From assembly GCA_017620255.1 (NCBI GenBank), contig JAFZQU010000024.1:1-64000 (forward strand): a DNA stretch of 64,000 nucleotides, written 5' to 3'. The position numbers were made by a program, and so were the translations under genes. Within the stretch, counting starts at the first letter, position 1; the number at the start of each line of letters is the position of its first letter. Below are positions 1-64,000 of the stretch, in pieces. The stretch is from Lachnospiraceae bacterium (GTDB lineage Bacteria > Bacillota > Clostridia > Lachnospirales > Lachnospiraceae). The notes beneath the pieces are model-generated. The model saw nothing but the letters and a program-made list of their open reading frames with translations. It was not told where the DNA came from and searched no databases.

Positions 1-19
1 AAAAAATTTAAAAAAAATC

Positions 20-44
20 GAAACCTCCGTGAATGTTTTGCGTC
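20..44 (+). promoter_or_regulatory. Candidate ECF-sigma promoter (GAAAC-N16-CGTC)
   Basis: GAAAC at 20-24 is followed by exactly 16 bases and CGTC at 41-44. This matches the AAC / CGT(C) architecture known for promoters of extracytoplasmic-function sigma factors such as the Bacillus SigW/SigM/SigV group. No good sigma-A promoter is visible in the same 114 bases. It lies about 70 bases ahead of an operon that itself encodes an ECF sigma factor, so autoregulation is the natural reading. That is an inference. Confidence 0.6.
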
Positions 45-114
45 TATATGGTCAGAGGCGCAAAAAAGTCAATCACGACAGCGCATAAAAATCAACCAAA
101 CGGAGGAATCTATT

Positions 115-1800
115 ATGAAAAAGAAAACCATCGCAGCATTACTCATCGGAACAATCGTAACAACATCCCTTTGCGGATGCGGCATCAAGATCGGATCGAC
201 CATGGAAAGTCCGGCAGACAGCGGCGCTACCCGCATCGATCCTTCCTATCCTGAGGATTGTGTGGAAGCCGAGTATCCGGCCATGGCGGAAGAAGCAGCC
301 TGCGCTCCTTATGAAGAGTCCTATAACGGATATGTGGAAGCAAAATCATTCGCTGCAGAAGACACCCTCTGCCCCGGCAACTACTACCCCGCTCCCGCTT
401 ACAATGAAGGCGAGACCTACAGAAGCGTTGTAGAGAACAGCTTCACGGATGTACTCTCCGCTCCCCTTTCCACCTTCGGCGCTGACATCGACACCGCAAG
501 TTACGCCAATCTCCGCAGGATGGTCAATGACGGCTACAGGCTCTGCGACATTCCCGCCGGTTCGATCCGCACGGAAGAGCTGGTGAACTACTTCCACTAT
601 GATTACAAGAGCCCGCGCGGCAAGGATGCGTTTGCCATAAACGCTTCGGTCATCGACTGCCCTTGGAATGAAGAGACAAAGCTTGTCAATCTCGGTATCA
701 AGGCAAAAGAACTGAGCGATATCGCAGACACGCCTTCCAACATCGTATTCCTGATCGATGTATCCGGCTCCATGAACAACTATGACAAACTTCCGCTCCT
801 GCAGATGGGTATGGATATGCTCATCGATGATCTGGATGAGGATGACAGGGTGTCGGTCGTAACCTATGCTTCTTCTTCAGAGATCGTGATCGCAGGCGTT
901 CCCGGCAATGAGCACACCAAGCTGAAAAAAGCCATCAACAGCCTGACAGCATCCGGTTCCACGAACGGCGGCGACGGCATCAGATCCGCTTACAAACTCG
1001 CTGAGAAGTACTTTATCAAAGGCGGCAACAACCGTGTCATCATGGCAACAGACGGCGATCTGAATGTGGGTATCACCTCCGAAACAGAACTGGAAGAGTT
1101 GATCTCCGATAAGAAAGAAAGCGGTGTCTTCCTGTCCGTACTCGGTTTCGGCACAGGCAATTACAACGAAGCCACGCTGGAGACCCTGGCTGACAAGGGC
1201 AACGGCAACTACTCCTACATCGACTGCCTCCAGGAAGCCAAAAAGGTACTGGTAGATGAATTCAATTCCACTCTCTTTACGGTTGCCAAAGACGTGAAGT
1301 TCCAGGTTGAATTCAATCCTGCCTACGTCTCCGAATACCGCCTGGTAGGCTATGAGAACAGACAGATGGCAGCCCGTGATTTTAACGACGATACAAAAGA
1401 CGGCGGCGAGATCGGCAGCGGACATGCCATGACCGTTCTCTACGAGATCAAACTGAACGACGGGAAGGACGACGGGACTCCGACCCTGCGCTACCAGAAA
1501 ACGGATCTTGCGGAAGATTTGGACACAGAAGGTGAATGGATGACCGTATCCGTCCGTTACAAAGAGCCCGAGGAAGACGAATCCAAGCTCATCTACTTCC
1601 CGATCACTAACGAATGCTACACAAAAAGGCCCGGGTGTGATACACTTTTTGCAGCATATGTCGCTGCAAGCGGTATGATCTTAAACGACAGCGAATACGT
1701 CGGCAGCATGGACTTAAGAGATGTATCAAAGCAGGTGGCTAAGCTGGATCTTGATGATGAATACAAAGAGGAGTTTCTGGATCTGATCAGACAGTTATGA
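115..1800 (+). CDS. vWA-domain lipoprotein, YfbK-like
   Basis: A 561-aa predicted lipoprotein. The signal peptide ends in a lipobox (L-C-G-C around residues 19-22), so the mature protein should be tethered to the outer face of the membrane. Residues around 110-165 match the N-terminal region of the YfbK/vWA family (STFGADIDTASYANLRR, then an EELVNYF motif). A von Willebrand factor A domain follows, with the MIDAS motif DVSGS starting at D215. The C-terminal part resembles the DUF3520-type extension of this family. Such proteins bind ligands through a metal ion; their cellular role is poorly known. It is the first gene of an operon with an ECF sigma factor (18-nt gap) and a putative anti-sigma protein. 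An envelope-sensing or envelope-stress output role is inferred. The ATG start has a GGAGG ribosome site 9 bases upstream. Confidence 0.87.
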   Translation: MKKKTIAALLIGTIVTTSLCGCGIKIGSTMESPADSGATRIDPSYPEDCVEAEYPAMAEEAACAPYEESYNGYVEAKSFAAEDTLCPGNYYPAPAYNEGETYRSVVENSFTDVLSAPLSTFGADIDTASYANLRRMVNDGYRLCDIPAGSIRTEELVNYFHYDYKSPRGKDAFAINASVIDCPWNEETKLVNLGIKAKELSDIADTPSNIVFLIDVSGSMNNYDKLPLLQMGMDMLIDDLDEDDRVSVVTYASSSEIVIAGVPGNEHTKLKKAINSLTASGSTNGGDGIRSAYKLAEKYFIKGGNNRVIMATDGDLNVGITSETELEELISDKKESGVFLSVLGFGTGNYNEATLETLADKGNGNYSYIDCLQEAKKVLVDEFNSTLFTVAKDVKFQVEFNPAYVSEYRLVGYENRQMAARDFNDDTKDGGEIGSGHAMTVLYEIKLNDGKDDGTPTLRYQKTDLAEDLDTEGEWMTVSVRYKEPEEDESKLIYFPITNECYTKRPGCDTLFAAYVAASGMILNDSEYVGSMDLRDVSKQVAKLDLDDEYKEEFLDLIRQL

Positions 1801-1818
1801 TCCGGATACGCACAGGAT

Positions 1819-2376
1819 ATGCAGGACCACGAGATCGTTGACCTTTACTGGGCACGGATGGAAAACGCCATAACGGAAACGAACGTTAAATACGGTAAGT
1901 ACTGCAGAAAGATCGCATGGAACATCGTGGAAAACGCGGAAGATTCGGAGGAATGTATCAACGATACCTATCTTTCGGCCTGGAACACCATGCCCGAAGA
2001 ACGCCCGGATCTGCTGGCACCGTACCTTGCAACGATCGTCAGGAACCATGCACTCACACTGTACCGGAAAACACATTCACAAAAGCGCGGGGCGGGTCAG
2101 ACCGCTCTCGCGCTTGATGAACTCACGGAAGTGGCAGGTACCTCCTCCACCGAAGAGATCGTCGACTTATCTCTTCTCTCCGGACACATCAATGATTTTC
2201 TCGCAGGCTTAAGCAATAATGACCGGATCATTTTTGTCAGGCGATATTTTTACGTCGATCCGCTAAGTGCCATAGCAGCCGAACTCTCCATGTCCGAATC
2301 CGCGGTAAAATCACTGCTGTTCAGACTGCGTCAGAAACTGAAGGATCACCTCATGCGGGAGGGATATGAACTGTGA
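1819..2376 (+). CDS. ECF-type RNA polymerase sigma factor
   Basis: A 185-aa sigma-70 family protein of the small extracytoplasmic-function class. Region 2 lies in the N-terminal half (RKIAWNIVENAEDSEECINDTYLSAWN around residues 28-58 is the typical core-binding and -10 recognition helix region). Region 4 lies at the C-terminus, with a helix-turn-helix (LSMSESAVKSLLFRLRQKLK). Length is normal for the class. It directs RNA polymerase to a limited set of promoters. The next gene starts within its stop codon, which suggests translational coupling to a membrane regulator. A GAAAC-N16-CGTC promoter ahead of the operon is probably its own target. No obvious Shine-Dalgarno precedes the ATG beyond AGGAT, so the start is probable rather than certain. 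Confidence 0.88.
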   Translation: MQDHEIVDLYWARMENAITETNVKYGKYCRKIAWNIVENAEDSEECINDTYLSAWNTMPEERPDLLAPYLATIVRNHALTLYRKTHSQKRGAGQTALALDELTEVAGTSSTEEIVDLSLLSGHINDFLAGLSNNDRIIFVRRYFYVDPLSAIAAELSMSESAVKSLLFRLRQKLKDHLMREGYEL

Positions 2377-3086
2377 ACAACCAAGATCTGATGAATGCAA
2401 TCTCCGGGATCAGACCGGAATATATAGAAGAAGCGGCTTTGGAACTGCACGCAAGACCTGCACAGAATAAGACCGCCAAGATCACAAGCTTCAGGAAAAC
2501 TCTGCTGATCGCCGTTCCCGCAGCTGCCGCGGCCTTTATCTTCCTTGCCGTAGCCGTGGTGATCCCGATCCTGAGCAAACTCGGTATGAGTACTGCCTCC
2601 GCACCTGCAGACAGCGCCGCAACAGCTCCTGCAGAAGCTGCAGCGGAAGCACCTGCACCGGTATACGAAGAGCCATCTGCACCTGAGGAAGCTCCCGTTT
2701 ACGAAGCGGAAGAAGCCGCAGCCGAGCCGGAAGCAGCTTATGAGGCCGAAGCGCCTTCAGACATGGCCGATGCCAACAAGTCGGCTGCCGGTGCAGCAGA
2801 GGAAGCCGCATTCTTTGCAGAGATGCCGGATCTTGAAAGTGCAGTCTATGAAAACGGGATCCTGACGGTTGATTGCCGCGGACCCCTTCCTGAAAACATA
2901 AAAGAGTTGGAATTTACGATCTATGAAACAGATGCGGACGGCACGGAACAATCCTGTGCCGAAGGAACGCTTGATACGGTCCTTGTTTCCGAAGCTCCGC
3001 TGTCTCTTGATCTTTCAGGCTTTGAACTTCGTTCCGGCACTTATGTGCTCGACATCGCAGGTAAACGCGTGGAATTCAGCCTGTAG
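2373..3086 (+). CDS. Single-pass membrane protein, probable anti-sigma factor
   Basis: A 237-aa protein starting at a GTG that overlaps the sigma-factor stop codon (GTGA). The short N-terminal cytoplasmic part (1-42) precedes one transmembrane helix (about 43-67, very Ala/Val/Ile rich). A long Ala/Pro/Glu-rich low-complexity stretch follows (about 73-145), and then a compact C-terminal domain of about 85 residues rich in beta-strand-like sequence. No zinc-binding HxxxCxxC motif of ZAS anti-sigma factors is present. Position, coupling and topology are those expected of an anti-sigma factor holding the ECF sigma at the membrane, with the external domain sensing a signal. This function is inferred from context; the protein family itself is not recognised. 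Confidence 0.7.
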   Translation: MNNQDLMNAISGIRPEYIEEAALELHARPAQNKTAKITSFRKTLLIAVPAAAAAFIFLAVAVVIPILSKLGMSTASAPADSAATAPAEAAAEAPAPVYEEPSAPEEAPVYEAEEAAAEPEAAYEAEAPSDMADANKSAAGAAEEAAFFAEMPDLESAVYENGILTVDCRGPLPENIKELEFTIYETDADGTEQSCAEGTLDTVLVSEAPLSLDLSGFELRSGTYVLDIAGKRVEFSL

Positions 3087-3090
3087 TTAC

Positions 3091-5853
3091 CTATCTAAGC
3101 AGCATGCAGGCATCGTGATAGGCGCTGAAGAAATTCTCACAGTCTGAGCGGATAAAGTCCGTATCCAGATCCCTGGCTGCATATTCATGCGCTTTGGCTC
3201 TCTCACTCAGTTTCTTTAATCCGATCGACGCCATCAGGCCTTTGATCGAATGCGTGGTAAGTCGGTATTCTTCCCAGTTCTGCGCCTGAATGCAGGCACG
3301 CATGCCATCGATCTTTTCATCGCATTCGGCAGCGATGATCCCGACGATCTCTTCCAGCAGGTCCTCGTTATATCCCGTGTAACCCATCGCGGTATCATAA
3401 TCAAAGCCTTCTATGCGCTCAAGTTTTTCGCGGATGGAAACGGGCTTTGTCTGTGTCTCCGGTTCTGTATCGACAGCGAGCACCTTATCCGCAGGCAGAT
3501 ATCTGCGGACCGTCTGCTCTAAAAGCATGGAATCGATCGGTTTTGTCAGATAATCGACAAACCCGGCATCCATGTAGGTCTGCCTGCTACCTGCCAGCGC
3601 ATTTGCGGTCAGCACAACGACCGGCGTATCTTTGTTTAGCGATGCCGCATCGCTTTTGATGATCCCAAGCGTCTTGATCCCGTCGGGATCCGGCATCATA
3701 TGGTCCAGAATGATCAGGTCATAGTGATTTTCCCTGCAAAGTTCGATCGCCTTCGTGCCGCTGTCGCAAAGATCCGGCGCGATCTCCGTGCGCTTTAAGA
3801 ACAGCTGCACGATCTTTAGGTTTGCACTGTTGTCATCCACAACCAGCAGGGAAGCCCCCGGCGCACGAAAATCACTGTTCTCACCGGCGGAAACCTTCTT
3901 CTCCGCCTGCTTCTCATAATCGTGCGAAACCGGCGTCCTGTCGGTAACCGTCACGGGAAGATGCACGATAAATTCAGACCCTTCCCCGTATTTGCTGTGT
4001 ACATTGATCGCACCGTCCATGGAATCCACGATGCTCTTCACGATCGCAAGCCCAAGACCGGTTCCCTCGATGTTTCTGTTCTTCTTCTCATCGGCGCGCA
4101 TAAACGCCTCAAACAGGGTCTTCTGGTCTTCCTCACTGATCCCGCGTCCCGTGTCTTTGACGTTCATCTTCAGCATATATGTGTCCGTATCCGTATACTC
4201 GCCGCCAAGCATCAGCGTGACGGAACCCGTATCCGTATATTTGATCGCATTACTGATCAGGTTGATCAGGATCTGCCTGATCCTGAACTCATCGGAGATC
4301 TGGCCGTTCGGAACTTCGTTTAAAAACAGCGTCTGCAGCTTCAGGTTCTTTTCATCCGCCCGCTCTTTGAGCATCGGCATGGTGTTTTTAAGCAGGGAAG
4401 AGAACGTGAACTCCGCCCGGTTGATCTCCATTTTGCCTGCTTCTATCTTGGAAAAATCAAGCACGTCATTCACAAGCATCAGCAGCATCTGTCCCGCGCT
4501 TTTTGCACTGTTGGCATACTCTTCGATCGCAGGATCCCTGTTCTCTCTGAGGATCATCTCGTTCATACCGAGGACCGCATTGATCGGCGTACGGATCTCA
4601 TGCGACATGCTGGCCAGGAATTTCGTCTTGGCTTCCGAAAGATCGATCGCCCGCTTGCCTTCCTCGCGCACTTTTCGAAGATCGTCCGTCTGCTGGATCA
4701 CGGCAAGTGCCAGCAGGAAAGTCAGCCCCGTCAGCATCAGGATATCGCCGTTGATAACGGGCAGGAAGTTGAGCACCACGATCTCACCGAGACCGCAGAC
4801 AAAGAATCCCGCAAACCCGATGGCCGTATACTTGTAATCTTTCATGCCACCGCGGATCAGGTCCGTGATCATGACGCCTGCCACCGTCAGCAGTTCCAAT
4901 CCGAGAAACGCATCGATATACAGGAGTGCTTCCGGGAAAGCAATAGTCTCGGTGAAATGCAGGATCGGCCAGACGATCAGATTCACCGCCGCCACACACA
5001 GAACAGCACGCATGATCTTCCGGTACCTGCCCTGCTGCAGCGCGTCAATATAGAAAACCATGCTGAACGGCATCATCAGACAGAGCATGTAGTTCAGCAC
5101 GCCGTCGATATGGTAATGTCCGTATAAAAACGGGTACAGGAAAGAATTCGTGATCAGCCATCCCGCGATCACGAGAATGGAAAGCGCCCCGTAGAGCATC
5201 TTGATCTGTCTTCTGTAGAGTACGATCATGACAAGGCTGACGGCTATGATCACAAGCGCAAAGATCATGAGCAGTTCTTCGAGCATGAGTGAAGTGCCGT
5301 AGTTTGACATCATATATGCGAGAAAATCACTCCCGGACGCAACAAACGTGTTCTGATAGACATAGCCGCCCCTTGTGGTCCCAAGGCGGATGATCCTCAC
5401 ATCGGCGCCGCCGTCTGCAGGCGTTAGGGGAACACGCATATAGAATCTCTTAACACATCCGCCGGGAATGATCACATCCCTTGCCGCCACAAAATTCTTA
5501 CGCAGTTCTCCGTTGATGTATACAGACACGTCCCCGCCGACGATAAAGCAGAAATACGAATCGTCCGTGATCCGCTCCGGCAGTTTTGACACCATGACAA
5601 AAGCGCCCTGCTCCCTGTCCTCATTGCGGTAGGAGCTACCGGCCTCAATCACATGACCGGACGGGCTCTTAACGGTCCATTCCTCAATAAAATCCGGCTC
5701 CCTGTATTGCAGGGGATCCGAATGATCGATGCTGCTGAAATAAAACAGCCCGGCAAGCGCCGTAAAAAGCACCGCAAGGAAGAGGATCCATACGCCCCGG
5801 ATCACCTTTCCGGGTCTGTCTTCAATTGTCACTTCTTTTGATGATTTATCCAT
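3091..5853 (-). CDS. Hybrid sensor histidine kinase with 7TM-DISM-like sensor, receiver and HPt domains
   Basis: A 920-aa phosphorelay protein. Order of parts: transmembrane helix (about 20-40); extracellular beta-rich domain (about 45-175) like the DISM extracellular sensor; seven hydrophobic helices (about 189-386, 7TMR-DISM-like); HisKA with the phospho-acceptor His in SHEIRTP near residue 417; HATPase_c with N (NAIKYT), DTGRGI and GTGLGLAI boxes; receiver domain (about 669-785) with LLVVDDN, phospho-acceptor Asp near 716 (LIILDHMMPD) and the TKP lysine; HPt domain with the THSIKG histidine near 867. The complete His-Asp-His relay means the final phosphate must pass to a separate response regulator, which is not in this window. 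The stop codon is 4 bases from the stop of the convergent sigma/anti-sigma operon. Confidence 0.92.
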   Translation of the reverse strand: MDKSSKEVTIEDRPGKVIRGVWILFLAVLFTALAGLFYFSSIDHSDPLQYREPDFIEEWTVKSPSGHVIEAGSSYRNEDREQGAFVMVSKLPERITDDSYFCFIVGGDVSVYINGELRKNFVAARDVIIPGGCVKRFYMRVPLTPADGGADVRIIRLGTTRGGYVYQNTFVASGSDFLAYMMSNYGTSLMLEELLMIFALVIIAVSLVMIVLYRRQIKMLYGALSILVIAGWLITNSFLYPFLYGHYHIDGVLNYMLCLMMPFSMVFYIDALQQGRYRKIMRAVLCVAAVNLIVWPILHFTETIAFPEALLYIDAFLGLELLTVAGVMITDLIRGGMKDYKYTAIGFAGFFVCGLGEIVVLNFLPVINGDILMLTGLTFLLALAVIQQTDDLRKVREEGKRAIDLSEAKTKFLASMSHEIRTPINAVLGMNEMILRENRDPAIEEYANSAKSAGQMLLMLVNDVLDFSKIEAGKMEINRAEFTFSSLLKNTMPMLKERADEKNLKLQTLFLNEVPNGQISDEFRIRQILINLISNAIKYTDTGSVTLMLGGEYTDTDTYMLKMNVKDTGRGISEEDQKTLFEAFMRADEKKNRNIEGTGLGLAIVKSIVDSMDGAINVHSKYGEGSEFIVHLPVTVTDRTPVSHDYEKQAEKKVSAGENSDFRAPGASLLVVDDNSANLKIVQLFLKRTEIAPDLCDSGTKAIELCRENHYDLIILDHMMPDPDGIKTLGIIKSDAASLNKDTPVVVLTANALAGSRQTYMDAGFVDYLTKPIDSMLLEQTVRRYLPADKVLAVDTEPETQTKPVSIREKLERIEGFDYDTAMGYTGYNEDLLEEIVGIIAAECDEKIDGMRACIQAQNWEEYRLTTHSIKGLMASIGLKKLSERAKAHEYAARDLDTDFIRSDCENFFSAYHDACMLLR

Positions 5854-5900
5854 ACTCTCACTTATGCAGATCCCATTGATCCTTTGGATGATCTTACCAC

Positions 5901-5929
5901 ATTATAGCAGATTTTACATCCCGTGACAT
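5901..5929 (-). promoter_or_regulatory. Sigma-A promoter of the hybrid kinase gene
   Basis: On the minus strand ATGTCA (-35, 5924-5929), a 17-base spacer and a perfect TATAAT (-10, 5901-5906), about 50 bases upstream of the ATG. Confidence 0.6.
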
Positions 5930-5943
5930 ACCCTCCTGCAGAC

Positions 5944-5978
5944 AAAAAAACGCCCGGCATTGTGATCAATGCCGGACG
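5944..5978 (-). terminator. Rho-independent terminator of the 1698-aa secreted protein gene
   Basis: 12-bp arms (5951-5962 and 5967-5978, one wobble) with a 4-base loop, followed on the minus strand by seven T (5944-5950). It lies 53 bases after the stop codon at 6031. Confidence 0.85.
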
Positions 5979-6030
5979 CCTTGTCTGATCCGGGTGCCGT
6001 TCTGTTTTTTAGCCCCCGTTTCTTAGCGGT

Positions 6031-9000
6031 TTACTGAAAAGTCATGGTGAATTTTTCCGTACGTTTCACTTTCGTCATGTCCGGATTCGTTTCCCCGTCT
6101 CCCTTTACAAGCTCATATTCGATATAGCCGGAGATCGTTCCCGGATAAGCGGCGGGATCGAATTCATCGTCTTTTTTCTGCAGAAGCACGATCTTTTTTT
6201 CATCCTCGGATATTTCCGCAACAAAGAAGGATGTGAGCGGTACGACCACGCCCTTTTCATTGCAGTTGTATAATGTTACTGCAGAGATGGATGCAAAATC
6301 ACTCTTTTTAAAGGAAATCTCCCCACTCCATTTATCGGCTTCCAGAGTCATTTTCACCTTGGGATCGATCTTGGCTGTGGCTGCTTTGCCCTTCTTGACT
6401 TTGATGGAAAACGTAGTCGGCGCGCTGTGGTAAGTCACCTTCGACTTCCCGAATCCGACCATACCGCCGGTTCCAAATGACATGGATTGATGATCGGTCG
6501 TGACCAGCGTGGCAGTATATGTATAGGTCCCTGCCGGTACATCCGGGAAGGGGGACGAAGAGATCGTTGAAGTAAAGGAGCCGTCGTAGACCTCTGCAGA
6601 CGGATCAGTGTCCACCCGGTTGTTATTCAGCCAGACCATCATCATTCTGTAATTGAGCTTGTCCGCATCTTTTTTATATTTATAGAGCTGTTCCCCTTCG
6701 GTGAAAAGGATGTGGTCGAATTTCACAGTCGTACCATAATTCTGCGGAATGTGCATCCCTTCTCCCGTATCCGTCTTGACCTTGAACGCATAGACTGCAT
6801 TCTTCGCGTTTGCGTACAGGTCCGGCAGCGGCTCGATGGTTATCGTCTGTTCCGGCAACCTGTTGTAAACTTTCACGGTCGTCTTTTCATATTGGATCAC
6901 AACCGGATCCGTTGTGGGTTGGATCACAAACACTCTGGTCCCGTACGCATCCTTTTGCTCCGTTAAGGTCTTTCCGCCCGTGACTTTGACCCTGGTGTTA
7001 TCCAGGATGGAGCGGTCAGAGCGGTGCATCAGGAATGTAAAGTGGCTAAACGGTTCCTCGCTCCTATAGGTGATGACGGGATTCCCGTTTTCATCGGTGT
7101 TGTTTTCTTTAGGTGTAAGAATCTCTCTGGTGGGTGTCTCCACCCTGCATTCATAGGCCGGTGTCGTTTCAGCCACGGTAAAGGTCAGCTTATACTCCGT
7201 CTTGGCAGGATCCTTCCCCGTTGCCGTGACGGTATAGGTGCCGCTCTTGGGCGTGGAGGTGAACCTGCCCGTATCCTTATCGATGGTAAGGCCCTTTGGC
7301 GCCACCTTGTATGTAAAGTTCTCCGGCTGCATCCTGGTATTTGTGCTGTCACAGATGACAACATATCCCGAAGTGACATTCTCCACCGAAGAGAGTGTGG
7401 CGATAGCATCCGGATGCACTGCGTCGGTATCTTCAACAGGATTGCTGGTCTTATCATACAGGACCATGCTTCCGTCCTTTTTCAGGTTTTCGCCGGTTAC
7501 GACAAATGTTCTGGTTGCAATGACCGTATTGCCCTCAAAATCATCCGCCATGGCGGCGATGGTGACCCTCCTGCTTGCCTCTGACCAGTCACCCATGATC
7601 AAGGCCTTATCTACCGTCACGGTTCCGTTCTTGACACTGACATACTCTTTTACCTTGCTGTAGCCTTCCGTTGACAGGCTCCATTTCACCTTAGCGGATG
7701 CCGGCTTGGTATCTCCAATGAAATGCACTGTAAACTTCAGGGTTCCCGCCTTGCCCGCGGGTTTGAACAGATACAGCGTCCCCGCATTATCGTAGGGTGT
7801 CAGATACATGCCCTCGATGGGCTGTTTCACCGTAAGCGGGATCGTGGCAGGGGTGCAGACCGTGTTTGTCGGAAGATTCGGTTTCACAACGACCGTTGCC
7901 TTGCCCACAGGAATGCCACTCGTCTGCGGAAGATACAGGGAAATACCGTCTGCCCCCGCTTTCACGCTGACTCCATCCAGTTTGTTGCCCTCTGCATCCT
8001 GCACATAGGAATTTGCTTCATCGATCTGGGTGAAGGATGTGCCTGCCGAGAATTTGGCCACACCCACGAGTACATTTTTCTCCCCCTTAAAGAAAGCCGT
8101 CGTCTTCTTTGTGACGCTCATCTTCACTTCATAGGCAACATTCTTGGTCTTCTGATTTTTCAGGGTTTTTTCCTGACCGGTCTGTATAATGGTCTCCGTC
8201 TCCGGTTCATTACCGGAGTATTTCAGTCCGGCCTGCACAAGTCTTACGGTGATATCATATTTCTGTTCATGGCCTTCGCCGGGAAGTGCGTCAATGAATT
8301 CCGGATTGTTCTCCTCCGGAGCTTCCGCATTGTAAGCCGGATTAGCTTTTTTTGCCAGCGGGAGCCGTACGGCATCTGCGGCCGCACTGTCTGCCCTTAC
8401 ATAGAACGGCTTCACTTCCTCCACCATGGGAGCGGTGACCGTCTCGTTCTGCGAAGGCACAGCGCTCACCTCGTAGAAGAGGTTTTTGGCTGACAGGCCT
8501 CTGGGAAGGCTGAGGGAAAGCATCATATCCACATCCGATACATTCTTCACCGATATATTCGGCGCGTTCAGCGTCACCGCCGTCGGCACCACTTTGAAGC
8601 TTAAAACATCTTTATTATAGTCTTTCTCATACAGGACCACGTCAAAGGCTTCCTGCTGCAGATATATAGTGTCGTAAATATCATAGAAGGTCTCCACGGA
8701 GAGTTTCATCGTAGCAGGGTCAAACTTGACTTTTGCGTGAAGATCCTCGTCAAAGGCCCTGATGGCAAGTACGCCCGGACTGGCGCCCTTGTTCAGTTTC
8801 ACATCGTAAGTCGCGGAGGTACCCATCGGCTGCGAAAGTTCCCCGTTTTTGACGCCGCTCACCGTCGCCGAAGTGACAGGCGGTACAAAAGAAATAGAGA
8901 ACTTGCCCGTGATGACACTTCCGCCGCCGTTAATTGCCGAAGCCGTGATCTGGAGGGTCTTGTTATAATCCCTGATCTTGTCACGGTGCAGGATGAGATA

Positions 9001-11127
9001 CCCGCTCTCATAGCTGACAAAGCCGTCCATAACCGCATTTTGCGGGGTGACTGTGCAGTCATGGATCCTTCTGAAATTATATCCTTCCCGGAATTGTACA
9101 TATGCATCCTTGTTAAAGTGTTCACAGACGACGCCTTCGGGATAGTAATCTCCGAATTGCGCGGATCCAAAACCGAATTGGAATCTGACGGCTTCCGCTG
9201 TCCCGAATCCGACTCTCACATAGCCGCTTTCATCACACAGGGCCGCCGTCGTGGTCACGATCCCTTTGGACGCATCCACTTCCTTCCCGTTTACCGTTGC
9301 TTTGCCCGTGAGTTTGTAACCGTCTCTTGCAGCCCCAAGGATCGTCAGAGTCGCAAAGGGATCCTCGATGTCGTATGTATCTCTGGGTCCCGGCAGAACT
9401 GTCCCTGCACACCTTACTTCCGTTTTCCCGATCTCCACGCTGTTGACGTCAAACCCCGTCATGATAAAGAGCTTGCGCGGTTTTTCTACCGCCTCGGCGG
9501 AGATGGTCTTGCCCGCAAGGAGAGTGGCGTTGCCTGTCATGTTGTAGAGCAGGCCGTCCTTTTTCTTATTGACCACCGGTTCCGGCAGCCGGATCCTTGT
9601 CGGCTCCTCCTGCCCGCCTATGCCCAGTAATTTCATCTTTCCCGCTGTCAGGATATAATTGCCTTTTGTTTCGATCGTATAGGCAAACGAGGCTGTATTC
9701 TTTGGAACTGTCACAACCCCCGTTTCCTTATTGTATTTCACGCCCCGTGCCGATGTTGCGAAGGTACAGTTCTTTGCATCCACTGTAAAAGTCACATCTT
9801 CCTCGGATGCCTGTGCCGCGGTTTCAACGGAAAGCACCAGGTTCTTCTTCACCAGGTCGCCGGGGACCCGGTAAGCGGTATACTCTTGGGCCGCATTAAT
9901 CGATCCGGCGATCTTGGCCGTCACCTTTTCTTCCAGTGCCGCCAGTTCCTGCCCGTCCGCTTTTACCTTTTTTACTTCCGTGTCGGGATCCGGGATCACA
10001 ACGATGGTGGCATCCTTTCCGTAGACGACGGGATTCCCCGTATTGCCTTCAATGAGCTTGCTCAGCTGGCCGTTCCCATCCTTCTCCTGATACAGGTAAA
10101 AATCAGCCGCCTGCGCTTTGGCCGGCCATAAATTATATGTCTTAAGTTTCAACAGAAACGTCAGCGACAGGCTGCTGTTGCTGTTCTCAGCCTGTATCAC
10201 GCGGTTTTTCGGAATGGTGGCTGTCGTACCTTTCATCAGGGTCGGACTCGATTCATTGACCAGATAGATATCGCAGGAATCGATATCGATCTTTCCTTCT
10301 TTTCCTGAGATCGTGACCGTGATATCCTCACTCTTCGTGATGGGATAAGGCGGGTTATCCTGATTATAATCAACACCCGTGTAGTCGAGTTGGAAGTCAT
10401 CAACATCGAGAGGGGCCAACGAATAGTCCCAGTTGTATCCGCCCTTAGACACATATAGGACCTGCGGGGACACAACATAGATGTCCGTATCCCCGTCTAC
10501 GGCTTCCAGGGTGTAAACACCCTCTGCATCGGGTGTGAGTCTGTTTTCTTCACTTACGCTGCCTTTGTAAACACGAAGGACCTGATACTCTTCCTCCGGT
10601 TCTACCCGGAATGAAAAATCATTCCCTTCCGTCACCTTGACAATATTGTATGTCAGTTCCTTTCCGTCCACGCTGACAGAGTAGCGTTCGCTAAAGTAAT
10701 ATCTGAATGTAATGCTGCATTGTTTTTCGCCAAGGAGTTCATCATCCGGTTCCTCTGCCTCCTGCGCATCTTCCGGTTCCTCTGCAGCAAGCAGTTCTTC
10801 TTCTGCTTCTGCCTCTTCCGCAGTATACTCTGCAGCTTCCGGCACATCTGCAGCATATTCCGGAACTTCCGGATCTTCTGCTGCCGGTTCTGCTTCTCCC
10901 GGTTGTGCTTCTCCCGGTTGTGCTTCTCCCGGTTCTTCCGCAACATATTCTGCGGCTTCCGGCTCTTCCGCAGCATACAGTGTTTCTGCTGCCACCGGCT
11001 GTACATTTTCCACTGCTTCCGGTGTCTCGGTGCCGGCAAATACATATGACGGCAATCCCGTCATGATCATTGCCGCAGCAAGAATACCGGTAAGCATCCT
11101 TCTCATGATCATCACTGTGTGTTTCAT
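6031..11127 (-). CDS. Giant secreted protein with Ig-like repeats (1698 aa)
   Basis: A 1698-aa exported protein of unrecognised overall family. The start at 11127 is chosen because it follows a GGAGGG ribosome site and begins a clear signal peptide (MKHTVMIMRRMLTG..., cleavage near residue 31 at YVFAG). The frame stays open further upstream, but through a 13-bp repeat array, and that stretch is not believed coding. After the signal peptide comes an acidic Ala/Glu/Pro-rich segment of about 100 residues with PGEAQ/PGEAE repeats. The rest is beta-rich modules resembling bacterial Ig-like and putative-Ig folds, including a segment with TIDKDTGRFTSTPKSGTYT. There is no LPXTG-like motif, transmembrane tail, or recognisable cell-wall-binding domain; the C-terminus ends in FTMTFQ. 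It is probably a surface or matrix protein held non-covalently. Confidence 0.75.
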   Translation of the reverse strand: MKHTVMIMRRMLTGILAAAMIMTGLPSYVFAGTETPEAVENVQPVAAETLYAAEEPEAAEYVAEEPGEAQPGEAQPGEAEPAAEDPEVPEYAADVPEAAEYTAEEAEAEEELLAAEEPEDAQEAEEPDDELLGEKQCSITFRYYFSERYSVSVDGKELTYNIVKVTEGNDFSFRVEPEEEYQVLRVYKGSVSEENRLTPDAEGVYTLEAVDGDTDIYVVSPQVLYVSKGGYNWDYSLAPLDVDDFQLDYTGVDYNQDNPPYPITKSEDITVTISGKEGKIDIDSCDIYLVNESSPTLMKGTTATIPKNRVIQAENSNSSLSLTFLLKLKTYNLWPAKAQAADFYLYQEKDGNGQLSKLIEGNTGNPVVYGKDATIVVIPDPDTEVKKVKADGQELAALEEKVTAKIAGSINAAQEYTAYRVPGDLVKKNLVLSVETAAQASEEDVTFTVDAKNCTFATSARGVKYNKETGVVTVPKNTASFAYTIETKGNYILTAGKMKLLGIGGQEEPTRIRLPEPVVNKKKDGLLYNMTGNATLLAGKTISAEAVEKPRKLFIMTGFDVNSVEIGKTEVRCAGTVLPGPRDTYDIEDPFATLTILGAARDGYKLTGKATVNGKEVDASKGIVTTTAALCDESGYVRVGFGTAEAVRFQFGFGSAQFGDYYPEGVVCEHFNKDAYVQFREGYNFRRIHDCTVTPQNAVMDGFVSYESGYLILHRDKIRDYNKTLQITASAINGGGSVITGKFSISFVPPVTSATVSGVKNGELSQPMGTSATYDVKLNKGASPGVLAIRAFDEDLHAKVKFDPATMKLSVETFYDIYDTIYLQQEAFDVVLYEKDYNKDVLSFKVVPTAVTLNAPNISVKNVSDVDMMLSLSLPRGLSAKNLFYEVSAVPSQNETVTAPMVEEVKPFYVRADSAAADAVRLPLAKKANPAYNAEAPEENNPEFIDALPGEGHEQKYDITVRLVQAGLKYSGNEPETETIIQTGQEKTLKNQKTKNVAYEVKMSVTKKTTAFFKGEKNVLVGVAKFSAGTSFTQIDEANSYVQDAEGNKLDGVSVKAGADGISLYLPQTSGIPVGKATVVVKPNLPTNTVCTPATIPLTVKQPIEGMYLTPYDNAGTLYLFKPAGKAGTLKFTVHFIGDTKPASAKVKWSLSTEGYSKVKEYVSVKNGTVTVDKALIMGDWSEASRRVTIAAMADDFEGNTVIATRTFVVTGENLKKDGSMVLYDKTSNPVEDTDAVHPDAIATLSSVENVTSGYVVICDSTNTRMQPENFTYKVAPKGLTIDKDTGRFTSTPKSGTYTVTATGKDPAKTEYKLTFTVAETTPAYECRVETPTREILTPKENNTDENGNPVITYRSEEPFSHFTFLMHRSDRSILDNTRVKVTGGKTLTEQKDAYGTRVFVIQPTTDPVVIQYEKTTVKVYNRLPEQTITIEPLPDLYANAKNAVYAFKVKTDTGEGMHIPQNYGTTVKFDHILFTEGEQLYKYKKDADKLNYRMMMVWLNNNRVDTDPSAEVYDGSFTSTISSSPFPDVPAGTYTYTATLVTTDHQSMSFGTGGMVGFGKSKVTYHSAPTTFSIKVKKGKAATAKIDPKVKMTLEADKWSGEISFKKSDFASISAVTLYNCNEKGVVVPLTSFFVAEISEDEKKIVLLQKKDDEFDPAAYPGTISGYIEYELVKGDGETNPDMTKVKRTEKFTMTFQ
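10891..10935 (-). repeat. Three tandem 15-bp repeats in the acidic segment
   Basis: Three consecutive near-identical 15-base units (10891-10905, 10906-10920, 10921-10935) encode PGEAQ, PGEAQ and PGEAE just after the signal peptide. They preserve the frame, so slippage would change length without inactivating the gene. Confidence 0.85.
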
Positions 11128-11187
11128 AGATCCAACCCTCCTGTTTGAACACCGGCCCTGTATGATTTTGCTTTCGTGAGGTTGCTC

Positions 11188-11252
11188 GTACAATTGCTTC
11201 GTACAATTGCTTCGCACAATCATTTCAAACAATGATTTCGTACAATTGCCGA
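11188..11252. repeat. Five tandem 13-bp repeats in the leader of the 1698-aa gene
   Basis: Two perfect units reading GTACAATTGCTTC (11188-11200, 11201-11213), then GCACAATCATTTC (11214-11226), AAACAATGATTTC (11227-11239) and GTACAATTGCCGA (11240-11252). They sit between the likely transcription start and the ribosome site of the downstream gene. They could be binding sites or an RNA structure element. Confidence 0.8.
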
Positions 11253-11259
11253 TGTTGGT

Positions 11260-11286
11260 TTGTCATATTGTGACAAGATAATTATA
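11260..11286 (-). promoter_or_regulatory. Promoter -10 with palindromic operator over the start point
   Basis: A perfect TATAAT on the minus strand (11281-11286) is followed by the palindrome TTGTCA-N5-TGACAA (11260-11276), which covers the predicted transcription start. No good -35 is visible. The layout fits repression by a dimeric regulator; this is inferred. Confidence 0.5.
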
Positions 11287-11436
11287 CGACGAATTTTCCG
11301 AAAATGCACTATAAAATCGCGATTTTTCTCCGTCATTTATCAGTACTTACATGACAGTTTATCCTTCCGGTTCTTTGATCCAGGCCGATTTTTTGATCGC
11401 ATCGGTCTTGGTGCTTTCTCGCGCTTTCTGCTGCAA

Positions 11437-11471
11437 ACAAAAAAGGACTTATCGTCTGTCGATAAATCCTT
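11437..11471 (-). terminator. Rho-independent terminator downstream of the 2301-aa gene
   Basis: 12-bp arms (11443-11454 and 11460-11471, one mismatch) around a 5-base loop, then a T-run on the minus strand (complement of the A-rich 11437-11444). It lies about 118 bases after the stop codon, beyond a receiver-domain remnant. Confidence 0.75.
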
Positions 11472-11484
11472 TTCACGATCATCC

Positions 11485-11588
11485 CTAAAGATTCAGGATC
11501 ATCTTCTCCGGATCCGCGTATTCAGTGGGTTTGGACAGATAACCGTCAAGCCCCCGCCGGGACGCATACAATATCAAACTCGGATCTT
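11485..11588 (-). pseudogene. Remnant of a response-regulator receiver C-terminus
   Basis: Directly after the stop codon of the 2301-aa gene, in another frame, the minus strand reads ...YASRRGLDGYLSKP followed by TEYADPEKMILNL and a stop at 11485-11487. G-D-G-Y-L-S-K-P is the conserved end of receiver domains, containing the invariant lysine, and a DPEKL-like helix normally follows. No start codon or ribosome site belongs to it and the upstream part of the domain is absent. It is read as the leftover 3' end of a response-regulator or hybrid-kinase gene, but the piece is only about 35 residues long. Confidence 0.45.
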
Positions 11589-14500
11589 CTATTTCCAAAT
11601 TGCATAAAGTGTAACACTGTCATCAAAAGTGAGACGCCACATCCACGATGGTGTGAATGCTGCTTTGTCGGAAAAGATCACACTTCCGGTATCCTTTATC
11701 CCCCAGCCTTTGAACGAGACCTCCGCTTCGGTAACATTGACCCATTTCTTTGTCGATTCATTATACTTCTGAACCTTATAGGCGTTTGCCGTCATCTTGC
11801 CTCCGTAAGGTGTTTCGGTTCCCTTCATCGTGCCGGTGATGCGGTAGTTGTAGTTGTCTTCATACCAGCTTTCTATGGAATTGTTATATTCTGCAAGTGC
11901 CTGCGCCTGATCCGCATTACTCAGCCTGTTCCACATAGTATACATGAGTCCTGTTTCGTTCGCGTTATAAGTGATCGCATAATTCATCCGTCTTGGCACG
12001 ATCTTGAAAGACACCTGTTTCGTTCCGCCAAACAGATTGGCTCCGTGATTTAGGGCCCTGATCGTCACTTTGGCTGTACCGCGGTCAATATTATTGATAT
12101 AGGAACCGGGCACGATCTCAAAGTCCTGTCCCCATTTCAATGTTCTGGTCACGGTCTTGCTCTCTTTGTATGTTACGGTTATATCATCCTTTGTCAGTTC
12201 TATCGGGGCTCCGGTCCATTGTTTGTCCGCAATGGTGATCTTGAAGGCGCTTCCCGTGATGCTTAATTCTTTTTTGACATATTTGAATTCCGCAGTGTTG
12301 TCATCTTCCGTATAGGCACCCTTGCCTCTGATGATGACTTTGATCCTCGTGCCTTCAGGGATGAGATAACTTTCCTCCACCTTTTTACCCGCTTTTGTAT
12401 CGGCTGCATTTACCGTATCATATGCTTTTGTTATCTTATTATAGGTTTGAACACCCGTAGTATCAGCAGCAAATACATATTCAAACGGATGATCCTTATC
12501 CTTGGGTCCGTAGTAATCCGTTCCCGCCTTTAATACCTTTCCGGTTGCTTTTTCCAATACAGTCACGGCCGGATTGCAGATCCCTGCCTTATCCTGCCAC
12601 TGGACATCGGAAGCGATCACGGTAAGACCGGAATCATTGAACGGTTTCTTTCCGATCTTAAAATATCTGACGGTGGAGCCTGCAAAATTGCCCTTTCCTT
12701 TGATCGTAAGGGTAGGGATCTTTCCGGTGGAAAGGTCGGTCTTTACTGCCGTATTATTGGCCCAGGAAACGGTATAATCCTTACCTTCTTTCATTGGCTG
12801 TATTCCAAACCTTACTACAAGCTCAGGCTTTACACCGCCGAGATTGTATGAAAACTCAGGATGGGTGTCTCCGTGCCAGATATAATCTGTTCCATCCTCC
12901 GTATAATACACATTGATATGTGATGATGCGGATGCCATATCGGCTCCCGTGATCTTAAAGGTCTTTGTAAGCTGTCCGGTATAACCGGCGTCAGGCCTGC
13001 CGGTGATGATCATTTTCGCCGTTCCTGCGTTTATATTATTTTCATATTTCACATCATAGGCGAAATAAGGGATCACCGTGCTTCCCCTGTCAAGGGTGAG
13101 TTTAAAGGTTGCAGGATCCTGTTCGATCGCCGTTCCGCTGTAAGGGACGGTTGCCTTGAATCCGGCCATAGTCTCCATTTTGGCCCCGGACAAGGATGTG
13201 CCGGTGATATTGAAGGTCTTCGTCACGGTTCCAAAATAGGTCTCATGACCGGGCAAAACATTTTCTGTTCCCCTGATCGTAACGGTTGCTTTGCCGACCG
13301 ATCTGTAGTTCTCAGCCGGATCGTTGTATTCCAGTTTATAGTCAACACCCTGGACCAATGTCTTCCCTCCGCATTTTACGGTAACCGTGGGATGATGAAT
13401 GGTGCCGTCATACTTGATATTGGCTATATTGGAAACAGATGCCTTTGACACCGGAACACCGTCGATGATCACTGCTTCAAAGGACTGGGAGCCTGTGAAG
13501 TTTGTGCTCTTAGCCCTTATCGGGATATTATATGGGCCCGGCGAATCATATCCTGACGGTGCATACTCATATTCATAATCTTTTCCGGCCTTCAGAGTCA
13601 CAACTTTTCCCCCGAGAGTTGCTGTAACGGTGGTGGTCGGTTTCTGATCCCTGCCCGTATACTTAAGCCGGACATTCTGTGCGTGAGCCTGCGTTGTAAG
13701 GTTGGCAGGTTCGATCACAAATGCCTTCGTAAAGGTGCCCTTGTAATTCCCCTTTCCCTTGACCGTGACGGAGGGAGCTTTTGATGCATTAAATCCCTCC
13801 TGCCCTTCTGTCAGGGTATAGGCGTTTGTATTATTACTGTATGAAACCGAATAATCATCCGTACTGAGGAGCTTTTCACCCCAGTATACCTTTACGGCCG
13901 GTGTGATCTTACTTCCGGTGTAATCCTGTGCAGGAATGTCTTCCATCCAGATACCGGTAATAGACGGCGGTGTAACCGTTAAGGATAATGGTACCGTAAC
14001 GGATGCTCCTTCTTCTGTTCTAAGTGTCAGATCAGCCGTGTAGACGAAATTCGGTTTAAGAACAAGTCCCGTCTTTACATCAACGGTACAGACCGGTCCA
14101 TAGTCTCCGGGCGTGATCGTTATGGGATATGTAGCAAGTGTCTTTTTGATTTCGAAAACTTCAGCACCCGGGCCGGTCAGGATCACATTGGCAGCGGGAT
14201 TATCCGGATTATCTGATACTTGGGAAAATGAAGAAAATTTAACATTCTTCGTTCCGATATCATACAGCCAGATATCCTGTCCGGCGGGTGGCAAATAGCT
14301 GCCATCATCCGAAAGCTCGATTGTGGACGAAACCGGAGCCGCTTTTACGGCATATTCCTTCTTCGCTGTCATCTTAAATACGATGTCAACGGAACTTTTG
14401 CCGGCTGACACATAAGGCGTTATCCTGACGCATTCCGAATTAAAACCCGCAACAGTCAGCGTACAGTTTTCTTTGGTCAATTTGGAGAAAATCAGGCTGC

Positions 14501-17500
14501 TGTCGTTCTCTGTTTTGTTTTGAATATTATATGTTACATAACCCGGATCTACTTCCCCCCAATCATAAAAGCTATCCTCTGAATCTTCCCCCTGTCTCGG
14601 CTCGGCATAATCAGATACAGAGTAGCGGCCGGGATCGACTGACAAGCTGTCCTTCCAATTCAATGTCGCCGGATTATTGTTTTGCAGAAACAGTCCAAAA
14701 CCTCCGTTGCCGGTATGCGCGCTTATCGTGACTTTCTCCAGGATCCTTCTTGGCACGGGAATATGCGTTCTACTGATCTCATCACCGCAGTTGGAGCAAT
14801 ATTCCACCTTATCATAACTTCCGTCATGCTCTTCATCTGCTGGGATCTCGTTTTCCCTGACTTCAACAGGGGAATGACCCGTTGCGGGAAGCACAGGGTC
14901 TGATATCGGATTGAGGCCATCCTTGTCCGAAAACATCTGACTACAGTCTGTGCACTTATAATATGCAATATTCCCCGCCGAAATACAGGTGGGATCAAAT
15001 GCCGGAAAATGGGTCATTTTGTGCGTATGTGCTTTCCACCTTGCGGTTATGGTGACAGGTCCGTCCACAATGATACCTTCGCCGGCTTCTCCCTTATCCC
15101 AGCCGTCGAATATACAACCCGACTTGGGTGTGAATCCGTCCGGCTGCCCCGGCAGGATGAACTGTGAGCCAAGCGGGATGTTTTCCTCGACCTGTGAGCC
15201 CGAGCCCTCACCGGGATCAAGGATAACCTTGCAGGTTTCGGCTTCTACCGTAACTACCAGATCATTAGCAACATTTCCTCCGTACGAGTCGGTGACAGAA
15301 TAGGTATATGTTCCGGCATCAGCATAAATGGCGTTCACATCAAGTTTACGATCGGATGGATGGAAATATATGACAGGAGCCGTACCCTCCCCCGATTTTT
15401 TCGTCGCCGTCAGCGTTCCGATCGTGGACAGTTCGGGTATAACGTTGATAAATTCAAATCCGGATTCCATCCGGCCTTTTCGGATCGTGATCTCGGGCAT
15501 GATAATATTCAACGCAACAAATCCGCCCTGTCCACTGGTTCCCTGTATAAGGGTAAGTGTATCACTGATGGTCCCGCTTAAGTTTGACGCACTGATCTTC
15601 AGATAGTTTTTCGGCTTCTCCTCAGCCGGCTTATAGTAGACCGTCTTGTAATACTGAGTAGGATTGATCGGGGTAGTGCATTCTTTTGTAGTGTAAAATT
15701 TTCCATATACAGATGAATTGTTAATGTTACCGTCAATCTTCCATAACTTTATCCCCTCAAAATCCGCTGCTTCCGGTACGGAGTTTGCGGTGATCTGATA
15801 AATCCCGAAGCCTTCAACCGGAGAAACATATACATATCCCTTACTGTCCGTAACGGCATCCCTTTCGATGGGAGAAACTTCTCTGATCGACAGCTCAATA
15901 TCCTGAAGTTCCTGCGCCTGTCCGTTGAATATTTTCGCATAAACGAACTTGGTTCCGGCAACCTGTACATCGGTTTCACGCATGCGCGTAAATACGATCA
16001 CACGTTTGTTTTTCTGGGCATTGATATTGTAATTGCCATCCTTGCTTGGATGAACCGCACCTGTCCAGTCGGGAACCGGGATTTCCGAACTTTCGGGATA
16101 AGCAAGAACATATTCCTGATCTTTCTTTGCATTCGTGATCGTGACCTTAGCGTAGCCTGACCCCGGATCTAATGTCAGCTTCGGTGTTGCCGGATCGGAT
16201 GTATTGAGCTGTTTTTTTACAAGCTTAAAGCTTCCATATACCACACCGCGATACCCGTCTGCCTTTACACCCGCTCGGATATACTTTCCCGCGTCCGAAG
16301 GCTTAGGTGTATAGGTCGGGGCGTTTTCACCATTTAACGTTTCACACTCGTATCCCTCTATTCCGGAAGCAGAGAGCTGCCAGAAATAATGCAGTTTACC
16401 ACTCAGCTCACTTACGGAAGGGGTCAGGTTGTATGTGGGATTCATCTGTATTCCAACACTGCAGGAGGGGCTGTAGGTGATATTGCCTGAGAGTTTCGGC
16501 TGCGCCCAGATCTGGCATATGCCGGAGTATACTTCCCCGGTATATCCGGGCACAGTAACCCTTGCGCGGATAGTACTGTCTGCATCTCCCGGTTTCACGA
16601 CATAAGTCTCCTCTGTGGCACCCGGGATATCATTATAGTCACTGCCTGCCTTTTTTTGCCAATGAACATTATGACCAGCCGGAATATCGTTATATGTTAA
16701 TGACAGCGTGTCACCAACAGTTGCTTCAGATCCGTTTTTAATACTCACTGTACCGGGAATGGGGTTTTTCTTGATCAGAACCTCTTTTGCGACCTCATCG
16801 ATAGCTGACACTACGGTGGTCCCCATTACTTTGCCCCCGGCAGGGGTCACAATCGCAAGCTCCGATGGCAGCGTTATTCCATCGTTCACACGCATGGCGT
16901 AAGAGTTTCCCTTTGCATGAATGATACTGGATGCATCAATACTTGCTATATTATCAACCAATATCCCGTATTTGGCCCCGGAGACCGTGAGACTCGCGGG
17001 CTTGTTTTCATATGATAGAGAGAGACGACCAAAATAATCCGTTTGTGAATCGATGGCGGCCTCTCCTCCATTGCATGTAACATTCACATCAGCTCCCGCA
17101 ACGAAAACCCCGGAAACTGCTTTTATTCCCTTTCCGCCTTCAACCGTATACTGACTGCCCTCAAATGTCACATTGCCGGACTCTGCCATGATACCATAGC
17201 CGGATCCCGCCTGCTTTATGGATGCGCCATTAAAAAAACGCACGCGGTCCTTTATATGGATCGTATCACCATTTTGGGATTTCAATGTTGCAGGGCTGTA
17301 TATTCTTACCTCTCCGGGAAGACCTGTAGTTTGGATGGCGCTTCCGAAGCTCTCCACCGAAAGATTTCCCCCCTTGCCAAAAGTAACACTTTTGCCATCA
17401 CCGGTTACATATATACCCCTGTCTCCGGCTGCTTTTATTTCAACATCACAGTTTTCGCCAATCTCGACATTACCGTTCGCTCTTATGCCGCCTTTCCCGG

Positions 17501-18494
17501 TCATATAGATTTTGGTTTCGTTATCAATGGTAATTTTGTCATCCGAATCTATACAATATTGATCTTTGCCCCCTGTGGATGAACCCCAAATAGTCAGATC
17601 ACCCGATAAGCGAACTGTTCCGCTGCTCGTAGCGGCTTTAATGACGCCGGGGCCTGATGCGGTAATGACAGATTCTCCCTTCAGATTCAGTGAAAGATTT
17701 GTATCGATACATGGAACGGAACTGTCTTTGGAGTATGCCGTAAGTTTGGTTTCTGACCAGATATCTCCAATATATGCTTTAACGGCGGTGTTCACCGAGA
17801 GGATATCGGCATCGGAGTAAAAGTAAACGCTGCCGTCATGGTTATATACCCCGTATCTTCCGGCATTGACCACAAGGCTGTTCCTGATATTGATCCTTCC
17901 CCCCAGCGCTCCGGAATTGCCTCCCTTTGCGATCACTCCGTCACGGGCAGCGGTTATTTCAACAGGAACGTAGTTTTCAAAGGCATTTACATTGATCCCG
18001 TCATTTCGGGGATTGTTAAGGGTCAGCTTATAGTCGCCTTTGACGACAAGATCATAGTCTCCCCATATAGATAAAAGGGTTTTCTCAACATCCATGATCA
18101 GGGTCGTGTCGCCTTTAATGTTCAGCCCGTCATTATCATTTAAATTGCTGGCATATACGGTTCCCGAAACATTAACAGTGGATCCGAGCATCGGAACATC
18201 TTCGGATTCTTCCACGGGGTATTCAAAGGAGGCGGCGGTATCATCAACCACTTCCGTCTCGGACAATAAGTCATAGTCATCCGTCAGGATCTGCTGCTCC
18301 GGATCGTCCGCATTATCTGTAGCATCGCTTTCTTCTGTGACATCACTTTCTTCTGTCAGGATCTCCTCTCCGGGGTCTGTTTCAAACTCCTGAACTTCTG
18401 TGACGATTTCCGCGGCATTTACGGGAATCGGACCGGCCAATACCGGAATACATATCATCCATACTGCCATCAGGAATGCAACTGTTCTCTTCAT
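11589..18494 (-). CDS. Giant secreted beta-helix / Ig-like repeat protein (2301 aa)
   Basis: A 2301-aa exported protein with signal peptide MKRTVAFLMAVWMICIPVLA... and a GGAGG ribosome site (GGAGGATCAC-ATG). An acidic segment (about 30-95) is followed by a region of about 450 residues with short recurring strands (patterns such as GRINIRNSLVVNAGRYGVYN), which reads as a right-handed parallel beta-helix like those in polysaccharide-binding exoproteins. Ig-like modules follow. Near 1100-1240 there is an InlB-type module (CIFDGWDKGEAGEG...ITARWK) and two CxxC segments (YKCTDC, YCSNCG) that look like extracellular zinc-ribbon-like knots. The C-terminal half has MBG-like repeats (VTVKGKGNYKGTFTKAFVI type) and a final InlB-type module ending TLYAIWK. 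No anchor motif or membrane tail is present. Carbohydrate or surface binding is inferred; no catalytic motif was seen. Confidence 0.78.
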   Translation of the reverse strand: MKRTVAFLMAVWMICIPVLAGPIPVNAAEIVTEVQEFETDPGEEILTEESDVTEESDATDNADDPEQQILTDDYDLLSETEVVDDTAASFEYPVEESEDVPMLGSTVNVSGTVYASNLNDNDGLNIKGDTTLIMDVEKTLLSIWGDYDLVVKGDYKLTLNNPRNDGINVNAFENYVPVEITAARDGVIAKGGNSGALGGRINIRNSLVVNAGRYGVYNHDGSVYFYSDADILSVNTAVKAYIGDIWSETKLTAYSKDSSVPCIDTNLSLNLKGESVITASGPGVIKAATSSGTVRLSGDLTIWGSSTGGKDQYCIDSDDKITIDNETKIYMTGKGGIRANGNVEIGENCDVEIKAAGDRGIYVTGDGKSVTFGKGGNLSVESFGSAIQTTGLPGEVRIYSPATLKSQNGDTIHIKDRVRFFNGASIKQAGSGYGIMAESGNVTFEGSQYTVEGGKGIKAVSGVFVAGADVNVTCNGGEAAIDSQTDYFGRLSLSYENKPASLTVSGAKYGILVDNIASIDASSIIHAKGNSYAMRVNDGITLPSELAIVTPAGGKVMGTTVVSAIDEVAKEVLIKKNPIPGTVSIKNGSEATVGDTLSLTYNDIPAGHNVHWQKKAGSDYNDIPGATEETYVVKPGDADSTIRARVTVPGYTGEVYSGICQIWAQPKLSGNITYSPSCSVGIQMNPTYNLTPSVSELSGKLHYFWQLSASGIEGYECETLNGENAPTYTPKPSDAGKYIRAGVKADGYRGVVYGSFKLVKKQLNTSDPATPKLTLDPGSGYAKVTITNAKKDQEYVLAYPESSEIPVPDWTGAVHPSKDGNYNINAQKNKRVIVFTRMRETDVQVAGTKFVYAKIFNGQAQELQDIELSIREVSPIERDAVTDSKGYVYVSPVEGFGIYQITANSVPEAADFEGIKLWKIDGNINNSSVYGKFYTTKECTTPINPTQYYKTVYYKPAEEKPKNYLKISASNLSGTISDTLTLIQGTSGQGGFVALNIIMPEITIRKGRMESGFEFINVIPELSTIGTLTATKKSGEGTAPVIYFHPSDRKLDVNAIYADAGTYTYSVTDSYGGNVANDLVVTVEAETCKVILDPGEGSGSQVEENIPLGSQFILPGQPDGFTPKSGCIFDGWDKGEAGEGIIVDGPVTITARWKAHTHKMTHFPAFDPTCISAGNIAYYKCTDCSQMFSDKDGLNPISDPVLPATGHSPVEVRENEIPADEEHDGSYDKVEYCSNCGDEISRTHIPVPRRILEKVTISAHTGNGGFGLFLQNNNPATLNWKDSLSVDPGRYSVSDYAEPRQGEDSEDSFYDWGEVDPGYVTYNIQNKTENDSSLIFSKLTKENCTLTVAGFNSECVRITPYVSAGKSSVDIVFKMTAKKEYAVKAAPVSSTIELSDDGSYLPPAGQDIWLYDIGTKNVKFSSFSQVSDNPDNPAANVILTGPGAEVFEIKKTLATYPITITPGDYGPVCTVDVKTGLVLKPNFVYTADLTLRTEEGASVTVPLSLTVTPPSITGIWMEDIPAQDYTGSKITPAVKVYWGEKLLSTDDYSVSYSNNTNAYTLTEGQEGFNASKAPSVTVKGKGNYKGTFTKAFVIEPANLTTQAHAQNVRLKYTGRDQKPTTTVTATLGGKVVTLKAGKDYEYEYAPSGYDSPGPYNIPIRAKSTNFTGSQSFEAVIIDGVPVSKASVSNIANIKYDGTIHHPTVTVKCGGKTLVQGVDYKLEYNDPAENYRSVGKATVTIRGTENVLPGHETYFGTVTKTFNITGTSLSGAKMETMAGFKATVPYSGTAIEQDPATFKLTLDRGSTVIPYFAYDVKYENNINAGTAKMIITGRPDAGYTGQLTKTFKITGADMASASSHINVYYTEDGTDYIWHGDTHPEFSYNLGGVKPELVVRFGIQPMKEGKDYTVSWANNTAVKTDLSTGKIPTLTIKGKGNFAGSTVRYFKIGKKPFNDSGLTVIASDVQWQDKAGICNPAVTVLEKATGKVLKAGTDYYGPKDKDHPFEYVFAADTTGVQTYNKITKAYDTVNAADTKAGKKVEESYLIPEGTRIKVIIRGKGAYTEDDNTAEFKYVKKELSITGSAFKITIADKQWTGAPIELTKDDITVTYKESKTVTRTLKWGQDFEIVPGSYINNIDRGTAKVTIRALNHGANLFGGTKQVSFKIVPRRMNYAITYNANETGLMYTMWNRLSNADQAQALAEYNNSIESWYEDNYNYRITGTMKGTETPYGGKMTANAYKVQKYNESTKKWVNVTEAEVSFKGWGIKDTGSVIFSDKAAFTPSWMWRLTFDDSVTLYAIWK

Positions 18495-18569
18495 GTGATC
18501 CTCCGATTTTCTAACTCTCGTAACGCTTCATTGATTTTGCCCTGCAACATAAAAAGCCCGGACTGTATG

Positions 18570-18777
18570 CTATAATAATACCACATCCGTCCCGGCCTCA
18601 ATACGGTCCAAAGTCTGTATTTGATAAAAATTCACGTTCATAATTTCCGCCCCCCTATCATGTTTTCCTGATAGGGGGTCTGTATAGTTATGTAAACCAT
18701 TAGTGGACCCGGTGGGAACAACTTTGAATGTACTTCCTTTGACCGGGTTCGATTTCGTTATGTAAACTAAAAGTGGA
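18570..18777 (-). mobile_element. Relic of an insertion-sequence end
   Basis: Reading on the minus strand: two 21-base direct repeats exactly 70 bases apart (18757-18777 and 18687-18707, 18 of 21 identical, core GTTTACATAAC); a perfect 10-bp hairpin (18651-18660 / 18669-18678); a GGGGGGCGG ribosome-like site; and an ATG at 18641 opening a 23-codon frame (MNVNFYQIQTLDRIEAG...) that stops at 18570. Multiple spaced repeats ahead of a start codon are typical of the left end of IS21-like elements. The transposase itself is missing, so this is a decayed end. The family is a guess. The third copy of the core (GTTATGTAAACC) is at 60415-60426. Confidence 0.45.
18572..18601 (-). promoter_or_regulatory. 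Candidate promoter of the 2301-aa gene
   Basis: TTGAGG (-35, 18596-18601), an 18-base spacer and TATTAT (-10, 18572-18577) on the minus strand, about 78 bases before the ATG. The -35 falls inside what appears to be the coding start of an insertion-sequence relic. Confidence 0.45.
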
Positions 18778-18783
18778 AGCAAT

Positions 18784-18801
18784 TCATAAGTATCAGAACC
18801 C
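18784..18801. repeat. Left copy of an 18-bp perfect inverted repeat
   Basis: TCATAAGTATCAGAACCC here and its exact reverse complement at 19280-19297 bracket a 94-codon ORF. The right copy begins five bases past the tmRNA 3' end. Between this copy and the ORF (18802-18960) there is only AT-rich DNA with one 7-bp hairpin (18844-18850 / 18862-18868) and no gene. Confidence 0.9.
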
Positions 18802-18960
18802 TCTACACGAAAAAATGGGGTTCCTCGCTCGCTTCCATATTTCTTTCCGGTGGCTTTTCTTCCGGAAAGCCAAATAGTGTATTATCTAAATTAAGAGCCT
18901 TCATTATTGCCCTAATGAATTAGAAATTACAGAAATGGGCAAATATGGAGAGAATAAATG

Positions 18961-18984
18961 AAAACGGGAGGATTATTCCCCCCG
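18961..18984 (-). terminator. Terminator overlapping the stop of the 94-aa ORF
   Basis: Arms 18965-18971 and 18978-18984 (6 of 7 pairs) are followed on the minus strand by TTTT. The stop codon of the ORF (18973-18975) lies in the loop. Confidence 0.6.
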
Positions 18985-19257
18985 CACTTCATCATCGGAT
19001 ATAATTCCCATCGCTTTAAAAGCTTCTAAAACCGCTATTTCTTTGTCGCTCTTAAGCTTCGGAATGATTTTTCCAGCACCGATCTCGAGATTAGTAGCTC
19101 CGCACTTATCTCTTACAGCACATACACTTGATTTGCTAATATCGAGCCCAAATTCTTTTTTGACCCATTTGCATACTCCACCAATTGTTAGCGGAAAGCA
19201 TTCGGTATCATCTTTTTCCACTCGTTCAAGCACGAGTCCAAATAGGTTTTTGGACAC
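18973..19257 (-). CDS. Small protein of unknown function downstream of ssrA
   Basis: A 94-aa open frame, GTG start assumed (SKNLFGLVLERVEKDD...). No family is recognised. The middle, IGGVCKWVKKEFGLDISKSSVCAVRDKC, looks like a helix-turn-helix but this is weak. There is no ribosome site at the GTG, and the frame remains open upstream through the 18-bp inverted repeat into the 3' end of ssrA. The piece may therefore be a 5'-truncated gene brought next to ssrA by recombination. A terminator coincides with its stop, which argues that the 3' end is native. It is transcribed in the same direction as ssrA with no terminator between, so co-transcription with tmRNA precursor is possible. Confidence 0.45.
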   Translation of the reverse strand: MSKNLFGLVLERVEKDDTECFPLTIGGVCKWVKKEFGLDISKSSVCAVRDKCGATNLEIGAGKIIPKLKSDKEIAVLEAFKAMGIISDDEVRGE

Positions 19258-19279
19258 GCAGAACTTTATGTTTGAACTT

Positions 19280-19297
19280 GGGTTCTGATACTTATGA
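19280..19297. repeat. Right copy of the 18-bp perfect inverted repeat
   Basis: Exact reverse complement of 18784-18801. It lies in the immediate 3' flank of ssrA, a position often used as an integration site by mobile elements. A 16-of-18 match to the last bases of ssrA and its flank (19300-19317) also occurs at 18701-18718 inside the insertion-sequence relic. Confidence 0.9.
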
Positions 19298-19302
19298 TTT
19301 AG

Positions 19303-19645
19303 TGGACCTGGCGGGAATCGAACCCGCGTCCGAAAGCTCTTCCGTTAAGACTTCTTCCATCACAGTCATTTTACTGTCATTCCCTCTCATGCACGCCAAA
19401 TGACAGGCTTACATGTTCAGTAGCTTCATAAGTTCTTCCATTCCCGCAAAGCTTAGGGAACGAAGTTCCCTGCCTGGTCGATGCCGGATTCTTCAGCAGC
19501 AGGTGACTGAAGGCCGACAGCAGCGATTACGCTGCGAACGCTAACTTATTGTCTGCGTTTATATTTAGTTTCCGTTTGGTGACGCGGAACGGACCGCGGA
19601 TGGCTATCCTAAGTTCTAAACCCCCGTCGAAACCTTTACAGGCCC
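19303..19645 (-). ncRNA. ssrA: Transfer-messenger RNA (tmRNA)
   Basis: About 343 nt. The 5' end GGGCCTG pairs with the 3' CAGGTCC to form the tRNA-like acceptor stem. The T-arm GCGGGTTCGATTCCCGC and the 5' GGTTTCGACGGGGG signature are present. The CCA tail is not encoded (discriminator A at 19303 is followed by CTA). The mRNA-like part reads GCA GAC AAT AAG TTA GCG TTC GCA GCG TAA (19556-19527), giving the tag ADNKLAFAA, whose LAFAA end fits protease recognition. tmRNA rescues stalled ribosomes with SmpB, encoded just upstream. Confidence 0.95.
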
Positions 19646-19651
19646 TGGTTT

Positions 19652-19676
19652 ATCATGCATCGAACAGATGCATGAT
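19652..19676. other. Perfect 10-bp hairpin between smpB and ssrA
   Basis: ATCATGCATC (19652-19661), loop GAACA, and its exact complement (19667-19676). No T-run follows in either direction, so it is not an ordinary terminator. A processing signal separating smpB mRNA from pre-tmRNA is a possible role. Confidence 0.7.
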
Positions 19677-19683
19677 GGTAACA

Positions 19684-20160
19684 TTACAGGTTTTTGATCT
19701 TAAACTCTCTCTCCGTTTCTCTCTTCAGGTCGCGCTTGGCAATGGCTTCCCGCTTGTCATAGAGTTTCTTACCTTTGGCAAGGCCGATCTCGACTTTCAC
19801 GAGACTCCCTTTGAAATACACCTGCAGCGGCATCAGTGTATAACCCTGCTCGGCGATCTTTCCCGCCAGCTTGCTGATCTCGCCCTTGTGCAGCAGTAAC
19901 TTTCTTGTCCGAAGCGGATCGCGGTTAAAGATATTGCCCTTTTCATAAGGGCTGATGTTCATGCCATAAATATAACACTCTCCGCCGTCGATGCCAACAA
20001 AAGCCTCTTTCACAGAGCATTTGCCCATACGCAGGGACTTGATCTCCGTGCCGTATAAAGAGATCCCGGCCTCATATTTTTCCTCGATAAAATAATCGTG
20101 GTATGCTTTTTTGTTGTTTGCGATCAGCTTAAAGCCTTCGCCCTTAACTTCCTTACCCAT
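19684..20160 (-). CDS. smpB: SsrA-binding protein SmpB
   Basis: A 158-aa protein with the conserved start of the family ([35 protein letters not shown]) and its internal motifs ([44 protein letters not shown]). SmpB folds as an OB barrel with a basic C-terminal tail. It binds the tRNA-like domain of tmRNA and brings it to stalled ribosomes. The start at 20160 gives the usual family length. Longer in-frame starts at 20181 and 20214 exist, and no candidate has a strong ribosome site, so the exact start is uncertain. It lies between rnr and ssrA, all in one orientation, the common clostridial order. Confidence 0.95.
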
Positions 20161-20244
20161 TGTTCCGTACCGTAATTGCATTCCTTCATGCAGATCACAA
20201 CTAAAGCATACCACATTTGGAAAGCAAAAACATATACCTGTAGT

Positions 20245-22188
20245 TTATTCTTTCTCCTCTGCCTCATCATTGGCGATGGAAAAATCAACGCCTCTGATCG
20301 ATAGATCGGCAGAATCAACTCTGACCGTAACCTTCTGTCCCAGCACAAACTTGTGTCCGTGCTGCTCGCCGCGCAATTCGCTCGCCTCTTCATGATATAC
20401 GTAAGAATCATCCGTCAGCTTGGAAATATGCACCAGACCTTCGATCGTGTTCGGCAGTTCCACATACAGCCCCCACCCGGTCACGGACGAGATCACACCC
20501 TCGTAAACTTCCCCGATATGGTCAAGCATGTATTCCGCCTTCTTTAACTTATCGCACTCACGCTCCGCCTCATCCGCTCGTCTCTCCGTTTTACAGCTTT
20601 GCTTTGCGATCTCCGGCAAAACCGCCTGATACCGGTTACTCCGTCTCTCATTCATCCTGCCGTGCAGCCATTCCTTGATGATACGGTGCACGGTCAGGTC
20701 CGGATACCGTCTGATCGGCGACGTAAAGTGGCAGTAGAAATTGCAGGCCAGTCCGAAATGGCCCAGGCATTCCGGCCGGTATTCCGCCCTCTGCATGGAA
20801 CGAAGCGTCATGCGCGAGATCATCATCTCCTCCGGCCTCCCGTCGATCTGATCCAACAGCTTCTGCAGTTCCTTCGGATGAGCCGTATCCCCCCTGCCCT
20901 TCAGCGCATAGCCGAAATTGCGGATGAACCGGACCAGTTTTTTGATCTTCTCCGGATCCGGTTTCTCGTGGATCCGGTAGATAAACGGGCTTTCGTTCCA
21001 GTAAAAATGTTCCGCAACGGTTTCATTGGCGATCAGCATGAATTCTTCGATCAGCTTCGTTGCCTCATTCCGCTCATACGGCTTGATCTCAACCGGCTTT
21101 CCTTTTTTATCCAGCACGATCTCCGATTCCGGTATGTCAAAATCGATCGATCCGCGCTTTCTCCTCTTCTTCCGTAACAGCACGGCCAGCTCTTCCATCT
21201 CAAGCAGCATCGGGCTGACATCCGCGAACTTTTCACATAGTTCAGGATCCTGCTCCGTGACGATACGGTTCACATCCGTATATGTCATCCTATGGTTGGT
21301 CCGGATCACCGATTCCACGATCTCATGATCCGTCACATCGCCGTTTGCATCGATCGTCATCAGGCAGGACAAAGTCAGCCGGTCCACAGCCTCGTTCAGC
21401 GAGCAGATCCCATTGCATAAACGGTGCGGCAGCATCGGGATCACGCGGTCCACCAGATACACACTGGTACCGCGCTTTAAGGCTTCCTGATCAAGCGCGG
21501 AACTCTCTCTGACATAGTGTGCCACATCCGCGATGTGCACGCCCAGATGATAGCAGTCTCCTTCTTTTGTCAGGCTCACGGCGTCGTCCAGATCTTTAGC
21601 CGACTCAGAGTCGATAGTGACCATCGGCACTTCGCGAAAGTCTCTCCGGCCCTCACATTCCTCTTCCGTAACCGCGTCAGGGATCTTTTCCGCCTGCGAC
21701 ATGACTTTATCCGGAAACTTTCCCGGCAGGTCGTACGCCCGGATCAGGGAAAGGATGTCCACTCCGGGATCGTTGACGTGTCCCAGAATCTCCGTGATCT
21801 TTCCTTCGGGACGTCTGTTCTCCGTAGCAGGCGTCACGATCTCCACGACCACCTTGTGGCCATCGACAGCGCCCATCGTATCTCCGGCGGCGATAAAGAT
21901 ATCCTGCTTCAGGTTACGGTTATCCGGCAGTACAAACCCGTAGCCGCTGCGGCTTGCCTCAAAAGTACCGCTCGTAAATGATTTTGCCGCATAGGAATAA
22001 TGACCGCGCTTGGAGATTACGATCGTTCCCTCGGAAAGCAGTTCTGTCAGGATCTGCTTCAGTTCCGCCCGGTCTTCGCTCGCAACCTGCAGAAAGATCG
22101 CCAGCTCCTTTTCCTTCATTGGGACATAGGACGGCTCCTGCATCAGCTGCAAAAGCATGTTTTTCCGTTTGAGATACTGCTCACTCAT
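20245..22188 (-). CDS. rnr: Ribonuclease R
   Basis: A 647-aa 3'-to-5' exoribonuclease of the RNB family. N-terminal winged-helix-like region; cold-shock OB domain (GYGFVLPDNRNLKQDIFIAA); RNB catalytic domain with the acidic cluster TIDSESAKDLDDAVS; C-terminal S1 domain (YEGVISSVTGWGLYVELPN...GLVHISKL). It degrades structured RNA and also takes part in tmRNA-linked decay of non-stop mRNA, which fits its place ahead of smpB and ssrA. The start at 22188 (MSEQYLKRKN) is chosen because the longer open frame to 22269 runs back through the terminator hairpin of secG. Its acidic C-terminus (NDEAEEKE) replaces the Lys-rich tail seen in some homologues. Confidence 0.94.
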   Translation of the reverse strand: MSEQYLKRKNMLLQLMQEPSYVPMKEKELAIFLQVASEDRAELKQILTELLSEGTIVISKRGHYSYAAKSFTSGTFEASRSGYGFVLPDNRNLKQDIFIAAGDTMGAVDGHKVVVEIVTPATENRRPEGKITEILGHVNDPGVDILSLIRAYDLPGKFPDKVMSQAEKIPDAVTEEECEGRRDFREVPMVTIDSESAKDLDDAVSLTKEGDCYHLGVHIADVAHYVRESSALDQEALKRGTSVYLVDRVIPMLPHRLCNGICSLNEAVDRLTLSCLMTIDANGDVTDHEIVESVIRTNHRMTYTDVNRIVTEQDPELCEKFADVSPMLLEMEELAVLLRKKRRKRGSIDFDIPESEIVLDKKGKPVEIKPYERNEATKLIEEFMLIANETVAEHFYWNESPFIYRIHEKPDPEKIKKLVRFIRNFGYALKGRGDTAHPKELQKLLDQIDGRPEEMMISRMTLRSMQRAEYRPECLGHFGLACNFYCHFTSPIRRYPDLTVHRIIKEWLHGRMNERRSNRYQAVLPEIAKQSCKTERRADEAERECDKLKKAEYMLDHIGEVYEGVISSVTGWGLYVELPNTIEGLVHISKLTDDSYVYHEEASELRGEQHGHKFVLGQKVTVRVDSADLSIRGVDFSIANDEAEEKE

Positions 22189-22215
22189 ATGTGCTTTGAT
22201 ATCCGCTTCTTCATG

Positions 22216-22251
22216 AAAAAGGGCACTCTCAGGATTTCCCAAAGAGTGCCC
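22216..22251 (-). terminator. Rho-independent terminator between secG and rnr
   Basis: GGGCACTCT / AGAGTGCCC arms (22243-22251 and 22221-22229) around 13 bases, then TTTTT on the minus strand (22216-22220). It sits 24 bases after the secG stop and ends 28 bases before the rnr ATG, so rnr expression needs readthrough or its own promoter. Confidence 0.8.
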
Positions 22252-22274
22252 GCCAATAAACAATTGCAAAAAAC

Positions 22275-22514
22275 TTAGAACTTGGTTAAATTCAGTACGA
22301 TCGCCAGCAGAATAAATCCGACTGCAAGGTATCTTGTGATCTTCACAAGTTTTCCTTCCATCGAACGGCCTTTGTTCTTGCCCCAGTATGTCTCTGCTGC
22401 GCCGCTGATAGCGCCAAGTCCTGCACTCTTACCTTCCTGCAGCAGAACGATCGCTGCAAGTGCAACACTCACTATGATGAAAACGATTGTCAGAATAATT
22501 CTTAAAGTACCCAT
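22275..22514 (-). CDS. secG: Preprotein translocase subunit SecG
   Basis: A 79-aa membrane protein with two transmembrane helices (about 3-25 and 55-76) and the family's middle segment (LLQEGKSAGLGAISGAAETYWGKNKGRSMEGKL). It associates with SecYE and assists protein export, which in this window is needed for several very large exported proteins. Start at 22514 follows GGAGGT; the open frame upstream crosses the promoter and operator and is not coding. Confidence 0.95.
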   Translation of the reverse strand: MGTLRIILTIVFIIVSVALAAIVLLQEGKSAGLGAISGAAETYWGKNKGRSMEGKLVKITRYLAVGFILLAIVLNLTKF

Positions 22515-22529
22515 ACTACACCTCCGATA

Positions 22530-22578
22530 CGTGTCATGACACGCACTATATTTTAACACAGCAGATATCGGAATTCAA
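22530..22578 (-). promoter_or_regulatory. secG promoter with a perfect palindromic operator
   Basis: TTGAAT (22573-22578), 17-base spacer, TAAAAT (22550-22555). Seven bases downstream the perfect 14-bp palindrome CGTGTCATGACACG (22530-22543) covers the predicted transcription start. A repressor or RNA stem-loop is possible. Confidence 0.65.
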
Positions 22579-22603
22579 GAGCAAATTCGCACTTTTTCGG
22601 TTC

Positions 22604-25600
22604 TTACAGCCCCATAGCCGTGATCTTGAAGGTTACGGTCTTGATACCGCCATATTCTCCTTTTCCTCTCAGGGTTGCGGTTGCCGTCCCGAGGAACCGG
22701 TTGTTGGATACGGATATGATCTCAAAATCATCCGCGTCAAGCGGTTCATTCTGGCCTTTGAGCGTTACCTCGAGTTCGCTTTCCTGCAACGGGATGATCT
22801 CATCGCCGTTCTGATAGGTGAAGGTTACGCCCTGTTTGATCTTGACGGTTGCCTTGCTGATGTCTTTATTTTCTCCGACGAAACGGTAACGTCCCTTCAG
22901 GGTCGCCTTGTTGCCCGGTGCGCTGTATGGACTTGCAGCTCCGACAGTAACATCCACACGTACTTCAATGAGCGTTCCGTCTTTGATGTCATCTGTCGCA
23001 AGAAGTCTCGTACCTGCATATTTCCTGGTTGTACCATCTGCAAGTGTGGTGTCTTCTGCGTAATAGTAAGTATACGCATCCTTAGTGATCGCCTCGACGT
23101 CCTTATTCTTTCCGGCAGCTACTGCCTTACCGCCATCCATCAGTTTCGGAGCAACCAGGAAATATCCGGCTTTTCCTTTCGGGTTGTAAGCGACGTCGTT
23201 GACTTCCAGTGTGATGGTATCTGCCGCATTTGCCTTATCGATCGTAAAGTAGGTGTCCGACTTCGTGCCCGTGAAGTTGCCCTTACCTGTAATGACAACA
23301 GTGGGACGGGCATTATCTTTCAGAATGCCCAGGGTCGCAGCTTCCACGATCTTGGCATTGTTCTTATAGGATACCGTATAGTCGATACCCTCCTGCAGCG
23401 GATCTCCGTCAAAGGATACTGTAACTGGCGGCTTCACACCTGCCTTCGTATACGTCGGCTCTCCGCCATTCACGGTGACTTCGATCTTGCCCTGTGCATT
23501 GTTCTTCACGTTGAAGGCTTTGACCGTGATCGTTTTCTTGACCGTTCCGGTATAAGCGCCCTTGCCTTCGAAGATCAGATCAAACCTGCCGACAGCACCT
23601 GTGTTATCGAGAGTCACCTCATAGTCTTTATGCTCTTCCAACGCATTATAAACGGTGACCTTCTTGTTGTTTGCATCTTTTTCTGTTGTCGTGGTATAAA
23701 GCTTGATCTCCTGCCACTTGTCTCCGTCGGTTCCAGCGGCTGCATTCTGGTCTTTGATCACCTTGTCTTCCGTAAAGAGATCATCTAATTCGATCTCTTC
23801 GCCTGTAAATTCCACGCTTGTGGAAAGACCAGCGATCTTGACTTTGCTAAGCGGTGTACCTGCGACCTCAAAGGTTACGGTCTTAGAACCCACATAGGTG
23901 ACTCCGGCCGCGTTTGCATCTCCCTTACCGACGATCATAAAGCTGTATTTACCGGCATTGCTGAAATCAATCTCATCATCGGTCACTATCTCATAGTCCA
24001 CACCATATGTCAGCGGTTCTGCAGGCTTCTTTGCATATACGAATGCTAACGGTTTCTTACCTTCTTCACTGTTGTCGAATACCTTTTCCAGATCGATCGC
24101 GCCCTGTTGGTAATACGCTTTCATTGCATCCGATGCGTCGTTATAATACGCAAACTTGAGCGCCTTGCCGCCTGCATCTCCGGCCTTCAGAGTGCTGACA
24201 GTAACTGTAGTCTTGTCCTTGGCATCGATAGTCTGAATAATTACCGTTTTTTCGCCGAAGTCGATGCAGGAATTCTCCTTGAAGTTGCTACCTGCCTTGC
24301 CGTATATTTTTATGCCATAGCTCTTTCCTGCTTCGCTTAAAAATGTAGTGTCAGGGTTCTCAACTAACTGATCAAAGTCTATCCCTGTATAGTATTGAAG
24401 GTCATAGTCTTTACCAAGGGTCAGTTTCTTGCCTTTATAACTTACAGTCGGTTTGCTACCTGACAGTTTCACCTTAGGTCCTGCTGCCACCGTCATAATC
24501 GGCTCGGAAGTAACCGTTGCTTCATCCATTTCAATGGGAGCGATCGTAAAGTAGAATGTCTCGCTCGCATTATAATTACCTTTGCCTTTTACGGTGACGG
24601 ACGGTGCAACGACCTTGTTTCCGGACATCTTATTATTTTCAGCTGCGTTGATATTATTGGCATATGTGAGCGTGTAATCCCTGTTCTCGACCAGTCTGGC
24701 CGTACCATGATATACTTCGACCTCATCGTTAAAGGTGATCTTGTCGCCGGTATATTTCTCGGTCAGGTTCACAATGCCGCCACCTAAATAGGTCCGGTCA
24801 GCAATACGATACCAGATACCTGTAGGCACCTTATCAAGCCCGTCAAATTCGGTAATGACTTCAGGGGCAACATTCCCCTGAACAAGTGTATAATTAAATG
24901 TTGATATGATGCTGTCTTTTAATCCGGCTTTCTTTGCATACGCCTTGATCGTCTGATCCTCATTGATCGTGATCGCGCCTTTATAAACAATCTCTGCACC
25001 ATCGTTTATTGCATAGTAGATGTCTGCACCCGCTGTCGCGCTGGTAAGCAGGACTTTTGTTCCATTGGATACAAATCCATCAACATTTGCCGTAACCTTT
25101 TCAACCTGCTGCTGCGGATTGACCGTGACTGCACAGGATGCGCTGACAGGTTTACTTTCCATTACGGCCGACACCTTCACGAACACTGTTTCCGGATATA
25201 AAATATCTTTCGGTTCAATATTCAGTGCACAGGTCCTTATATTATCAGATACTGTCCATGCGGTTTCCTGTTTCAGATCAGCAGGCGTAACGGTTACGAT
25301 ACCGTTCCGTACCTCTCCATCGGAATTCACCACTTCAAGCGTAACGGTATTCAGGTCAATATCTTTTAAGAGTGTTACGGTGACTGTTTCGGACACATCG
25401 GCTTTTGAAGTCAGGATCATCTCCTGCACATCCATCGCAATGGGACGTCCGACCACAATATGCAGTACAGACTGCTTCTGGCCAAGTGTAGCCGTGATAT
25501 CCGCTTCGCCCTCTCCTGCTGCCGTAATGGTCGCATTTAAGCCGCTTCCTTCAACAGCCGCAACCGCAGGGTCAGAACTTGTCCACTGCACATTACCTGC

Positions 25601-28600
25601 CAGTTCAGCCTGCAAGCCCTTCGGCTCGATTGCAGCAGTAATATCGAGTGTGTCGCCAACGCACAGGTACGGAGAATTTCCGAAAGCGTCCCCGTTCTCA
25701 TCCCTGATGGAAACGGTTGCGCTCAGTTTATTTCCGCTGACAGTTACATCTATGAAGTTAGTAGATCTAATGCCGTTGACGGTAGCGTATATACTACACG
25801 TACCCTTGGACTGGGCTGTGATCTCCCCGTTGATGCCCAGTTTTACCGGTTTGATGTCATCTGTCGATGCACTGTAATTTCCGATAAACCAGTGCACAGC
25901 GTCTTTGTTTTCATCTGATACCGTTGCTGTCAATGTCACGGTCTCACCGATATCAAGGTTTGGTTTATCAGTTCCATTCGCAGAAATCGTAAATGCTGCC
26001 TGCGTACTGTATGGGATCCACTTCGCATACAGGGTTGTGTTCTGCTTGGTCGGAAGGTAGAGTTCCTCCGTCCAGTCAACAGCATAAAGCGTTGCCTTTA
26101 CGGTGCATGCAGCATCCTCATACCAGCCGCCGAATATCCGATTCCCATCCCTGCGTACTTTGGTGCTGAAATCGCTGGCAACTACCGGCTGTCCCGGAGC
26201 AGCTTTCGCGATCAGCGTCGTGGTCTCACGCATGTCATTAGCGGGATCTATGGTCCTGCTGTCATCGTCATCAAAGTATCCGCCGTTTGCATCAAAAGTC
26301 ACAGTATTAGCCGTACCGAATTTTGCATACAGATTTGTGACTTTCTTCGGGAAGCGCAGTTTCATATCGCCCCAGTAAAACCGGTTAAACCGCGTATCCT
26401 TTTCAGAATAGGGTTTTGTCAATGCCGCATCCGTATACCAGCCGATAAAGACTTTGTCATCATCCTCATGCTCGGGAATCCGCACATAATTCCAATAGGT
26501 AGTGTTGTTAGGATAATATACCTGAATGGATTGGGTTGGATAACCATAATCATTGAAATATCCTTCTCCTGCATGAAATGTCAGTCTGAACCCGCTACTG
26601 CTTCCACCGGAACCGTACGATACCCATTTTCCATATACCGTTTCGTCCTCATTTAGTACTTGGTCATTATTTACTTTCGTCTTGCAGGCTGCATCCTCAT
26701 AAGCCCATTCAAAGTATCTGTGCTCATAAAAATCATCTTCGATAAAAGGCCTCGGAACGTCGCCAAACTTCATGCCTTTCGGCACACTGACAACACACGT
26801 CAACTGATCATCGCTAACTGTACCATGATAAGTGAAGCCGTTAGTGTAGAGGGATGCGTCCGCGGCGTCCTCATAATAAGTGCCGTTGGCATCAAAAGTC
26901 ACATTTACCGTGTCTGCCCACTTCAGATAGAAATCCATATCGCATGTCGGTATAAGGCCATAGAGATAGAGATCTGTGTTCTTAAAGTAGCCTCCACCAA
27001 AGTTATATGGTTTATCGTTTGCATCATACCACAAAGGCAAAGCCGCACGTTCTTCATTACCCATGATGACTTCCGGTATGAAATCTTTTCGGGCGACCTC
27101 AGCATAGTCAAACGGTCTCGCACAGCGATAGGGTTCACCTTTGATCACTTTCACGACCTTGCTGTTACCGTCGGTTCCGTCAGCAAACTTTGCACCGCCT
27201 ATGTTCTCTCCTTCTTGTCCGAGATGGAAGGTCACCTTATAGCAGTCTGCCCAACCAGCGTAGACTGTTGTATCGACTGAAAATGTATCGGTATAAATGT
27301 TTACTTCCTCTGTACAATCCGCATCCGTGTACCAACCGGCGAACACCTTTGAATCATTTTCCGTATCTACAGTGGGAGCCACGCCGCGGATCGAACCGCC
27401 TTTTATGATTTTTACTCCGTACTTTCCCTCTTCTGCTTCCCACTTGATGGTCGAGTTGACAAAGTAAGCTTTGGGATCATTGGGATCACCGGGATCATTG
27501 AGATCAAAAACGATCTTTACGGCTTCCTGATATCCTGCATAAAATGTCACATTTGAAGTAACGTTATAAGCGAGAATAGCCGTTTTTGTGATCGGTTGCG
27601 TACAGGATGCATCCAAGAACCAGCCCGAAAAGATCTTATTGGGGTGCGTACTCGTAGGGTTGGGCGGAAATGCAAACCCCGACGCATTGCGCAATATGCT
27701 GTTTTCAGGCACGGGATAGGTTGCTGTCTTCTCCCCGTTGATCTTGCCGTTACGCGCATCAAAAGTTACCTTGTAACTTGCCAGCCAATGGGCTTTCAGC
27801 GTAATCTTTCCACTCGGCACATAATCATACTCATCAATTCTGTTCTTGAATCCCGTATCGGTCGACAGATACCAGCCGTCAAAGATCTTCTGATCATCCG
27901 TGTATTTTGCCTCCGGGATCTGTCGGTCTTCATCATAATTTTCATATGTCTGGATTGACTCTCCCTTCGGCACCTTGATCACCTTGGTGGATTTTTGAAC
28001 CCAGGCATTCGTATCATAATCATATTCACGATAATATCCGCCGTTGTAATCCAGCGTGACATCGTAACAGTCCGCATATTTTGCTTTGAAAGTTACATCT
28101 TCCGAAAACTCATAATTATTCAGATCGACTTTGGTATTTCCGTCATACCATCCTACAAATACTTTCCCGGCTACAGTAGATTTAGGGTTGTGCGGTGTTG
28201 CACCATCCAGATAACCATAATCGTTAATGCGGATCTGAGCTGTTTCAGCATCCGTAACGCGAACACCTTCATCGTAATAATCAAATTTCCCACCGTTTGC
28301 ATCAAAAGTTACTACTTTGTTATATTTTCTTTCCCAGCCGGCATACCACGACGTTGTATTGGCAGTCAATGTATAACTGATGATGGTATAATTGTACCCA
28401 CTACCGGCTTCAACGATCAGAGTTTCTGCGTCACAGTCTGCATCTGAGTACCAGCCCGTAAAAGCGTAGTGCTTATCCTCTCTTTTGGGATTGTAAACAC
28501 GACAGGCCGTTTCCTGTCCGTTTGCACCACCGACTGTCTTGTTGACAACTCTGACATTGCGGGTGTCATCATCGCGGAAATAGCCGTCCGTTGCGTTCGG

Positions 28601-29878
28601 ATTGAGGGTCAGCACATAATTGGTATCAGCCCATCCTGCATAGAGATGGATGTCTGTTTCTTCTGTCTTTATATAGTAATAGGATCCTGTCCCGGTCCAG
28701 ACTTCATTACACAGACTATTGGTGTAGAGAGTTGCCGGCGTAGTGCAGTTTTCGTCTGTGTACCAGCCCGTAAATGCCTTTTTTGCATCGGCGTTTCTGG
28801 GTTCATGTGCGTATCTGTTATATTGGTTTTCTATTTCTCTATACGAGTTCTTGGGAACTACTTCCTTTAATTCTTCAGTCCTGTTCGAAAGATTGGAATA
28901 CTGATCCACACTTCCATCCGCGTAATAGCCGCCATTTGCATGAAATGTGATCACCACATTTTCCGTATTATAAACCGCATACAGCGTCACATCCTGCGTC
29001 GGTCTGTACGGATTCCCCAGTCTATGAACGATCTCTCCGTTTTTTTCTGTCGACCATCCCAGCAATGTATAATGCAGGTCATTGAAATGGATACGGTCCT
29101 CGAAATTAAGATCATCGATAAATCCCGGAGAATCTTCCTTCGAGCGCAAAGGCCGGTCCTTACGTGCATATGCATAGACAACAGATGCATCCGTAAATGT
29201 CTCCGACTGATAGTATCCAAGAGGGCCTGAGAAGTATGCCTCCGTACCAAAATCATAGGTGACCTCAACATACTCGTTGGAATAACCTGCATAAAGCGTT
29301 GCACCGTCTTCAGGCGTTTCCTTCAGCATATCATCGTATTCATCTGTGGAGAGTCTGGTTGTACATTCGGGTTCAGCATACCATCCGCAAAACCAGTATG
29401 AATCATCATTCGAACTAAGCGTCACATTATCAACGGATAAGAACCCCTCATTTAAGCTCTTTGACATGGTTTCCATCCATCCGTTGATCTTTCCGCCGTT
29501 CGCATCCAGGGTCACGGTAACAGTGCCGCCGAGTTTTTCCTGCTCTTCTTCTGACTCTTCAGGTGTCTCTTCCAAAACCTCACCTGCTCCCTGCTCGTCC
29601 GGGTTCCCGTCAGCATCCTCTACCGCAGTATCGTCTGCTTCTTCTGTCTCTTCTGTTTCCTCTACGGCAGTTTCCTCTGCGTTTGCAGGATCGGTTTCTT
29701 CATCGGGATTCGCCTCTTTCAGAGAATCACCTACAGTCTCCGTTTCCTCTAGGGTGTTGGCAGCTTCTGTTTCAACTGCAGTCTCACTAAGTGTTGCTGC
29801 CTTCAGCGTATCCATGGGGATCGCCGTTACCGTCAGGATCAATGCGGCAAGTAAAGCTAGTCCTCTTCTGAGTTTCAT
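22604..29878 (-). CDS. Giant secreted InlB-repeat / Ig-like protein (2424 aa)
   Basis: A 2424-aa exported protein. The start at 29878 has GGAGG at good spacing and opens a signal peptide (MKLRRGLALLAALILTVTAIP). A Glu/Thr-rich acidic stretch (about 25-115) follows. Then come about twelve InlB-type (Listeria-Bacteroides) beta-grasp repeats of 70-110 residues, each with VTFDANGG-like opening, F-x-GWY-x-D middle and LYAGW/LYAKW ending. After these are Ig-like BIG2 modules (around 1120-1360), one chitobiase/Fn3-like module (GADIYYAINDGAEIVYKGAI), and many MBG-like modules with GKGNY/GKGNF motifs to the end (KITAMGL). No sorting motif, membrane tail or catalytic motif was seen. InlB repeats usually project or mediate adhesion. 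It has its own strong promoter with an element shared with the 6069-aa gene. Confidence 0.82.
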   Translation of the reverse strand: MKLRRGLALLAALILTVTAIPMDTLKAATLSETAVETEAANTLEETETVGDSLKEANPDEETDPANAEETAVEETEETEEADDTAVEDADGNPDEQGAGEVLEETPEESEEEQEKLGGTVTVTLDANGGKINGWMETMSKSLNEGFLSVDNVTLSSNDDSYWFCGWYAEPECTTRLSTDEYDDMLKETPEDGATLYAGYSNEYVEVTYDFGTEAYFSGPLGYYQSETFTDASVVYAYARKDRPLRSKEDSPGFIDDLNFEDRIHFNDLHYTLLGWSTEKNGEIVHRLGNPYRPTQDVTLYAVYNTENVVITFHANGGYYADGSVDQYSNLSNRTEELKEVVPKNSYREIENQYNRYAHEPRNADAKKAFTGWYTDENCTTPATLYTNSLCNEVWTGTGSYYYIKTEETDIHLYAGWADTNYVLTLNPNATDGYFRDDDTRNVRVVNKTVGGANGQETACRVYNPKREDKHYAFTGWYSDADCDAETLIVEAGSGYNYTIISYTLTANTTSWYAGWERKYNKVVTFDANGGKFDYYDEGVRVTDAETAQIRINDYGYLDGATPHNPKSTVAGKVFVGWYDGNTKVDLNNYEFSEDVTFKAKYADCYDVTLDYNGGYYREYDYDTNAWVQKSTKVIKVPKGESIQTYENYDEDRQIPEAKYTDDQKIFDGWYLSTDTGFKNRIDEYDYVPSGKITLKAHWLASYKVTFDARNGKINGEKTATYPVPENSILRNASGFAFPPNPTSTHPNKIFSGWFLDASCTQPITKTAILAYNVTSNVTFYAGYQEAVKIVFDLNDPGDPNDPKAYFVNSTIKWEAEEGKYGVKIIKGGSIRGVAPTVDTENDSKVFAGWYTDADCTEEVNIYTDTFSVDTTVYAGWADCYKVTFHLGQEGENIGGAKFADGTDGNSKVVKVIKGEPYRCARPFDYAEVARKDFIPEVIMGNEERAALPLWYDANDKPYNFGGGYFKNTDLYLYGLIPTCDMDFYLKWADTVNVTFDANGTYYEDAADASLYTNGFTYHGTVSDDQLTCVVSVPKGMKFGDVPRPFIEDDFYEHRYFEWAYEDAACKTKVNNDQVLNEDETVYGKWVSYGSGGSSSGFRLTFHAGEGYFNDYGYPTQSIQVYYPNNTTYWNYVRIPEHEDDDKVFIGWYTDAALTKPYSEKDTRFNRFYWGDMKLRFPKKVTNLYAKFGTANTVTFDANGGYFDDDDSRTIDPANDMRETTTLIAKAAPGQPVVASDFSTKVRRDGNRIFGGWYEDAACTVKATLYAVDWTEELYLPTKQNTTLYAKWIPYSTQAAFTISANGTDKPNLDIGETVTLTATVSDENKDAVHWFIGNYSASTDDIKPVKLGINGEITAQSKGTCSIYATVNGIRSTNFIDVTVSGNKLSATVSIRDENGDAFGNSPYLCVGDTLDITAAIEPKGLQAELAGNVQWTSSDPAVAAVEGSGLNATITAAGEGEADITATLGQKQSVLHIVVGRPIAMDVQEMILTSKADVSETVTVTLLKDIDLNTVTLEVVNSDGEVRNGIVTVTPADLKQETAWTVSDNIRTCALNIEPKDILYPETVFVKVSAVMESKPVSASCAVTVNPQQQVEKVTANVDGFVSNGTKVLLTSATAGADIYYAINDGAEIVYKGAITINEDQTIKAYAKKAGLKDSIISTFNYTLVQGNVAPEVITEFDGLDKVPTGIWYRIADRTYLGGGIVNLTEKYTGDKITFNDEVEVYHGTARLVENRDYTLTYANNINAAENNKMSGNKVVAPSVTVKGKGNYNASETFYFTIAPIEMDEATVTSEPIMTVAAGPKVKLSGSKPTVSYKGKKLTLGKDYDLQYYTGIDFDQLVENPDTTFLSEAGKSYGIKIYGKAGSNFKENSCIDFGEKTVIIQTIDAKDKTTVTVSTLKAGDAGGKALKFAYYNDASDAMKAYYQQGAIDLEKVFDNSEEGKKPLAFVYAKKPAEPLTYGVDYEIVTDDEIDFSNAGKYSFMIVGKGDANAAGVTYVGSKTVTFEVAGTPLSKVKIAGLSTSVEFTGEEIELDDLFTEDKVIKDQNAAAGTDGDKWQEIKLYTTTTEKDANNKKVTVYNALEEHKDYEVTLDNTGAVGRFDLIFEGKGAYTGTVKKTITVKAFNVKNNAQGKIEVTVNGGEPTYTKAGVKPPVTVSFDGDPLQEGIDYTVSYKNNAKIVEAATLGILKDNARPTVVITGKGNFTGTKSDTYFTIDKANAADTITLEVNDVAYNPKGKAGYFLVAPKLMDGGKAVAAGKNKDVEAITKDAYTYYYAEDTTLADGTTRKYAGTRLLATDDIKDGTLIEVRVDVTVGAASPYSAPGNKATLKGRYRFVGENKDISKATVKIKQGVTFTYQNGDEIIPLQESELEVTLKGQNEPLDADDFEIISVSNNRFLGTATATLRGKGEYGGIKTVTFKITAMGL

Positions 29879-29976
29879 GTCATTTCCTCCGTCTCGTAAT
29901 GAGAATTTTAAAGTAAATCTGTTTCTATCATAAAACCTGCCATGCAGATTGTAAAACAAAATACCTCAGCCTAGTG

Positions 29977-30010
29977 AAAAGGTACCGGGGTGGGAGGCCC
30001 GATGCCTTTT
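29977..30010 (-). promoter_or_regulatory. Leader hairpin of the 2424-aa gene
   Basis: 13-base arms (29998-30010 and 29977-29989; 11 Watson-Crick pairs, one G-U, one C-A mismatch), loop CCUCCCAC on the transcript, right arm ending in UUUU. It lies in the 5' leader, about 45 bases after the predicted transcript start. It could act as an attenuator. The loop bases CCUCC are complementary to the gene's GGAGG ribosome site (29886-29890). Confidence 0.55.
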
Positions 30011-30057
30011 CTATATGGTTTGTAGATTGATAAGTCGAAAATCCAACTTACATACTG

Positions 30058-30117
30058 ACTATACCATTTTCATTCTGCTCTGTCAAGCATTTTTGTCACT
30101 TTTATTTCTGTTTGTGA
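30058..30117 (-). promoter_or_regulatory. Strong sigma-A promoter of the 2424-aa gene with shared upstream element
   Basis: Consensus TTGACA (30081-30086), 17-base spacer, TATAGT (30058-30063). The 37 bases 30081-30117 contain GTGACA-N7-TTGACA and an upstream TCACAAA box at the same spacing as at 48583-48619 ahead of the 6069-aa gene. Confidence 0.8.
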
Positions 30118-30130
30118 CTTTTCTCCCATC

Positions 30131-33100
30131 TTATTCTGCAGCTGCCCGTTTCTTCTTTTTGTGGTTCTGGATGCAGATCACCACGATCATCGAAATGCTT
30201 GCTACAAGCAGTAACAGCCACAGTGCGATATTCGCTGCATCGCCGGTCACAGGACCAACTCTTACACCCAGTACGCCGCTGGTCGGTTTCGCTCTTACAC
30301 CGAGCACATCAGATACCTTCGTGCTTCTGCGCGCGCCTGCTACGGATGAGCCGCCGCCACCGCCGCCACCGCCGGTCGTGTAGTCGTCGTAGACTTCGGT
30401 CTCTCCGTCGTCTCCGCCGCCACCGCCACCGGTGGTATCATTGGTGATCGTGCCAAGGTCTACACCGATGGATCCGGTTGATGTGGAGTCGATCTTGAAG
30501 GTGTATACCAGCGGATCGCCGTTTACGTCTCGGTTCGTCTTGTATCCGCTCGGAGCCTTTGTCTCGATGAAGTAGTAATCATCGTAAGGCAGCCCGCTTA
30601 CACGGATCCTACCGTCAGAACCTGTTGTGTATGTACCATACCTGTAATATGCATCCGAGAATACCGTGGATGCTGCAGCCTGGCCGACTGTCTTAGGTGT
30701 TGCGGAGTACAGTTCAAATACTGCGCCCGAGAGCGAGGTTCCGCTTCTCGAAGTCTTGTGCAGCGATACAGAGCCTGTCAGTCTCTCATTCAGGTAGGTG
30801 ATCGTTACTTCCGGAATCGTATCACCCTTCTTAGGAGGATCGATCGTGAAGGACATGGTCTCCGTACTCAGCTTGTATCCTGTCGGTGCCTTGGTCTCCT
30901 TGAAGTAATAGGATGCACACGGCAGTTTCGAAACGGACAGCGTACCTGCGGAGCTGACCGCCAGCGATGTGCCATTGGTCGTATCCTCTGTGTATTCATA
31001 ACTTCCGGTGGAGCCTGTTACATGTACAAGCTTGCCGTCGGATGTGTAGAGGGCAAATACCGCGCCGCTTAAGGTATCTCTGGTTACCGCATCACGCTTG
31101 GTCAGCGTTACTTTGCCTTCTAACGGAGGATCTTCCACCGTCATCAGGTCGCCGTCGATCTGGAAGTGTGAAGCATTCTTGTCGTCAACGATCAGCTTGT
31201 TGTTCTCATCGATCTTAAACTCGATCGGTTCGATCTTCAGATAGCCTTTCGGTGCTTCCACTTCTTCCAGGATATAGGTCCTGTTAAAGGTCAAGCCTTC
31301 AATATACTTATCATCTTCCTTCTTGGATCCTGTTGTCCACGAGTCGACCTCTTTCTTGGTCTCCTTGTCAATAACTCTCATCTTTGCACCAGGCAGGATC
31401 TTGCTGCTTGTCATATCGGATTTGCGAACCCTTATGTGACTCGGCGTATTTTCAAAATCATTACCCGTGTACTTAATGAGTCCTCTTGTTGTATCCGGTG
31501 TGATCGTGTAGCCGCCATCCTTCAGGTTGGCTTTTGCCGTATCATTGGCCGGTTTTGCTTCAGACTTGTAACCTCCAAGGTTCGTTAAGTCTTCTTCCAC
31601 TCTGTAAGTGATCAGCTGACCTTCATCATCATACTTCGGCAGCTCCTTAAACTCATACTTGTTGCCTGCCGCGTTCTTCATCGTGTAACTCTTGAGGAAC
31701 GTCTTGGTTTCCTTACCCGCTGCATCTTTGCCGATCTGGTAGAGGTTGAACGTCACTTCCGGAACCTTGGTCGGATCCGCATTCTGCCATGTCTTGACAC
31801 CATCGATCGTGATGTATTCAGGTTTAATCTTATTGGTAACTGTTACATCTTTCACACGGTCACCATTCTCGAGCGTCATGATCTGGCCGTTGAAGTCAAT
31901 CGAGATCGCATAATCACCGGTCGCGCCTTCCTCTTTCAGCTCGTACTTATACTTATGGCCATCCTGTGTCTGGTCAAAGTCGTACTCGTACAGGTTTCCG
32001 AATGTAAATGTGTAATTGTCATCAGCCGTCAGAGTCTTGCGGTAACCTTCCATAGCCTTGTTATCACGGTAAAGCTGAATGGTTACTTCCGGTCTCTCCT
32101 TGACGGATTTGTCATACGGATCCTTCCACAGTTTCTTACCTCTGATCGTGAACGGATCGTAGATCGGTTTGTTCGTGATCAGCGTGCCGTTGGTTCCGTA
32201 AGGCTTGCCGTCTGTACCGTAGATGACCTCGAACTTGCCGTGGTCTTCACCCTTGGTAGGATTCTCCACGAATGCGTATTCGATCTTGTTGTTATTGTCA
32301 TCATAAGCCGGCAGTTTCTCGAATGCGAAGTGTACTTCACCCGCCTTCGTCCAGTTGATCACGATATGGCCTTTTTCAGACTCATGATACTCTACCTGCT
32401 TGGGCTCTTCCGGATTCTTTGCACCGTATCTGATCGTTACGTAGTAGTCTGCCTTGTTGTCTCCATCTTTATCGATGATCGTTGCTACTCCGTCCTTATC
32501 CAGGGTTGCCAGTGCGATATCAACATTGACATATGCACTCACATCGTCTTTGCTGAGTTTCTTCAGAGCTTCTCTTAAGCCTTCATCCGTATCAAGATCG
32601 ATCACAGCGCCATCATCGTTCTTAAAGAGGATCCACTTCTTATCGCCTTCGATCCTTGTGTAGCGCTCGTTGTTGACAAAACTGTCACCGATCTTTCTGC
32701 TTACCAGGACATCTTCCAGACCATTCAGGTCTTCTTCGAGCTCGTAGGTGTATTCCTTTGCTTCGCCTGTTTCCGTCTTATAGTGGAACTGCGGCAGATC
32801 GTCAAAGGCATACTGTACCTTCGATGTCGAAGGAACGATACTCATGGACCTGTAGTAATTGTCTTTCGTCTTCTCCGGACTGCTTACGGTCTCATCCTGA
32901 CCCACATACATCTTGACGTTCTGGTCATCCGTATAGTAGCGGTAGAGTTTGATATAGATCTTCGCGTTCTGTGCCTGAAGCTGTGCAGCAAGTGTCGGAG
33001 TGATATTCCATGTCTTGACACCTTCCTTGCTAATCTTTCCGAACTTGGTGTTGATGATCACGAAAGCGTTCTTGCTGTCTTTCGCCATCGATTCAGGCAT

Positions 33101-36100
33101 AGCCGTTACTTCCAGAGGCTGTTTCGCTTTCTCATAGCCGTCCGGTGCTTTTGTTTCCACAACGTAATACTTGACGCCCTGGCGCAGGTGTTTGCCTGCA
33201 TTCAGCTTGATCGCTGTAAAGTTTGCGCTCTCATACGGCTCATGCTCATAGATATATGCGATCTTGCCGTCACTCGTCCAGCTTGCAAGTACTTCGTACT
33301 GACTGCCTGCTGAAGTTCTGAGTTCCAGTTTCGCGCCTTTCAGTTTACGTCCTGCATCATCCTCCTTGCTGACAATGAGTGCCAACGGTTCGTCCTTCAT
33401 GGTGATCAGACGGATCTTTTCACCGTTTTCATCTTCTATAAAGTCAGCAACCTCAACATTGCCCTTCTCATCGATCGTAAAGGCCATGTCGTCGGACAGA
33501 TCGTATCCTTCCGGTGCTTCTTCCTCAACCAGCCAGTATTCCTTACCGCGCTGCAGGAGGCCGTCATCGCCTTCCACAGTACTGATGCTGATCAGGGTCG
33601 GAGCTGTTCCGGATACCCATCCTTTGATCTTCTTGCCGCGCTGCTCGCCGATCTTCTCATAGATGGCAAGTTTCGCTCCCTTCAGTTCATCCTGGCCCGT
33701 CAGAGCCTTCTTGCTGATATAGATCTTGATCGTTTCATCCAGCATTTCCGTCTCGTAGATGCCAAGCGTCTGATTGTACTCAGCCTTGTTCGTATCTACG
33801 GTGAACTTCTGGTCTGCGGCGATCTTATAACCTTCCGGTGCTTCCAGCTCTCTCAGTGTATATGTGTCTCTCGTATTCAGTTTGACGCCGTATACAAGCT
33901 GGTAATCCTTGGCCAGTAATTCATATTTCTCCTTGGCGGAAGCAGCTGTGGCTTCTTCTCTGGTTACCGGTACGAGCAGTGCCGGCTGATCCGTTGTCCA
34001 GAAGGTTTCGTTTACTTTCTTGTCCCCGTCGAATACATTCAGTTTCGCGCCCGCCAGAGCCTTATCCTCTGTCTTATCCTTCTTGGTGATCTTCACATAG
34101 ATCGGTCTGTCGTACATGATCAGCAACTTCTTATCAGTTGTGACCGTACCGGTGGAATCGCCTGTGGATTCATACAGTTCGATCTCGTTGTCGTTGTTTA
34201 CCGTGAAGGCGATGGGAGCTGCCTTGAAATATCCTGCAGGTACGCCTGTCTCAACCAGGTAATATACATGCTTCGTTCCGTTGGAAGCTTCCAGCTTACC
34301 GGTGATCTCATGTGCCTCATTCTGGTCGGTAGCTGCCGTTGTCCAGGAATCGATGTAACGTGCGTTTCCGTTGCCCGCTTTATACAGGTCATAGTTCGCC
34401 TTATCATAGATCGCAAGTGTCGCGCCCGGCAGATATCTGGTGGTGCCAAGCTCTCTCTTTGTGATCTTGACGCCTGTGGTGTTATCCTTGACGATCACCA
34501 GCGGAACTTCTCTTACCGCACCGCCGTCTGTAACGGTCTTAACAACCGCATTCTCAAGGGTAGCCGCTGTATAAACAGGTTTATCATCCACAACGGTTCT
34601 GTTGTAAAGCGTTACATTGCCGGCTGTATCTACGCTGAAGTAGATGTCTGCCGTAACTGTGTAGCCTGTCGGAGCCTTTGTCTCGCTGATCCTGTAAATC
34701 TCAGGATGCTCAGGATCCGTTGTTGCCGTCAGGCCGCCGAATTCCTCTCCGATCTCAATGCGCTTCGCAGTCTTCGTGCTTGTCCACGTGATCAGAGCTG
34801 TCTTGCTTTCTCCTTCGAAGATTGCCATTTCGGCACCTTCTATCTCAGACTTGCCTGTGATCTCCGTCTTGGTGATGTCAATACGGATCGGCGGGTCTGA
34901 CATGGTCACTTCAGCAGTCTGAACACCTTTGCCGATGGTCTTTGCTTCGTGATTCGGTCTTGCAAGGAGCTTGTAACCCTTCGGCGGAACGATCTCGTCG
35001 AAGTAGTATGTACCCCATGCCAGTCCGTCTACGAAGATCAGGCCTTCTGCATCTGTTTCATGGTCTTTCGTTCCGTTTACGGTGATGATCTCGTCTGCGG
35101 GATCGCTTCCGTTTGCAACACCCGGAACATCATCTCTTTCGCCTGCTACCTTGTACAGGTTAAAGACTGCTCCCGCAAGCGGCTTGCTGTCTTTGCCTGT
35201 CTTCTTCAGTTTCAGGCTGCCCGTCTGACGTTCATTATCAACCGTATCTACGGTATTGGTCGTCAGCGAGTATGTATTGTCATCGTTCTTGGTCGCTTCC
35301 GTTAATACAGGAGCAACGGACTTGCTGACGCTGTCCTTGGTGATCTCGAATACGAATGCACTGTCAACCGGTACATAACCCAGTTTTTCAGCACTGGCCG
35401 CATCCTCGAGGAAAGCGTATTTTCCAAGCGGCAGACCATTCACCATAGCTACGCCTGCAGCATTGGTGTCATAGGAACCGTAGTACGATCCAAGGCTTAA
35501 CTTGCCTTCCGCTTCATTGATCCTGTATAAATGGAACTTAACGCCTTCAACAAACTCACCGCTGGTAATGTCTTTCTTCGTGATCTTCGCGTATCCTCTG
35601 TAGGAGGTGTTGATGAACTCCGTCACAAAGCGGAACTGCGTGAAGCTCGGGGATGCCGCGTTCATTTCATGGATCACATTATCCTTCGTGCAGTTCTTGT
35701 CAATGTTGAAATATCTCGGTTCAGGATCTGCTTCATAGCCAACGCCATCCGGCACGCTGCTTTCAACGAATGCATATCTTCCGTAAGGCAGCGGTCCCAG
35801 GAGGTCTGTCATGAATTTACCGTCATCCAGAGCATGTACAGGGAATTGCGTTCCCTTGTTCATGCCGTAGGTAAGTTCAAGCGGATCACCGATCAGTTTG
35901 TCTTCCGTATCCACACGATAGATGGAGAAGGTCAGATAGGTCTTCTCGCCGTTCTCGTTTGTGGTTTCCACAGCCGTATTGACATTGCCTTCACCGAGTT
36001 GCTCAAACTTCTTGTACAGTGCGGTGTAGCCGTAGCCCTTCTTATTGGTCACGGTTGTGTAAGGATGCATCATCTTATCGTAATCTTCATCGGATAAGAT

Positions 36101-39100
36101 CAGGGTTACATCCGTATAAGTCTTGCCGCCGATGCGTCCGACATCCAGGATCTCGGGCTTGTCGGTGGACTTTTCAAAGCCTTCCGGTGCCTCTGTCTCG
36201 TAGAAGTAGTACTGTCCCCAAGGCAGATCCGGTACTTCGATCACACCGAGTTTATCCTTATCATAGGAGGACTCAAGATTCAATGCCACCGGTTCGTCCG
36301 CCGGATCGTTTCCTTCCGGTTTTTCAGGGGTCGGATCCATCTTGCCTTTCAGCCTGTAGAGATTGAATTTCGCGCCGGCCAGCAGATTTTCGGTACCTGC
36401 TTCGGTATCCTGTCCCTTCTTGATCAGTTTGACGGAACCCGGAAGTTTCTTGTTGGTCACTTCACACAGATCATATTCCAGTTCCACAACACCGTCTTTC
36501 TCGCCGAGATAGAACGGTTTCTCAATCCTTGCTTTTTCTTCCGCCGTCAGTTCATATCCCTGCGGTACGGTCTCAACAAAGTGATAGGTACCCCAAGGCA
36601 GGCCGGAGATCTCTATCGTTCCGTCTTCTTCCGTTGCAACGGTTGCGTAGATCGTTCCGTTTTCACCTGTTTTCAGATTCTTCAGCGCGGACTTTAAGAG
36701 TGCCAGTGCATCCGCACCCTGTGCATCGTCTGCATAAAGTGTGAAGATAACGCCCTTGATAGGATCGCCCTTCTCGTCCACCTTCTTCAGTTTCACTTTA
36801 CCAAGCTCCGGCGTATTAACGATGGCGCCAAGCTGGGAGTCCTTCGTTAACAGGACTGTTTCTTCGCTGGTGATGCTGAAGTGTACGCCACGGTATGTAA
36901 AGGCAGCGTCGGACTTGGGATCCACATTTTCCACATGTCCTTCATATCCCTCAGGTACAGCCTCTTCCAGATAGTAACTGCCGTACGCAAGTGATTTTTC
37001 AGGGAAGGTGAAGAATCCGTCTTTGTTGGTCGTGAATATGCCGTGCTCATCCGTATAAGGCTGCATCACGATCGGGTCTACACCGGTTGTGGTGGTGCCG
37101 ATGGTCTCCGGATGCGTTCCCTTGTACAGCTTAAAGGATGCCACTACAGGCGCTTTCTTTACGCTGTCCACCTTCTGCAGTTTCACGGAGCCTTTGATCT
37201 TGCGGTTGATGATACCCTTGTCCAGATCTTCCTTGGTCTCATCCTCGTTTCTGCCCACGAGATCCACATGCAGACCCTCTACGTCAAACGCCTTGCCTTC
37301 GGACTTAAGAGCATGTCCGATCTTGACTGTGCGTTTGCCGATGTACTTGAAATATCCTTCCTTGGGTTCGCCCTCTGTCAGTTCGTAGATACCCCAAGGC
37401 AGGTTGTTAAATTCTACAAAGTAGTTGCCGTTCTCATCCTTCTTCGTTGTCTTGACATCTGTATAGGATGTAACAATGTCGGATGTCCCTGCAACCAGCT
37501 TCAGCGTGAATTCCACGCCTTCGCCGTTAAAGTCTTTCTCCTCGTCATCGAAGAACTTCTGAACGGTCAGGGAGCCCGGTTTACGTTTGTTGACCGGCAT
37601 TACCACTTCGATCTTCTCAGGTTTTTTGAAGGTATCCCTGTCGATCGTAAACGTATATTCTGCCGCATCCCCTTCGTAATCATCCGGAACAGTCTCTACA
37701 AATACATAACTCCCCCACTCCAGATCGGAAACCTTGATGACACCCGATTCCGATCCGACCGTAGCCGTCACGAAGGAGTCTTCCGTTCCTCTGGTAACCG
37801 GCGTTCTGCTGTCATCTTTTTCGATCTTGTACAGTTTGAACGTTACGTTGTTCATCGTACCGATCGGGTTGTAGCCCTCACCTGCGGATTCGGACTCTTT
37901 CTTGACCAGCTTCACGCCGCCCTTTGCAGGCGGGTTGATGAATGCATTCTCGGATGCACTGAACTTGGAGTTCGCCGGTACCTGGATCAGCTCCGTGAGG
38001 TTTCTCGTCTTCGTGTTGTCGCTTGTCAGGATCGAGAAATCATAAACGTTCGTATCCAGTTCATACGCGTCATCCGGCGTGGAAACTTCCTCGATCGTGT
38101 AATCTCCGGCCGCAACAAACTTCGCGCGTACGATACCGTGTTCGTCACCTTCCGCCTGGGATTCAACCGTCCAGGACGCATTCGTTGCTTTGTTTGTGAT
38201 CTTGTAAACAACGCCGTCTAAGCCATTCTTCGCGCCATCCAGTTTTCTGAAGAGGATATATGCGTAGAAATCATTCGGGCCGTTTACCCAGGTTAAGGAG
38301 TTCGAAGACTGTTCCTTGTCTTCCGGAGCCTGATCGACTGTCACTACGAACGGACCGATCATATCTGTCTGCATCGTGTAAACGATGGTCTGGCCGTCCA
38401 CGGTTACCGGATCGGGTTCCTTTGTCTCCTGCATGTAATACTTCTTATCTTTGCCGCAAGGCAGTCCGGTCACTTTGATCTTACCGATCGTAACACCCTG
38501 CTGCTCACCCGGGGATACCAGCGTCTTGGTATAGCCTTCGGTTTCCTGTGCCTTCGCAAGATCCATGGAAACATATGCATAGACACCGGGTGCTGTTTCT
38601 TTTACATATACCTGTTTTTCTTTCTTGTTACTGTCGGTCCCCTGGAACAGTTCAAACTCTGCTCCGCTTAAGCCGTGACCCTTGTCATCGATCTTCCTGA
38701 GGCCGATATTACCGTGAATGTTCTGGTTCACGATCACGCCAAGATTATATTCCAGATGGGACTCATCCGTCATATTCTCAGCACCTACATATACACCGTT
38801 TTCATCCGGGATATAGCCGGTCATCAGCTGGTAGCCTTCCGGAACTTCACGCTCGATCAACCGGTACTGTCCCCAGGCAAGTTCCTTGATCTCGATCTCG
38901 CCCTTCTTTGTAACCAGATTGAAGAAGGAAAGCAGTCCGCCTTCACCCGTTACATAATAGCCGGTCTCCGCATTTTCCGGATTGTTGATCTTGATCCAGT
39001 TGCCGTCCTTATCCTGTTTCTGCAGTTCGAATGCAACGCCGGCAACAGCCTTGCCCTTGTTGTCTTCCTTCTTCAGGGACAGTTTGCCCTTCTTGCGTTC

Positions 39101-42100
39101 GTTCAGGATCTTCAGCGTCTCATCGCTTTCGCTTCTGAAGTCATGCTCCAGATGCTGTGCATCGATCACGATATTCGTAGGTAAAGTCACACCATCCGGC
39201 AGTTTATAGCCTGCTGGTGTCTTTACTTCCTGTACATTATATGTGCCCCACGGAACGTTCTCAAAGGTTACGACACCGTCTGTTCCGCTACTGATGGTCT
39301 TGGACCAGCTCTTGCCTGCCGTTGTTGTGCCGCTCAGGGTAAAGGACGCATTTGCAAGCGGTACTTCAGCCGTGTCCAGAACATAGTACTTGAACAGTTC
39401 TACTTTGCCGGGCTTCGGTGTGTTGTATACGCAACGGTTTCCTTCATAGTATGCGACTTCGCCGTCCCATGTGATCTCGAAATCATCCGGAGTGTCTCCC
39501 TGCTTGATCTCGAACTTAAACTTCGTGCGGTCATCGATGTTCTCCGGCAGCGTCTCATATCCGTCCGCCGTAGTCAACTCTACAAAGTAGTAATAACCTA
39601 CTTCCAGATCCTTATTTGTACGGATCCAGCCGTTTGCCGCGTTCAGTGTATTTTCGCCCGAGTATCTGGTCAGTCTCTGATACTCTCCGTCTGCCGTTGC
39701 TTTGTAATACAGAGCAAACGTGATCTGGTCGGACATGATCAGACCGTTTGTCTCCTTATCTCTCTTGGCAAATTCAGCTTTGCCTTTGATCGGTGTGTTT
39801 TCCGCTTTCTTGATGGACTTGCTGTCTTTGCCATCCTGCATGGCAACGAAATCAGTTACAACACGTGTAAAGTTGCCGTTTGCGTCCGGAGCGATGGTAA
39901 AGTGATACTGTACTCTGTCTTCGATCTCTTTTTCCAGGAAATATCTTGTGTCGGAGGTCTCCGTCTCAACCAGGTAGTAATCACCCCAGTTCAGGTCGCT
40001 TGTCCATACTTCACCGTTAACGGATGTGATCTCATCGAGTCTTGCGTCCGTCTTCGGATTTCCGAGAACAGGTTTGCCGTCTTTACTCGTGCCTTTGAAC
40101 AGAGCAAACTTCGCGCCGCTGATGGCTGTTGTGCCTTCCATCTTCATCAGCATTGCTTTGCCCTTCTTCGGCGTATTGTCTACGGTTTCCGCGTTCTTTA
40201 AGGTACCGTCATAATTATCCAGTCCGACATTGTTCACGCCGTTGTCAGACATGGTCACGCTGAAGTAGTAGAAGTCCGTATTTTCATCCCACTTGCTCCA
40301 GATCTCTTTTTCATCCGCATTGAGGTACGGATAGGTATTGACCGCTTCCGGTGCGAATTCACAGTCAGATACTTCGTAGATCCTGTATCTGCCTACCGGT
40401 AACCCGCTGAATGTAACAACACTGGTAAAGTGTCCGATCACGGTGTTGTCCTTATCGTCCTCTTTGTAGAAATCATTTTCGGCGGATTCGGTCGCATCGT
40501 AATCTGTCCACTGCTCTCCGTCGAACTGCTGCAGGATGAATTTAGCACCCTTCAGTTCTTCGGTTCCGGACAGGGTCTTCACAAACTGTACGCCTGCATA
40601 TACCTTCGTATTTACGAATTCGAGTTCCGCATCGTAATCGTCACCTGTTCCGTCAATGTCGAAGGAACGGATGATGACCGGATTCTCCGCATTGGGCTCA
40701 TAGCCGTCCGGAGGCGTGATCTCGTATACTTCATAATGTCCGTAGGGAAGATTTGCCACGGTAAGGATCGCCTGATCGTTGGTCTCCAGTTTGCCCTTCT
40801 TGGTTGCAAAGATAGCCTTTACGAAATCGGTGATGTTCTGCAGCACGGAAGTGCCTCTGTAGTCGCTGCTTTCCAGTCCCGTGTATGCGTATACGCCTGC
40901 GCTGCCGCTTACCTTCACTTCATGGTAAGCGCCGTTGTCCACGCGTACCAGATCAAAGGTCGCGCCTGTCAGTCCATTCTTGGCATTATCCACTTTATGC
41001 AGCTTCAGATTGCCCTTGATCGGTGTATTGATCAGTTTGGCTGTATTGGTCGCATCATAAGTAGCGTCCGCACTTGCATTGGATGCGTTGATCGTCAGCA
41101 GTGCCGAGCTCGTGGTAACAGCCGTGAATCCTTCCGGTATCTCTGCTTCTTTGAAGTAATAATCTCCCCAGGGAAGGTTTTCAACCGTGATCTCACCTTC
41201 CGCATTGGTTACCAGCAGAGTCTCCACATGACCGTCTTTGAATGTGTAGTCGATCTTATTAGTATTGTTCTTTATGCCATCCAGTGTAGCCGTGATGTCT
41301 GTATCCACGCCGTCACGACGGAACAGTCTGAAGGGGATACCTGCCATTCCGGCCTTGGTTTCTTCGTTCTCCTTGATGAGCTTCAGGCTGCCGTTCAGGC
41401 GCTCATTGACAGGAACTTTTCCTCTCAGCTCATCATTTTTGAGTGTACCTTCCGGTCTGCGGATATGTACATCCAGATGATCGCCGTCGATAATGAACTC
41501 ATAGGTTCTGTCAATTTCATCCGCAGGCATTACATAGCCTTCCGGAGCCTCTGTTTCAATAAAGAAGTATGTGCCCCACGGCAGATCGGTCACTTCGAGA
41601 GTGCCGCCTTGTCCGGTGGTATATTCGCCGTACTTGTAAACATCCTCATCGTTGCTGAAGAACGGGATCCGTTTCCTGATCTCCTGATACCAGTGAGACG
41701 GCTTGTCGGAATACAGATCGAATTTCGCGCCTGCAAGCTTATACAGGTATTCCGGATCGTCTGTTGTATCCTTCGCGATCGCCCATTTATCCAGGGAAAC
41801 CTTCCCCTTGACAGGCTGATTCAGGATAGTTCCGTCGTTGCTGGTCTTCGTTGCGTTCTCAGCTTTCACATAGTAGGTAAGATCATCCACGATCTCATCC
41901 TGCTCCGTGATATTGAAGAAGTACTGTGTTTCCGTATCAAACTCATATCCATTGATATCCTGGTTCTTACTCTCGATGAAATAGTAAGTACCGAATTCAA
42001 GACCTGTTACCGTCAGGCTGCCGTCTGCGGATGTCTTATCCGGATTCAGGCTGATCTTTTCGATCACTTCATATTTACCTGTCGTCTCGTTCTTCTTGAC

Positions 42101-45100
42101 GCGGTAGAGTTCGAAGCGGATGCCTGCAATACCCTCATTGGTATCCGCATCGCGTTTTACGATCTTCGCGGAGCCGACCTTGATATCATTGTCGATCATC
42201 TGTACGGTCTTGCCGTTCACATCCACGAATTCGTTGATATCCAGCAGCAGATTGCCGTTCTGGCCTTTGCCTACCGTAAAGCGATAGTGATTTTCATCCT
42301 TGTCGGCAAATACATAGACTTCCTTGCCGTCATATCTCACGGTCGCATTCTCGACGAAGTAGTAATCGCCCCACGGCAGATCGTTTACGGTCAGAGTCTG
42401 GTTGATCGTATCCCATGTACCGAAGGGTACAAAGAATTCCGTATCATCCGCTCTCTTTGCGTATTGTCTGTCATTCAGCTTGAACTCTTTGGAGTTCGTC
42501 ATCAGCGTGAAGTTGGCTTCGCCAAGCAGATAAGCGATCTTGGAAGCGGAAGTGATCTCGTTTCCGTTCTTGTCAACAAAACGCTTCTTCAGTGTCACAT
42601 GACCGAATTCCGGTTCATTCTTGACATAGTTGCTGATCAGGTCAATGATCTGATCTGCTTTCAGTGTGCGTCCCTTCTGGAGCACCACTGCTTCCACATT
42701 CTCCAGTGTCAGGTCGTTCCTGCCGTTGAATCCCGAATCTACTTTCAGGTAGATCTTCAGCGGTTCGTCGTCATAGAGATGTACATACCCCTCTTCTGTC
42801 GTTGTCTCTTCCAGAACATAGGTCCCTGCCTTGGCAAACGGAACGCTTACAACACCGTTTGTAGCCGGGATGTTCTCATAGATCGCGTCGCCGACCTTGG
42901 CGCCCTTATATCCGTTTGTTTCATATAAGGTAAACTTAGTCTGTTCGGACAGTTTCTTCTCGGGATCGAAGGCATTCACTTTCTCGAAGGAAAGCCTTGC
43001 CGCGAAGGAGTCGTTTTTAACCTTGATAGCCACATCGTCCGCTGTCAGATCGATCACCGGCTTGTCCGCAGTGGCGGTTGCCGCATCCAGCGTGAAGGGA
43101 TAAGGCTGTCCTTCCGTATATACGTACTTATCGGTATCCGGGGATTTCTTCTCAAAGAAGTAGTAGGTTCCGGGTGCCAGTTCATCAACGATCAGTTCGC
43201 CGTTTACGGTCTGCATTCTTGTCAATGAGGATTCCACGGCAAATCTGTAGCTGCCGTCAGCGACTTTGCTGACAAATACATACTTGCTCTCATCCGTAGG
43301 ATCAATGGATGTGCTCAGTACGAATTCCGCATTTCCTTCCGGGATCTTGACGTCTTTGGCGTCGGTCTTGATCAGCTTGATCTTGCCGCTGATCTCTTCG
43401 TTAACGAATACGCCCTGCTTCTTTAAGATATACTTGGCGCCTCCTATCAGCTGCGGTTCTGCCGCATTCTGATACCATGTCTCATCCACGGTAAATCTGA
43501 TCGGCTCTTTCGGGGAGTAAAGGACCGTACCCTTCTGGGCCGTGGTCACCGGATCCTCCTCGAGCCTGTATGTATGTCCGACCTTCAGTCCGTCGGTGAA
43601 GTATCCATACCCCCTCTTATCCTTCTGAACGGTGGTAATGATCTCATATTTCTTATTGTTGTCTGTCTCGTCGTACAGGAAGAACTTATATCCGAGTACA
43701 TCCGGATGCAAAACGGTTCCGCTGGGTCTGCTGGACATAATGTTCTTTTCGATCTCGATCGCAACAGGAACGCGCTTGTTGTAAACCGTGAACTTCAACT
43801 GCATGCCGTTGATGCTTGCGTCACGTTTCACATTGGCGTTTTCCGCACTGATCAGCTCGGTCTTTTCTCTTGTAACATTGAAATAGATGTTTTCTGTGTA
43901 CGCTACGAAGCCGTTTTCGTACGCATCCGGCAATCCCGTTTCCTTCAGATAATATTTGCCTACCGGAAGGTCTTTCACTTCAAAGGATCCGTTGGCATCG
44001 GTCTCGATAACGGTATTTTCACTGGCCTCGCGGGTCGCGTAAGTATAGGAGCCGTTTGAACCTGTGACATAGACCGGATCATTGCCTGTGGTCTTGATGA
44101 TGAACTTAACGCCAGCAAGCGGGAACGGAGATTCATCCCCGAGTCCTGCCATCTTGACAACCTTCAGGGTTCCCTTCTCACGCTTGGTATTCTTGATCTT
44201 AACGGTCTTCTTCAGGTTGCGAAGGGTCAGGGTTGTGCTGTTGTCCTTTCCGAGTCCTTCATAAACGATCTGATAATCATCGCTGTCGTTGATGGGCTGC
44301 CCGTTGGCATCCGCCTCATATACGTAAAGGACACGGTCCAGAGGCATCGGAGCATAAGTGATCTGGTTGTTTCCTTTTACTTTCTGTACAGCCATGGAGG
44401 CATCCAGGCACTCACTGCCATCCAGCGCATAGTAAACTCTGGAGCCGTTTGTGTCCTGGCTGTAAACGATCACATAGAATTCTTTGTCATTATCAACGGC
44501 CTTATTATTCCAGTCTTTCGCAACTTTCTTGATGGTCAGTTCGCCGGGTGTATATTTATTGGTAAAATCAAACGGGCCCGGATTGTCATAGCAGGAACCT
44601 GCCTCATTGGTCAGGGAGATCCTGTCATGCAGCTTGACGGTGTACTTATGTGTCCAATGGTGGTACATGCTGTCCACAAGGACTTTCAGGTGGATGGTCT
44701 TCTCCTCATAGGTAACACCGTTGACCTTATTATCCGGAATGACCTCCTTGATGGTGTACATGTAGTTTCTGTTCCATACTTCGATGGGGGTTGCATCCGT
44801 ATAATAATTCGAGGTTAAGTTAAAATCAGCATTCGTAAAGTAATGGCTGGTGATCTTTCCGTCATCATATGCCATCATGTCAAAGTAAACCCGGCCAAAG
44901 GTATCTTCTCTCTTATCCTTTGTCAGCGTGAGTTCACAATAGTTTGTATCCTTGACATATGTCTTGTCCGGCAGGGGACCATACTTGATGGTACCTGCGT
45001 TGGCCGACACATTGCCGCCGTCAAACTGTGTGAGTCTGAAGGTGAAGGTGGCGCCGTCCGGCCAGTCGTAGCCGGACTGGTCAAAGAGTTTCTTCACGTC

Positions 45101-48100
45101 AAAATCATACGGAATGCTCTTCTTTTCCGTATTGTCAAACTCGACCTTGTCGCAGTTCGAAGGCTGATTGATGAGCATCTGCTCCCTCTGGCCCTCGGGT
45201 CTGTCCAGGTCAAAGGTGGCAATGTAACGAAGCTTGGCCGTCAGTCTCTTGGTTCCCGTAACATCGATCGCCACAATATACTGGGTCTTATCATAGACAT
45301 ATCCACCCGTGACTTCACGCTCGACGACCTTGTATTTATAGGTGCCCGCCTTCTTGAAGGTGAGGGTCTTGAAGGTGATGGACGAACCGTTGTTCTGCAC
45401 GGAATCAACCAGCGTGTTGTTCTTCATGCCATCCGGCTGGTTGCCGTATGCATACAGATCAAACCAGAATTTCTGGTTGGTGTTCGGAGTCTTTCCGTCT
45501 ATGGTCTTTTTGCCGTAGATCGTGAACTTGCACTCGGTGCTGGGCGGCATCTTGTTCCATACGTTGTGCCACTCATTGCCGCCGATCTTTGCGATCTTGT
45601 CTGCGATCACCCAGCCCGCGGATACGACGCCGTTCGTGAATACAGCATTGGGTACCAGATGAACGCCGTCCGAAGATGCCCCGCCCTGACCGGCCGTTGC
45701 AGCAACCTTTGCATAAGGCGCGTTGAAGATTATGCTTTGGCAGATCAGATCCTCATCCGCGCCCGCATGCGTCCCTGTCCATCCGCTGTTACCGATCTTG
45801 ATCTGATACTGCGTAAAGGAAACCTTTTCATCAGGGATATTGAAGATGATATTCTGGGTTTCCTTCATCTTAATATGAACCTGGCTGTCCTGATTTCTGT
45901 CGCCGGAGCCGAAATACTTCGCAAAGTCACCTTTATCAAAAGTAATGTAATAGGTTCCGTCCGGGCAGTTTGACAGATCAAGTGTATAGAAATTATTATT
46001 GGCATCTTTCTGGGCTACCTTCTTAAAGTTGTAAGAGGCTCTGTTATAAAGCTCAAGGCTCTTTTCCTGCGCGTCACTTACCAGCTTGGATACCATATTC
46101 TGGATATACGGCTTGTCATAGGTCGTATAGTCAACAATGGTTCCATGCCCCTCGGCATTTCCTCCATTGTTGCCATTCATGTCAAAGCCCATCCGGTTCC
46201 AGACAGCCTGCGTTGTATAGATCAGCAGCATGCTGTCCTTGTTGTTCTCACCGTTTCTCTCGTAAAGCAGATCGCTTCCGTCATAGTCGCCGATATAAGA
46301 AACGCCTGCGGCACCGCCGCTGTTTCTGCCGGACTTGATCTGCGCATTTCCATGCAGTGTGCCCACAGCCATGGTGGATTCCAGGTCGCCCGCAACCGTC
46401 ACTTCGTTACCGACAATACCGTATAATACCGCATCGCCCAAAACGGTCTCAAAGGTTTCCCGTGTACCCGGAGCCATCTTGCCGTTCACCAGGGCTGCTA
46501 CCGGAGAGAACTCGGAAAGCGTGAAGTCAAGGCTCTCTTTACCGGAGGCATTATCTACGACTTCCACTTTGACATCGGCTGTTGTGATGTCCGTTGCTTC
46601 TTCCGTTGTATCCACATTCTCTTTGACAGCATCCGTCAGAGGAAGATGTACAACCGTTACCTCGTTGTCGTCTGTAAGACCCAGCTCATCTTCCAGCTGG
46701 TTCTTCTTGAAGTTGAGGCTGATCTTCACGGAGCCGTCTGCGGGCTGCAGTTCCTTGCGGTTTCCGTCTTCGTCCGTGATAAAGAAACCGATATCGTAAA
46801 GCAGGACATTGCTCTCATCGATCGCAGGTGCGTCCTCATCGCTTTCGTACCCGAGGATCTCTTCCGCGTTCTCATTCAGTGCCTGCATGTAAACATCGTA
46901 ATTGTACCCTTCCGATTCAGCTGTGATGGGGGTTACGATAAACTCCGCATCATCCGGGATGGCATTTGCATGCTGCAGGGTTGCGGTAACGGATACCTGG
47001 TCATCCTCATATTCGTAAACGGATTTCTTCCCGTCCGAATATTCGAAGTAAACGGTGGCGTCTTCCCGGATGGCTTTCCATTTCTCGCCGTCTTCCGTGT
47101 AGAAGTACGCATATCCGTTCTCGCCGTTTTCATCTGCCATCTCTTTGCGCTTCAGGGCTTTGATGACTTTCTTGTCGATCCTGGATTCTACGTAGGTGTA
47201 TTTAATCAGTCTGTCTGTGCCGTTTTCAACCTCAACGTCTTCCACCGGTGCTTTTTCGGCATCATCCAGCGCAAGAACATCCTCCGTGAACTCCGGAAGT
47301 TCCATGTCCTTGTAATCATCACTGATCTCATCACCGAACTGGTCAACGATGGTTGCCTTCAGTTCCGTGACTTTGCCTGCTTCCTCGGGATTGAGGGAGC
47401 CGTCCATGTTCAGGCTCATGCGGAGTGCTCCGTTCTCAACGGATTCCACAAAGTACTCGGCGCCGACTGCGGCGTCGTTTTCGCCTGTGATGTATAATTC
47501 GAATTCTGCTTTATCTAAATTGGAGAGATAAATGTCTTCAATGTGGTTGGATAATGTTTCAATGACATTGTCGGACAGCGTCCTGCCGTCATACTTCACA
47601 TCCGCTTCCGTATCAATGTGCAGTGCGTAATAGGTGTCATCCGGGAGTTCCGCCGGATCTACGGTGATATGAAGCTCCGTGTAGCCCTCGCCGTATACAA
47701 CCTGTCCGTCAGCTTCCAGGGACTTCTTCACTTCCGGTTCGGGTTCGGATTTCAGAGTGATCTGGGGATATCCGTCTTCACGAAGGGCATATGCGACTTC
47801 CATACCCGGGGAGATGGTGTCTACCCACAGTTCGAACAGCCCCTTGTCAAGACCCGCGATGTTATAGATGCCGCCGTTGCCCTTTTCCATGGTGCCATAC
47901 AGGGCATCCTCCATGAAGGGGATGGCGGAATCGGTGAATCCGAGCTTGAAGTGGTCGCCGTCTTTCATCTCGTCCGTATTGATATATACGGTGAAATCAT
48001 CGACAGATTCCACACGGATCCTGTCACTAAGCGCCTCTATAGACGCAGAAACAACACCGGCATCCTCTTCGCCCGTGTCTTCCAGGTAATCCGTATTCTC

Positions 48101-48340
48101 TTCGCTCGCCGCTTCCTCCGGGATCTCCATATCGTCCGCGACGATCTCTTCATCCTCCGGCGCGCTTTCTTCGGAAACGCTTGTTTCGGCAAGTACCTCT
48201 TCCGGTTCGGAAACAGCTTCCTGAACCGTTTCTTCCGGGGTTCCCACCCCATCCATCGAAGCGTAAACGCTTACTGTGTTTTCCGCCAGCATTGCGACTA
48301 AAGCCAGCAATGCAACGGCAGTTCTCAGCCACTTTTTCAT
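30131..48340 (-). CDS. Giant sortase-anchored SpaA/Cna-B repeat fibre protein (6069 aa)
   Basis: A single 18.2-kb uninterrupted gene; GGAGAG precedes the ATG. Signal peptide 1-28, then an acidic Glu-rich segment to about 95 and beta-rich N-terminal region to about 630. About 634-925 resembles a choice-of-anchor-A (CAA) adhesin domain. About 930-1255 has two pilin isopeptide-linkage (FctA/Spy0128-like) modules (FKKAGTYKYKVVE; YTIKEVIPD). From about 1386 to 5090 run 29 tandem SpaA-type prealbumin-fold domains averaging 128 residues, each with a Lys strand (GKxxLxKxD), GAxFxLY and an E-box such as LPWGTYYFxE. Four Cna-B-type domains follow (about 5100-5630), then three more SpaA domains. Glycine-rich linkers, sorting motif GPVTG (cleavage after Thr6032), membrane helix and KKKKR tail end the protein. 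Lys and E-box Glu placement predicts isopeptide cross-links. It is probably a very long covalently anchored fibre, served by the sortase gene upstream. Confidence 0.9.
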   Translation of the reverse strand: MKKWLRTAVALLALVAMLAENTVSVYASMDGVGTPEETVQEAVSEPEEVLAETSVSEESAPEDEEIVADDMEIPEEAASEENTDYLEDTGEEDAGVVSASIEALSDRIRVESVDDFTVYINTDEMKDGDHFKLGFTDSAIPFMEDALYGTMEKGNGGIYNIAGLDKGLFELWVDTISPGMEVAYALREDGYPQITLKSEPEPEVKKSLEADGQVVYGEGYTELHITVDPAELPDDTYYALHIDTEADVKYDGRTLSDNVIETLSNHIEDIYLSNLDKAEFELYITGENDAAVGAEYFVESVENGALRMSLNMDGSLNPEEAGKVTELKATIVDQFGDEISDDYKDMELPEFTEDVLALDDAEKAPVEDVEVENGTDRLIKYTYVESRIDKKVIKALKRKEMADENGENGYAYFYTEDGEKWKAIREDATVYFEYSDGKKSVYEYEDDQVSVTATLQHANAIPDDAEFIVTPITAESEGYNYDVYMQALNENAEEILGYESDEDAPAIDESNVLLYDIGFFITDEDGNRKELQPADGSVKISLNFKKNQLEDELGLTDDNEVTVVHLPLTDAVKENVDTTEEATDITTADVKVEVVDNASGKESLDFTLSEFSPVAALVNGKMAPGTRETFETVLGDAVLYGIVGNEVTVAGDLESTMAVGTLHGNAQIKSGRNSGGAAGVSYIGDYDGSDLLYERNGENNKDSMLLIYTTQAVWNRMGFDMNGNNGGNAEGHGTIVDYTTYDKPYIQNMVSKLVSDAQEKSLELYNRASYNFKKVAQKDANNNFYTLDLSNCPDGTYYITFDKGDFAKYFGSGDRNQDSQVHIKMKETQNIIFNIPDEKVSFTQYQIKIGNSGWTGTHAGADEDLICQSIIFNAPYAKVAATAGQGGASSDGVHLVPNAVFTNGVVSAGWVIADKIAKIGGNEWHNVWNKMPPSTECKFTIYGKKTIDGKTPNTNQKFWFDLYAYGNQPDGMKNNTLVDSVQNNGSSITFKTLTFKKAGTYKYKVVEREVTGGYVYDKTQYIVAIDVTGTKRLTAKLRYIATFDLDRPEGQREQMLINQPSNCDKVEFDNTEKKSIPYDFDVKKLFDQSGYDWPDGATFTFRLTQFDGGNVSANAGTIKYGPLPDKTYVKDTNYCELTLTKDKREDTFGRVYFDMMAYDDGKITSHYFTNADFNLTSNYYTDATPIEVWNRNYMYTIKEVIPDNKVNGVTYEEKTIHLKVLVDSMYHHWTHKYTVKLHDRISLTNEAGSCYDNPGPFDFTNKYTPGELTIKKVAKDWNNKAVDNDKEFYVIVYSQDTNGSRVYYALDGSECLDASMAVQKVKGNNQITYAPMPLDRVLYVYEADANGQPINDSDDYQIVYEGLGKDNSTTLTLRNLKKTVKIKNTKREKGTLKVVKMAGLGDESPFPLAGVKFIIKTTGNDPVYVTGSNGSYTYATREASENTVIETDANGSFEVKDLPVGKYYLKETGLPDAYENGFVAYTENIYFNVTREKTELISAENANVKRDASINGMQLKFTVYNKRVPVAIEIEKNIMSSRPSGTVLHPDVLGYKFFLYDETDNNKKYEIITTVQKDKRGYGYFTDGLKVGHTYRLEEDPVTTAQKGTVLYSPKEPIRFTVDETWYQNAAEPQLIGGAKYILKKQGVFVNEEISGKIKLIKTDAKDVKIPEGNAEFVLSTSIDPTDESKYVFVSKVADGSYRFAVESSLTRMQTVNGELIVDELAPGTYYFFEKKSPDTDKYVYTEGQPYPFTLDAATATADKPVIDLTADDVAIKVKNDSFAARLSFEKVNAFDPEKKLSEQTKFTLYETNGYKGAKVGDAIYENIPATNGVVSVPFAKAGTYVLEETTTEEGYVHLYDDEPLKIYLKVDSGFNGRNDLTLENVEAVVLQKGRTLKADQIIDLISNYVKNEPEFGHVTLKKRFVDKNGNEITSASKIAYLLGEANFTLMTNSKEFKLNDRQYAKRADDTEFFVPFGTWDTINQTLTVNDLPWGDYYFVENATVRYDGKEVYVFADKDENHYRFTVGKGQNGNLLLDINEFVDVNGKTVQMIDNDIKVGSAKIVKRDADTNEGIAGIRFELYRVKKNETTGKYEVIEKISLNPDKTSADGSLTVTGLEFGTYYFIESKNQDINGYEFDTETQYFFNITEQDEIVDDLTYYVKAENATKTSNDGTILNQPVKGKVSLDKWAIAKDTTDDPEYLYKLAGAKFDLYSDKPSHWYQEIRKRIPFFSNDEDVYKYGEYTTGQGGTLEVTDLPWGTYFFIETEAPEGYVMPADEIDRTYEFIIDGDHLDVHIRRPEGTLKNDELRGKVPVNERLNGSLKLIKENEETKAGMAGIPFRLFRRDGVDTDITATLDGIKNNTNKIDYTFKDGHVETLLVTNAEGEITVENLPWGDYYFKEAEIPEGFTAVTTSSALLTINASNASADATYDATNTAKLINTPIKGNLKLHKVDNAKNGLTGATFDLVRVDNGAYHEVKVSGSAGVYAYTGLESSDYRGTSVLQNITDFVKAIFATKKGKLETNDQAILTVANLPYGHYEVYEITPPDGYEPNAENPVIIRSFDIDGTGDDYDAELEFVNTKVYAGVQFVKTLSGTEELKGAKFILQQFDGEQWTDYDATESAENDFYKEDDKDNTVIGHFTSVVTFSGLPVGRYRIYEVSDCEFAPEAVNTYPYLNADEKEIWSKWDENTDFYYFSVTMSDNGVNNVGLDNYDGTLKNAETVDNTPKKGKAMLMKMEGTTAISGAKFALFKGTSKDGKPVLGNPKTDARLDEITSVNGEVWTSDLNWGDYYLVETETSDTRYFLEKEIEDRVQYHFTIAPDANGNFTRVVTDFVAMQDGKDSKSIKKAENTPIKGKAEFAKRDKETNGLIMSDQITFALYYKATADGEYQRLTRYSGENTLNAANGWIRTNKDLEVGYYYFVELTTADGYETLPENIDDRTKFKFEIKQGDTPDDFEITWDGEVAYYEGNRCVYNTPKPGKVELFKYYVLDTAEVPLANASFTLSGTTTAGKSWSKTISSGTDGVVTFENVPWGTYNVQEVKTPAGYKLPDGVTLPTNIVIDAQHLEHDFRSESDETLKILNERKKGKLSLKKEDNKGKAVAGVAFELQKQDKDGNWIKINNPENAETGYYVTGEGGLLSFFNLVTKKGEIEIKELAWGQYRLIEREVPEGYQLMTGYIPDENGVYVGAENMTDESHLEYNLGVIVNQNIHGNIGLRKIDDKGHGLSGAEFELFQGTDSNKKEKQVYVKETAPGVYAYVSMDLAKAQETEGYTKTLVSPGEQQGVTIGKIKVTGLPCGKDKKYYMQETKEPDPVTVDGQTIVYTMQTDMIGPFVVTVDQAPEDKEQSSNSLTWVNGPNDFYAYILFRKLDGAKNGLDGVVYKITNKATNASWTVESQAEGDEHGIVRAKFVAAGDYTIEEVSTPDDAYELDTNVYDFSILTSDNTKTRNLTELIQVPANSKFSASENAFINPPAKGGVKLVKKESESAGEGYNPIGTMNNVTFKLYKIEKDDSRTPVTRGTEDSFVTATVGSESGVIKVSDLEWGSYVFVETVPDDYEGDAAEYTFTIDRDTFKKPEKIEVVMPVNKRKPGSLTVQKFFDDEEKDFNGEGVEFTLKLVAGTSDIVTSYTDVKTTKKDENGNYFVEFNNLPWGIYELTEGEPKEGYFKYIGKRTVKIGHALKSEGKAFDVEGLHVDLVGRNEDETKEDLDKGIINRKIKGSVKLQKVDSVKKAPVVASFKLYKGTHPETIGTTTTGVDPIVMQPYTDEHGIFTTNKDGFFTFPEKSLAYGSYYLEEAVPEGYEGHVENVDPKSDAAFTYRGVHFSITSEETVLLTKDSQLGAIVNTPELGKVKLKKVDEKGDPIKGVIFTLYADDAQGADALALLKSALKNLKTGENGTIYATVATEEDGTIEISGLPWGTYHFVETVPQGYELTAEEKARIEKPFYLGEKDGVVELEYDLCEVTNKKLPGSVKLIKKGQDTEAGTENLLAGAKFNLYRLKGKMDPTPEKPEGNDPADEPVALNLESSYDKDKLGVIEVPDLPWGQYYFYETEAPEGFEKSTDKPEILDVGRIGGKTYTDVTLILSDEDYDKMMHPYTTVTNKKGYGYTALYKKFEQLGEGNVNTAVETTNENGEKTYLTFSIYRVDTEDKLIGDPLELTYGMNKGTQFPVHALDDGKFMTDLLGPLPYGRYAFVESSVPDGVGYEADPEPRYFNIDKNCTKDNVIHEMNAASPSFTQFRFVTEFINTSYRGYAKITKKDITSGEFVEGVKFHLYRINEAEGKLSLGSYYGSYDTNAAGVAMVNGLPLGKYAFLEDAASAEKLGYVPVDSAFVFEITKDSVSKSVAPVLTEATKNDDNTYSLTTNTVDTVDNERQTGSLKLKKTGKDSKPLAGAVFNLYKVAGERDDVPGVANGSDPADEIITVNGTKDHETDAEGLIFVDGLAWGTYYFDEIVPPKGYKLLARPNHEAKTIGKGVQTAEVTMSDPPIRIDITKTEITGKSEIEGAEMAIFEGESKTALITWTSTKTAKRIEIGEEFGGLTATTDPEHPEIYRISETKAPTGYTVTADIYFSVDTAGNVTLYNRTVVDDKPVYTAATLENAVVKTVTDGGAVREVPLVIVKDNTTGVKITKRELGTTRYLPGATLAIYDKANYDLYKAGNGNARYIDSWTTAATDQNEAHEITGKLEASNGTKHVYYLVETGVPAGYFKAAPIAFTVNNDNEIELYESTGDSTGTVTTDKKLLIMYDRPIYVKITKKDKTEDKALAGAKLNVFDGDKKVNETFWTTDQPALLVPVTREEATAASAKEKYELLAKDYQLVYGVKLNTRDTYTLRELEAPEGYKIAADQKFTVDTNKAEYNQTLGIYETEMLDETIKIYISKKALTGQDELKGAKLAIYEKIGEQRGKKIKGWVSGTAPTLISISTVEGDDGLLQRGKEYWLVEEEAPEGYDLSDDMAFTIDEKGNVEVADFIEDENGEKIRLITMKDEPLALIVSKEDDAGRKLKGAKLELRTSAGSQYEVLASWTSDGKIAYIYEHEPYESANFTAIKLNAGKHLRQGVKYYVVETKAPDGYEKAKQPLEVTAMPESMAKDSKNAFVIINTKFGKISKEGVKTWNITPTLAAQLQAQNAKIYIKLYRYYTDDQNVKMYVGQDETVSSPEKTKDNYYRSMSIVPSTSKVQYAFDDLPQFHYKTETGEAKEYTYELEEDLNGLEDVLVSRKIGDSFVNNERYTRIEGDKKWILFKNDDGAVIDLDTDEGLREALKKLSKDDVSAYVNVDIALATLDKDGVATIIDKDGDNKADYYVTIRYGAKNPEEPKQVEYHESEKGHIVINWTKAGEVHFAFEKLPAYDDNNNKIEYAFVENPTKGEDHGKFEVIYGTDGKPYGTNGTLITNKPIYDPFTIRGKKLWKDPYDKSVKERPEVTIQLYRDNKAMEGYRKTLTADDNYTFTFGNLYEYDFDQTQDGHKYKYELKEEGATGDYAISIDFNGQIMTLENGDRVKDVTVTNKIKPEYITIDGVKTWQNADPTKVPEVTFNLYQIGKDAAGKETKTFLKSYTMKNAAGNKYEFKELPKYDDEGQLITYRVEEDLTNLGGYKSEAKPANDTAKANLKDGGYTITPDTTRGLIKYTGNDFENTPSHIRVRKSDMTSSKILPGAKMRVIDKETKKEVDSWTTGSKKEDDKYIEGLTFNRTYILEEVEAPKGYLKIEPIEFKIDENNKLIVDDKNASHFQIDGDLMTVEDPPLEGKVTLTKRDAVTRDTLSGAVFALYTSDGKLVHVTGSTGSYEYTEDTTNGTSLAVSSAGTLSVSKLPCASYYFKETKAPTGYKLSTETMSFTIDPPKKGDTIPEVTITYLNERLTGSVSLHKTSRSGTSLSGAVFELYSATPKTVGQAAASTVFSDAYYRYGTYTTGSDGRIRVSGLPYDDYYFIETKAPSGYKTNRDVNGDPLVYTFKIDSTSTGSIGVDLGTITNDTTGGGGGGDDGETEVYDDYTTGGGGGGGGSSVAGARRSTKVSDVLGVRAKPTSGVLGVRVGPVTGDAANIALWLLLLVASISMIVVICIQNHKKKKRAAAE
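30242..30307 (-). repeat. Tandem 33-bp duplication of the sorting motif
   Basis: Two adjacent 33-base units encode VLGVRAKPTSG (30307-30275) and VLGVRVGPVTG (30274-30242). Only the second keeps the PxTG core; the first reads PTSG. Confidence 0.85.
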
Positions 48341-48559
48341 ACATTCTCTCCTATTCTGTATGACTTGTTAATAGTGAACCCTTATTAAAAATATACTTCC
48401 TCACTAGATTAAGACGCAAGAAAAGTTCAAAAAGGGGCAAAAATTTGCAAAATAAATTGTATTTTTTCAGATACAATCCTTTTTCCTGTTAATGATTGGA
48501 TAACGACTCCCGATATAACCTTTTCCCACAAGTCTTTCGAGATGATTTTTAATAAACTT

Positions 48560-48619
48560 AAAATATCACATATCGGAGCGATTGTCAAACAATTTTGTCA
48601 CATATTATTTAATTTGTGA
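48560..48619 (-). promoter_or_regulatory. Promoter of the 6069-aa gene with shared 37-bp element
   Basis: TTGACA (48583-48588), 17-base spacer, TATTTT (48560-48565). The region 48583-48619 matches 30081-30117: 17 of 19 bases identical across GTGACA-N7-TTGACA and the same TCACAAA box 30 bases away. It begins right after the srtB stop, so the fibre gene can be expressed independently of srtB. The leader (48341-48559) holds a 7-bp hairpin near 48455-48480 and no ORF of note. Confidence 0.75.
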
Positions 48620-48620
48620 T

Positions 48621-49481
48621 TTATCTGGACGGCGGGTACAGGTAGCAGTCCTGGCTGATCCCATGCACGAAAAACCGTTTTTTCCCGGCCCCGGAGCCCG
48701 AACAGGTGACCAGCGTGACGGTATTATCTTCCTCGTTGGCCGGTGTTTGGCAGTCATAGACCGCGTTTTCACGGGCTGTCCTGACATAGGCGCGGTACTG
48801 CTTCAGCGTCTTGCAGGTCCAGTACATCTTGGAATCCGGCGTATCCAGATAGAACGAATAGATCTTGTAACGGTAGATCCCCTCTTCCCTGAATATATAT
48901 ATGTAGGGATCCTTATCATACAGTTTGTGATTGTTGATGAATTTCCTGAGGGAACCGAACATGGAACCGTTCTTCATATTGTGGCCGTAAATAAACGTGT
49001 TCCAGCTGGTCAGCTGCGGGTCCACCGCGCTGTCCATAAAGATACAGCCCGAACTGTTCTCCGGATCTTCCGGCCTGTATTGCTCGAACGTATGATGCAG
49101 GTAGTAGGTATTGTCCTTGTCTTCCGGTTTCTGGACGACCGGGTAGCTGATGTTCACCGCGCCCACATACAGCCAGGCAACGACTTCCGGATTGACTTCC
49201 CTAAGGCCCTTGAAATCGATCTGCATGTCGGGAAAATCACTCCGCTTGTAATTACGCGCGAACTGATACTTTTCCACGCCGCCGTTCTTGATCTGCTTTG
49301 TCTCTCCGGGCACCCAGTCATCCGGTGCTTCCTCCTCTGCGCCCGTCGTGACATACTTGTTCAGTCCGTCGTATTCGTTTTCCGCTATCTTATATTCCCT
49401 TAAGGTCCTGAACAGCATCACGCTCGCAACAACGATCATAATGCTGGCCAGTACGACCATGATCTTCTGTGTCTTTGACAT
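48621..49481 (-). CDS. srtB: Class B sortase
   Basis: A 286-aa membrane-anchored transpeptidase. An N-terminal signal-anchor (about 6-27) is followed by the sortase barrel. Catalytic residues are visible: His near 167 in FIYGHNMKNGSMF, Cys near 260 in TLVTCSG, and Arg near 268 in GKKRFFVHG. The FGSLRKF helix and the spacing are those of class B enzymes. It should cleave an xPxTG-type signal between T and G and join the protein to peptidoglycan or to another subunit. The only candidate substrate in the window is the adjacent 6069-aa protein (GPVTG), transcribed just downstream, so a dedicated enzyme-substrate pair is inferred. A weak GGAG ribosome site precedes the ATG. Confidence 0.92.
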   Translation of the reverse strand: MSKTQKIMVVLASIMIVVASVMLFRTLREYKIAENEYDGLNKYVTTGAEEEAPDDWVPGETKQIKNGGVEKYQFARNYKRSDFPDMQIDFKGLREVNPEVVAWLYVGAVNISYPVVQKPEDKDNTYYLHHTFEQYRPEDPENSSGCIFMDSAVDPQLTSWNTFIYGHNMKNGSMFGSLRKFINNHKLYDKDPYIYIFREEGIYRYKIYSFYLDTPDSKMYWTCKTLKQYRAYVRTARENAVYDCQTPANEEDNTVTLVTCSGSGAGKKRFFVHGISQDCYLYPPSR

Positions 49482-49547
49482 CCTGCATCTCCGTTATGAA
49501 CCCCGGTTCATTTATTTATTGTTCAGTTTTCGAGAGTGGTAAGATTG

Positions 49548-49603
49548 ATTATATCACGTTTCCGGCCATAATGCAATTATGTCAACTCATGCGTTATGTC
49601 AAC
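49548..49603 (-). promoter_or_regulatory. srtB promoter with paired upstream direct repeats
   Basis: TTGCAT (49571-49576), 17-base spacer, perfect TATAAT (49548-49553). Directly overlapping and upstream are two copies of GTTGACATAA (49577-49586 and 49594-49603), 17 bases apart. Confidence 0.65.
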
Positions 49604-49636
49604 CAATTCGGATTGCGCCGTATTCTTTGTTTCCTG

Positions 49637-49665
49637 TTTTCATTTCGTCCATTGTGTGATATAAC
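49637..49665 (+). promoter_or_regulatory. gpmA promoter
   Basis: TTTTCA (49637-49642), 17-base spacer, TATAAC (49660-49665), divergent from srtB. Confidence 0.5.
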
Positions 49666-49711
49666 TATGCATAGCAATTCACTATACTATAAAGAAACGG
49701 AGATATGAACT

Positions 49712-50458
49712 ATGATGAAACTGGTACTCATCAGACATGGTGAAAGTGAATGGAACAAACTGAATCTCTTCACGGGCTGGACTGACGTGGATCTGTCCGA
49801 AAAAGGCCGCGAGGAAGCCAAGAACGCAGGCAAAGTCCTGAAAGAAGAAGGATATGATTTTGACGTATGCTACACTTCCTATTTAAAGCGTGCGATCCAT
49901 ACGCTCAATATCGCACTCGATGAGATGGACAGAGCATGGCTGCCCGTGATCAAATCCTGGAAGCTGAACGAACGCCATTACGGTGCGCTGCAGGGTCTGA
50001 ACAAATCCGAGACCGCTGAGAAATACGGTGAAGAGCAGGTTAAGATCTGGAGACGTTCCTTTGACGTGAAGCCGCCCGCACTGGAAGAAAGCGATGAAAG
50101 AAGCGCAACAAAGCAGGAAATGTTCCGCGACGTTGACAAGTCCCTGCTGCCGGCAAACGAGAGTCTCGAGACAACGATCGAGCGCGTGATCCCTTACTTC
50201 AACGATGTGATCAAGAAAGACATGCAGGCAGGCAAGCGTGTTGTGATCGCTGCACACGGCAATTCCTTAAGAGCGCTTGTTAAGTACTTTGACAATCTTT
50301 CCAGCGAAGAGATCATCGGCGTAAACATCCCGACAGCTGTTCCGCTTGTATATGAATTCGATGATAACTTCAACGTGATCAAACACTACTATCTCGGCGA
50401 CCAGGAAGCACTGAAAGCCAAGATGGATGCCGTTGCCAACCAGGGTAAGGCAAAATAA
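49712..50458 (+). CDS. gpmA: 2,3-bisphosphoglycerate-dependent phosphoglycerate mutase
   Basis: A 248-aa cofactor-dependent mutase that interconverts 3- and 2-phosphoglycerate in the cytoplasm. The phospho-His motif [10 protein letters not shown] starts at residue 5. [25 protein letters not shown] (catalytic Glu) and [13 protein letters not shown] (second His) are all present, and length is typical. GGAG lies 11-14 bases upstream of the first of two adjacent ATGs. It is single-gene, with its own promoter and terminator, convergent with the exported-protein operon and separate from the gap-pgk-tpiA cluster that supplies the preceding steps. Confidence 0.95.
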
Positions 50459-50502
50459 GAGCCTCAATATCAGGCAATATATATTGAGAAATGCAAACAA
50501 AG

Positions 50503-50528
50503 AGCGGGGCCGTCAAAGCCCCGCTTTT
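50503..50528. terminator. Bidirectional terminator between gpmA and the exported-protein operon
   Basis: AGCGGGGC / GCCCCGCT arms (50503-50510, 50518-50525) with a 7-base loop and T-rich flanks on both strands. A second 8-bp hairpin (50463-50470 / 50481-50488) follows the gpmA stop directly. Confidence 0.8.
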
Positions 50529-50588
50529 GTATTGCTGTCGGATCTTCCGTGGCCTGCTGCCGGTCAGGCGAGCAAGCCCCGCAGGTTC

Positions 50589-53312
50589 TCAGTTCTGATC
50601 CGTCCGGAAGACCAGTTCATACTTATCCATACTGATCTCATAGTTATCATCCCGGATCACCCAGCGCAATACCCCGACATTCTTCTGGTCATATTCTTCC
50701 AGCATGAATTTGTCAGTCGGGAAACTGGTGGTGTCCGCACCGTTAAAGAAGATCCTTCCGTTATCTGCTTCTTCGGGATCCGCCCAGCTGACCAGATGAT
50801 TGTAGCCGGTGATGCTTCCGTCCTTGGAACGGTAATACCGGACTTTACCGTAAAACAGCCGTCTCTTATTTTCCGGGACACGTCTGGTCCGATCATTACT
50901 GTCAAAGAATTCCGGTGTATAATAGGCTCTGTGCTCGCTGCGATACGTCGGGTTGAAAGTGAAATACGCATAACCCATGAGCAGGCCTATGCCTGACATC
51001 CAGGTGGCCGGCTCATAATACTCAGCCGCAAGCATGGGGCTGCCGTCTGACGTATCGTATTTCTTGACATATACCATATCGTTCCGTTCGTATCCGGGAA
51101 CGGAGCCTACATAGGAAATATCCAGCGCAAGTTTTCCGTCTCTGGTATAATTCTTCTGCCTGAGGATGTCATAGCATTTACTTCTGGCTCTGTCCCAGTT
51201 CTCCCCCTGGCTCTTGTAATATTCCCAGAGAGCCGGATTGTAAACCGCCACGCTCTCGATCTCCACCTGACCGTTCTCGTTGTTTTCATAGTATCTCTTG
51301 AAATGGCATACCTGCACCGAGGGTTCTCCCTCCGGATCGTCATACTCATTGATGGCATAGACTCCGGTAAGCCGTTCATCGGCATCGCTGTTATCCGTTT
51401 CCGGTGCTTCCCCCAAATAGTCTGCAGCGTCATCATACCCATAGTCACCGCCCGGTGATCCCAGGAATTGCGATGTGCTCTTGCCGTATTCATATACCTC
51501 ATAGAGTCGGGTCCGGATGTTTGCGGGATCATAGCCCGGCTGGTTCACTATATGATTACAAAATACATCCGGATCGGGATAATCGATGTTCCGCCAGATC
51601 TTTTCATAGACGCATCCTTTTCTGGAATCCGGAATTTTGTCCGGTCCCAACCCCTTCTTGTTGTCAGGCACAGGCGATGTGAAATAGAGTTCCTCGCATT
51701 TTACCCCGTATGTGAAAGATTCATACAGGCCGACGATGTTTCCTTCCTGATCGCAGGTACAATGGATCCCGCGATAATCTGATTTCAGATAGGCAGGATC
51801 TCCGCAGCTCCAGTATTCCGTCAGTCCCCTCCTGTCGTTGTAGGCCTCCGTCAGGTCGTCTGCGAAGGCCTCATCCGCAGCCGCAAGGCCGCCGCTGCCT
51901 GCATAGGCACCAAGGGTTGCGGCCGAATTATCCGCGGATGCCAGGAAGGCTTCTTCGATCTCCTCATAGGTAGTGTGTGTCCCAACCGCTGCGACGGTAA
52001 AAAGTTCCTTCGCATAGGCGGTCAGCATGGAAACGGAGCTTTCACTGTATGTTGCGGCAGTTGCATAAACCAGCGTCGTTATATGTGTGGCAAGGCCGCC
52101 CTCTGCCGCGGTAAATCCGTCATATTTCCTGAAGACGGGTTCTTCTCCCACAGCAAGAACCGCAAGTTCTGCCGCGTTATTTCCGGATGTGACGATGATC
52201 TTACTCATATCCTCTGCAAACCCTGCTCTTCGAGCGCTTCCCTGCGTCACTTTCCCGTTATCGGGCTCCAGAATGACAACAGAGGAATCCTGATCGGATA
52301 CAAGGGCCAGATCCGCGCCCTTCGGATAGGTGCAAAAACCGCCGTTCAAAAGCAGGTTCGCTCCACCGCCGATCCGGATGATCTTGTGGGCTTCCCTGAC
52401 TTTATCGATCTCTGCAAGGAAATCCGTATCCACCAAAGACTGATCCGCGCGTTTCAATGTGTAGCCCGCTTCGATGGAGACAGCCGCATCTTCTGCCGCC
52501 TTTGCGATATCTCCCGCCTGAAGCGCATAGGACTTCAGCTGCTCATTTTCTCCCGCAACTGTAAACAATACCGCTGCGGAGGTGCGCAGTTTTTCGTAGG
52601 CGGTCTTCGTTGCTTCCAGCCGGCTGACAGCTTCGGCATAGGCGTCGTCATTGACGGAAATGGCGTCATACTTTATCAGCTCCGCTGTTCTTGTTTCCTG
52701 CGTGACATTGTTAACCGTCACACCGTTTTCATCCGTCTCTTCCGTGATCACATCTTCCGTGATCTCCACACTGACAGTCTCGCTGTCCAGTGCTTCCAGT
52801 TCCTCCAGGGTTCTCTTTGCAAGGATCAGGTCTTTTGTCACTGCCTTGAGGACTATGGAGGTTCCCTCCGGCATGGCGGCGATGGCAGTATCGCTCTCCT
52901 GTTGCTCCACTTCTTCCGCGCCTGCTTTCCTCACAAGGGATAAGGTGTTGCATACCGGTGCGAGGGTGGTTTTATCCACGGCGATGATACGGAACTCAAA
53001 CAGATCCCCTCTGCCAAAAGTATCAAATTTCACATCTCCGGAGCCGTTGATGGTCTTAAACTTCCGGTCAACCGTTTTCCCGTCGGAAAAGGCTTCCGCG
53101 ATGAGGCCCAGGCTGTGGCCGTCTGCATTCCCTTCCACCGTCACCGTCAGGCATTGATCGCTGCCGAAAAACCGGGCAGGCGCCGTTATGGTGACGGGAT
53201 CGTTCGCGTCCACTCTGCAGCGGATCACGGCAAGCAGGAGCACGGTAAGCAATGTAGTGTATAAGCAGCATGTCAATATTCTTTTTATATTCTTTTCGAT
53301 ACGCTTCATCAT
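50589..53312 (-). CDS. Exported protein of unknown function (907 aa)
   Basis: Not a recognised family. An N-terminal hydrophobic segment (about 10-32, signal peptide or anchor) is followed by an Ig-like or beta-sandwich region (to about 140). Next is a Glu/Thr-rich and probably helical region (about 150-300, many heptad-like Ala/Leu). A Gly/Ala/Ser-rich domain (about 300-480) contains GGGANLLLNGGF and NNAAELAVLAVGEEPVF. A Cys-containing region (about 510-620; WSCGDPAYL, HCTCDQEGN, CVYEKIW) and a Tyr-rich C-terminal domain with a short hydrophobic patch (GIGLLMGYAYF) follow. No sorting motif is seen. It starts 16 bases after the 847-aa Ig-like protein, with AAGGAGAAAGGAG overlapping that gene's stop, so the two are one operon and probably act together at the surface. 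Confidence 0.7.
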   Translation of the reverse strand: MMKRIEKNIKRILTCCLYTTLLTVLLLAVIRCRVDANDPVTITAPARFFGSDQCLTVTVEGNADGHSLGLIAEAFSDGKTVDRKFKTINGSGDVKFDTFGRGDLFEFRIIAVDKTTLAPVCNTLSLVRKAGAEEVEQQESDTAIAAMPEGTSIVLKAVTKDLILAKRTLEELEALDSETVSVEITEDVITEETDENGVTVNNVTQETRTAELIKYDAISVNDDAYAEAVSRLEATKTAYEKLRTSAAVLFTVAGENEQLKSYALQAGDIAKAAEDAAVSIEAGYTLKRADQSLVDTDFLAEIDKVREAHKIIRIGGGANLLLNGGFCTYPKGADLALVSDQDSSVVILEPDNGKVTQGSARRAGFAEDMSKIIVTSGNNAAELAVLAVGEEPVFRKYDGFTAAEGGLATHITTLVYATAATYSESSVSMLTAYAKELFTVAAVGTHTTYEEIEEAFLASADNSAATLGAYAGSGGLAAADEAFADDLTEAYNDRRGLTEYWSCGDPAYLKSDYRGIHCTCDQEGNIVGLYESFTYGVKCEELYFTSPVPDNKKGLGPDKIPDSRKGCVYEKIWRNIDYPDPDVFCNHIVNQPGYDPANIRTRLYEVYEYGKSTSQFLGSPGGDYGYDDAADYLGEAPETDNSDADERLTGVYAINEYDDPEGEPSVQVCHFKRYYENNENGQVEIESVAVYNPALWEYYKSQGENWDRARSKCYDILRQKNYTRDGKLALDISYVGSVPGYERNDMVYVKKYDTSDGSPMLAAEYYEPATWMSGIGLLMGYAYFTFNPTYRSEHRAYYTPEFFDSNDRTRRVPENKRRLFYGKVRYYRSKDGSITGYNHLVSWADPEEADNGRIFFNGADTTSFPTDKFMLEEYDQKNVGVLRWVIRDDNYEISMDKYELVFRTDQN

Positions 53313-53328
53313 ATGCTCTCCTTTCTCC

Positions 53329-55872
53329 TTATTTGACCACCGTGATATAAACGATGTCCTTCAACTTGCCGCAGGTGATGGTGACTTTCGCGTAACTGCC
53401 TTTCTCCGGTTTCGTAAGGCTTGTTGCATAGAGCACTCCGTTTTTGATCTTCACCCCTCCGGAAGCACTGATCTTTACATTTTTCAGATCCGTTGAATCG
53501 TAAGGAGTGATCATGGCTTCGATGGTCCCGCAGGAGCCCTTGCGCATGGTCAGGATCTTCACATCCTCCGAGTCGTCGTATTGCCTGGTTTTTCTGTTAT
53601 AGACCTTAATGGGCCCCGATCCGATCTTCAGGGTGCCGCTCACGGCCGTTACAGCCGTTGCGGGCCGCGTGACCGTCACCTTGCACCGCTGTATGTTCGC
53701 ATACAGCTGCCCTTTGTTCCTGCTCTTTACGATGATATAGGTATACCCCGGATTGTTAGCCTTGATCCGTATGGTCGCTGCTCCCTTTTTGCCTTTTGTA
53801 TCCGTATTAACCAGGTCTGTGAGGTTCTCGACACCGGCCACATTGGCATTTAAGGATTCGCATTCGATGATGTAGTTTTCATCGACCGCATCGGCCTTTT
53901 GTTTGGAGGATACGGTCAGCTCCAGATCAAAGGTATTGTTCCCCTCCGTGGTCACCATGCTGACGCTTTGCTTCTTCAGGGAAAGGGTATGGGTCTTGTC
54001 CTCTTTGTTGCTTGGCTTGTCCGCTACGATGGGATGTACGTAAACCGGCACCATGGAAGTGAGGTCAACACTTTTGGTCTTACCGGTCACAGGGTCGATA
54101 ACCGTCTGCTTTACCGTGGCGGCAACAAGAATAGGATTGTAATTCGGTTCAATCGCTTCCTTGGCGGTCAGTACCCCGTTTTTGACCGTGACAAATCTGT
54201 TGTCCTTTTTAAATTTAATATTGCCGTTCTTATCTCTGTCGTAAATCCAATTGCCGTATCTGTCCTGCTTCGGTATCGGCCACGCATACACGTTCCATGT
54301 CACATTCTTGGGATCCGTGCTGTCGCAGGGATAGATTTGGGCCCGAAGGTTCAGATCTTCACCGCTTTTGAGTATAATGGTCTTCTCTGGCTTTTTATTC
54401 CAGTTCGTCCAGTTGGTGTGGAACATTTCATTCTCGTCGCTGACATCCGGTCTGGATCTGCCGTTCTCGTCGAGGATCACGACCTTCTCTGTCGGACTGA
54501 TCACGGTGACTTTGCAGGTGGCTTTTTTGTTTCCGCAATAGGCGGTGACCACCGCTTCTCCCGCGCCTTTTGCGTAGAATGTCCCGTCTGAACCCGTCGT
54601 CACGATATCCTTATTCTCTGTAATATATGTGACCGGCGGCAGATTTTCGGCCGAAACCCCTTTTGCGGGAGTCGCCAGGGCGGGATTGAAGTCACTGCTT
54701 CCCTTCACCAGCGTCAGGGATGTTTTCACATACTTCAACTTGGAGAGTTTTGTGTCCTTATCCCGGTCTTCCGGTTCCTCCTCACCGCTCTCCTGTCCCT
54801 GATACAAAACCTTTCTTTCAAGGAATTGAACCGTCACATCCGTATTGCCCATGGTAAACATGGTCTGCGGGCTGGTTTCCTCCCACGGCTCCGCTCCGGT
54901 TATGATCCATTTCACAAATTCATAGCCGTCCTCGGATTCGTTTCCGTCATAGCAATTTCTCTTCCACCGGATAATGATGTCCTCGCCGCTCTTTGCCGAA
55001 TTGGCACTGTAATCCAATGTTTGCGATGAATACAGAAAGGCTTCCGCATTATTCTGTACATAGATCCTATGATACTGCTGCGGTTTCGGATCCGGCTGAT
55101 CCGGCCCCTTGATCTTTGCCTGCAGTTCCGGAACGGGGAAAGTTGCGGCCCATGCGGCTCCGGCTTTACCCGCAGCACTGTCCGTCCCGAAAGTCACATT
55201 TGCATGAAAGAAGATTTCACTGTCCGTGGCAGTATGAAAACCATCCACACCGGCAGGGGCTTCCCATGTAAGATGGACCGGAACAGCCAGATAAGTTCCG
55301 CCCAGCCCGTAATCGTCAGGTGCCTTCGTCTGCAATTTCAGATAGGCGCTCTCGGGAAGAAAGCTGCGGATCTGTGCGTTGCTGCGGTCGCTGCTGCATT
55401 TGTATTCCGTCCGTAGTGCAGTCGTAAGGTTTACATCCGAATAGAAGAAAGACTGATCCTCTTCCCCCCCTACCTCCGTATCTTCCGTAAGATAGCCGGC
55501 GAGATAACTTTCATTGCCTGCTCCGTCTCCAATATAGAAGGTACCGTTTCCGGTTATGGCAGTCTGCGGGATCTCAAAAGTGACTGATGTACCCTCTGCC
55601 GTCTTCTGATCCACATATTTCAGTTTTCCGGTAAGGGTATCCCAGTTTAGAACATTGTCGGCGCTGTCTATGCCGTCCAGAACATAGATAACATAGTCAG
55701 CGCCCGATGTGGCATCGTTTGTGTACGTATAGACACCATTCTGCGGTTTTATGACCGTCAGCGTATTTTCCGGCTCCAGTGCCCATACGGCAGTCGCCGG
55801 CAAAAGCATTACAAAAATCAAAAATACAAAGCGTAAAACAGAAAACCGTCCAAACATCATCCGATCTTTCAT
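53329..55872 (-). CDS. Secreted Ig-like repeat protein (847 aa)
   Basis: An 847-aa exported protein. The start at 55872 (MKDRMMFGRF...) has GGGAGGGAG upstream and a signal peptide ending near TAVWA. A GTG at 55902 in frame is also preceded by GGAGG, but that site would coincide with the predicted transcript start, so it is less likely. The N-terminal half is beta-rich. Around 300-350 there is an InlB-like segment (YEFVKWIITGAEPWEE...DVTVQFLERK). Two or three BIG2-type Ig-like modules follow (TSLTLVKGSSDFNPA...AVVTAYCGNKKATCKVTVI; HTLSLKKQSVSMVT; C-terminal SYAKVTITCGKLKDIVYITVV). No anchor is visible. It is the first gene of a two-gene operon with an unrecognised exported protein. Confidence 0.78.
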   Translation of the reverse strand: MKDRMMFGRFSVLRFVFLIFVMLLPATAVWALEPENTLTVIKPQNGVYTYTNDATSGADYVIYVLDGIDSADNVLNWDTLTGKLKYVDQKTAEGTSVTFEIPQTAITGNGTFYIGDGAGNESYLAGYLTEDTEVGGEEDQSFFYSDVNLTTALRTEYKCSSDRSNAQIRSFLPESAYLKLQTKAPDDYGLGGTYLAVPVHLTWEAPAGVDGFHTATDSEIFFHANVTFGTDSAAGKAGAAWAATFPVPELQAKIKGPDQPDPKPQQYHRIYVQNNAEAFLYSSQTLDYSANSAKSGEDIIIRWKRNCYDGNESEDGYEFVKWIITGAEPWEETSPQTMFTMGNTDVTVQFLERKVLYQGQESGEEEPEDRDKDTKLSKLKYVKTSLTLVKGSSDFNPALATPAKGVSAENLPPVTYITENKDIVTTGSDGTFYAKGAGEAVVTAYCGNKKATCKVTVISPTEKVVILDENGRSRPDVSDENEMFHTNWTNWNKKPEKTIILKSGEDLNLRAQIYPCDSTDPKNVTWNVYAWPIPKQDRYGNWIYDRDKNGNIKFKKDNRFVTVKNGVLTAKEAIEPNYNPILVAATVKQTVIDPVTGKTKSVDLTSMVPVYVHPIVADKPSNKEDKTHTLSLKKQSVSMVTTEGNNTFDLELTVSSKQKADAVDENYIIECESLNANVAGVENLTDLVNTDTKGKKGAATIRIKANNPGYTYIIVKSRNKGQLYANIQRCKVTVTRPATAVTAVSGTLKIGSGPIKVYNRKTRQYDDSEDVKILTMRKGSCGTIEAMITPYDSTDLKNVKISASGGVKIKNGVLYATSLTKPEKGSYAKVTITCGKLKDIVYITVVK

Positions 55873-55920
55873 ATCCGCTCCCTCCCAGACATTGTGCGAC
55901 ACAAAAAAACCTCCGATTAT

Positions 55921-55986
55921 ATTATACCTTGCCGGACATAAAACAACATACGCGTGACAGATTTGTCAATGACATTTTCTGTCACG
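55921..55986 (-). promoter_or_regulatory. Promoter and nested palindromic operator of the exported-protein operon
   Basis: TATAAT at 55921-55926 (a second at 55916-55921). Upstream are a perfect 8-bp inverted repeat (CGTGACAG 55953-55960, CTGTCACG 55979-55986) and, nested between its arms, the palindrome TGTCA-A-TGACA (55964-55974). No strong -35 is visible, so activation from this site is possible. Confidence 0.55.
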
Positions 55987-56026
55987 CATTCTTTCCACCG
56001 TCCGCTCCCGGTTTGTTTTTGCACAC

Positions 56027-56059
56027 AAAAAAGCCGGATGCATTTTGGTGCATCCGGCT
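56027..56059 (-). terminator. Terminator of tpiA / glycolytic cluster
   Basis: 11-bp perfect arms (56032-56042 and 56049-56059), loop of 6, then six T on the minus strand. It begins 24 bases after the tpiA stop. Confidence 0.9.
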
Positions 56060-56082
56060 CCCTTATGATCTTTTCTTTTCTG

Positions 56083-56829
56083 TTAAGCGTTCACGATCTG
56101 GCCGAAATCAGGCTTCAGGGAAGCGCCGCCGATCAGGCCGCCGTCGATGTCGGGCTTTGCAAGCAGTTCAGCCGCATTACCTGCGTTCATGGAACCGCCG
56201 TACTGGATGCGTACCGCTTCTGCGGTCGCTGCATCGTACATTTCAGCGATCAGGTCGCGGATGCCTTTGCAGACTTCCTGTGCCTGGTCGGATGTAGCGG
56301 TCTTGCCGGTTCCGATCGCCCAGATGGGCTCATAAGCGATGACCATCGTCTTTACCTGGTCAGCGCTGACACCTGCAAGGTCAGACTTGATCTGCAGACG
56401 GATCCAGTCCATGGTCACGTTCATCTCTCTCTGCTCTAAGCTCTCGCCGCAGCAAAGGATCGGTGTGATGCCTGCCTCAAACGCCTTCTTAACCTTCTTG
56501 TTTAAGAAGCAGTCGTCCTCCTTGAAGTATTCTCTTCTCTCGGAGTGGCCGATGATCACATATTCCACACCTGCATCTTTGAGCATCGGTGCGGAGATCT
56601 CGCCTGTGTAAGCGCCCTTGTCTTCAATGTAGAAGTTCTCGGCGCCGACATGTACGTTGGTTCCCTTTACGGCCTGTGCCACGGGAACGATATCGATGGC
56701 GGGTACGCAGTACACAACGTCAACCGCATCATTTTTCACCAGATCCTTTAAAGTATCGCAGAGCGCAACCGCCTCACTGGGCGTCATGTTCATCTTCCAG
56801 TTGCCTGCGATGATTCTTCTTCTTGCCAT
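56083..56829 (-). CDS. tpiA: Triosephosphate isomerase
   Basis: A 248-aa TIM-barrel enzyme that interconverts dihydroxyacetone phosphate and glyceraldehyde 3-phosphate. Catalytic Lys in GNWKMN (residues 8-13), His in IIGHSERR, and Glu in [16 protein letters not shown] are all present, and the phosphate-binding IQYGGSMN and GGLIGGASL segments close the protein. Length is typical. It is the last gene of the gap-pgk-tpiA cluster, with a GGAGAG ribosome site, but is separated from pgk by 174 bases that hold a MITE-like palindrome. Confidence 0.97.
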
Positions 56830-56850
56830 ATATTCTCTCCTTAACTTAAT

Positions 56851-56981
56851 GGATGTGAACAGCCGGTGTGCTTCGAGGGACGATCCGCAGCCCGGTTCTT
56901 AACGAGGTTTTTTCGAGTTTAGAACCGTTGTGCGAGGACACGAGCGAAAGCGTCCCCGAGAAGCATTGCCGGATGTGAACA
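56851..56981. mobile_element. MITE-like palindromic element between pgk and tpiA
   Basis: Imperfect terminal inverted repeats of about 21 bases (56863-56883 and 56951-56972; cores CCGG...TGCTTC and GAAGCA...CCGG, plus GGGACG / CGTCCC) enclose an inner hairpin CGGTTCT / AGAACCG (56893-56899 / 56921-56927). The 11-base direct repeat GGATGTGAACA flanks it (56851-56861, 56971-56981), as a target duplication would. There is no coding capacity. It may instead be a structured RNA element in the operon. Confidence 0.55.
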
Positions 56982-57003
56982 TCTTCATGATAACGAAATG
57001 ATC

Positions 57004-58236
57004 TTATTTGTCATCTGCCGCATAAACGCCCGGCAGTTCCTTACCCTCTAAGAATTCCAGGGAAGCGCCGCCGCCTGTGGAAATGTGGCTCATCTTATCC
57101 GCAAAACCAAGCTGGTTGCATGCAGCTGCGGAATCGCCGCCGCCGATGATCGTTGTTGCATCTGTCTCTGCCAGAGCCTTTGCAACTGCGATCGTGCCCT
57201 TTGCGAGCGTCGGGTTCTCGAATACGCCCATCGGTCCGTTCCAGACAACCGTCTTGGCTGATTTTACAGCATCTGCGAACAGTGCCTGTGTCTTGGGTCC
57301 GATATCCAGACCTTCCTGGTCTGCAGGGATCTTGTCGGAATCAACATATGTAACATCGATCGGAGCATCGATGGGATCCGGGAAGGATGCAGCCACGCCC
57401 GTATCAACGGGAAGCAGCAGCTTCTTGCCGAGTTTCTCAGCCTTAGCCATCATCTCTTTGCAGTAATCAACCTTCTCATCATCCACAAGAGACTTACCGA
57501 TCTCAAAACCTTTTGCCTTTAAGAATGTGAAAGCCATGCCGCCGCCGATGATCAGGGTATCAGCCTTCTCAAGCAGGTTGTCGATCACGTTCAGCTTGTC
57601 GGCAACCTTTGCGCCGCCGAGGATCGCTACGAACGGACGAACCGGATTCTCTACAGCGTTGCCGAGGAAGTTGATCTCTTTCTGCATCAGATAACCGACT
57701 GCATTTGTGCCGCCTTTTTCGCTGATGTACTTCGTAACAACAGCAACGGAAGCATGTGCTCTGTGTGCGGAACCGAAAGCATCGCATACATAGTCGTCAG
57801 CCAGATCAGCCAGTTCTTTTGCAAACGCTTCGCCTGCATCGCCGGGCTTGGTCTCTTCTTTGCCACGGAAACGTGTATTCTGCAGAAGAACAACATCGCC
57901 TTCCTTCATGGCAGCAACAGCGTCTGTTGCAGCCTGGCCCGTAACGTTGTAATCGGAAACGAAAACAACTTCCTTGCCGAGTTTCTCGGAAAGACGCTTT
58001 GCAACCGGTGCAAGGGATTCCTTCTCATTGGGGCCTTCTTTTACTTTACCGAGGTGGGAGCAAAGGATCACCTTTGCGCCGTCATTCATCAGTTTCTGGA
58101 TCGTGGGCAGTGCTGCCACGATACGTGTCTCGTCTGTGATCTCGCCGTTCTTGAGCGGTACGTTAAAATCACATCTTACCAGGACTCTTCTGCCCTTTGC
58201 GTTAAAATCGTCTACGGATTTCTTGTTAAGTGCCAT
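57004..58236 (-). CDS. pgk: Phosphoglycerate kinase
   Basis: A 410-aa two-domain enzyme that transfers phosphate from 1,3-bisphosphoglycerate to ADP. The N-domain signature [24 protein letters not shown], the RAHAS motif ([11 protein letters not shown]), and the C-terminal nucleotide site [15 protein letters not shown] and GGGDSAAAC are intact. It is slightly longer than the usual 395-400 residues. A GGAGAAAC ribosome site lies before the ATG. It follows gap in the same orientation, with a terminator hairpin in the gap between them, which may set a gap-high expression ratio. Confidence 0.97.
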
Positions 58237-58306
58237 AATTGTTTCTCCTTTATCTTTTTATTCTCATGCGCCGTCCCCTGCGCGATGGCAAATGGTCCGG
58301 TTGCAT

Positions 58307-58339
58307 AAAACAGGGTCCGGTCCAAAAGACCGGACCCTG
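58307..58339 (-). terminator. Terminator hairpin between gap and pgk
   Basis: Perfect 12-bp arms CAGGGTCCGGTC / GACCGGACCCTG (58311-58322, 58328-58339) with a 5-base loop, then TTTT on the minus strand. It ends the gap transcript or attenuates readthrough into pgk. Confidence 0.85.
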
Positions 58340-58364
58340 AAGGTCATACTTGGTTTGGTTAAAC

Positions 58365-59372
58365 TTATTTCAGATCGGAGAAGTACTTGATCGTACGAAC
58401 CATCTGGGATGTGTAGCTGTTCTCGTTGTCATACCAGGAAACAACCTGTACCAGATTGTCAGCGCCAACCATGGTCTGTGTTGCATCGAAAATGGAACCG
58501 TATGTGGAACCAACGATATCGCTGGAAACGATCTGATCTTCGTTGTAGCCGTAAGACTCGTTAGCAACTTTCTTCATGTAAGCGTTGATCTCTTCCTTCG
58601 TAACGGACTTCTCAACAGTTGCAACCAGGATCGTGGTGGAACCTGTCGGGGTCGGAACACGCTGTGCGCTACCGATCAGTTTGCCGTTCAGTTCAGGGAT
58701 AACAAGGCCGATAGCCTTAGCAGCACCTGTGGAGTTGGGAACGATGTTGATCGCGCCTGCGCGGGATCTTCTTAAGTCACCCTTTCTCTGAGGGCCGTCA
58801 AGGATCATCTGATCACCTGTGTAAGCGTGGATCGTGCTCATGATACCGGACTTGATGCCTGCCAGATCGTTCAGAGCCTTAGCCATCGGAGCCAGGCAGT
58901 TTGTTGTACAGGATGCTGCGGAAATGATGGTATCTTCCGGCTTCAGATCCGTGTGGTTAACATTGTATACGATAGTAGGAAGATCATTTCCTGCAGGAGC
59001 GGAGATAACAACCTTACGTGCACCTGCATTGATGTGTGCCTGTGCTTTTTCCTTGGAGGTGTAGAAACCGGAGCATTCCAGAACTACGTCTACGCCAAGC
59101 TCGCCCCAAGGACAGTTATTTGCATCGGGCTCTTTGTAGATCTTAAGAGTCTTGCCGTTTACTGTGATCGTACCTGCTTCGTCATCAGCGGATACGGTGC
59201 TGGCCAGAGCGTATGTACCCTGTGCGCTGTCATACTTTAAAAGATGAGCCAGCATCTTAGGGGTTGTTAAGTCGTTGATTGCTACTACTTCGTATCCGTC
59301 AGCACCAAACATCTGTCTGAATGCAAGACGACCGATACGACCAAAACCATTGATTGCTACTTTTACTGCCAT
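58365..59372 (-). CDS. gap: Glyceraldehyde-3-phosphate dehydrogenase, type I
   Basis: A 335-aa NAD-dependent enzyme of glycolysis. The Rossmann start [18 protein letters not shown], catalytic Cys near residue 154 in [19 protein letters not shown], and the C-terminal [19 protein letters not shown] are all conserved. AGGAGG precedes the ATG. It is the first gene of the gap-pgk-tpiA cluster, with a consensus-spaced promoter and its own terminator. Confidence 0.97.
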
Positions 59373-59426
59373 TCTTGATTCCTCCTAATAATGTATTTGA
59401 TCATTCAAAAATTATCAGCAAAGTAT

Positions 59427-59455
59427 ATTTTAACGAATTGCACGGAAAAATACAA
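59427..59455 (-). promoter_or_regulatory. gap promoter
   Basis: TTGTAT (59450-59455), 17-base spacer, TAAAAT (59427-59432), about 55 bases ahead of the gap ATG. Confidence 0.7.
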
Positions 59456-59466
59456 GTGTTAATTTC

Positions 59467-59495
59467 TTGATTTTCACTGTAAAGAATGCTATTTA
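59467..59495 (+). promoter_or_regulatory. Promoter of the PHP phosphatase gene
   Basis: TTGATT (59467-59472), 17-base spacer, TATTTA (59490-59495), divergent from the gap promoter with only 11 bases between the two -35 boxes. Confidence 0.6.
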
Positions 59496-59556
59496 TATAC
59501 ATGATCGGAAAGTACGGATTATTGAATGTCCGTTCACTATTCTTCGGAGGTATCTC

Positions 59557-60378
59557 ATGGCGATCAAAGCCGACTATCATATGCATACACACCACTCGGG
59601 CGACAGCAGCGCGCGCATGGAAGACATGATCGGGCGCGCCGTCTCCCTCGGCCTTACACATATCTGCTTCACGGAGCACCATGATCCGGATTTTGTCTAT
59701 GACACGCCGGATAAGGAAGGCATGTTTGAACTGGACATCCCGCCCTACCGCGAGGAATGCCTGCGGCTGTCCAAAGAGAATGCGGACAGGATCTCTGTCG
59801 GCTTCGGCATCGAGCTTGGCGTACAGCCGGACATTCCGGATACGCTTGCAGCCGTCGCAGGGAGCGAAGCCTTTGATTTTATCATCGCATCCTCGCACCT
59901 TTGCCATAAGAAGGATCCCTACTATGCTTCCTTCTATGAAGGGCGCACCATAAAGGAAGCCATGACGGAATATTTCGAGTCGATCCTCGAGAATATCCGC
60001 GCGTTTGATGATTTTGACGTATACGGACACCTGGATTATGCGGTCCGCTATGCACCCGTGACGGACCTTTCCGCATATAAATATGAAGATTATGCGGACA
60101 TAACCGATGAGATCTTACGTACGCTGATCGAACGGGGAAAAGGGATCGAGATCAATACCGGCGGGCTGCGTAAGGCATTGAAGCGCACAAACCCCGGCGA
60201 GGAAGTCTTAAAGCGTTACCGCGAGCTTGGCGGTGAGATCCTGACTGTTGCTTCCGATGCGCACGAGCCTGCCATCATAGGAGACGGCTTTGACATGGCG
60301 GAAGCGATCCTCACGCGCTGCGGTTTCCGGTATTATACATACTTCAGGGAAAGAAAACCGTTCTTCCTGCCGCTGTAA
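59557..60378 (+). CDS. PHP-domain histidinol-phosphatase-like hydrolase
   Basis: A 273-aa metal-dependent phosphoesterase of the PHP (HisJ/HisK) family. The N-terminal metal motif DYHMHTHHSGDS, FTEHHDP, the ELGVQPD segment, SSHLCHKKDPY, GHLDYAVRY and the terminal ASDAHEP histidines are all present. The HisJ family dephosphorylates histidinol phosphate; no other his genes are in the window, so the substrate is not certain. The start at 59557 follows GGAGG; an in-frame upstream extension overlaps the promoter. It is a single gene ended by a strong terminator. Confidence 0.86.
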   Translation: MAIKADYHMHTHHSGDSSARMEDMIGRAVSLGLTHICFTEHHDPDFVYDTPDKEGMFELDIPPYREECLRLSKENADRISVGFGIELGVQPDIPDTLAAVAGSEAFDFIIASSHLCHKKDPYYASFYEGRTIKEAMTEYFESILENIRAFDDFDVYGHLDYAVRYAPVTDLSAYKYEDYADITDEILRTLIERGKGIEINTGGLRKALKRTNPGEEVLKRYRELGGEILTVASDAHEPAIIGDGFDMAEAILTRCGFRYYTYFRERKPFFLPL

Positions 60379-60438
60379 AGGGAATCGTTCCATCCTGCCA
60401 TTATGATGCATGGCGTTATGTAAACCGCATTCACGCCT

Positions 60439-60486
60439 GATACCTACTAAATCGCAATCAATCAATATTTAGTAGGTATCTTTTTT
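60439..60486 (+). terminator. Terminator of the PHP phosphatase gene
   Basis: A perfect 14-bp stem (60439-60452 / 60467-60480) with a 14-base loop, then TTTTTT. Its arms carry the motif CCTACTAAA / TTTAGTAGG that recurs 170 bases downstream. Confidence 0.8.
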
Positions 60487-60712
60487 ATTTCCAAATATCT
60501 ATCGTACCTACCGGATATAAAAAAGTATCCGATTGGTATGTATTCACTAAGCCGGTAACAGTTCAAATGATAAGTTTTTTTCAATTTGAGAGAAAATTAT
60601 GGTAAACCAATGCCTACTAAAGGTATTATAAAAGCCGTTTAGTAGGCAAGCGCGCAGAACGCTCTTTTTTTCTGTACCTACCGGAATGAGAATATGCCCC
60701 ATTCGGTTGGTA
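60439..60712. repeat. Duplicated hairpin pair, 170-bp period
   Basis: Hairpin A (60439-60480) and hairpin B (60505-60538; TACCTACCGGATA with 11 of 13 pairs) recur as A' (60612-60621 / 60638-60647, perfect 10 bp) and B' (60675-60688 / 60700-60712). The motif CCTACTAAA starts at 60443 and 60613, and TACCTACCGGA at 60505 and 60675: both exactly 170 apart. Between copies the primary sequence has diverged while pairing is kept. No ORF is present in 60379-60800. Confidence 0.75.
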
Positions 60713-60791
60713 TTTATTTGTAGTATGGGTATATCAAGCAGCGGAAATTGAAGTATCCGGTACCCGGCTGCAGATATGAAGCAGGGAACAG

Positions 60792-60822
60792 AAAAAGAGC
60801 TCATCCTCTCGGATGGGCTCTT
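60792..60822 (-). terminator. Terminator overlapping the xerD stop codon
   Basis: 12-base arms (60811-60822 and 60795-60806, one G-U) with a TCTC/GAGA loop, then TTTTT on the minus strand. The xerD stop (60801-60803) lies inside the 3' arm. Confidence 0.8.
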
Positions 60823-61685
60823 GTATATACCTCGCGGATGCGATTGTGATTCATGGATGCGTAGATCTGTGTGGTGGAGATGTCGGAGTGTCCGAGCATT
60901 TCCTGTACCGACCGCAAGTCGGCACCGTTCTCAACCAGATGTGCCGCAAAGGAATGCCTGAGTGTGTGCGGCGTGATATCGGAAGTGATCCCCGCCTTCT
61001 TGGCGTAGAACTTGATCAGTTTCCAGAAGCCCTGGCGGCTCATCTTCTGTCCCGAACAGTTTGCAAACAGGATCGGGGAAGTGGGATCCTCTACCATCAC
61101 GTTTCTGGAAGACTCCAGATAACGGATCAGGGCGTGCCTCGCTTCGTTGCCGAAAGGAATGATCCTTTCCTTGTTTGCATCCCGGCACAGAATATAATTC
61201 ATCTGCATGTTTACATCCGAGACCTGCAGTCCGATCAATTCCGAAACACGAATGCCGGTTGCATAGAGCAACTCCAGCATTGCTTTGTCACGAATCTCTT
61301 TGGGCGTATCGCCTCTTGGCTGTTCCAAAAGACGTACGACCTCCTCCATGGTGAGAATTTCCGGCATCTTCTTTTCAATCTTAGGAGATTTTAAGCCGGT
61401 GGACGGATCCTCCTTGAGTCCCAGTTCCTTGACGGCATATCCGAAAAACGCTTTCATCGATGCGATGTTGCGGGATACGGTAGCCGCTTTGAAACCATTC
61501 TCGTTGAGATCTTGTATATATGCTTCCAGATCGGAAGGACTAACTTGTTCTGCTTTGGTGATTCCTCTGGCTGACAGGAACTTCTCCATCTTGGCCAGGT
61601 CTCGTTTGTAACTAAGTTCTGTGTTTGTAGATGTTTTTTTAACGTTATGTAAATACGTTATAAACGCCTGCAGTTGCTGTTCCAT
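60801..61685 (-). CDS. xerD: Tyrosine recombinase XerD-like
   Basis: A 294-aa site-specific recombinase. The N-terminal SAM-like DNA-binding domain (1-100; AFITYLHNVKKTSTNTELSYKRDL) is followed by the catalytic domain. Visible catalytic residues: Arg in ATGIRVSEL, His-x-x-Arg in PHTLRHSFA, His in LGHSD, and the nucleophile Tyr in STTQIYASM. The length and the MLGHSDISTTQIYAS signature are those of chromosomal XerD, which resolves chromosome dimers at dif with XerC. A phage or element integrase is less likely given the size and housekeeping surroundings. The promoter is TTGCTT-N17-TATAAT. A terminator overlaps its stop. Confidence 0.88.
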   Translation of the reverse strand: MEQQLQAFITYLHNVKKTSTNTELSYKRDLAKMEKFLSARGITKAEQVSPSDLEAYIQDLNENGFKAATVSRNIASMKAFFGYAVKELGLKEDPSTGLKSPKIEKKMPEILTMEEVVRLLEQPRGDTPKEIRDKAMLELLYATGIRVSELIGLQVSDVNMQMNYILCRDANKERIIPFGNEARHALIRYLESSRNVMVEDPTSPILFANCSGQKMSRQGFWKLIKFYAKKAGITSDITPHTLRHSFAAHLVENGADLRSVQEMLGHSDISTTQIYASMNHNRIREVYTRAHPRG

Positions 61686-61748
61686 TCGTTCAATAAACCT
61701 TCCTGCCTAAGAACGGGTCAAACCTGCTCTCAACTCGTTACTTTAACC

Positions 61749-61777
61749 ATTATAAGCAGATTTCCCACGAAAAGCAA
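61749..61777 (-). promoter_or_regulatory. xerD promoter
   Basis: TTGCTT (61772-61777), 17-base spacer, perfect TATAAT (61749-61754), about 60 bases before the ATG. Confidence 0.7.
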
Positions 61778-61991
61778 TCGCAAATTTTGCCCATTTTTAG
61801 CCACTTTGCGCATGGTCAGGCAAAAAAATACAACATGTCGGTTTGCGCGATTTTGCCCATCACAACATGTTGTAAAAATTTTGTAAAAAAATTATTTTTT
61901 TCGTAACGATTTTTGCGGCGAAATATTAACATAATCCGAAAAAATCGTATTTTTATGAAAACTTTTTATAGAAACCGTAGGAATCCGGTGC
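61778..61991. other. AT-rich intergenic region with a palindrome
   Basis: No gene is seen. It contains the 12-bp palindrome ACAACATGTTGT (61862-61873), a partial copy ACAACATGT (61830-61838), and two copies of TTTTGCCCAT. No convincing terminator follows the NUDIX gene here. Confidence 0.6.
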
Positions 61992-62567
61992 CTACTGCCG
62001 CTGCCCTTCTTCCATATGTACGCGGTACGTCATCAGGCCCGCGATCGTCTTGGCGTCCACGATCTCGCCGGAATACACCTTGTTCGTCAGTTCTTCGATC
62101 GTATAGGCTTCCACATTGATATATTCGTCATCATCGAGATGCTGCGCGGTCTTTTGCATGTTCCTTGCCACGTAGATATCGATCTTCTCATTGCAGAACG
62201 CGACCGTTGTATAGAGCGTCAGCAGAAAAGTGATGTCTGACCGTTCCGCATGATACCCGGTCTCCTCTTCCAGTTCCCTGTATGCACACTCAAGCGTCGG
62301 CTCCGTTTCACTGTTCCTGCCACCCGCAGGGATCTCCAGCGTATAGGCGTCGAGCGCATTGCGGTACTGTCTGACCATCAGGATCCTGCCGTCGGGAAGG
62401 ACGGGAATGACGGCCGCTGCGCCTTTATGACGGATAAAATCATACGTTTCCTCTCTTCCGTCCGGAAGCCGCATCATATCCTCATAGATCTCAACGATGT
62501 TTCCTTTATGGATCAGGTTACGCCCGATGCGTTCCACTTTATCGGGCAGCTTTTTTGCATCACTCAT
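61992..62567 (-). CDS. NUDIX hydrolase, ADP-ribose pyrophosphatase-like
   Basis: A 191-aa NUDIX enzyme. The Nudix box is complete (G-x5-E-x7-R-E-L-x-E-E-x-G, from GRNSETE through RELEEETGY, about residues 83-105). The N-terminal strand region (KGNIVEIYEDMMRLPDGREETYDFIRHKGAAAVIP) and LMVRQYRNALDAYTLEIPAG are typical of the ADP-ribose pyrophosphatase group, which hydrolyses ADP-ribose to AMP and ribose 5-phosphate. It is downstream of the aminotransferase gene in the same orientation (100-nt gap), so the two may be co-transcribed. The ribosome site is weak (AAAGGA, 15 bases away). Confidence 0.88.
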   Translation of the reverse strand: MSDAKKLPDKVERIGRNLIHKGNIVEIYEDMMRLPDGREETYDFIRHKGAAAVIPVLPDGRILMVRQYRNALDAYTLEIPAGGRNSETEPTLECAYRELEEETGYHAERSDITFLLTLYTTVAFCNEKIDIYVARNMQKTAQHLDDDEYINVEAYTIEELTNKVYSGEIVDAKTIAGLMTYRVHMEEGQRQ

Positions 62568-62667
62568 GGTATTTCTGTAAGTCCTTTCAAACCGACCGGC
62601 GGTCTATTGCACGGATCCGGTACCGGATCACGCCGGCAGATCCTTTTTATGCTTCCAAAAGTCCGTT

Positions 62668-63951
62668 TCACGCTTCCAGCAGTTTCTCCACGCTGACCAG
62701 TTTTACGCAGAGCACAAAGATCTCCGTGGCCTGCGTCAGTTCTTCCAGCGACGGATAAGTCGGTGCCAGACGGATATTGGAATCATCCGGGTCCTTCTTG
62801 TACGGATAGGTCGCACCCGCGCCCGTCAGGTTCACGCCCGCCTCTTTGCAGCGCTTCACGATCTCCTTCGCGCAGCCGTTCATTGCGTTGAACGAAATGA
62901 AATAGCCGCCGTTCGGATTGGTCCATGTACCGATCCCGAGTTCTTTCAGCTCGCTCTCCAGCGCGGAAACGATCACCTGGAACTTCGGGCGGATCAGGGC
63001 CGCATGTTTGCGCATATGTGCCTTCATGCCGTTGACATCCTTAAAGTAACGGTAATGACGCAGCTGGTTCAGTTTATCGTGTCCGATCGTCTGGATCGAG
63101 ATCTGTTCCTTCACAAACTCCAGATTCCTTGCAGACGAAGCCATGGCCGCGATGCCGCTTCCCGGGAACGTCACCTTGGAAGTGGAGCAGAATTCAAAGA
63201 CGATATCCGGATTGCCGGCAGCTTCGCAGGCTTTCAGGATCTCCGGCAGCTCGTCATGTCTGTCGTCATACAGATCATGAATCGCATATGCGTTGTCCCA
63301 GTAGATACGAAAATCATCCGCTGCGGGTTTCAGATGCGCGAACCGGTCCACCACCTCTGCGGAATACGTGATCCCGCCCGGATTCGAGTATTTCGGGACG
63401 CACCAGATACCTTTCACGGTCTCGTCGTGGTTTACATAATCCTCTACCATATCCATATCCGGACCGTCTTCGTTCATCGGAATGTTGATCATTTCGATCC
63501 CGAAGCGCTCCGTGATCGCAAAATGCCTGTCATAACCGGGAACCGGGCAGAGAAACTTCACACGGTCAAGCATGCACCACGGTGTCGAACCGCAGACACC
63601 AAACAGCATGGAACGTGCCAGCGTATCATACATGATATTCAGGCTCGAATTGCCGAAAATGAAGATCTGCGATGCAGGCACCCCGATCATCTCGCCCATC
63701 AGTTTCCTGGCTTCGTGGATCCCCGTCAGCTCGCCGTAGTTTCTGCAATCGATCCCGCTCTCGGAATTAAAATCCACGTTCGGGTTGAGCATGTTGAAAA
63801 AATCAGCCTCCATATCCAGCTGGGATTTGCCGGGTTTTCCGCGCGACATATCCAGTTTCAGCCCGAGCGCCTGTTTCTCCGCATACTGTTTTTCTAACTC
63901 CTCACGCAGCGCAAGCAGTTCTTCCCTGTCCATTTCACAATACTTTTTCAT
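62668..63951 (-). CDS. PLP-dependent aminotransferase, aspartate aminotransferase type Ic-like
   Basis: A 427-aa fold-type I aminotransferase. The start (DREELLALREELEKQYAEKQALGLKLDMSRGKPGKSQLD) and YGELTGIHEARKLMGEMIGVP match the Asp_aminotransf (PF12897-type) group rather than classical AspC. The PLP lysine is near residue 259 in FCSTSKVTFPGSGIA. IYWDNAYAIHDL supplies the Asp/Tyr cofactor contacts. The substrate is probably aspartate or another small amino acid with 2-oxoglutarate; this is not provable from sequence. GGGGAT lies before the ATG. The gene appears complete; its promoter would lie at or beyond the window edge. Confidence 0.88.
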   Translation of the reverse strand: MKKYCEMDREELLALREELEKQYAEKQALGLKLDMSRGKPGKSQLDMEADFFNMLNPNVDFNSESGIDCRNYGELTGIHEARKLMGEMIGVPASQIFIFGNSSLNIMYDTLARSMLFGVCGSTPWCMLDRVKFLCPVPGYDRHFAITERFGIEMINIPMNEDGPDMDMVEDYVNHDETVKGIWCVPKYSNPGGITYSAEVVDRFAHLKPAADDFRIYWDNAYAIHDLYDDRHDELPEILKACEAAGNPDIVFEFCSTSKVTFPGSGIAAMASSARNLEFVKEQISIQTIGHDKLNQLRHYRYFKDVNGMKAHMRKHAALIRPKFQVIVSALESELKELGIGTWTNPNGGYFISFNAMNGCAKEIVKRCKEAGVNLTGAGATYPYKKDPDDSNIRLAPTYPSLEELTQATEIFVLCVKLVSVEKLLEA

Positions 63952-64000
63952 TCTGTTATCCCCGTTTTCTTCATATGAAATTTACTTTCAAAAGTATAAT

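Follow-up and report, generated by a model that had tools for sequence, protein, structure and literature searches.

The stretch of DNA analysed here (the window) comprises 64,000 nucleotides of a Lachnospiraceae contig (JAFZQU010000024.1, assembly GCA_017620255.1) and carries a giant gene preceded by a sortase gene (Table 1). The giant reading frame starts with ATG and is open to its stop codon, in agreement with the original prediction of an intact 6069-aa protein whose length is encoded in a single polypeptide. From the N terminus to the C terminus, the product consists of a putative signal peptide, a head, two FctA domains, a stalk of SpaA domains, four Cna-B units, three further SpaA domains and a sorting signal. 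Altogether, some 39 beta-domains of the isopeptide type are contained in one chain.

Table 1. Features of the giant gene locus and other window genes mentioned in the text (window coordinates)
Feature	Position	Strand	Residues of the giant or remark
tmRNA gene	19302..19645	(-)	tag ADNKLAFAA
Secreted-looking large protein, 1733 aa	6031..11232	(-)
Secreted-looking large protein, 2301 aa	11589..18494	(-)	no Pfam match
Secreted-looking large protein, 2451 aa	22604..29959	(-)
Giant gene, 6,069 codons	30131..48340	(-)	ATG start, no internal stop
Sorting signal GPVTGD, hydrophobic stretch and Lys-rich tail	30134..30256	(-)	6029-6069
Near-duplicate motif in the sorting region	30239..30307	(-)	VLGVRAKPTSG, then VLGVRVGPVTG
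Three C-terminal SpaA domains	30455..31441	(-)	5634-5962
Four Cna-B units	31442..33046	(-)	5099-5633; two by Pfam, two by eye
SpaA stalk, 30 domains	33047..44545	(-)	1266-5098
Two FctA/Spy0128-type isopeptide domains	44546..45535	(-)	936-1265; PF12892
Head, ice-binding-like beta-solenoid (predicted)	45539..46477	(-)	about 622-934
Signal peptide	48257..48340	(-)	about 1-28, by eye
Promoter-like site TTGACA-17-TATTTT, between sortase and giant	48560..48588	(-)	consensus match only
Class B-type sortase, 286 aa	48621..49481	(-)	His167, Cys260 (TLVTC) and Arg269 by motif
Secreted-looking protein	50589..53312	(-)	no Pfam match
Secreted-looking protein	53329..55902	(-)	no Pfam match

The SpaA family (PF17802) scored 289.9 and 568.4 bits in the two halves of the giant, against a cut-off of 23.1, with 7 and 18 matching stretches, respectively. 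The stalk contains 30 SpaA domains, one more than originally predicted, and the three additional domains expected near the C end were found, which brings the total to 33 (about 32 had been claimed). The modules described as pilin-like correspond to the two FctA (Spy0128-like) domains; when this region was scanned alone, PF12892 matched two stretches with 75.1 bits (cut-off 22.1), and Lys, Glu and Asn were seen in them by eye. The predicted four Cna-B domains were recovered as well, the two Pfam matches above the cut-off both lying in the second half of the protein. No thioester and no ester-bond domain was reported by Pfam for the giant.

The SpaA repeats share on average 28% amino acid identity with one another. 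Lys/Glu/Asn triads had been expected in most modules and, at the sequence level, Lys, Glu and Asn or Asp are present in all 33 repeats. The Lys is found in 33/33 by construction, because the repeats were cut at Lys motifs; neither the Glu column (33/33) nor the Asn/Asp column, in which the 32 aligned repeats have 26 N, 5 D and 1 K, played a part in the cutting, and in repeats r26 and s3 the Asn/Asp was identified by eye only. Segments between cuts are 95-152 aa long, and none has room for a hidden module lacking Lys. The predicted loss of 17 Da per domain fits the Lys-Asn repeats, but about six (r25-r29 and s1, with r26 assigned by eye) look like Lys-Asp units, for which the loss would be 18 Da. 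Lys-Asp isopeptide units are of the kind used in protein-ligation tools. The E-box had been described as often LPWGxYYFxE, which overstates its frequency: the box starts with LPWG in six of the 33 repeats and with xxWG in 11. Genus-wide, N or D residues preceding the next Lys were also counted (428 N, 73 D and 2 with neither, of 503), but this count is given no weight, since a span of 13 residues will often include one of the two by chance.

The structure models are of moderate quality (pLDDT 66 and 62; TM-scores of 0.3-0.46 for the stalk pair) and cover parts of the chain beyond residue 359. The head was predicted to fold as a beta-solenoid of the ice-binding type. Its sequence matched no family model, PF20597 and choice_anch_A included, and searching solved structures by sequence gave nothing better than E 0.11. 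The head of one relative matched PF20597, which Pfam describes as a putative ice-binding-like adhesive domain. The window head, as modelled, resembles such adhesive domains in fold and is not classed here as a member of the family.

The sortase gene is co-oriented with the giant gene and lies 280 bases upstream of it, with no gene between. The enzyme scored 48.3 bits with the Pfam Sortase family, above the cut-off. Its best match is TIGR03064 (srtB; E 4e-37, 127.8 bits), short of the NCBIfam equivalog cut-off of 153.75, and among solved structures the enzyme is closest to those of SrtB (2oqw, E 4.4e-25); the label 'class B-type' rests on these two matches, and the enzyme is not filed as an equivalog. 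Promoter-like consensus sites number eight between positions 48300 and 49800, where 2.9 are expected. Four class B-type sortases were found in the genome, all with TIGR03064 as the best match and all below its cut-off, and none of the four is of class C. The giant thus adjoins a class B-type enzyme, as had been proposed, but this is not the single sortase of the organism. Another of the four (locus L162, G000:C35) adjoins a 1,486-aa protein that ends in TPKTGD. The neighbouring sortase is likely to be the dedicated enzyme of the giant, although this is not proven, because there are three more class B-type sortases, one of them beside the TPKTGD protein.

At the C end, the motif VRxxPxxGVLGxR followed by xPxT(G/A)D is present in all 20 giants that reach the stop codon, one of them with TPATAD. 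In the window giant, the sorting region holds a near-duplicate motif (Table 1). The DNA pattern for GP(V/A)TGD has one further match in the genome of the window, out of frame within another ORF.

Because the class B sortase Spy0129 builds the Spy0128 pilus of Streptococcus pyogenes, according to the accessible part of the report (PMC3019223), the neighbouring sortase might instead polymerise the giant or couple it to another pilin, with a different sortase anchoring the polymer. The two FctA domains of the giant, the mostly 18 in some of its relatives (type B, below) and the further sortases available for anchoring would fit such a role. However, the enzyme is far closer to SrtB (2oqw, 4.4e-25) than to Spy0129 (3psq, 4.9e-8), no pilin gene was recognised beside it, and class C is absent from the four sortases found, so that we consider polymerisation improbable. 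The surrounding genes encode a phosphatase, RNase R and large proteins that have neither a pilin domain nor a sorting signal, and no separate pilin with its own sorting signal was found beside the sortase. Among the large proteins of the window, those of 2451, 2301 and 1733 aa show no C-terminal sorting signal by eye. A tmRNA gene is also present (Table 1).

The sortase-giant gap was also inspected in relatives as a possible site of a pilin gene. It holds a GGDEF-EAL-like gene in six genomes with type B giants (L050, L052, L054, L086, L087 and L088), and a 282-aa ORF of no identified family in G015, so the candidate was rejected. The GGDEF-EAL assignment was made by Pfam for one gene (L095) and by length and similar sequence for the other five; in G026, a motif test of the intervening gene flagged EAL alone. 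Another genome, G004 (L068), keeps the sortase and a gene similar to this one and lacks the giant. The presence of this gene recalls Clostridioides difficile, where SrtB substrates are under c-di-GMP control, as far as the available text describes (PMC4591827). A c-di-GMP riboswitch in the leader was sought with Rfam and none scored above the cut-off, either in window positions 28000-51000 or in the loci of seven relatives; the window search returned one sub-threshold gyrA match.

The srtB-plus-giant pairs that had been anticipated in relatives recur across the genus. A sortase orthologue (E at most 1e-70) is present in 34 of 37 genomes of the genus, and it occurs together with the giant head in 31. 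Two genomes have the head without an orthologous sortase (G002, with a giant of 5,967 aa, and G005), three have the sortase without the head (G004, G014 and G034) and one has neither (G029); over these 37 genomes, presence of the head and of the sortase shows no association (Fisher p 0.30). The two genes lie within 5 kb in 19 of the 31 genomes, always on the same strand; the sortase precedes the giant in 15 of them and follows it in four. Both gene orders occur among the close pairs, and proximity therefore survives rearrangement. In the other 12 genomes, the two genes fall on different contigs. Fragmentation of the assemblies makes this partly uninformative, but some of the separations are real: even with the two contigs joined end to end, the genes of G025 would be separated by at least about 16 kb.

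Beyond the genus, nine of 29 head matches were fetched, and a pattern search of the fetched stretches found a giant with a sortase in one (L153) and not in eight. The giant of L153, which belongs to another genus, is 4,579 aa long, contains FctA, Cna_B and SpaA domains, ends in GVLGERMSPVTGD and is adjoined by a TLxTC sortase. Among 54 loci of distant sortase relatives (L097-L150), a crude pattern detected an ORF with at least two E-box matches only in L100 and L143. Anchoring by a different class B-type sortase, with the neighbouring enzyme not being the partner, would account for the separate contigs and for the genomes in which one gene was found without the other, such as G002 and G004. 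We hold it to be unlikely, given the 19 adjacent, uniformly co-oriented pairs in both gene orders and the repetition of the pairing in another genus.

The named loci nearest by sortase belong to uncultured Lachnospiraceae with sources that include yak and goat rumen, and the host of the giant is probably a gut bacterium. The head was matched in 33 of 61 relatives, namely in 33 of 37 members of the same genus (some matches being partial) and in none of 24 genomes elsewhere in the order. In a wider sample of the family, the head profile matched 31 of 200 genomes, mostly weakly.

The closest orthologue, in genome G010, is 6,068 aa long and 59% identical over 5,898 aligned residues. Each of its 33 repeats has as best match the window repeat at the same position, with 57% mean identity between orthologous repeats against 28% between repeats within one protein. 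Identity is 61-72% in the first 900 residues, 47-72% in later 300-residue bins and 84% in the last 69 residues. Next to the G010 locus, there are also C ends very similar to those of the two proteins encoded upstream of the window sortase at 50589-53312 and 53329-55902. The dN/dS of the giant is about 0.21, with synonymous sites almost saturated, and a search for ungapped direct DNA repeats (seed 14) gave none as long as 45 bases. Judged from these comparisons, the giant gene is old, stable and maintained by selection, because it has a collinear orthologue in G010, a low dN/dS and no long DNA repeats. An assembly error or a fusion of genes might be suspected in a long, repetitive gene from an assembly of 48 contigs, but the divergence and collinearity of the repeats, the lack of long DNA repeats and the similar-size orthologues in other assemblies leave this with hardly any probability.

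The conservation of the head also bears on function. The fibre could be a structural coat or spacer in which the head caps the rod and nothing is bound; no ligand is known, and ice binding would have no obvious use at gut temperature. Such a role appears improbable, considering that the Pfam family matched by the head of one relative is described as putatively adhesive and that, relative to G010, the head is no less conserved than the stalk.

SpaA and FctA profiles were run on 30 giants and gave 585 SpaA and 220 FctA matches in total; the counts are those of profile matches, and those of FctA are lower bounds, as a single giant served to build the FctA profile, which fails to detect the two Pfam FctA domains of the window. 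Two stalk types were distinguished, each made mainly of one of two distinct isopeptide folds. Type A stalks consist mainly of SpaA. Counting the three C-terminal domains, the 11 giants with both ends present have 30-35 matches; the window giant has 34, one of them weak and lying over an FctA domain. Type B giants have FctA units followed by three SpaA domains at the end. The nine complete type B giants have 18 FctA matches in six cases, 19 in one, and 12 and 13 in the remaining two; a tenth, cut shortly before its end, has 18, so that 18-19 matches are found in eight of ten. A further type A giant (L080-L081, G009:C67), cut by a contig end, has at least 7,160 aa and at least 56 SpaA matches. 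In G028 and G035, giants of the two types stand side by side.

A quick tree was made from residues 1-1,000 of 29 giants, some rows extending into the first FctA unit, and two branches were flagged as long. Types A and B are split in this tree by one branch with support 99, which corresponds to one change. One ancient exchange or split would be enough to explain the two stalk types because they occupy the two sides of a single branch. Repeat order is wholly common within close groups (32/32, 31/31, 29/29 and 20/20 reciprocal best pairs) and slightly to fully kept between deeper groups (deep pairs reach 22/22). Between the window and nine non-sister type A giants, 5-11 of 8-14 reciprocal best pairs are collinear, and genus-wide orthology of all repeats is not claimed. 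On the sequences compared, two alternative stalks between related heads and tails are a new observation for the genus. Domain number is steadier than sequence, as selection on length would give, and shared descent might also produce this pattern. Periscope proteins have near-identical repeats that vary in number between strains; the mean identity of 28% between repeats of the giant argues against this class, and its domain number is steady, compared across species.

The locus is of a general kind that is already known, and it is real and conserved; literature searches, made largely without subscription papers, found no publication on it. To call it little described was an overstatement, given that a 7,651-aa cross-linked single-chain adhesin has been published (PMC10619420) and that SpaA is a common stalk domain (PMC8286594), as the accessible parts of these and the following sources report. 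The Mobiluncus mulieris adhesin is encoded by a single ORF and has an LPxTG motif, an N-terminal adhesion domain and a stalk of 51 self-cross-linked Ig-like domains, comprising 33 Spy0128-type isopeptide and 18 ester-bond domains (PMC10619420). It shares with the giant the length in one polypeptide, the N-terminal head, the cross-linked stalk (predicted in the giant) and the wall-anchor motif. By contrast, the window stalk is of the SpaA type with no ester-bond domain detected by Pfam, the head is modelled as ice-binding-like rather than thioester, and a class B-type sortase gene adjoins the giant. The M. curtisii adhesin differs from that of M. mulieris by 21 isopeptide domains (PMC10619420), whereas domain number is near-constant among the relatives of the window.

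Fibrillar adhesins have an adhesive head, a repeated stalk and an anchor (PMC8286594, PMC9210967), and a published positive training set averages 1,196 residues, compared with 6,069 here. Among the stalk domains of fibrillar adhesin-like proteins, SpaA ranks second in frequency (PMC8286594), and it is the one most often accompanied by Cna_B (PMC8286594, PMC9210967); long surface proteins commonly contain isopeptide domains in tandem (PMC12617251). Among the C. difficile SrtB substrates CD2831 and CD3246, CD2831 has collagen-binding domains and is controlled by a riboswitch (PMC4591827), unlike the giant, for which Rfam gave none in the searched stretches. Sortase-polymerised pili (SpaA, BcpA and Spy0128) have domain families and isopeptide residues in common with the giant, but they reach their length by polymerising short pilins, whereas here the length comes from one gene.

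The giant has a repeated stalk and, by motif, a surface anchor, as do fibrillar adhesins, and binding by its head is predicted. We estimate a probability of roughly 0.8 that it is a single-chain fibrillar adhesin, with predicted adhesion, predicted isopeptide bonds locking its domains and predicted anchoring by a class B sortase. The signal peptide would export the chain, and the approximately 39 beta-domains would fold successively, each closing a Lys-Asn (or Lys-Asp) bond aided by its Glu. These bonds would make the rod resistant to pulling and to proteases. GPVTGD would be cut, and the chain joined to peptidoglycan, by a sortase, for which the class B-type neighbour is the likeliest candidate. 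The stiff rod would then keep the beta-solenoid head far off the cell wall, where it may bind something in the gut, such as a feed particle, a host or a microbial partner.

More tentatively, the giant may be a genetically measured fibre, in which selection fixes the length of the stalk while its parts change and a class B sortase mounts a rod of fixed reach; this is possible, although we would not favour it at present. If true, the giant would be the single-gene counterpart of a polymerised pilus. Most sampled members of the genus write the length of the fibre in one gene rather than reaching it by polymerisation, and comparison across the genus can ask whether surface reach itself is selected. 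The giants of the genus also supply hundreds of diverse isopeptide-type domains, including the Lys-Asp-like run.
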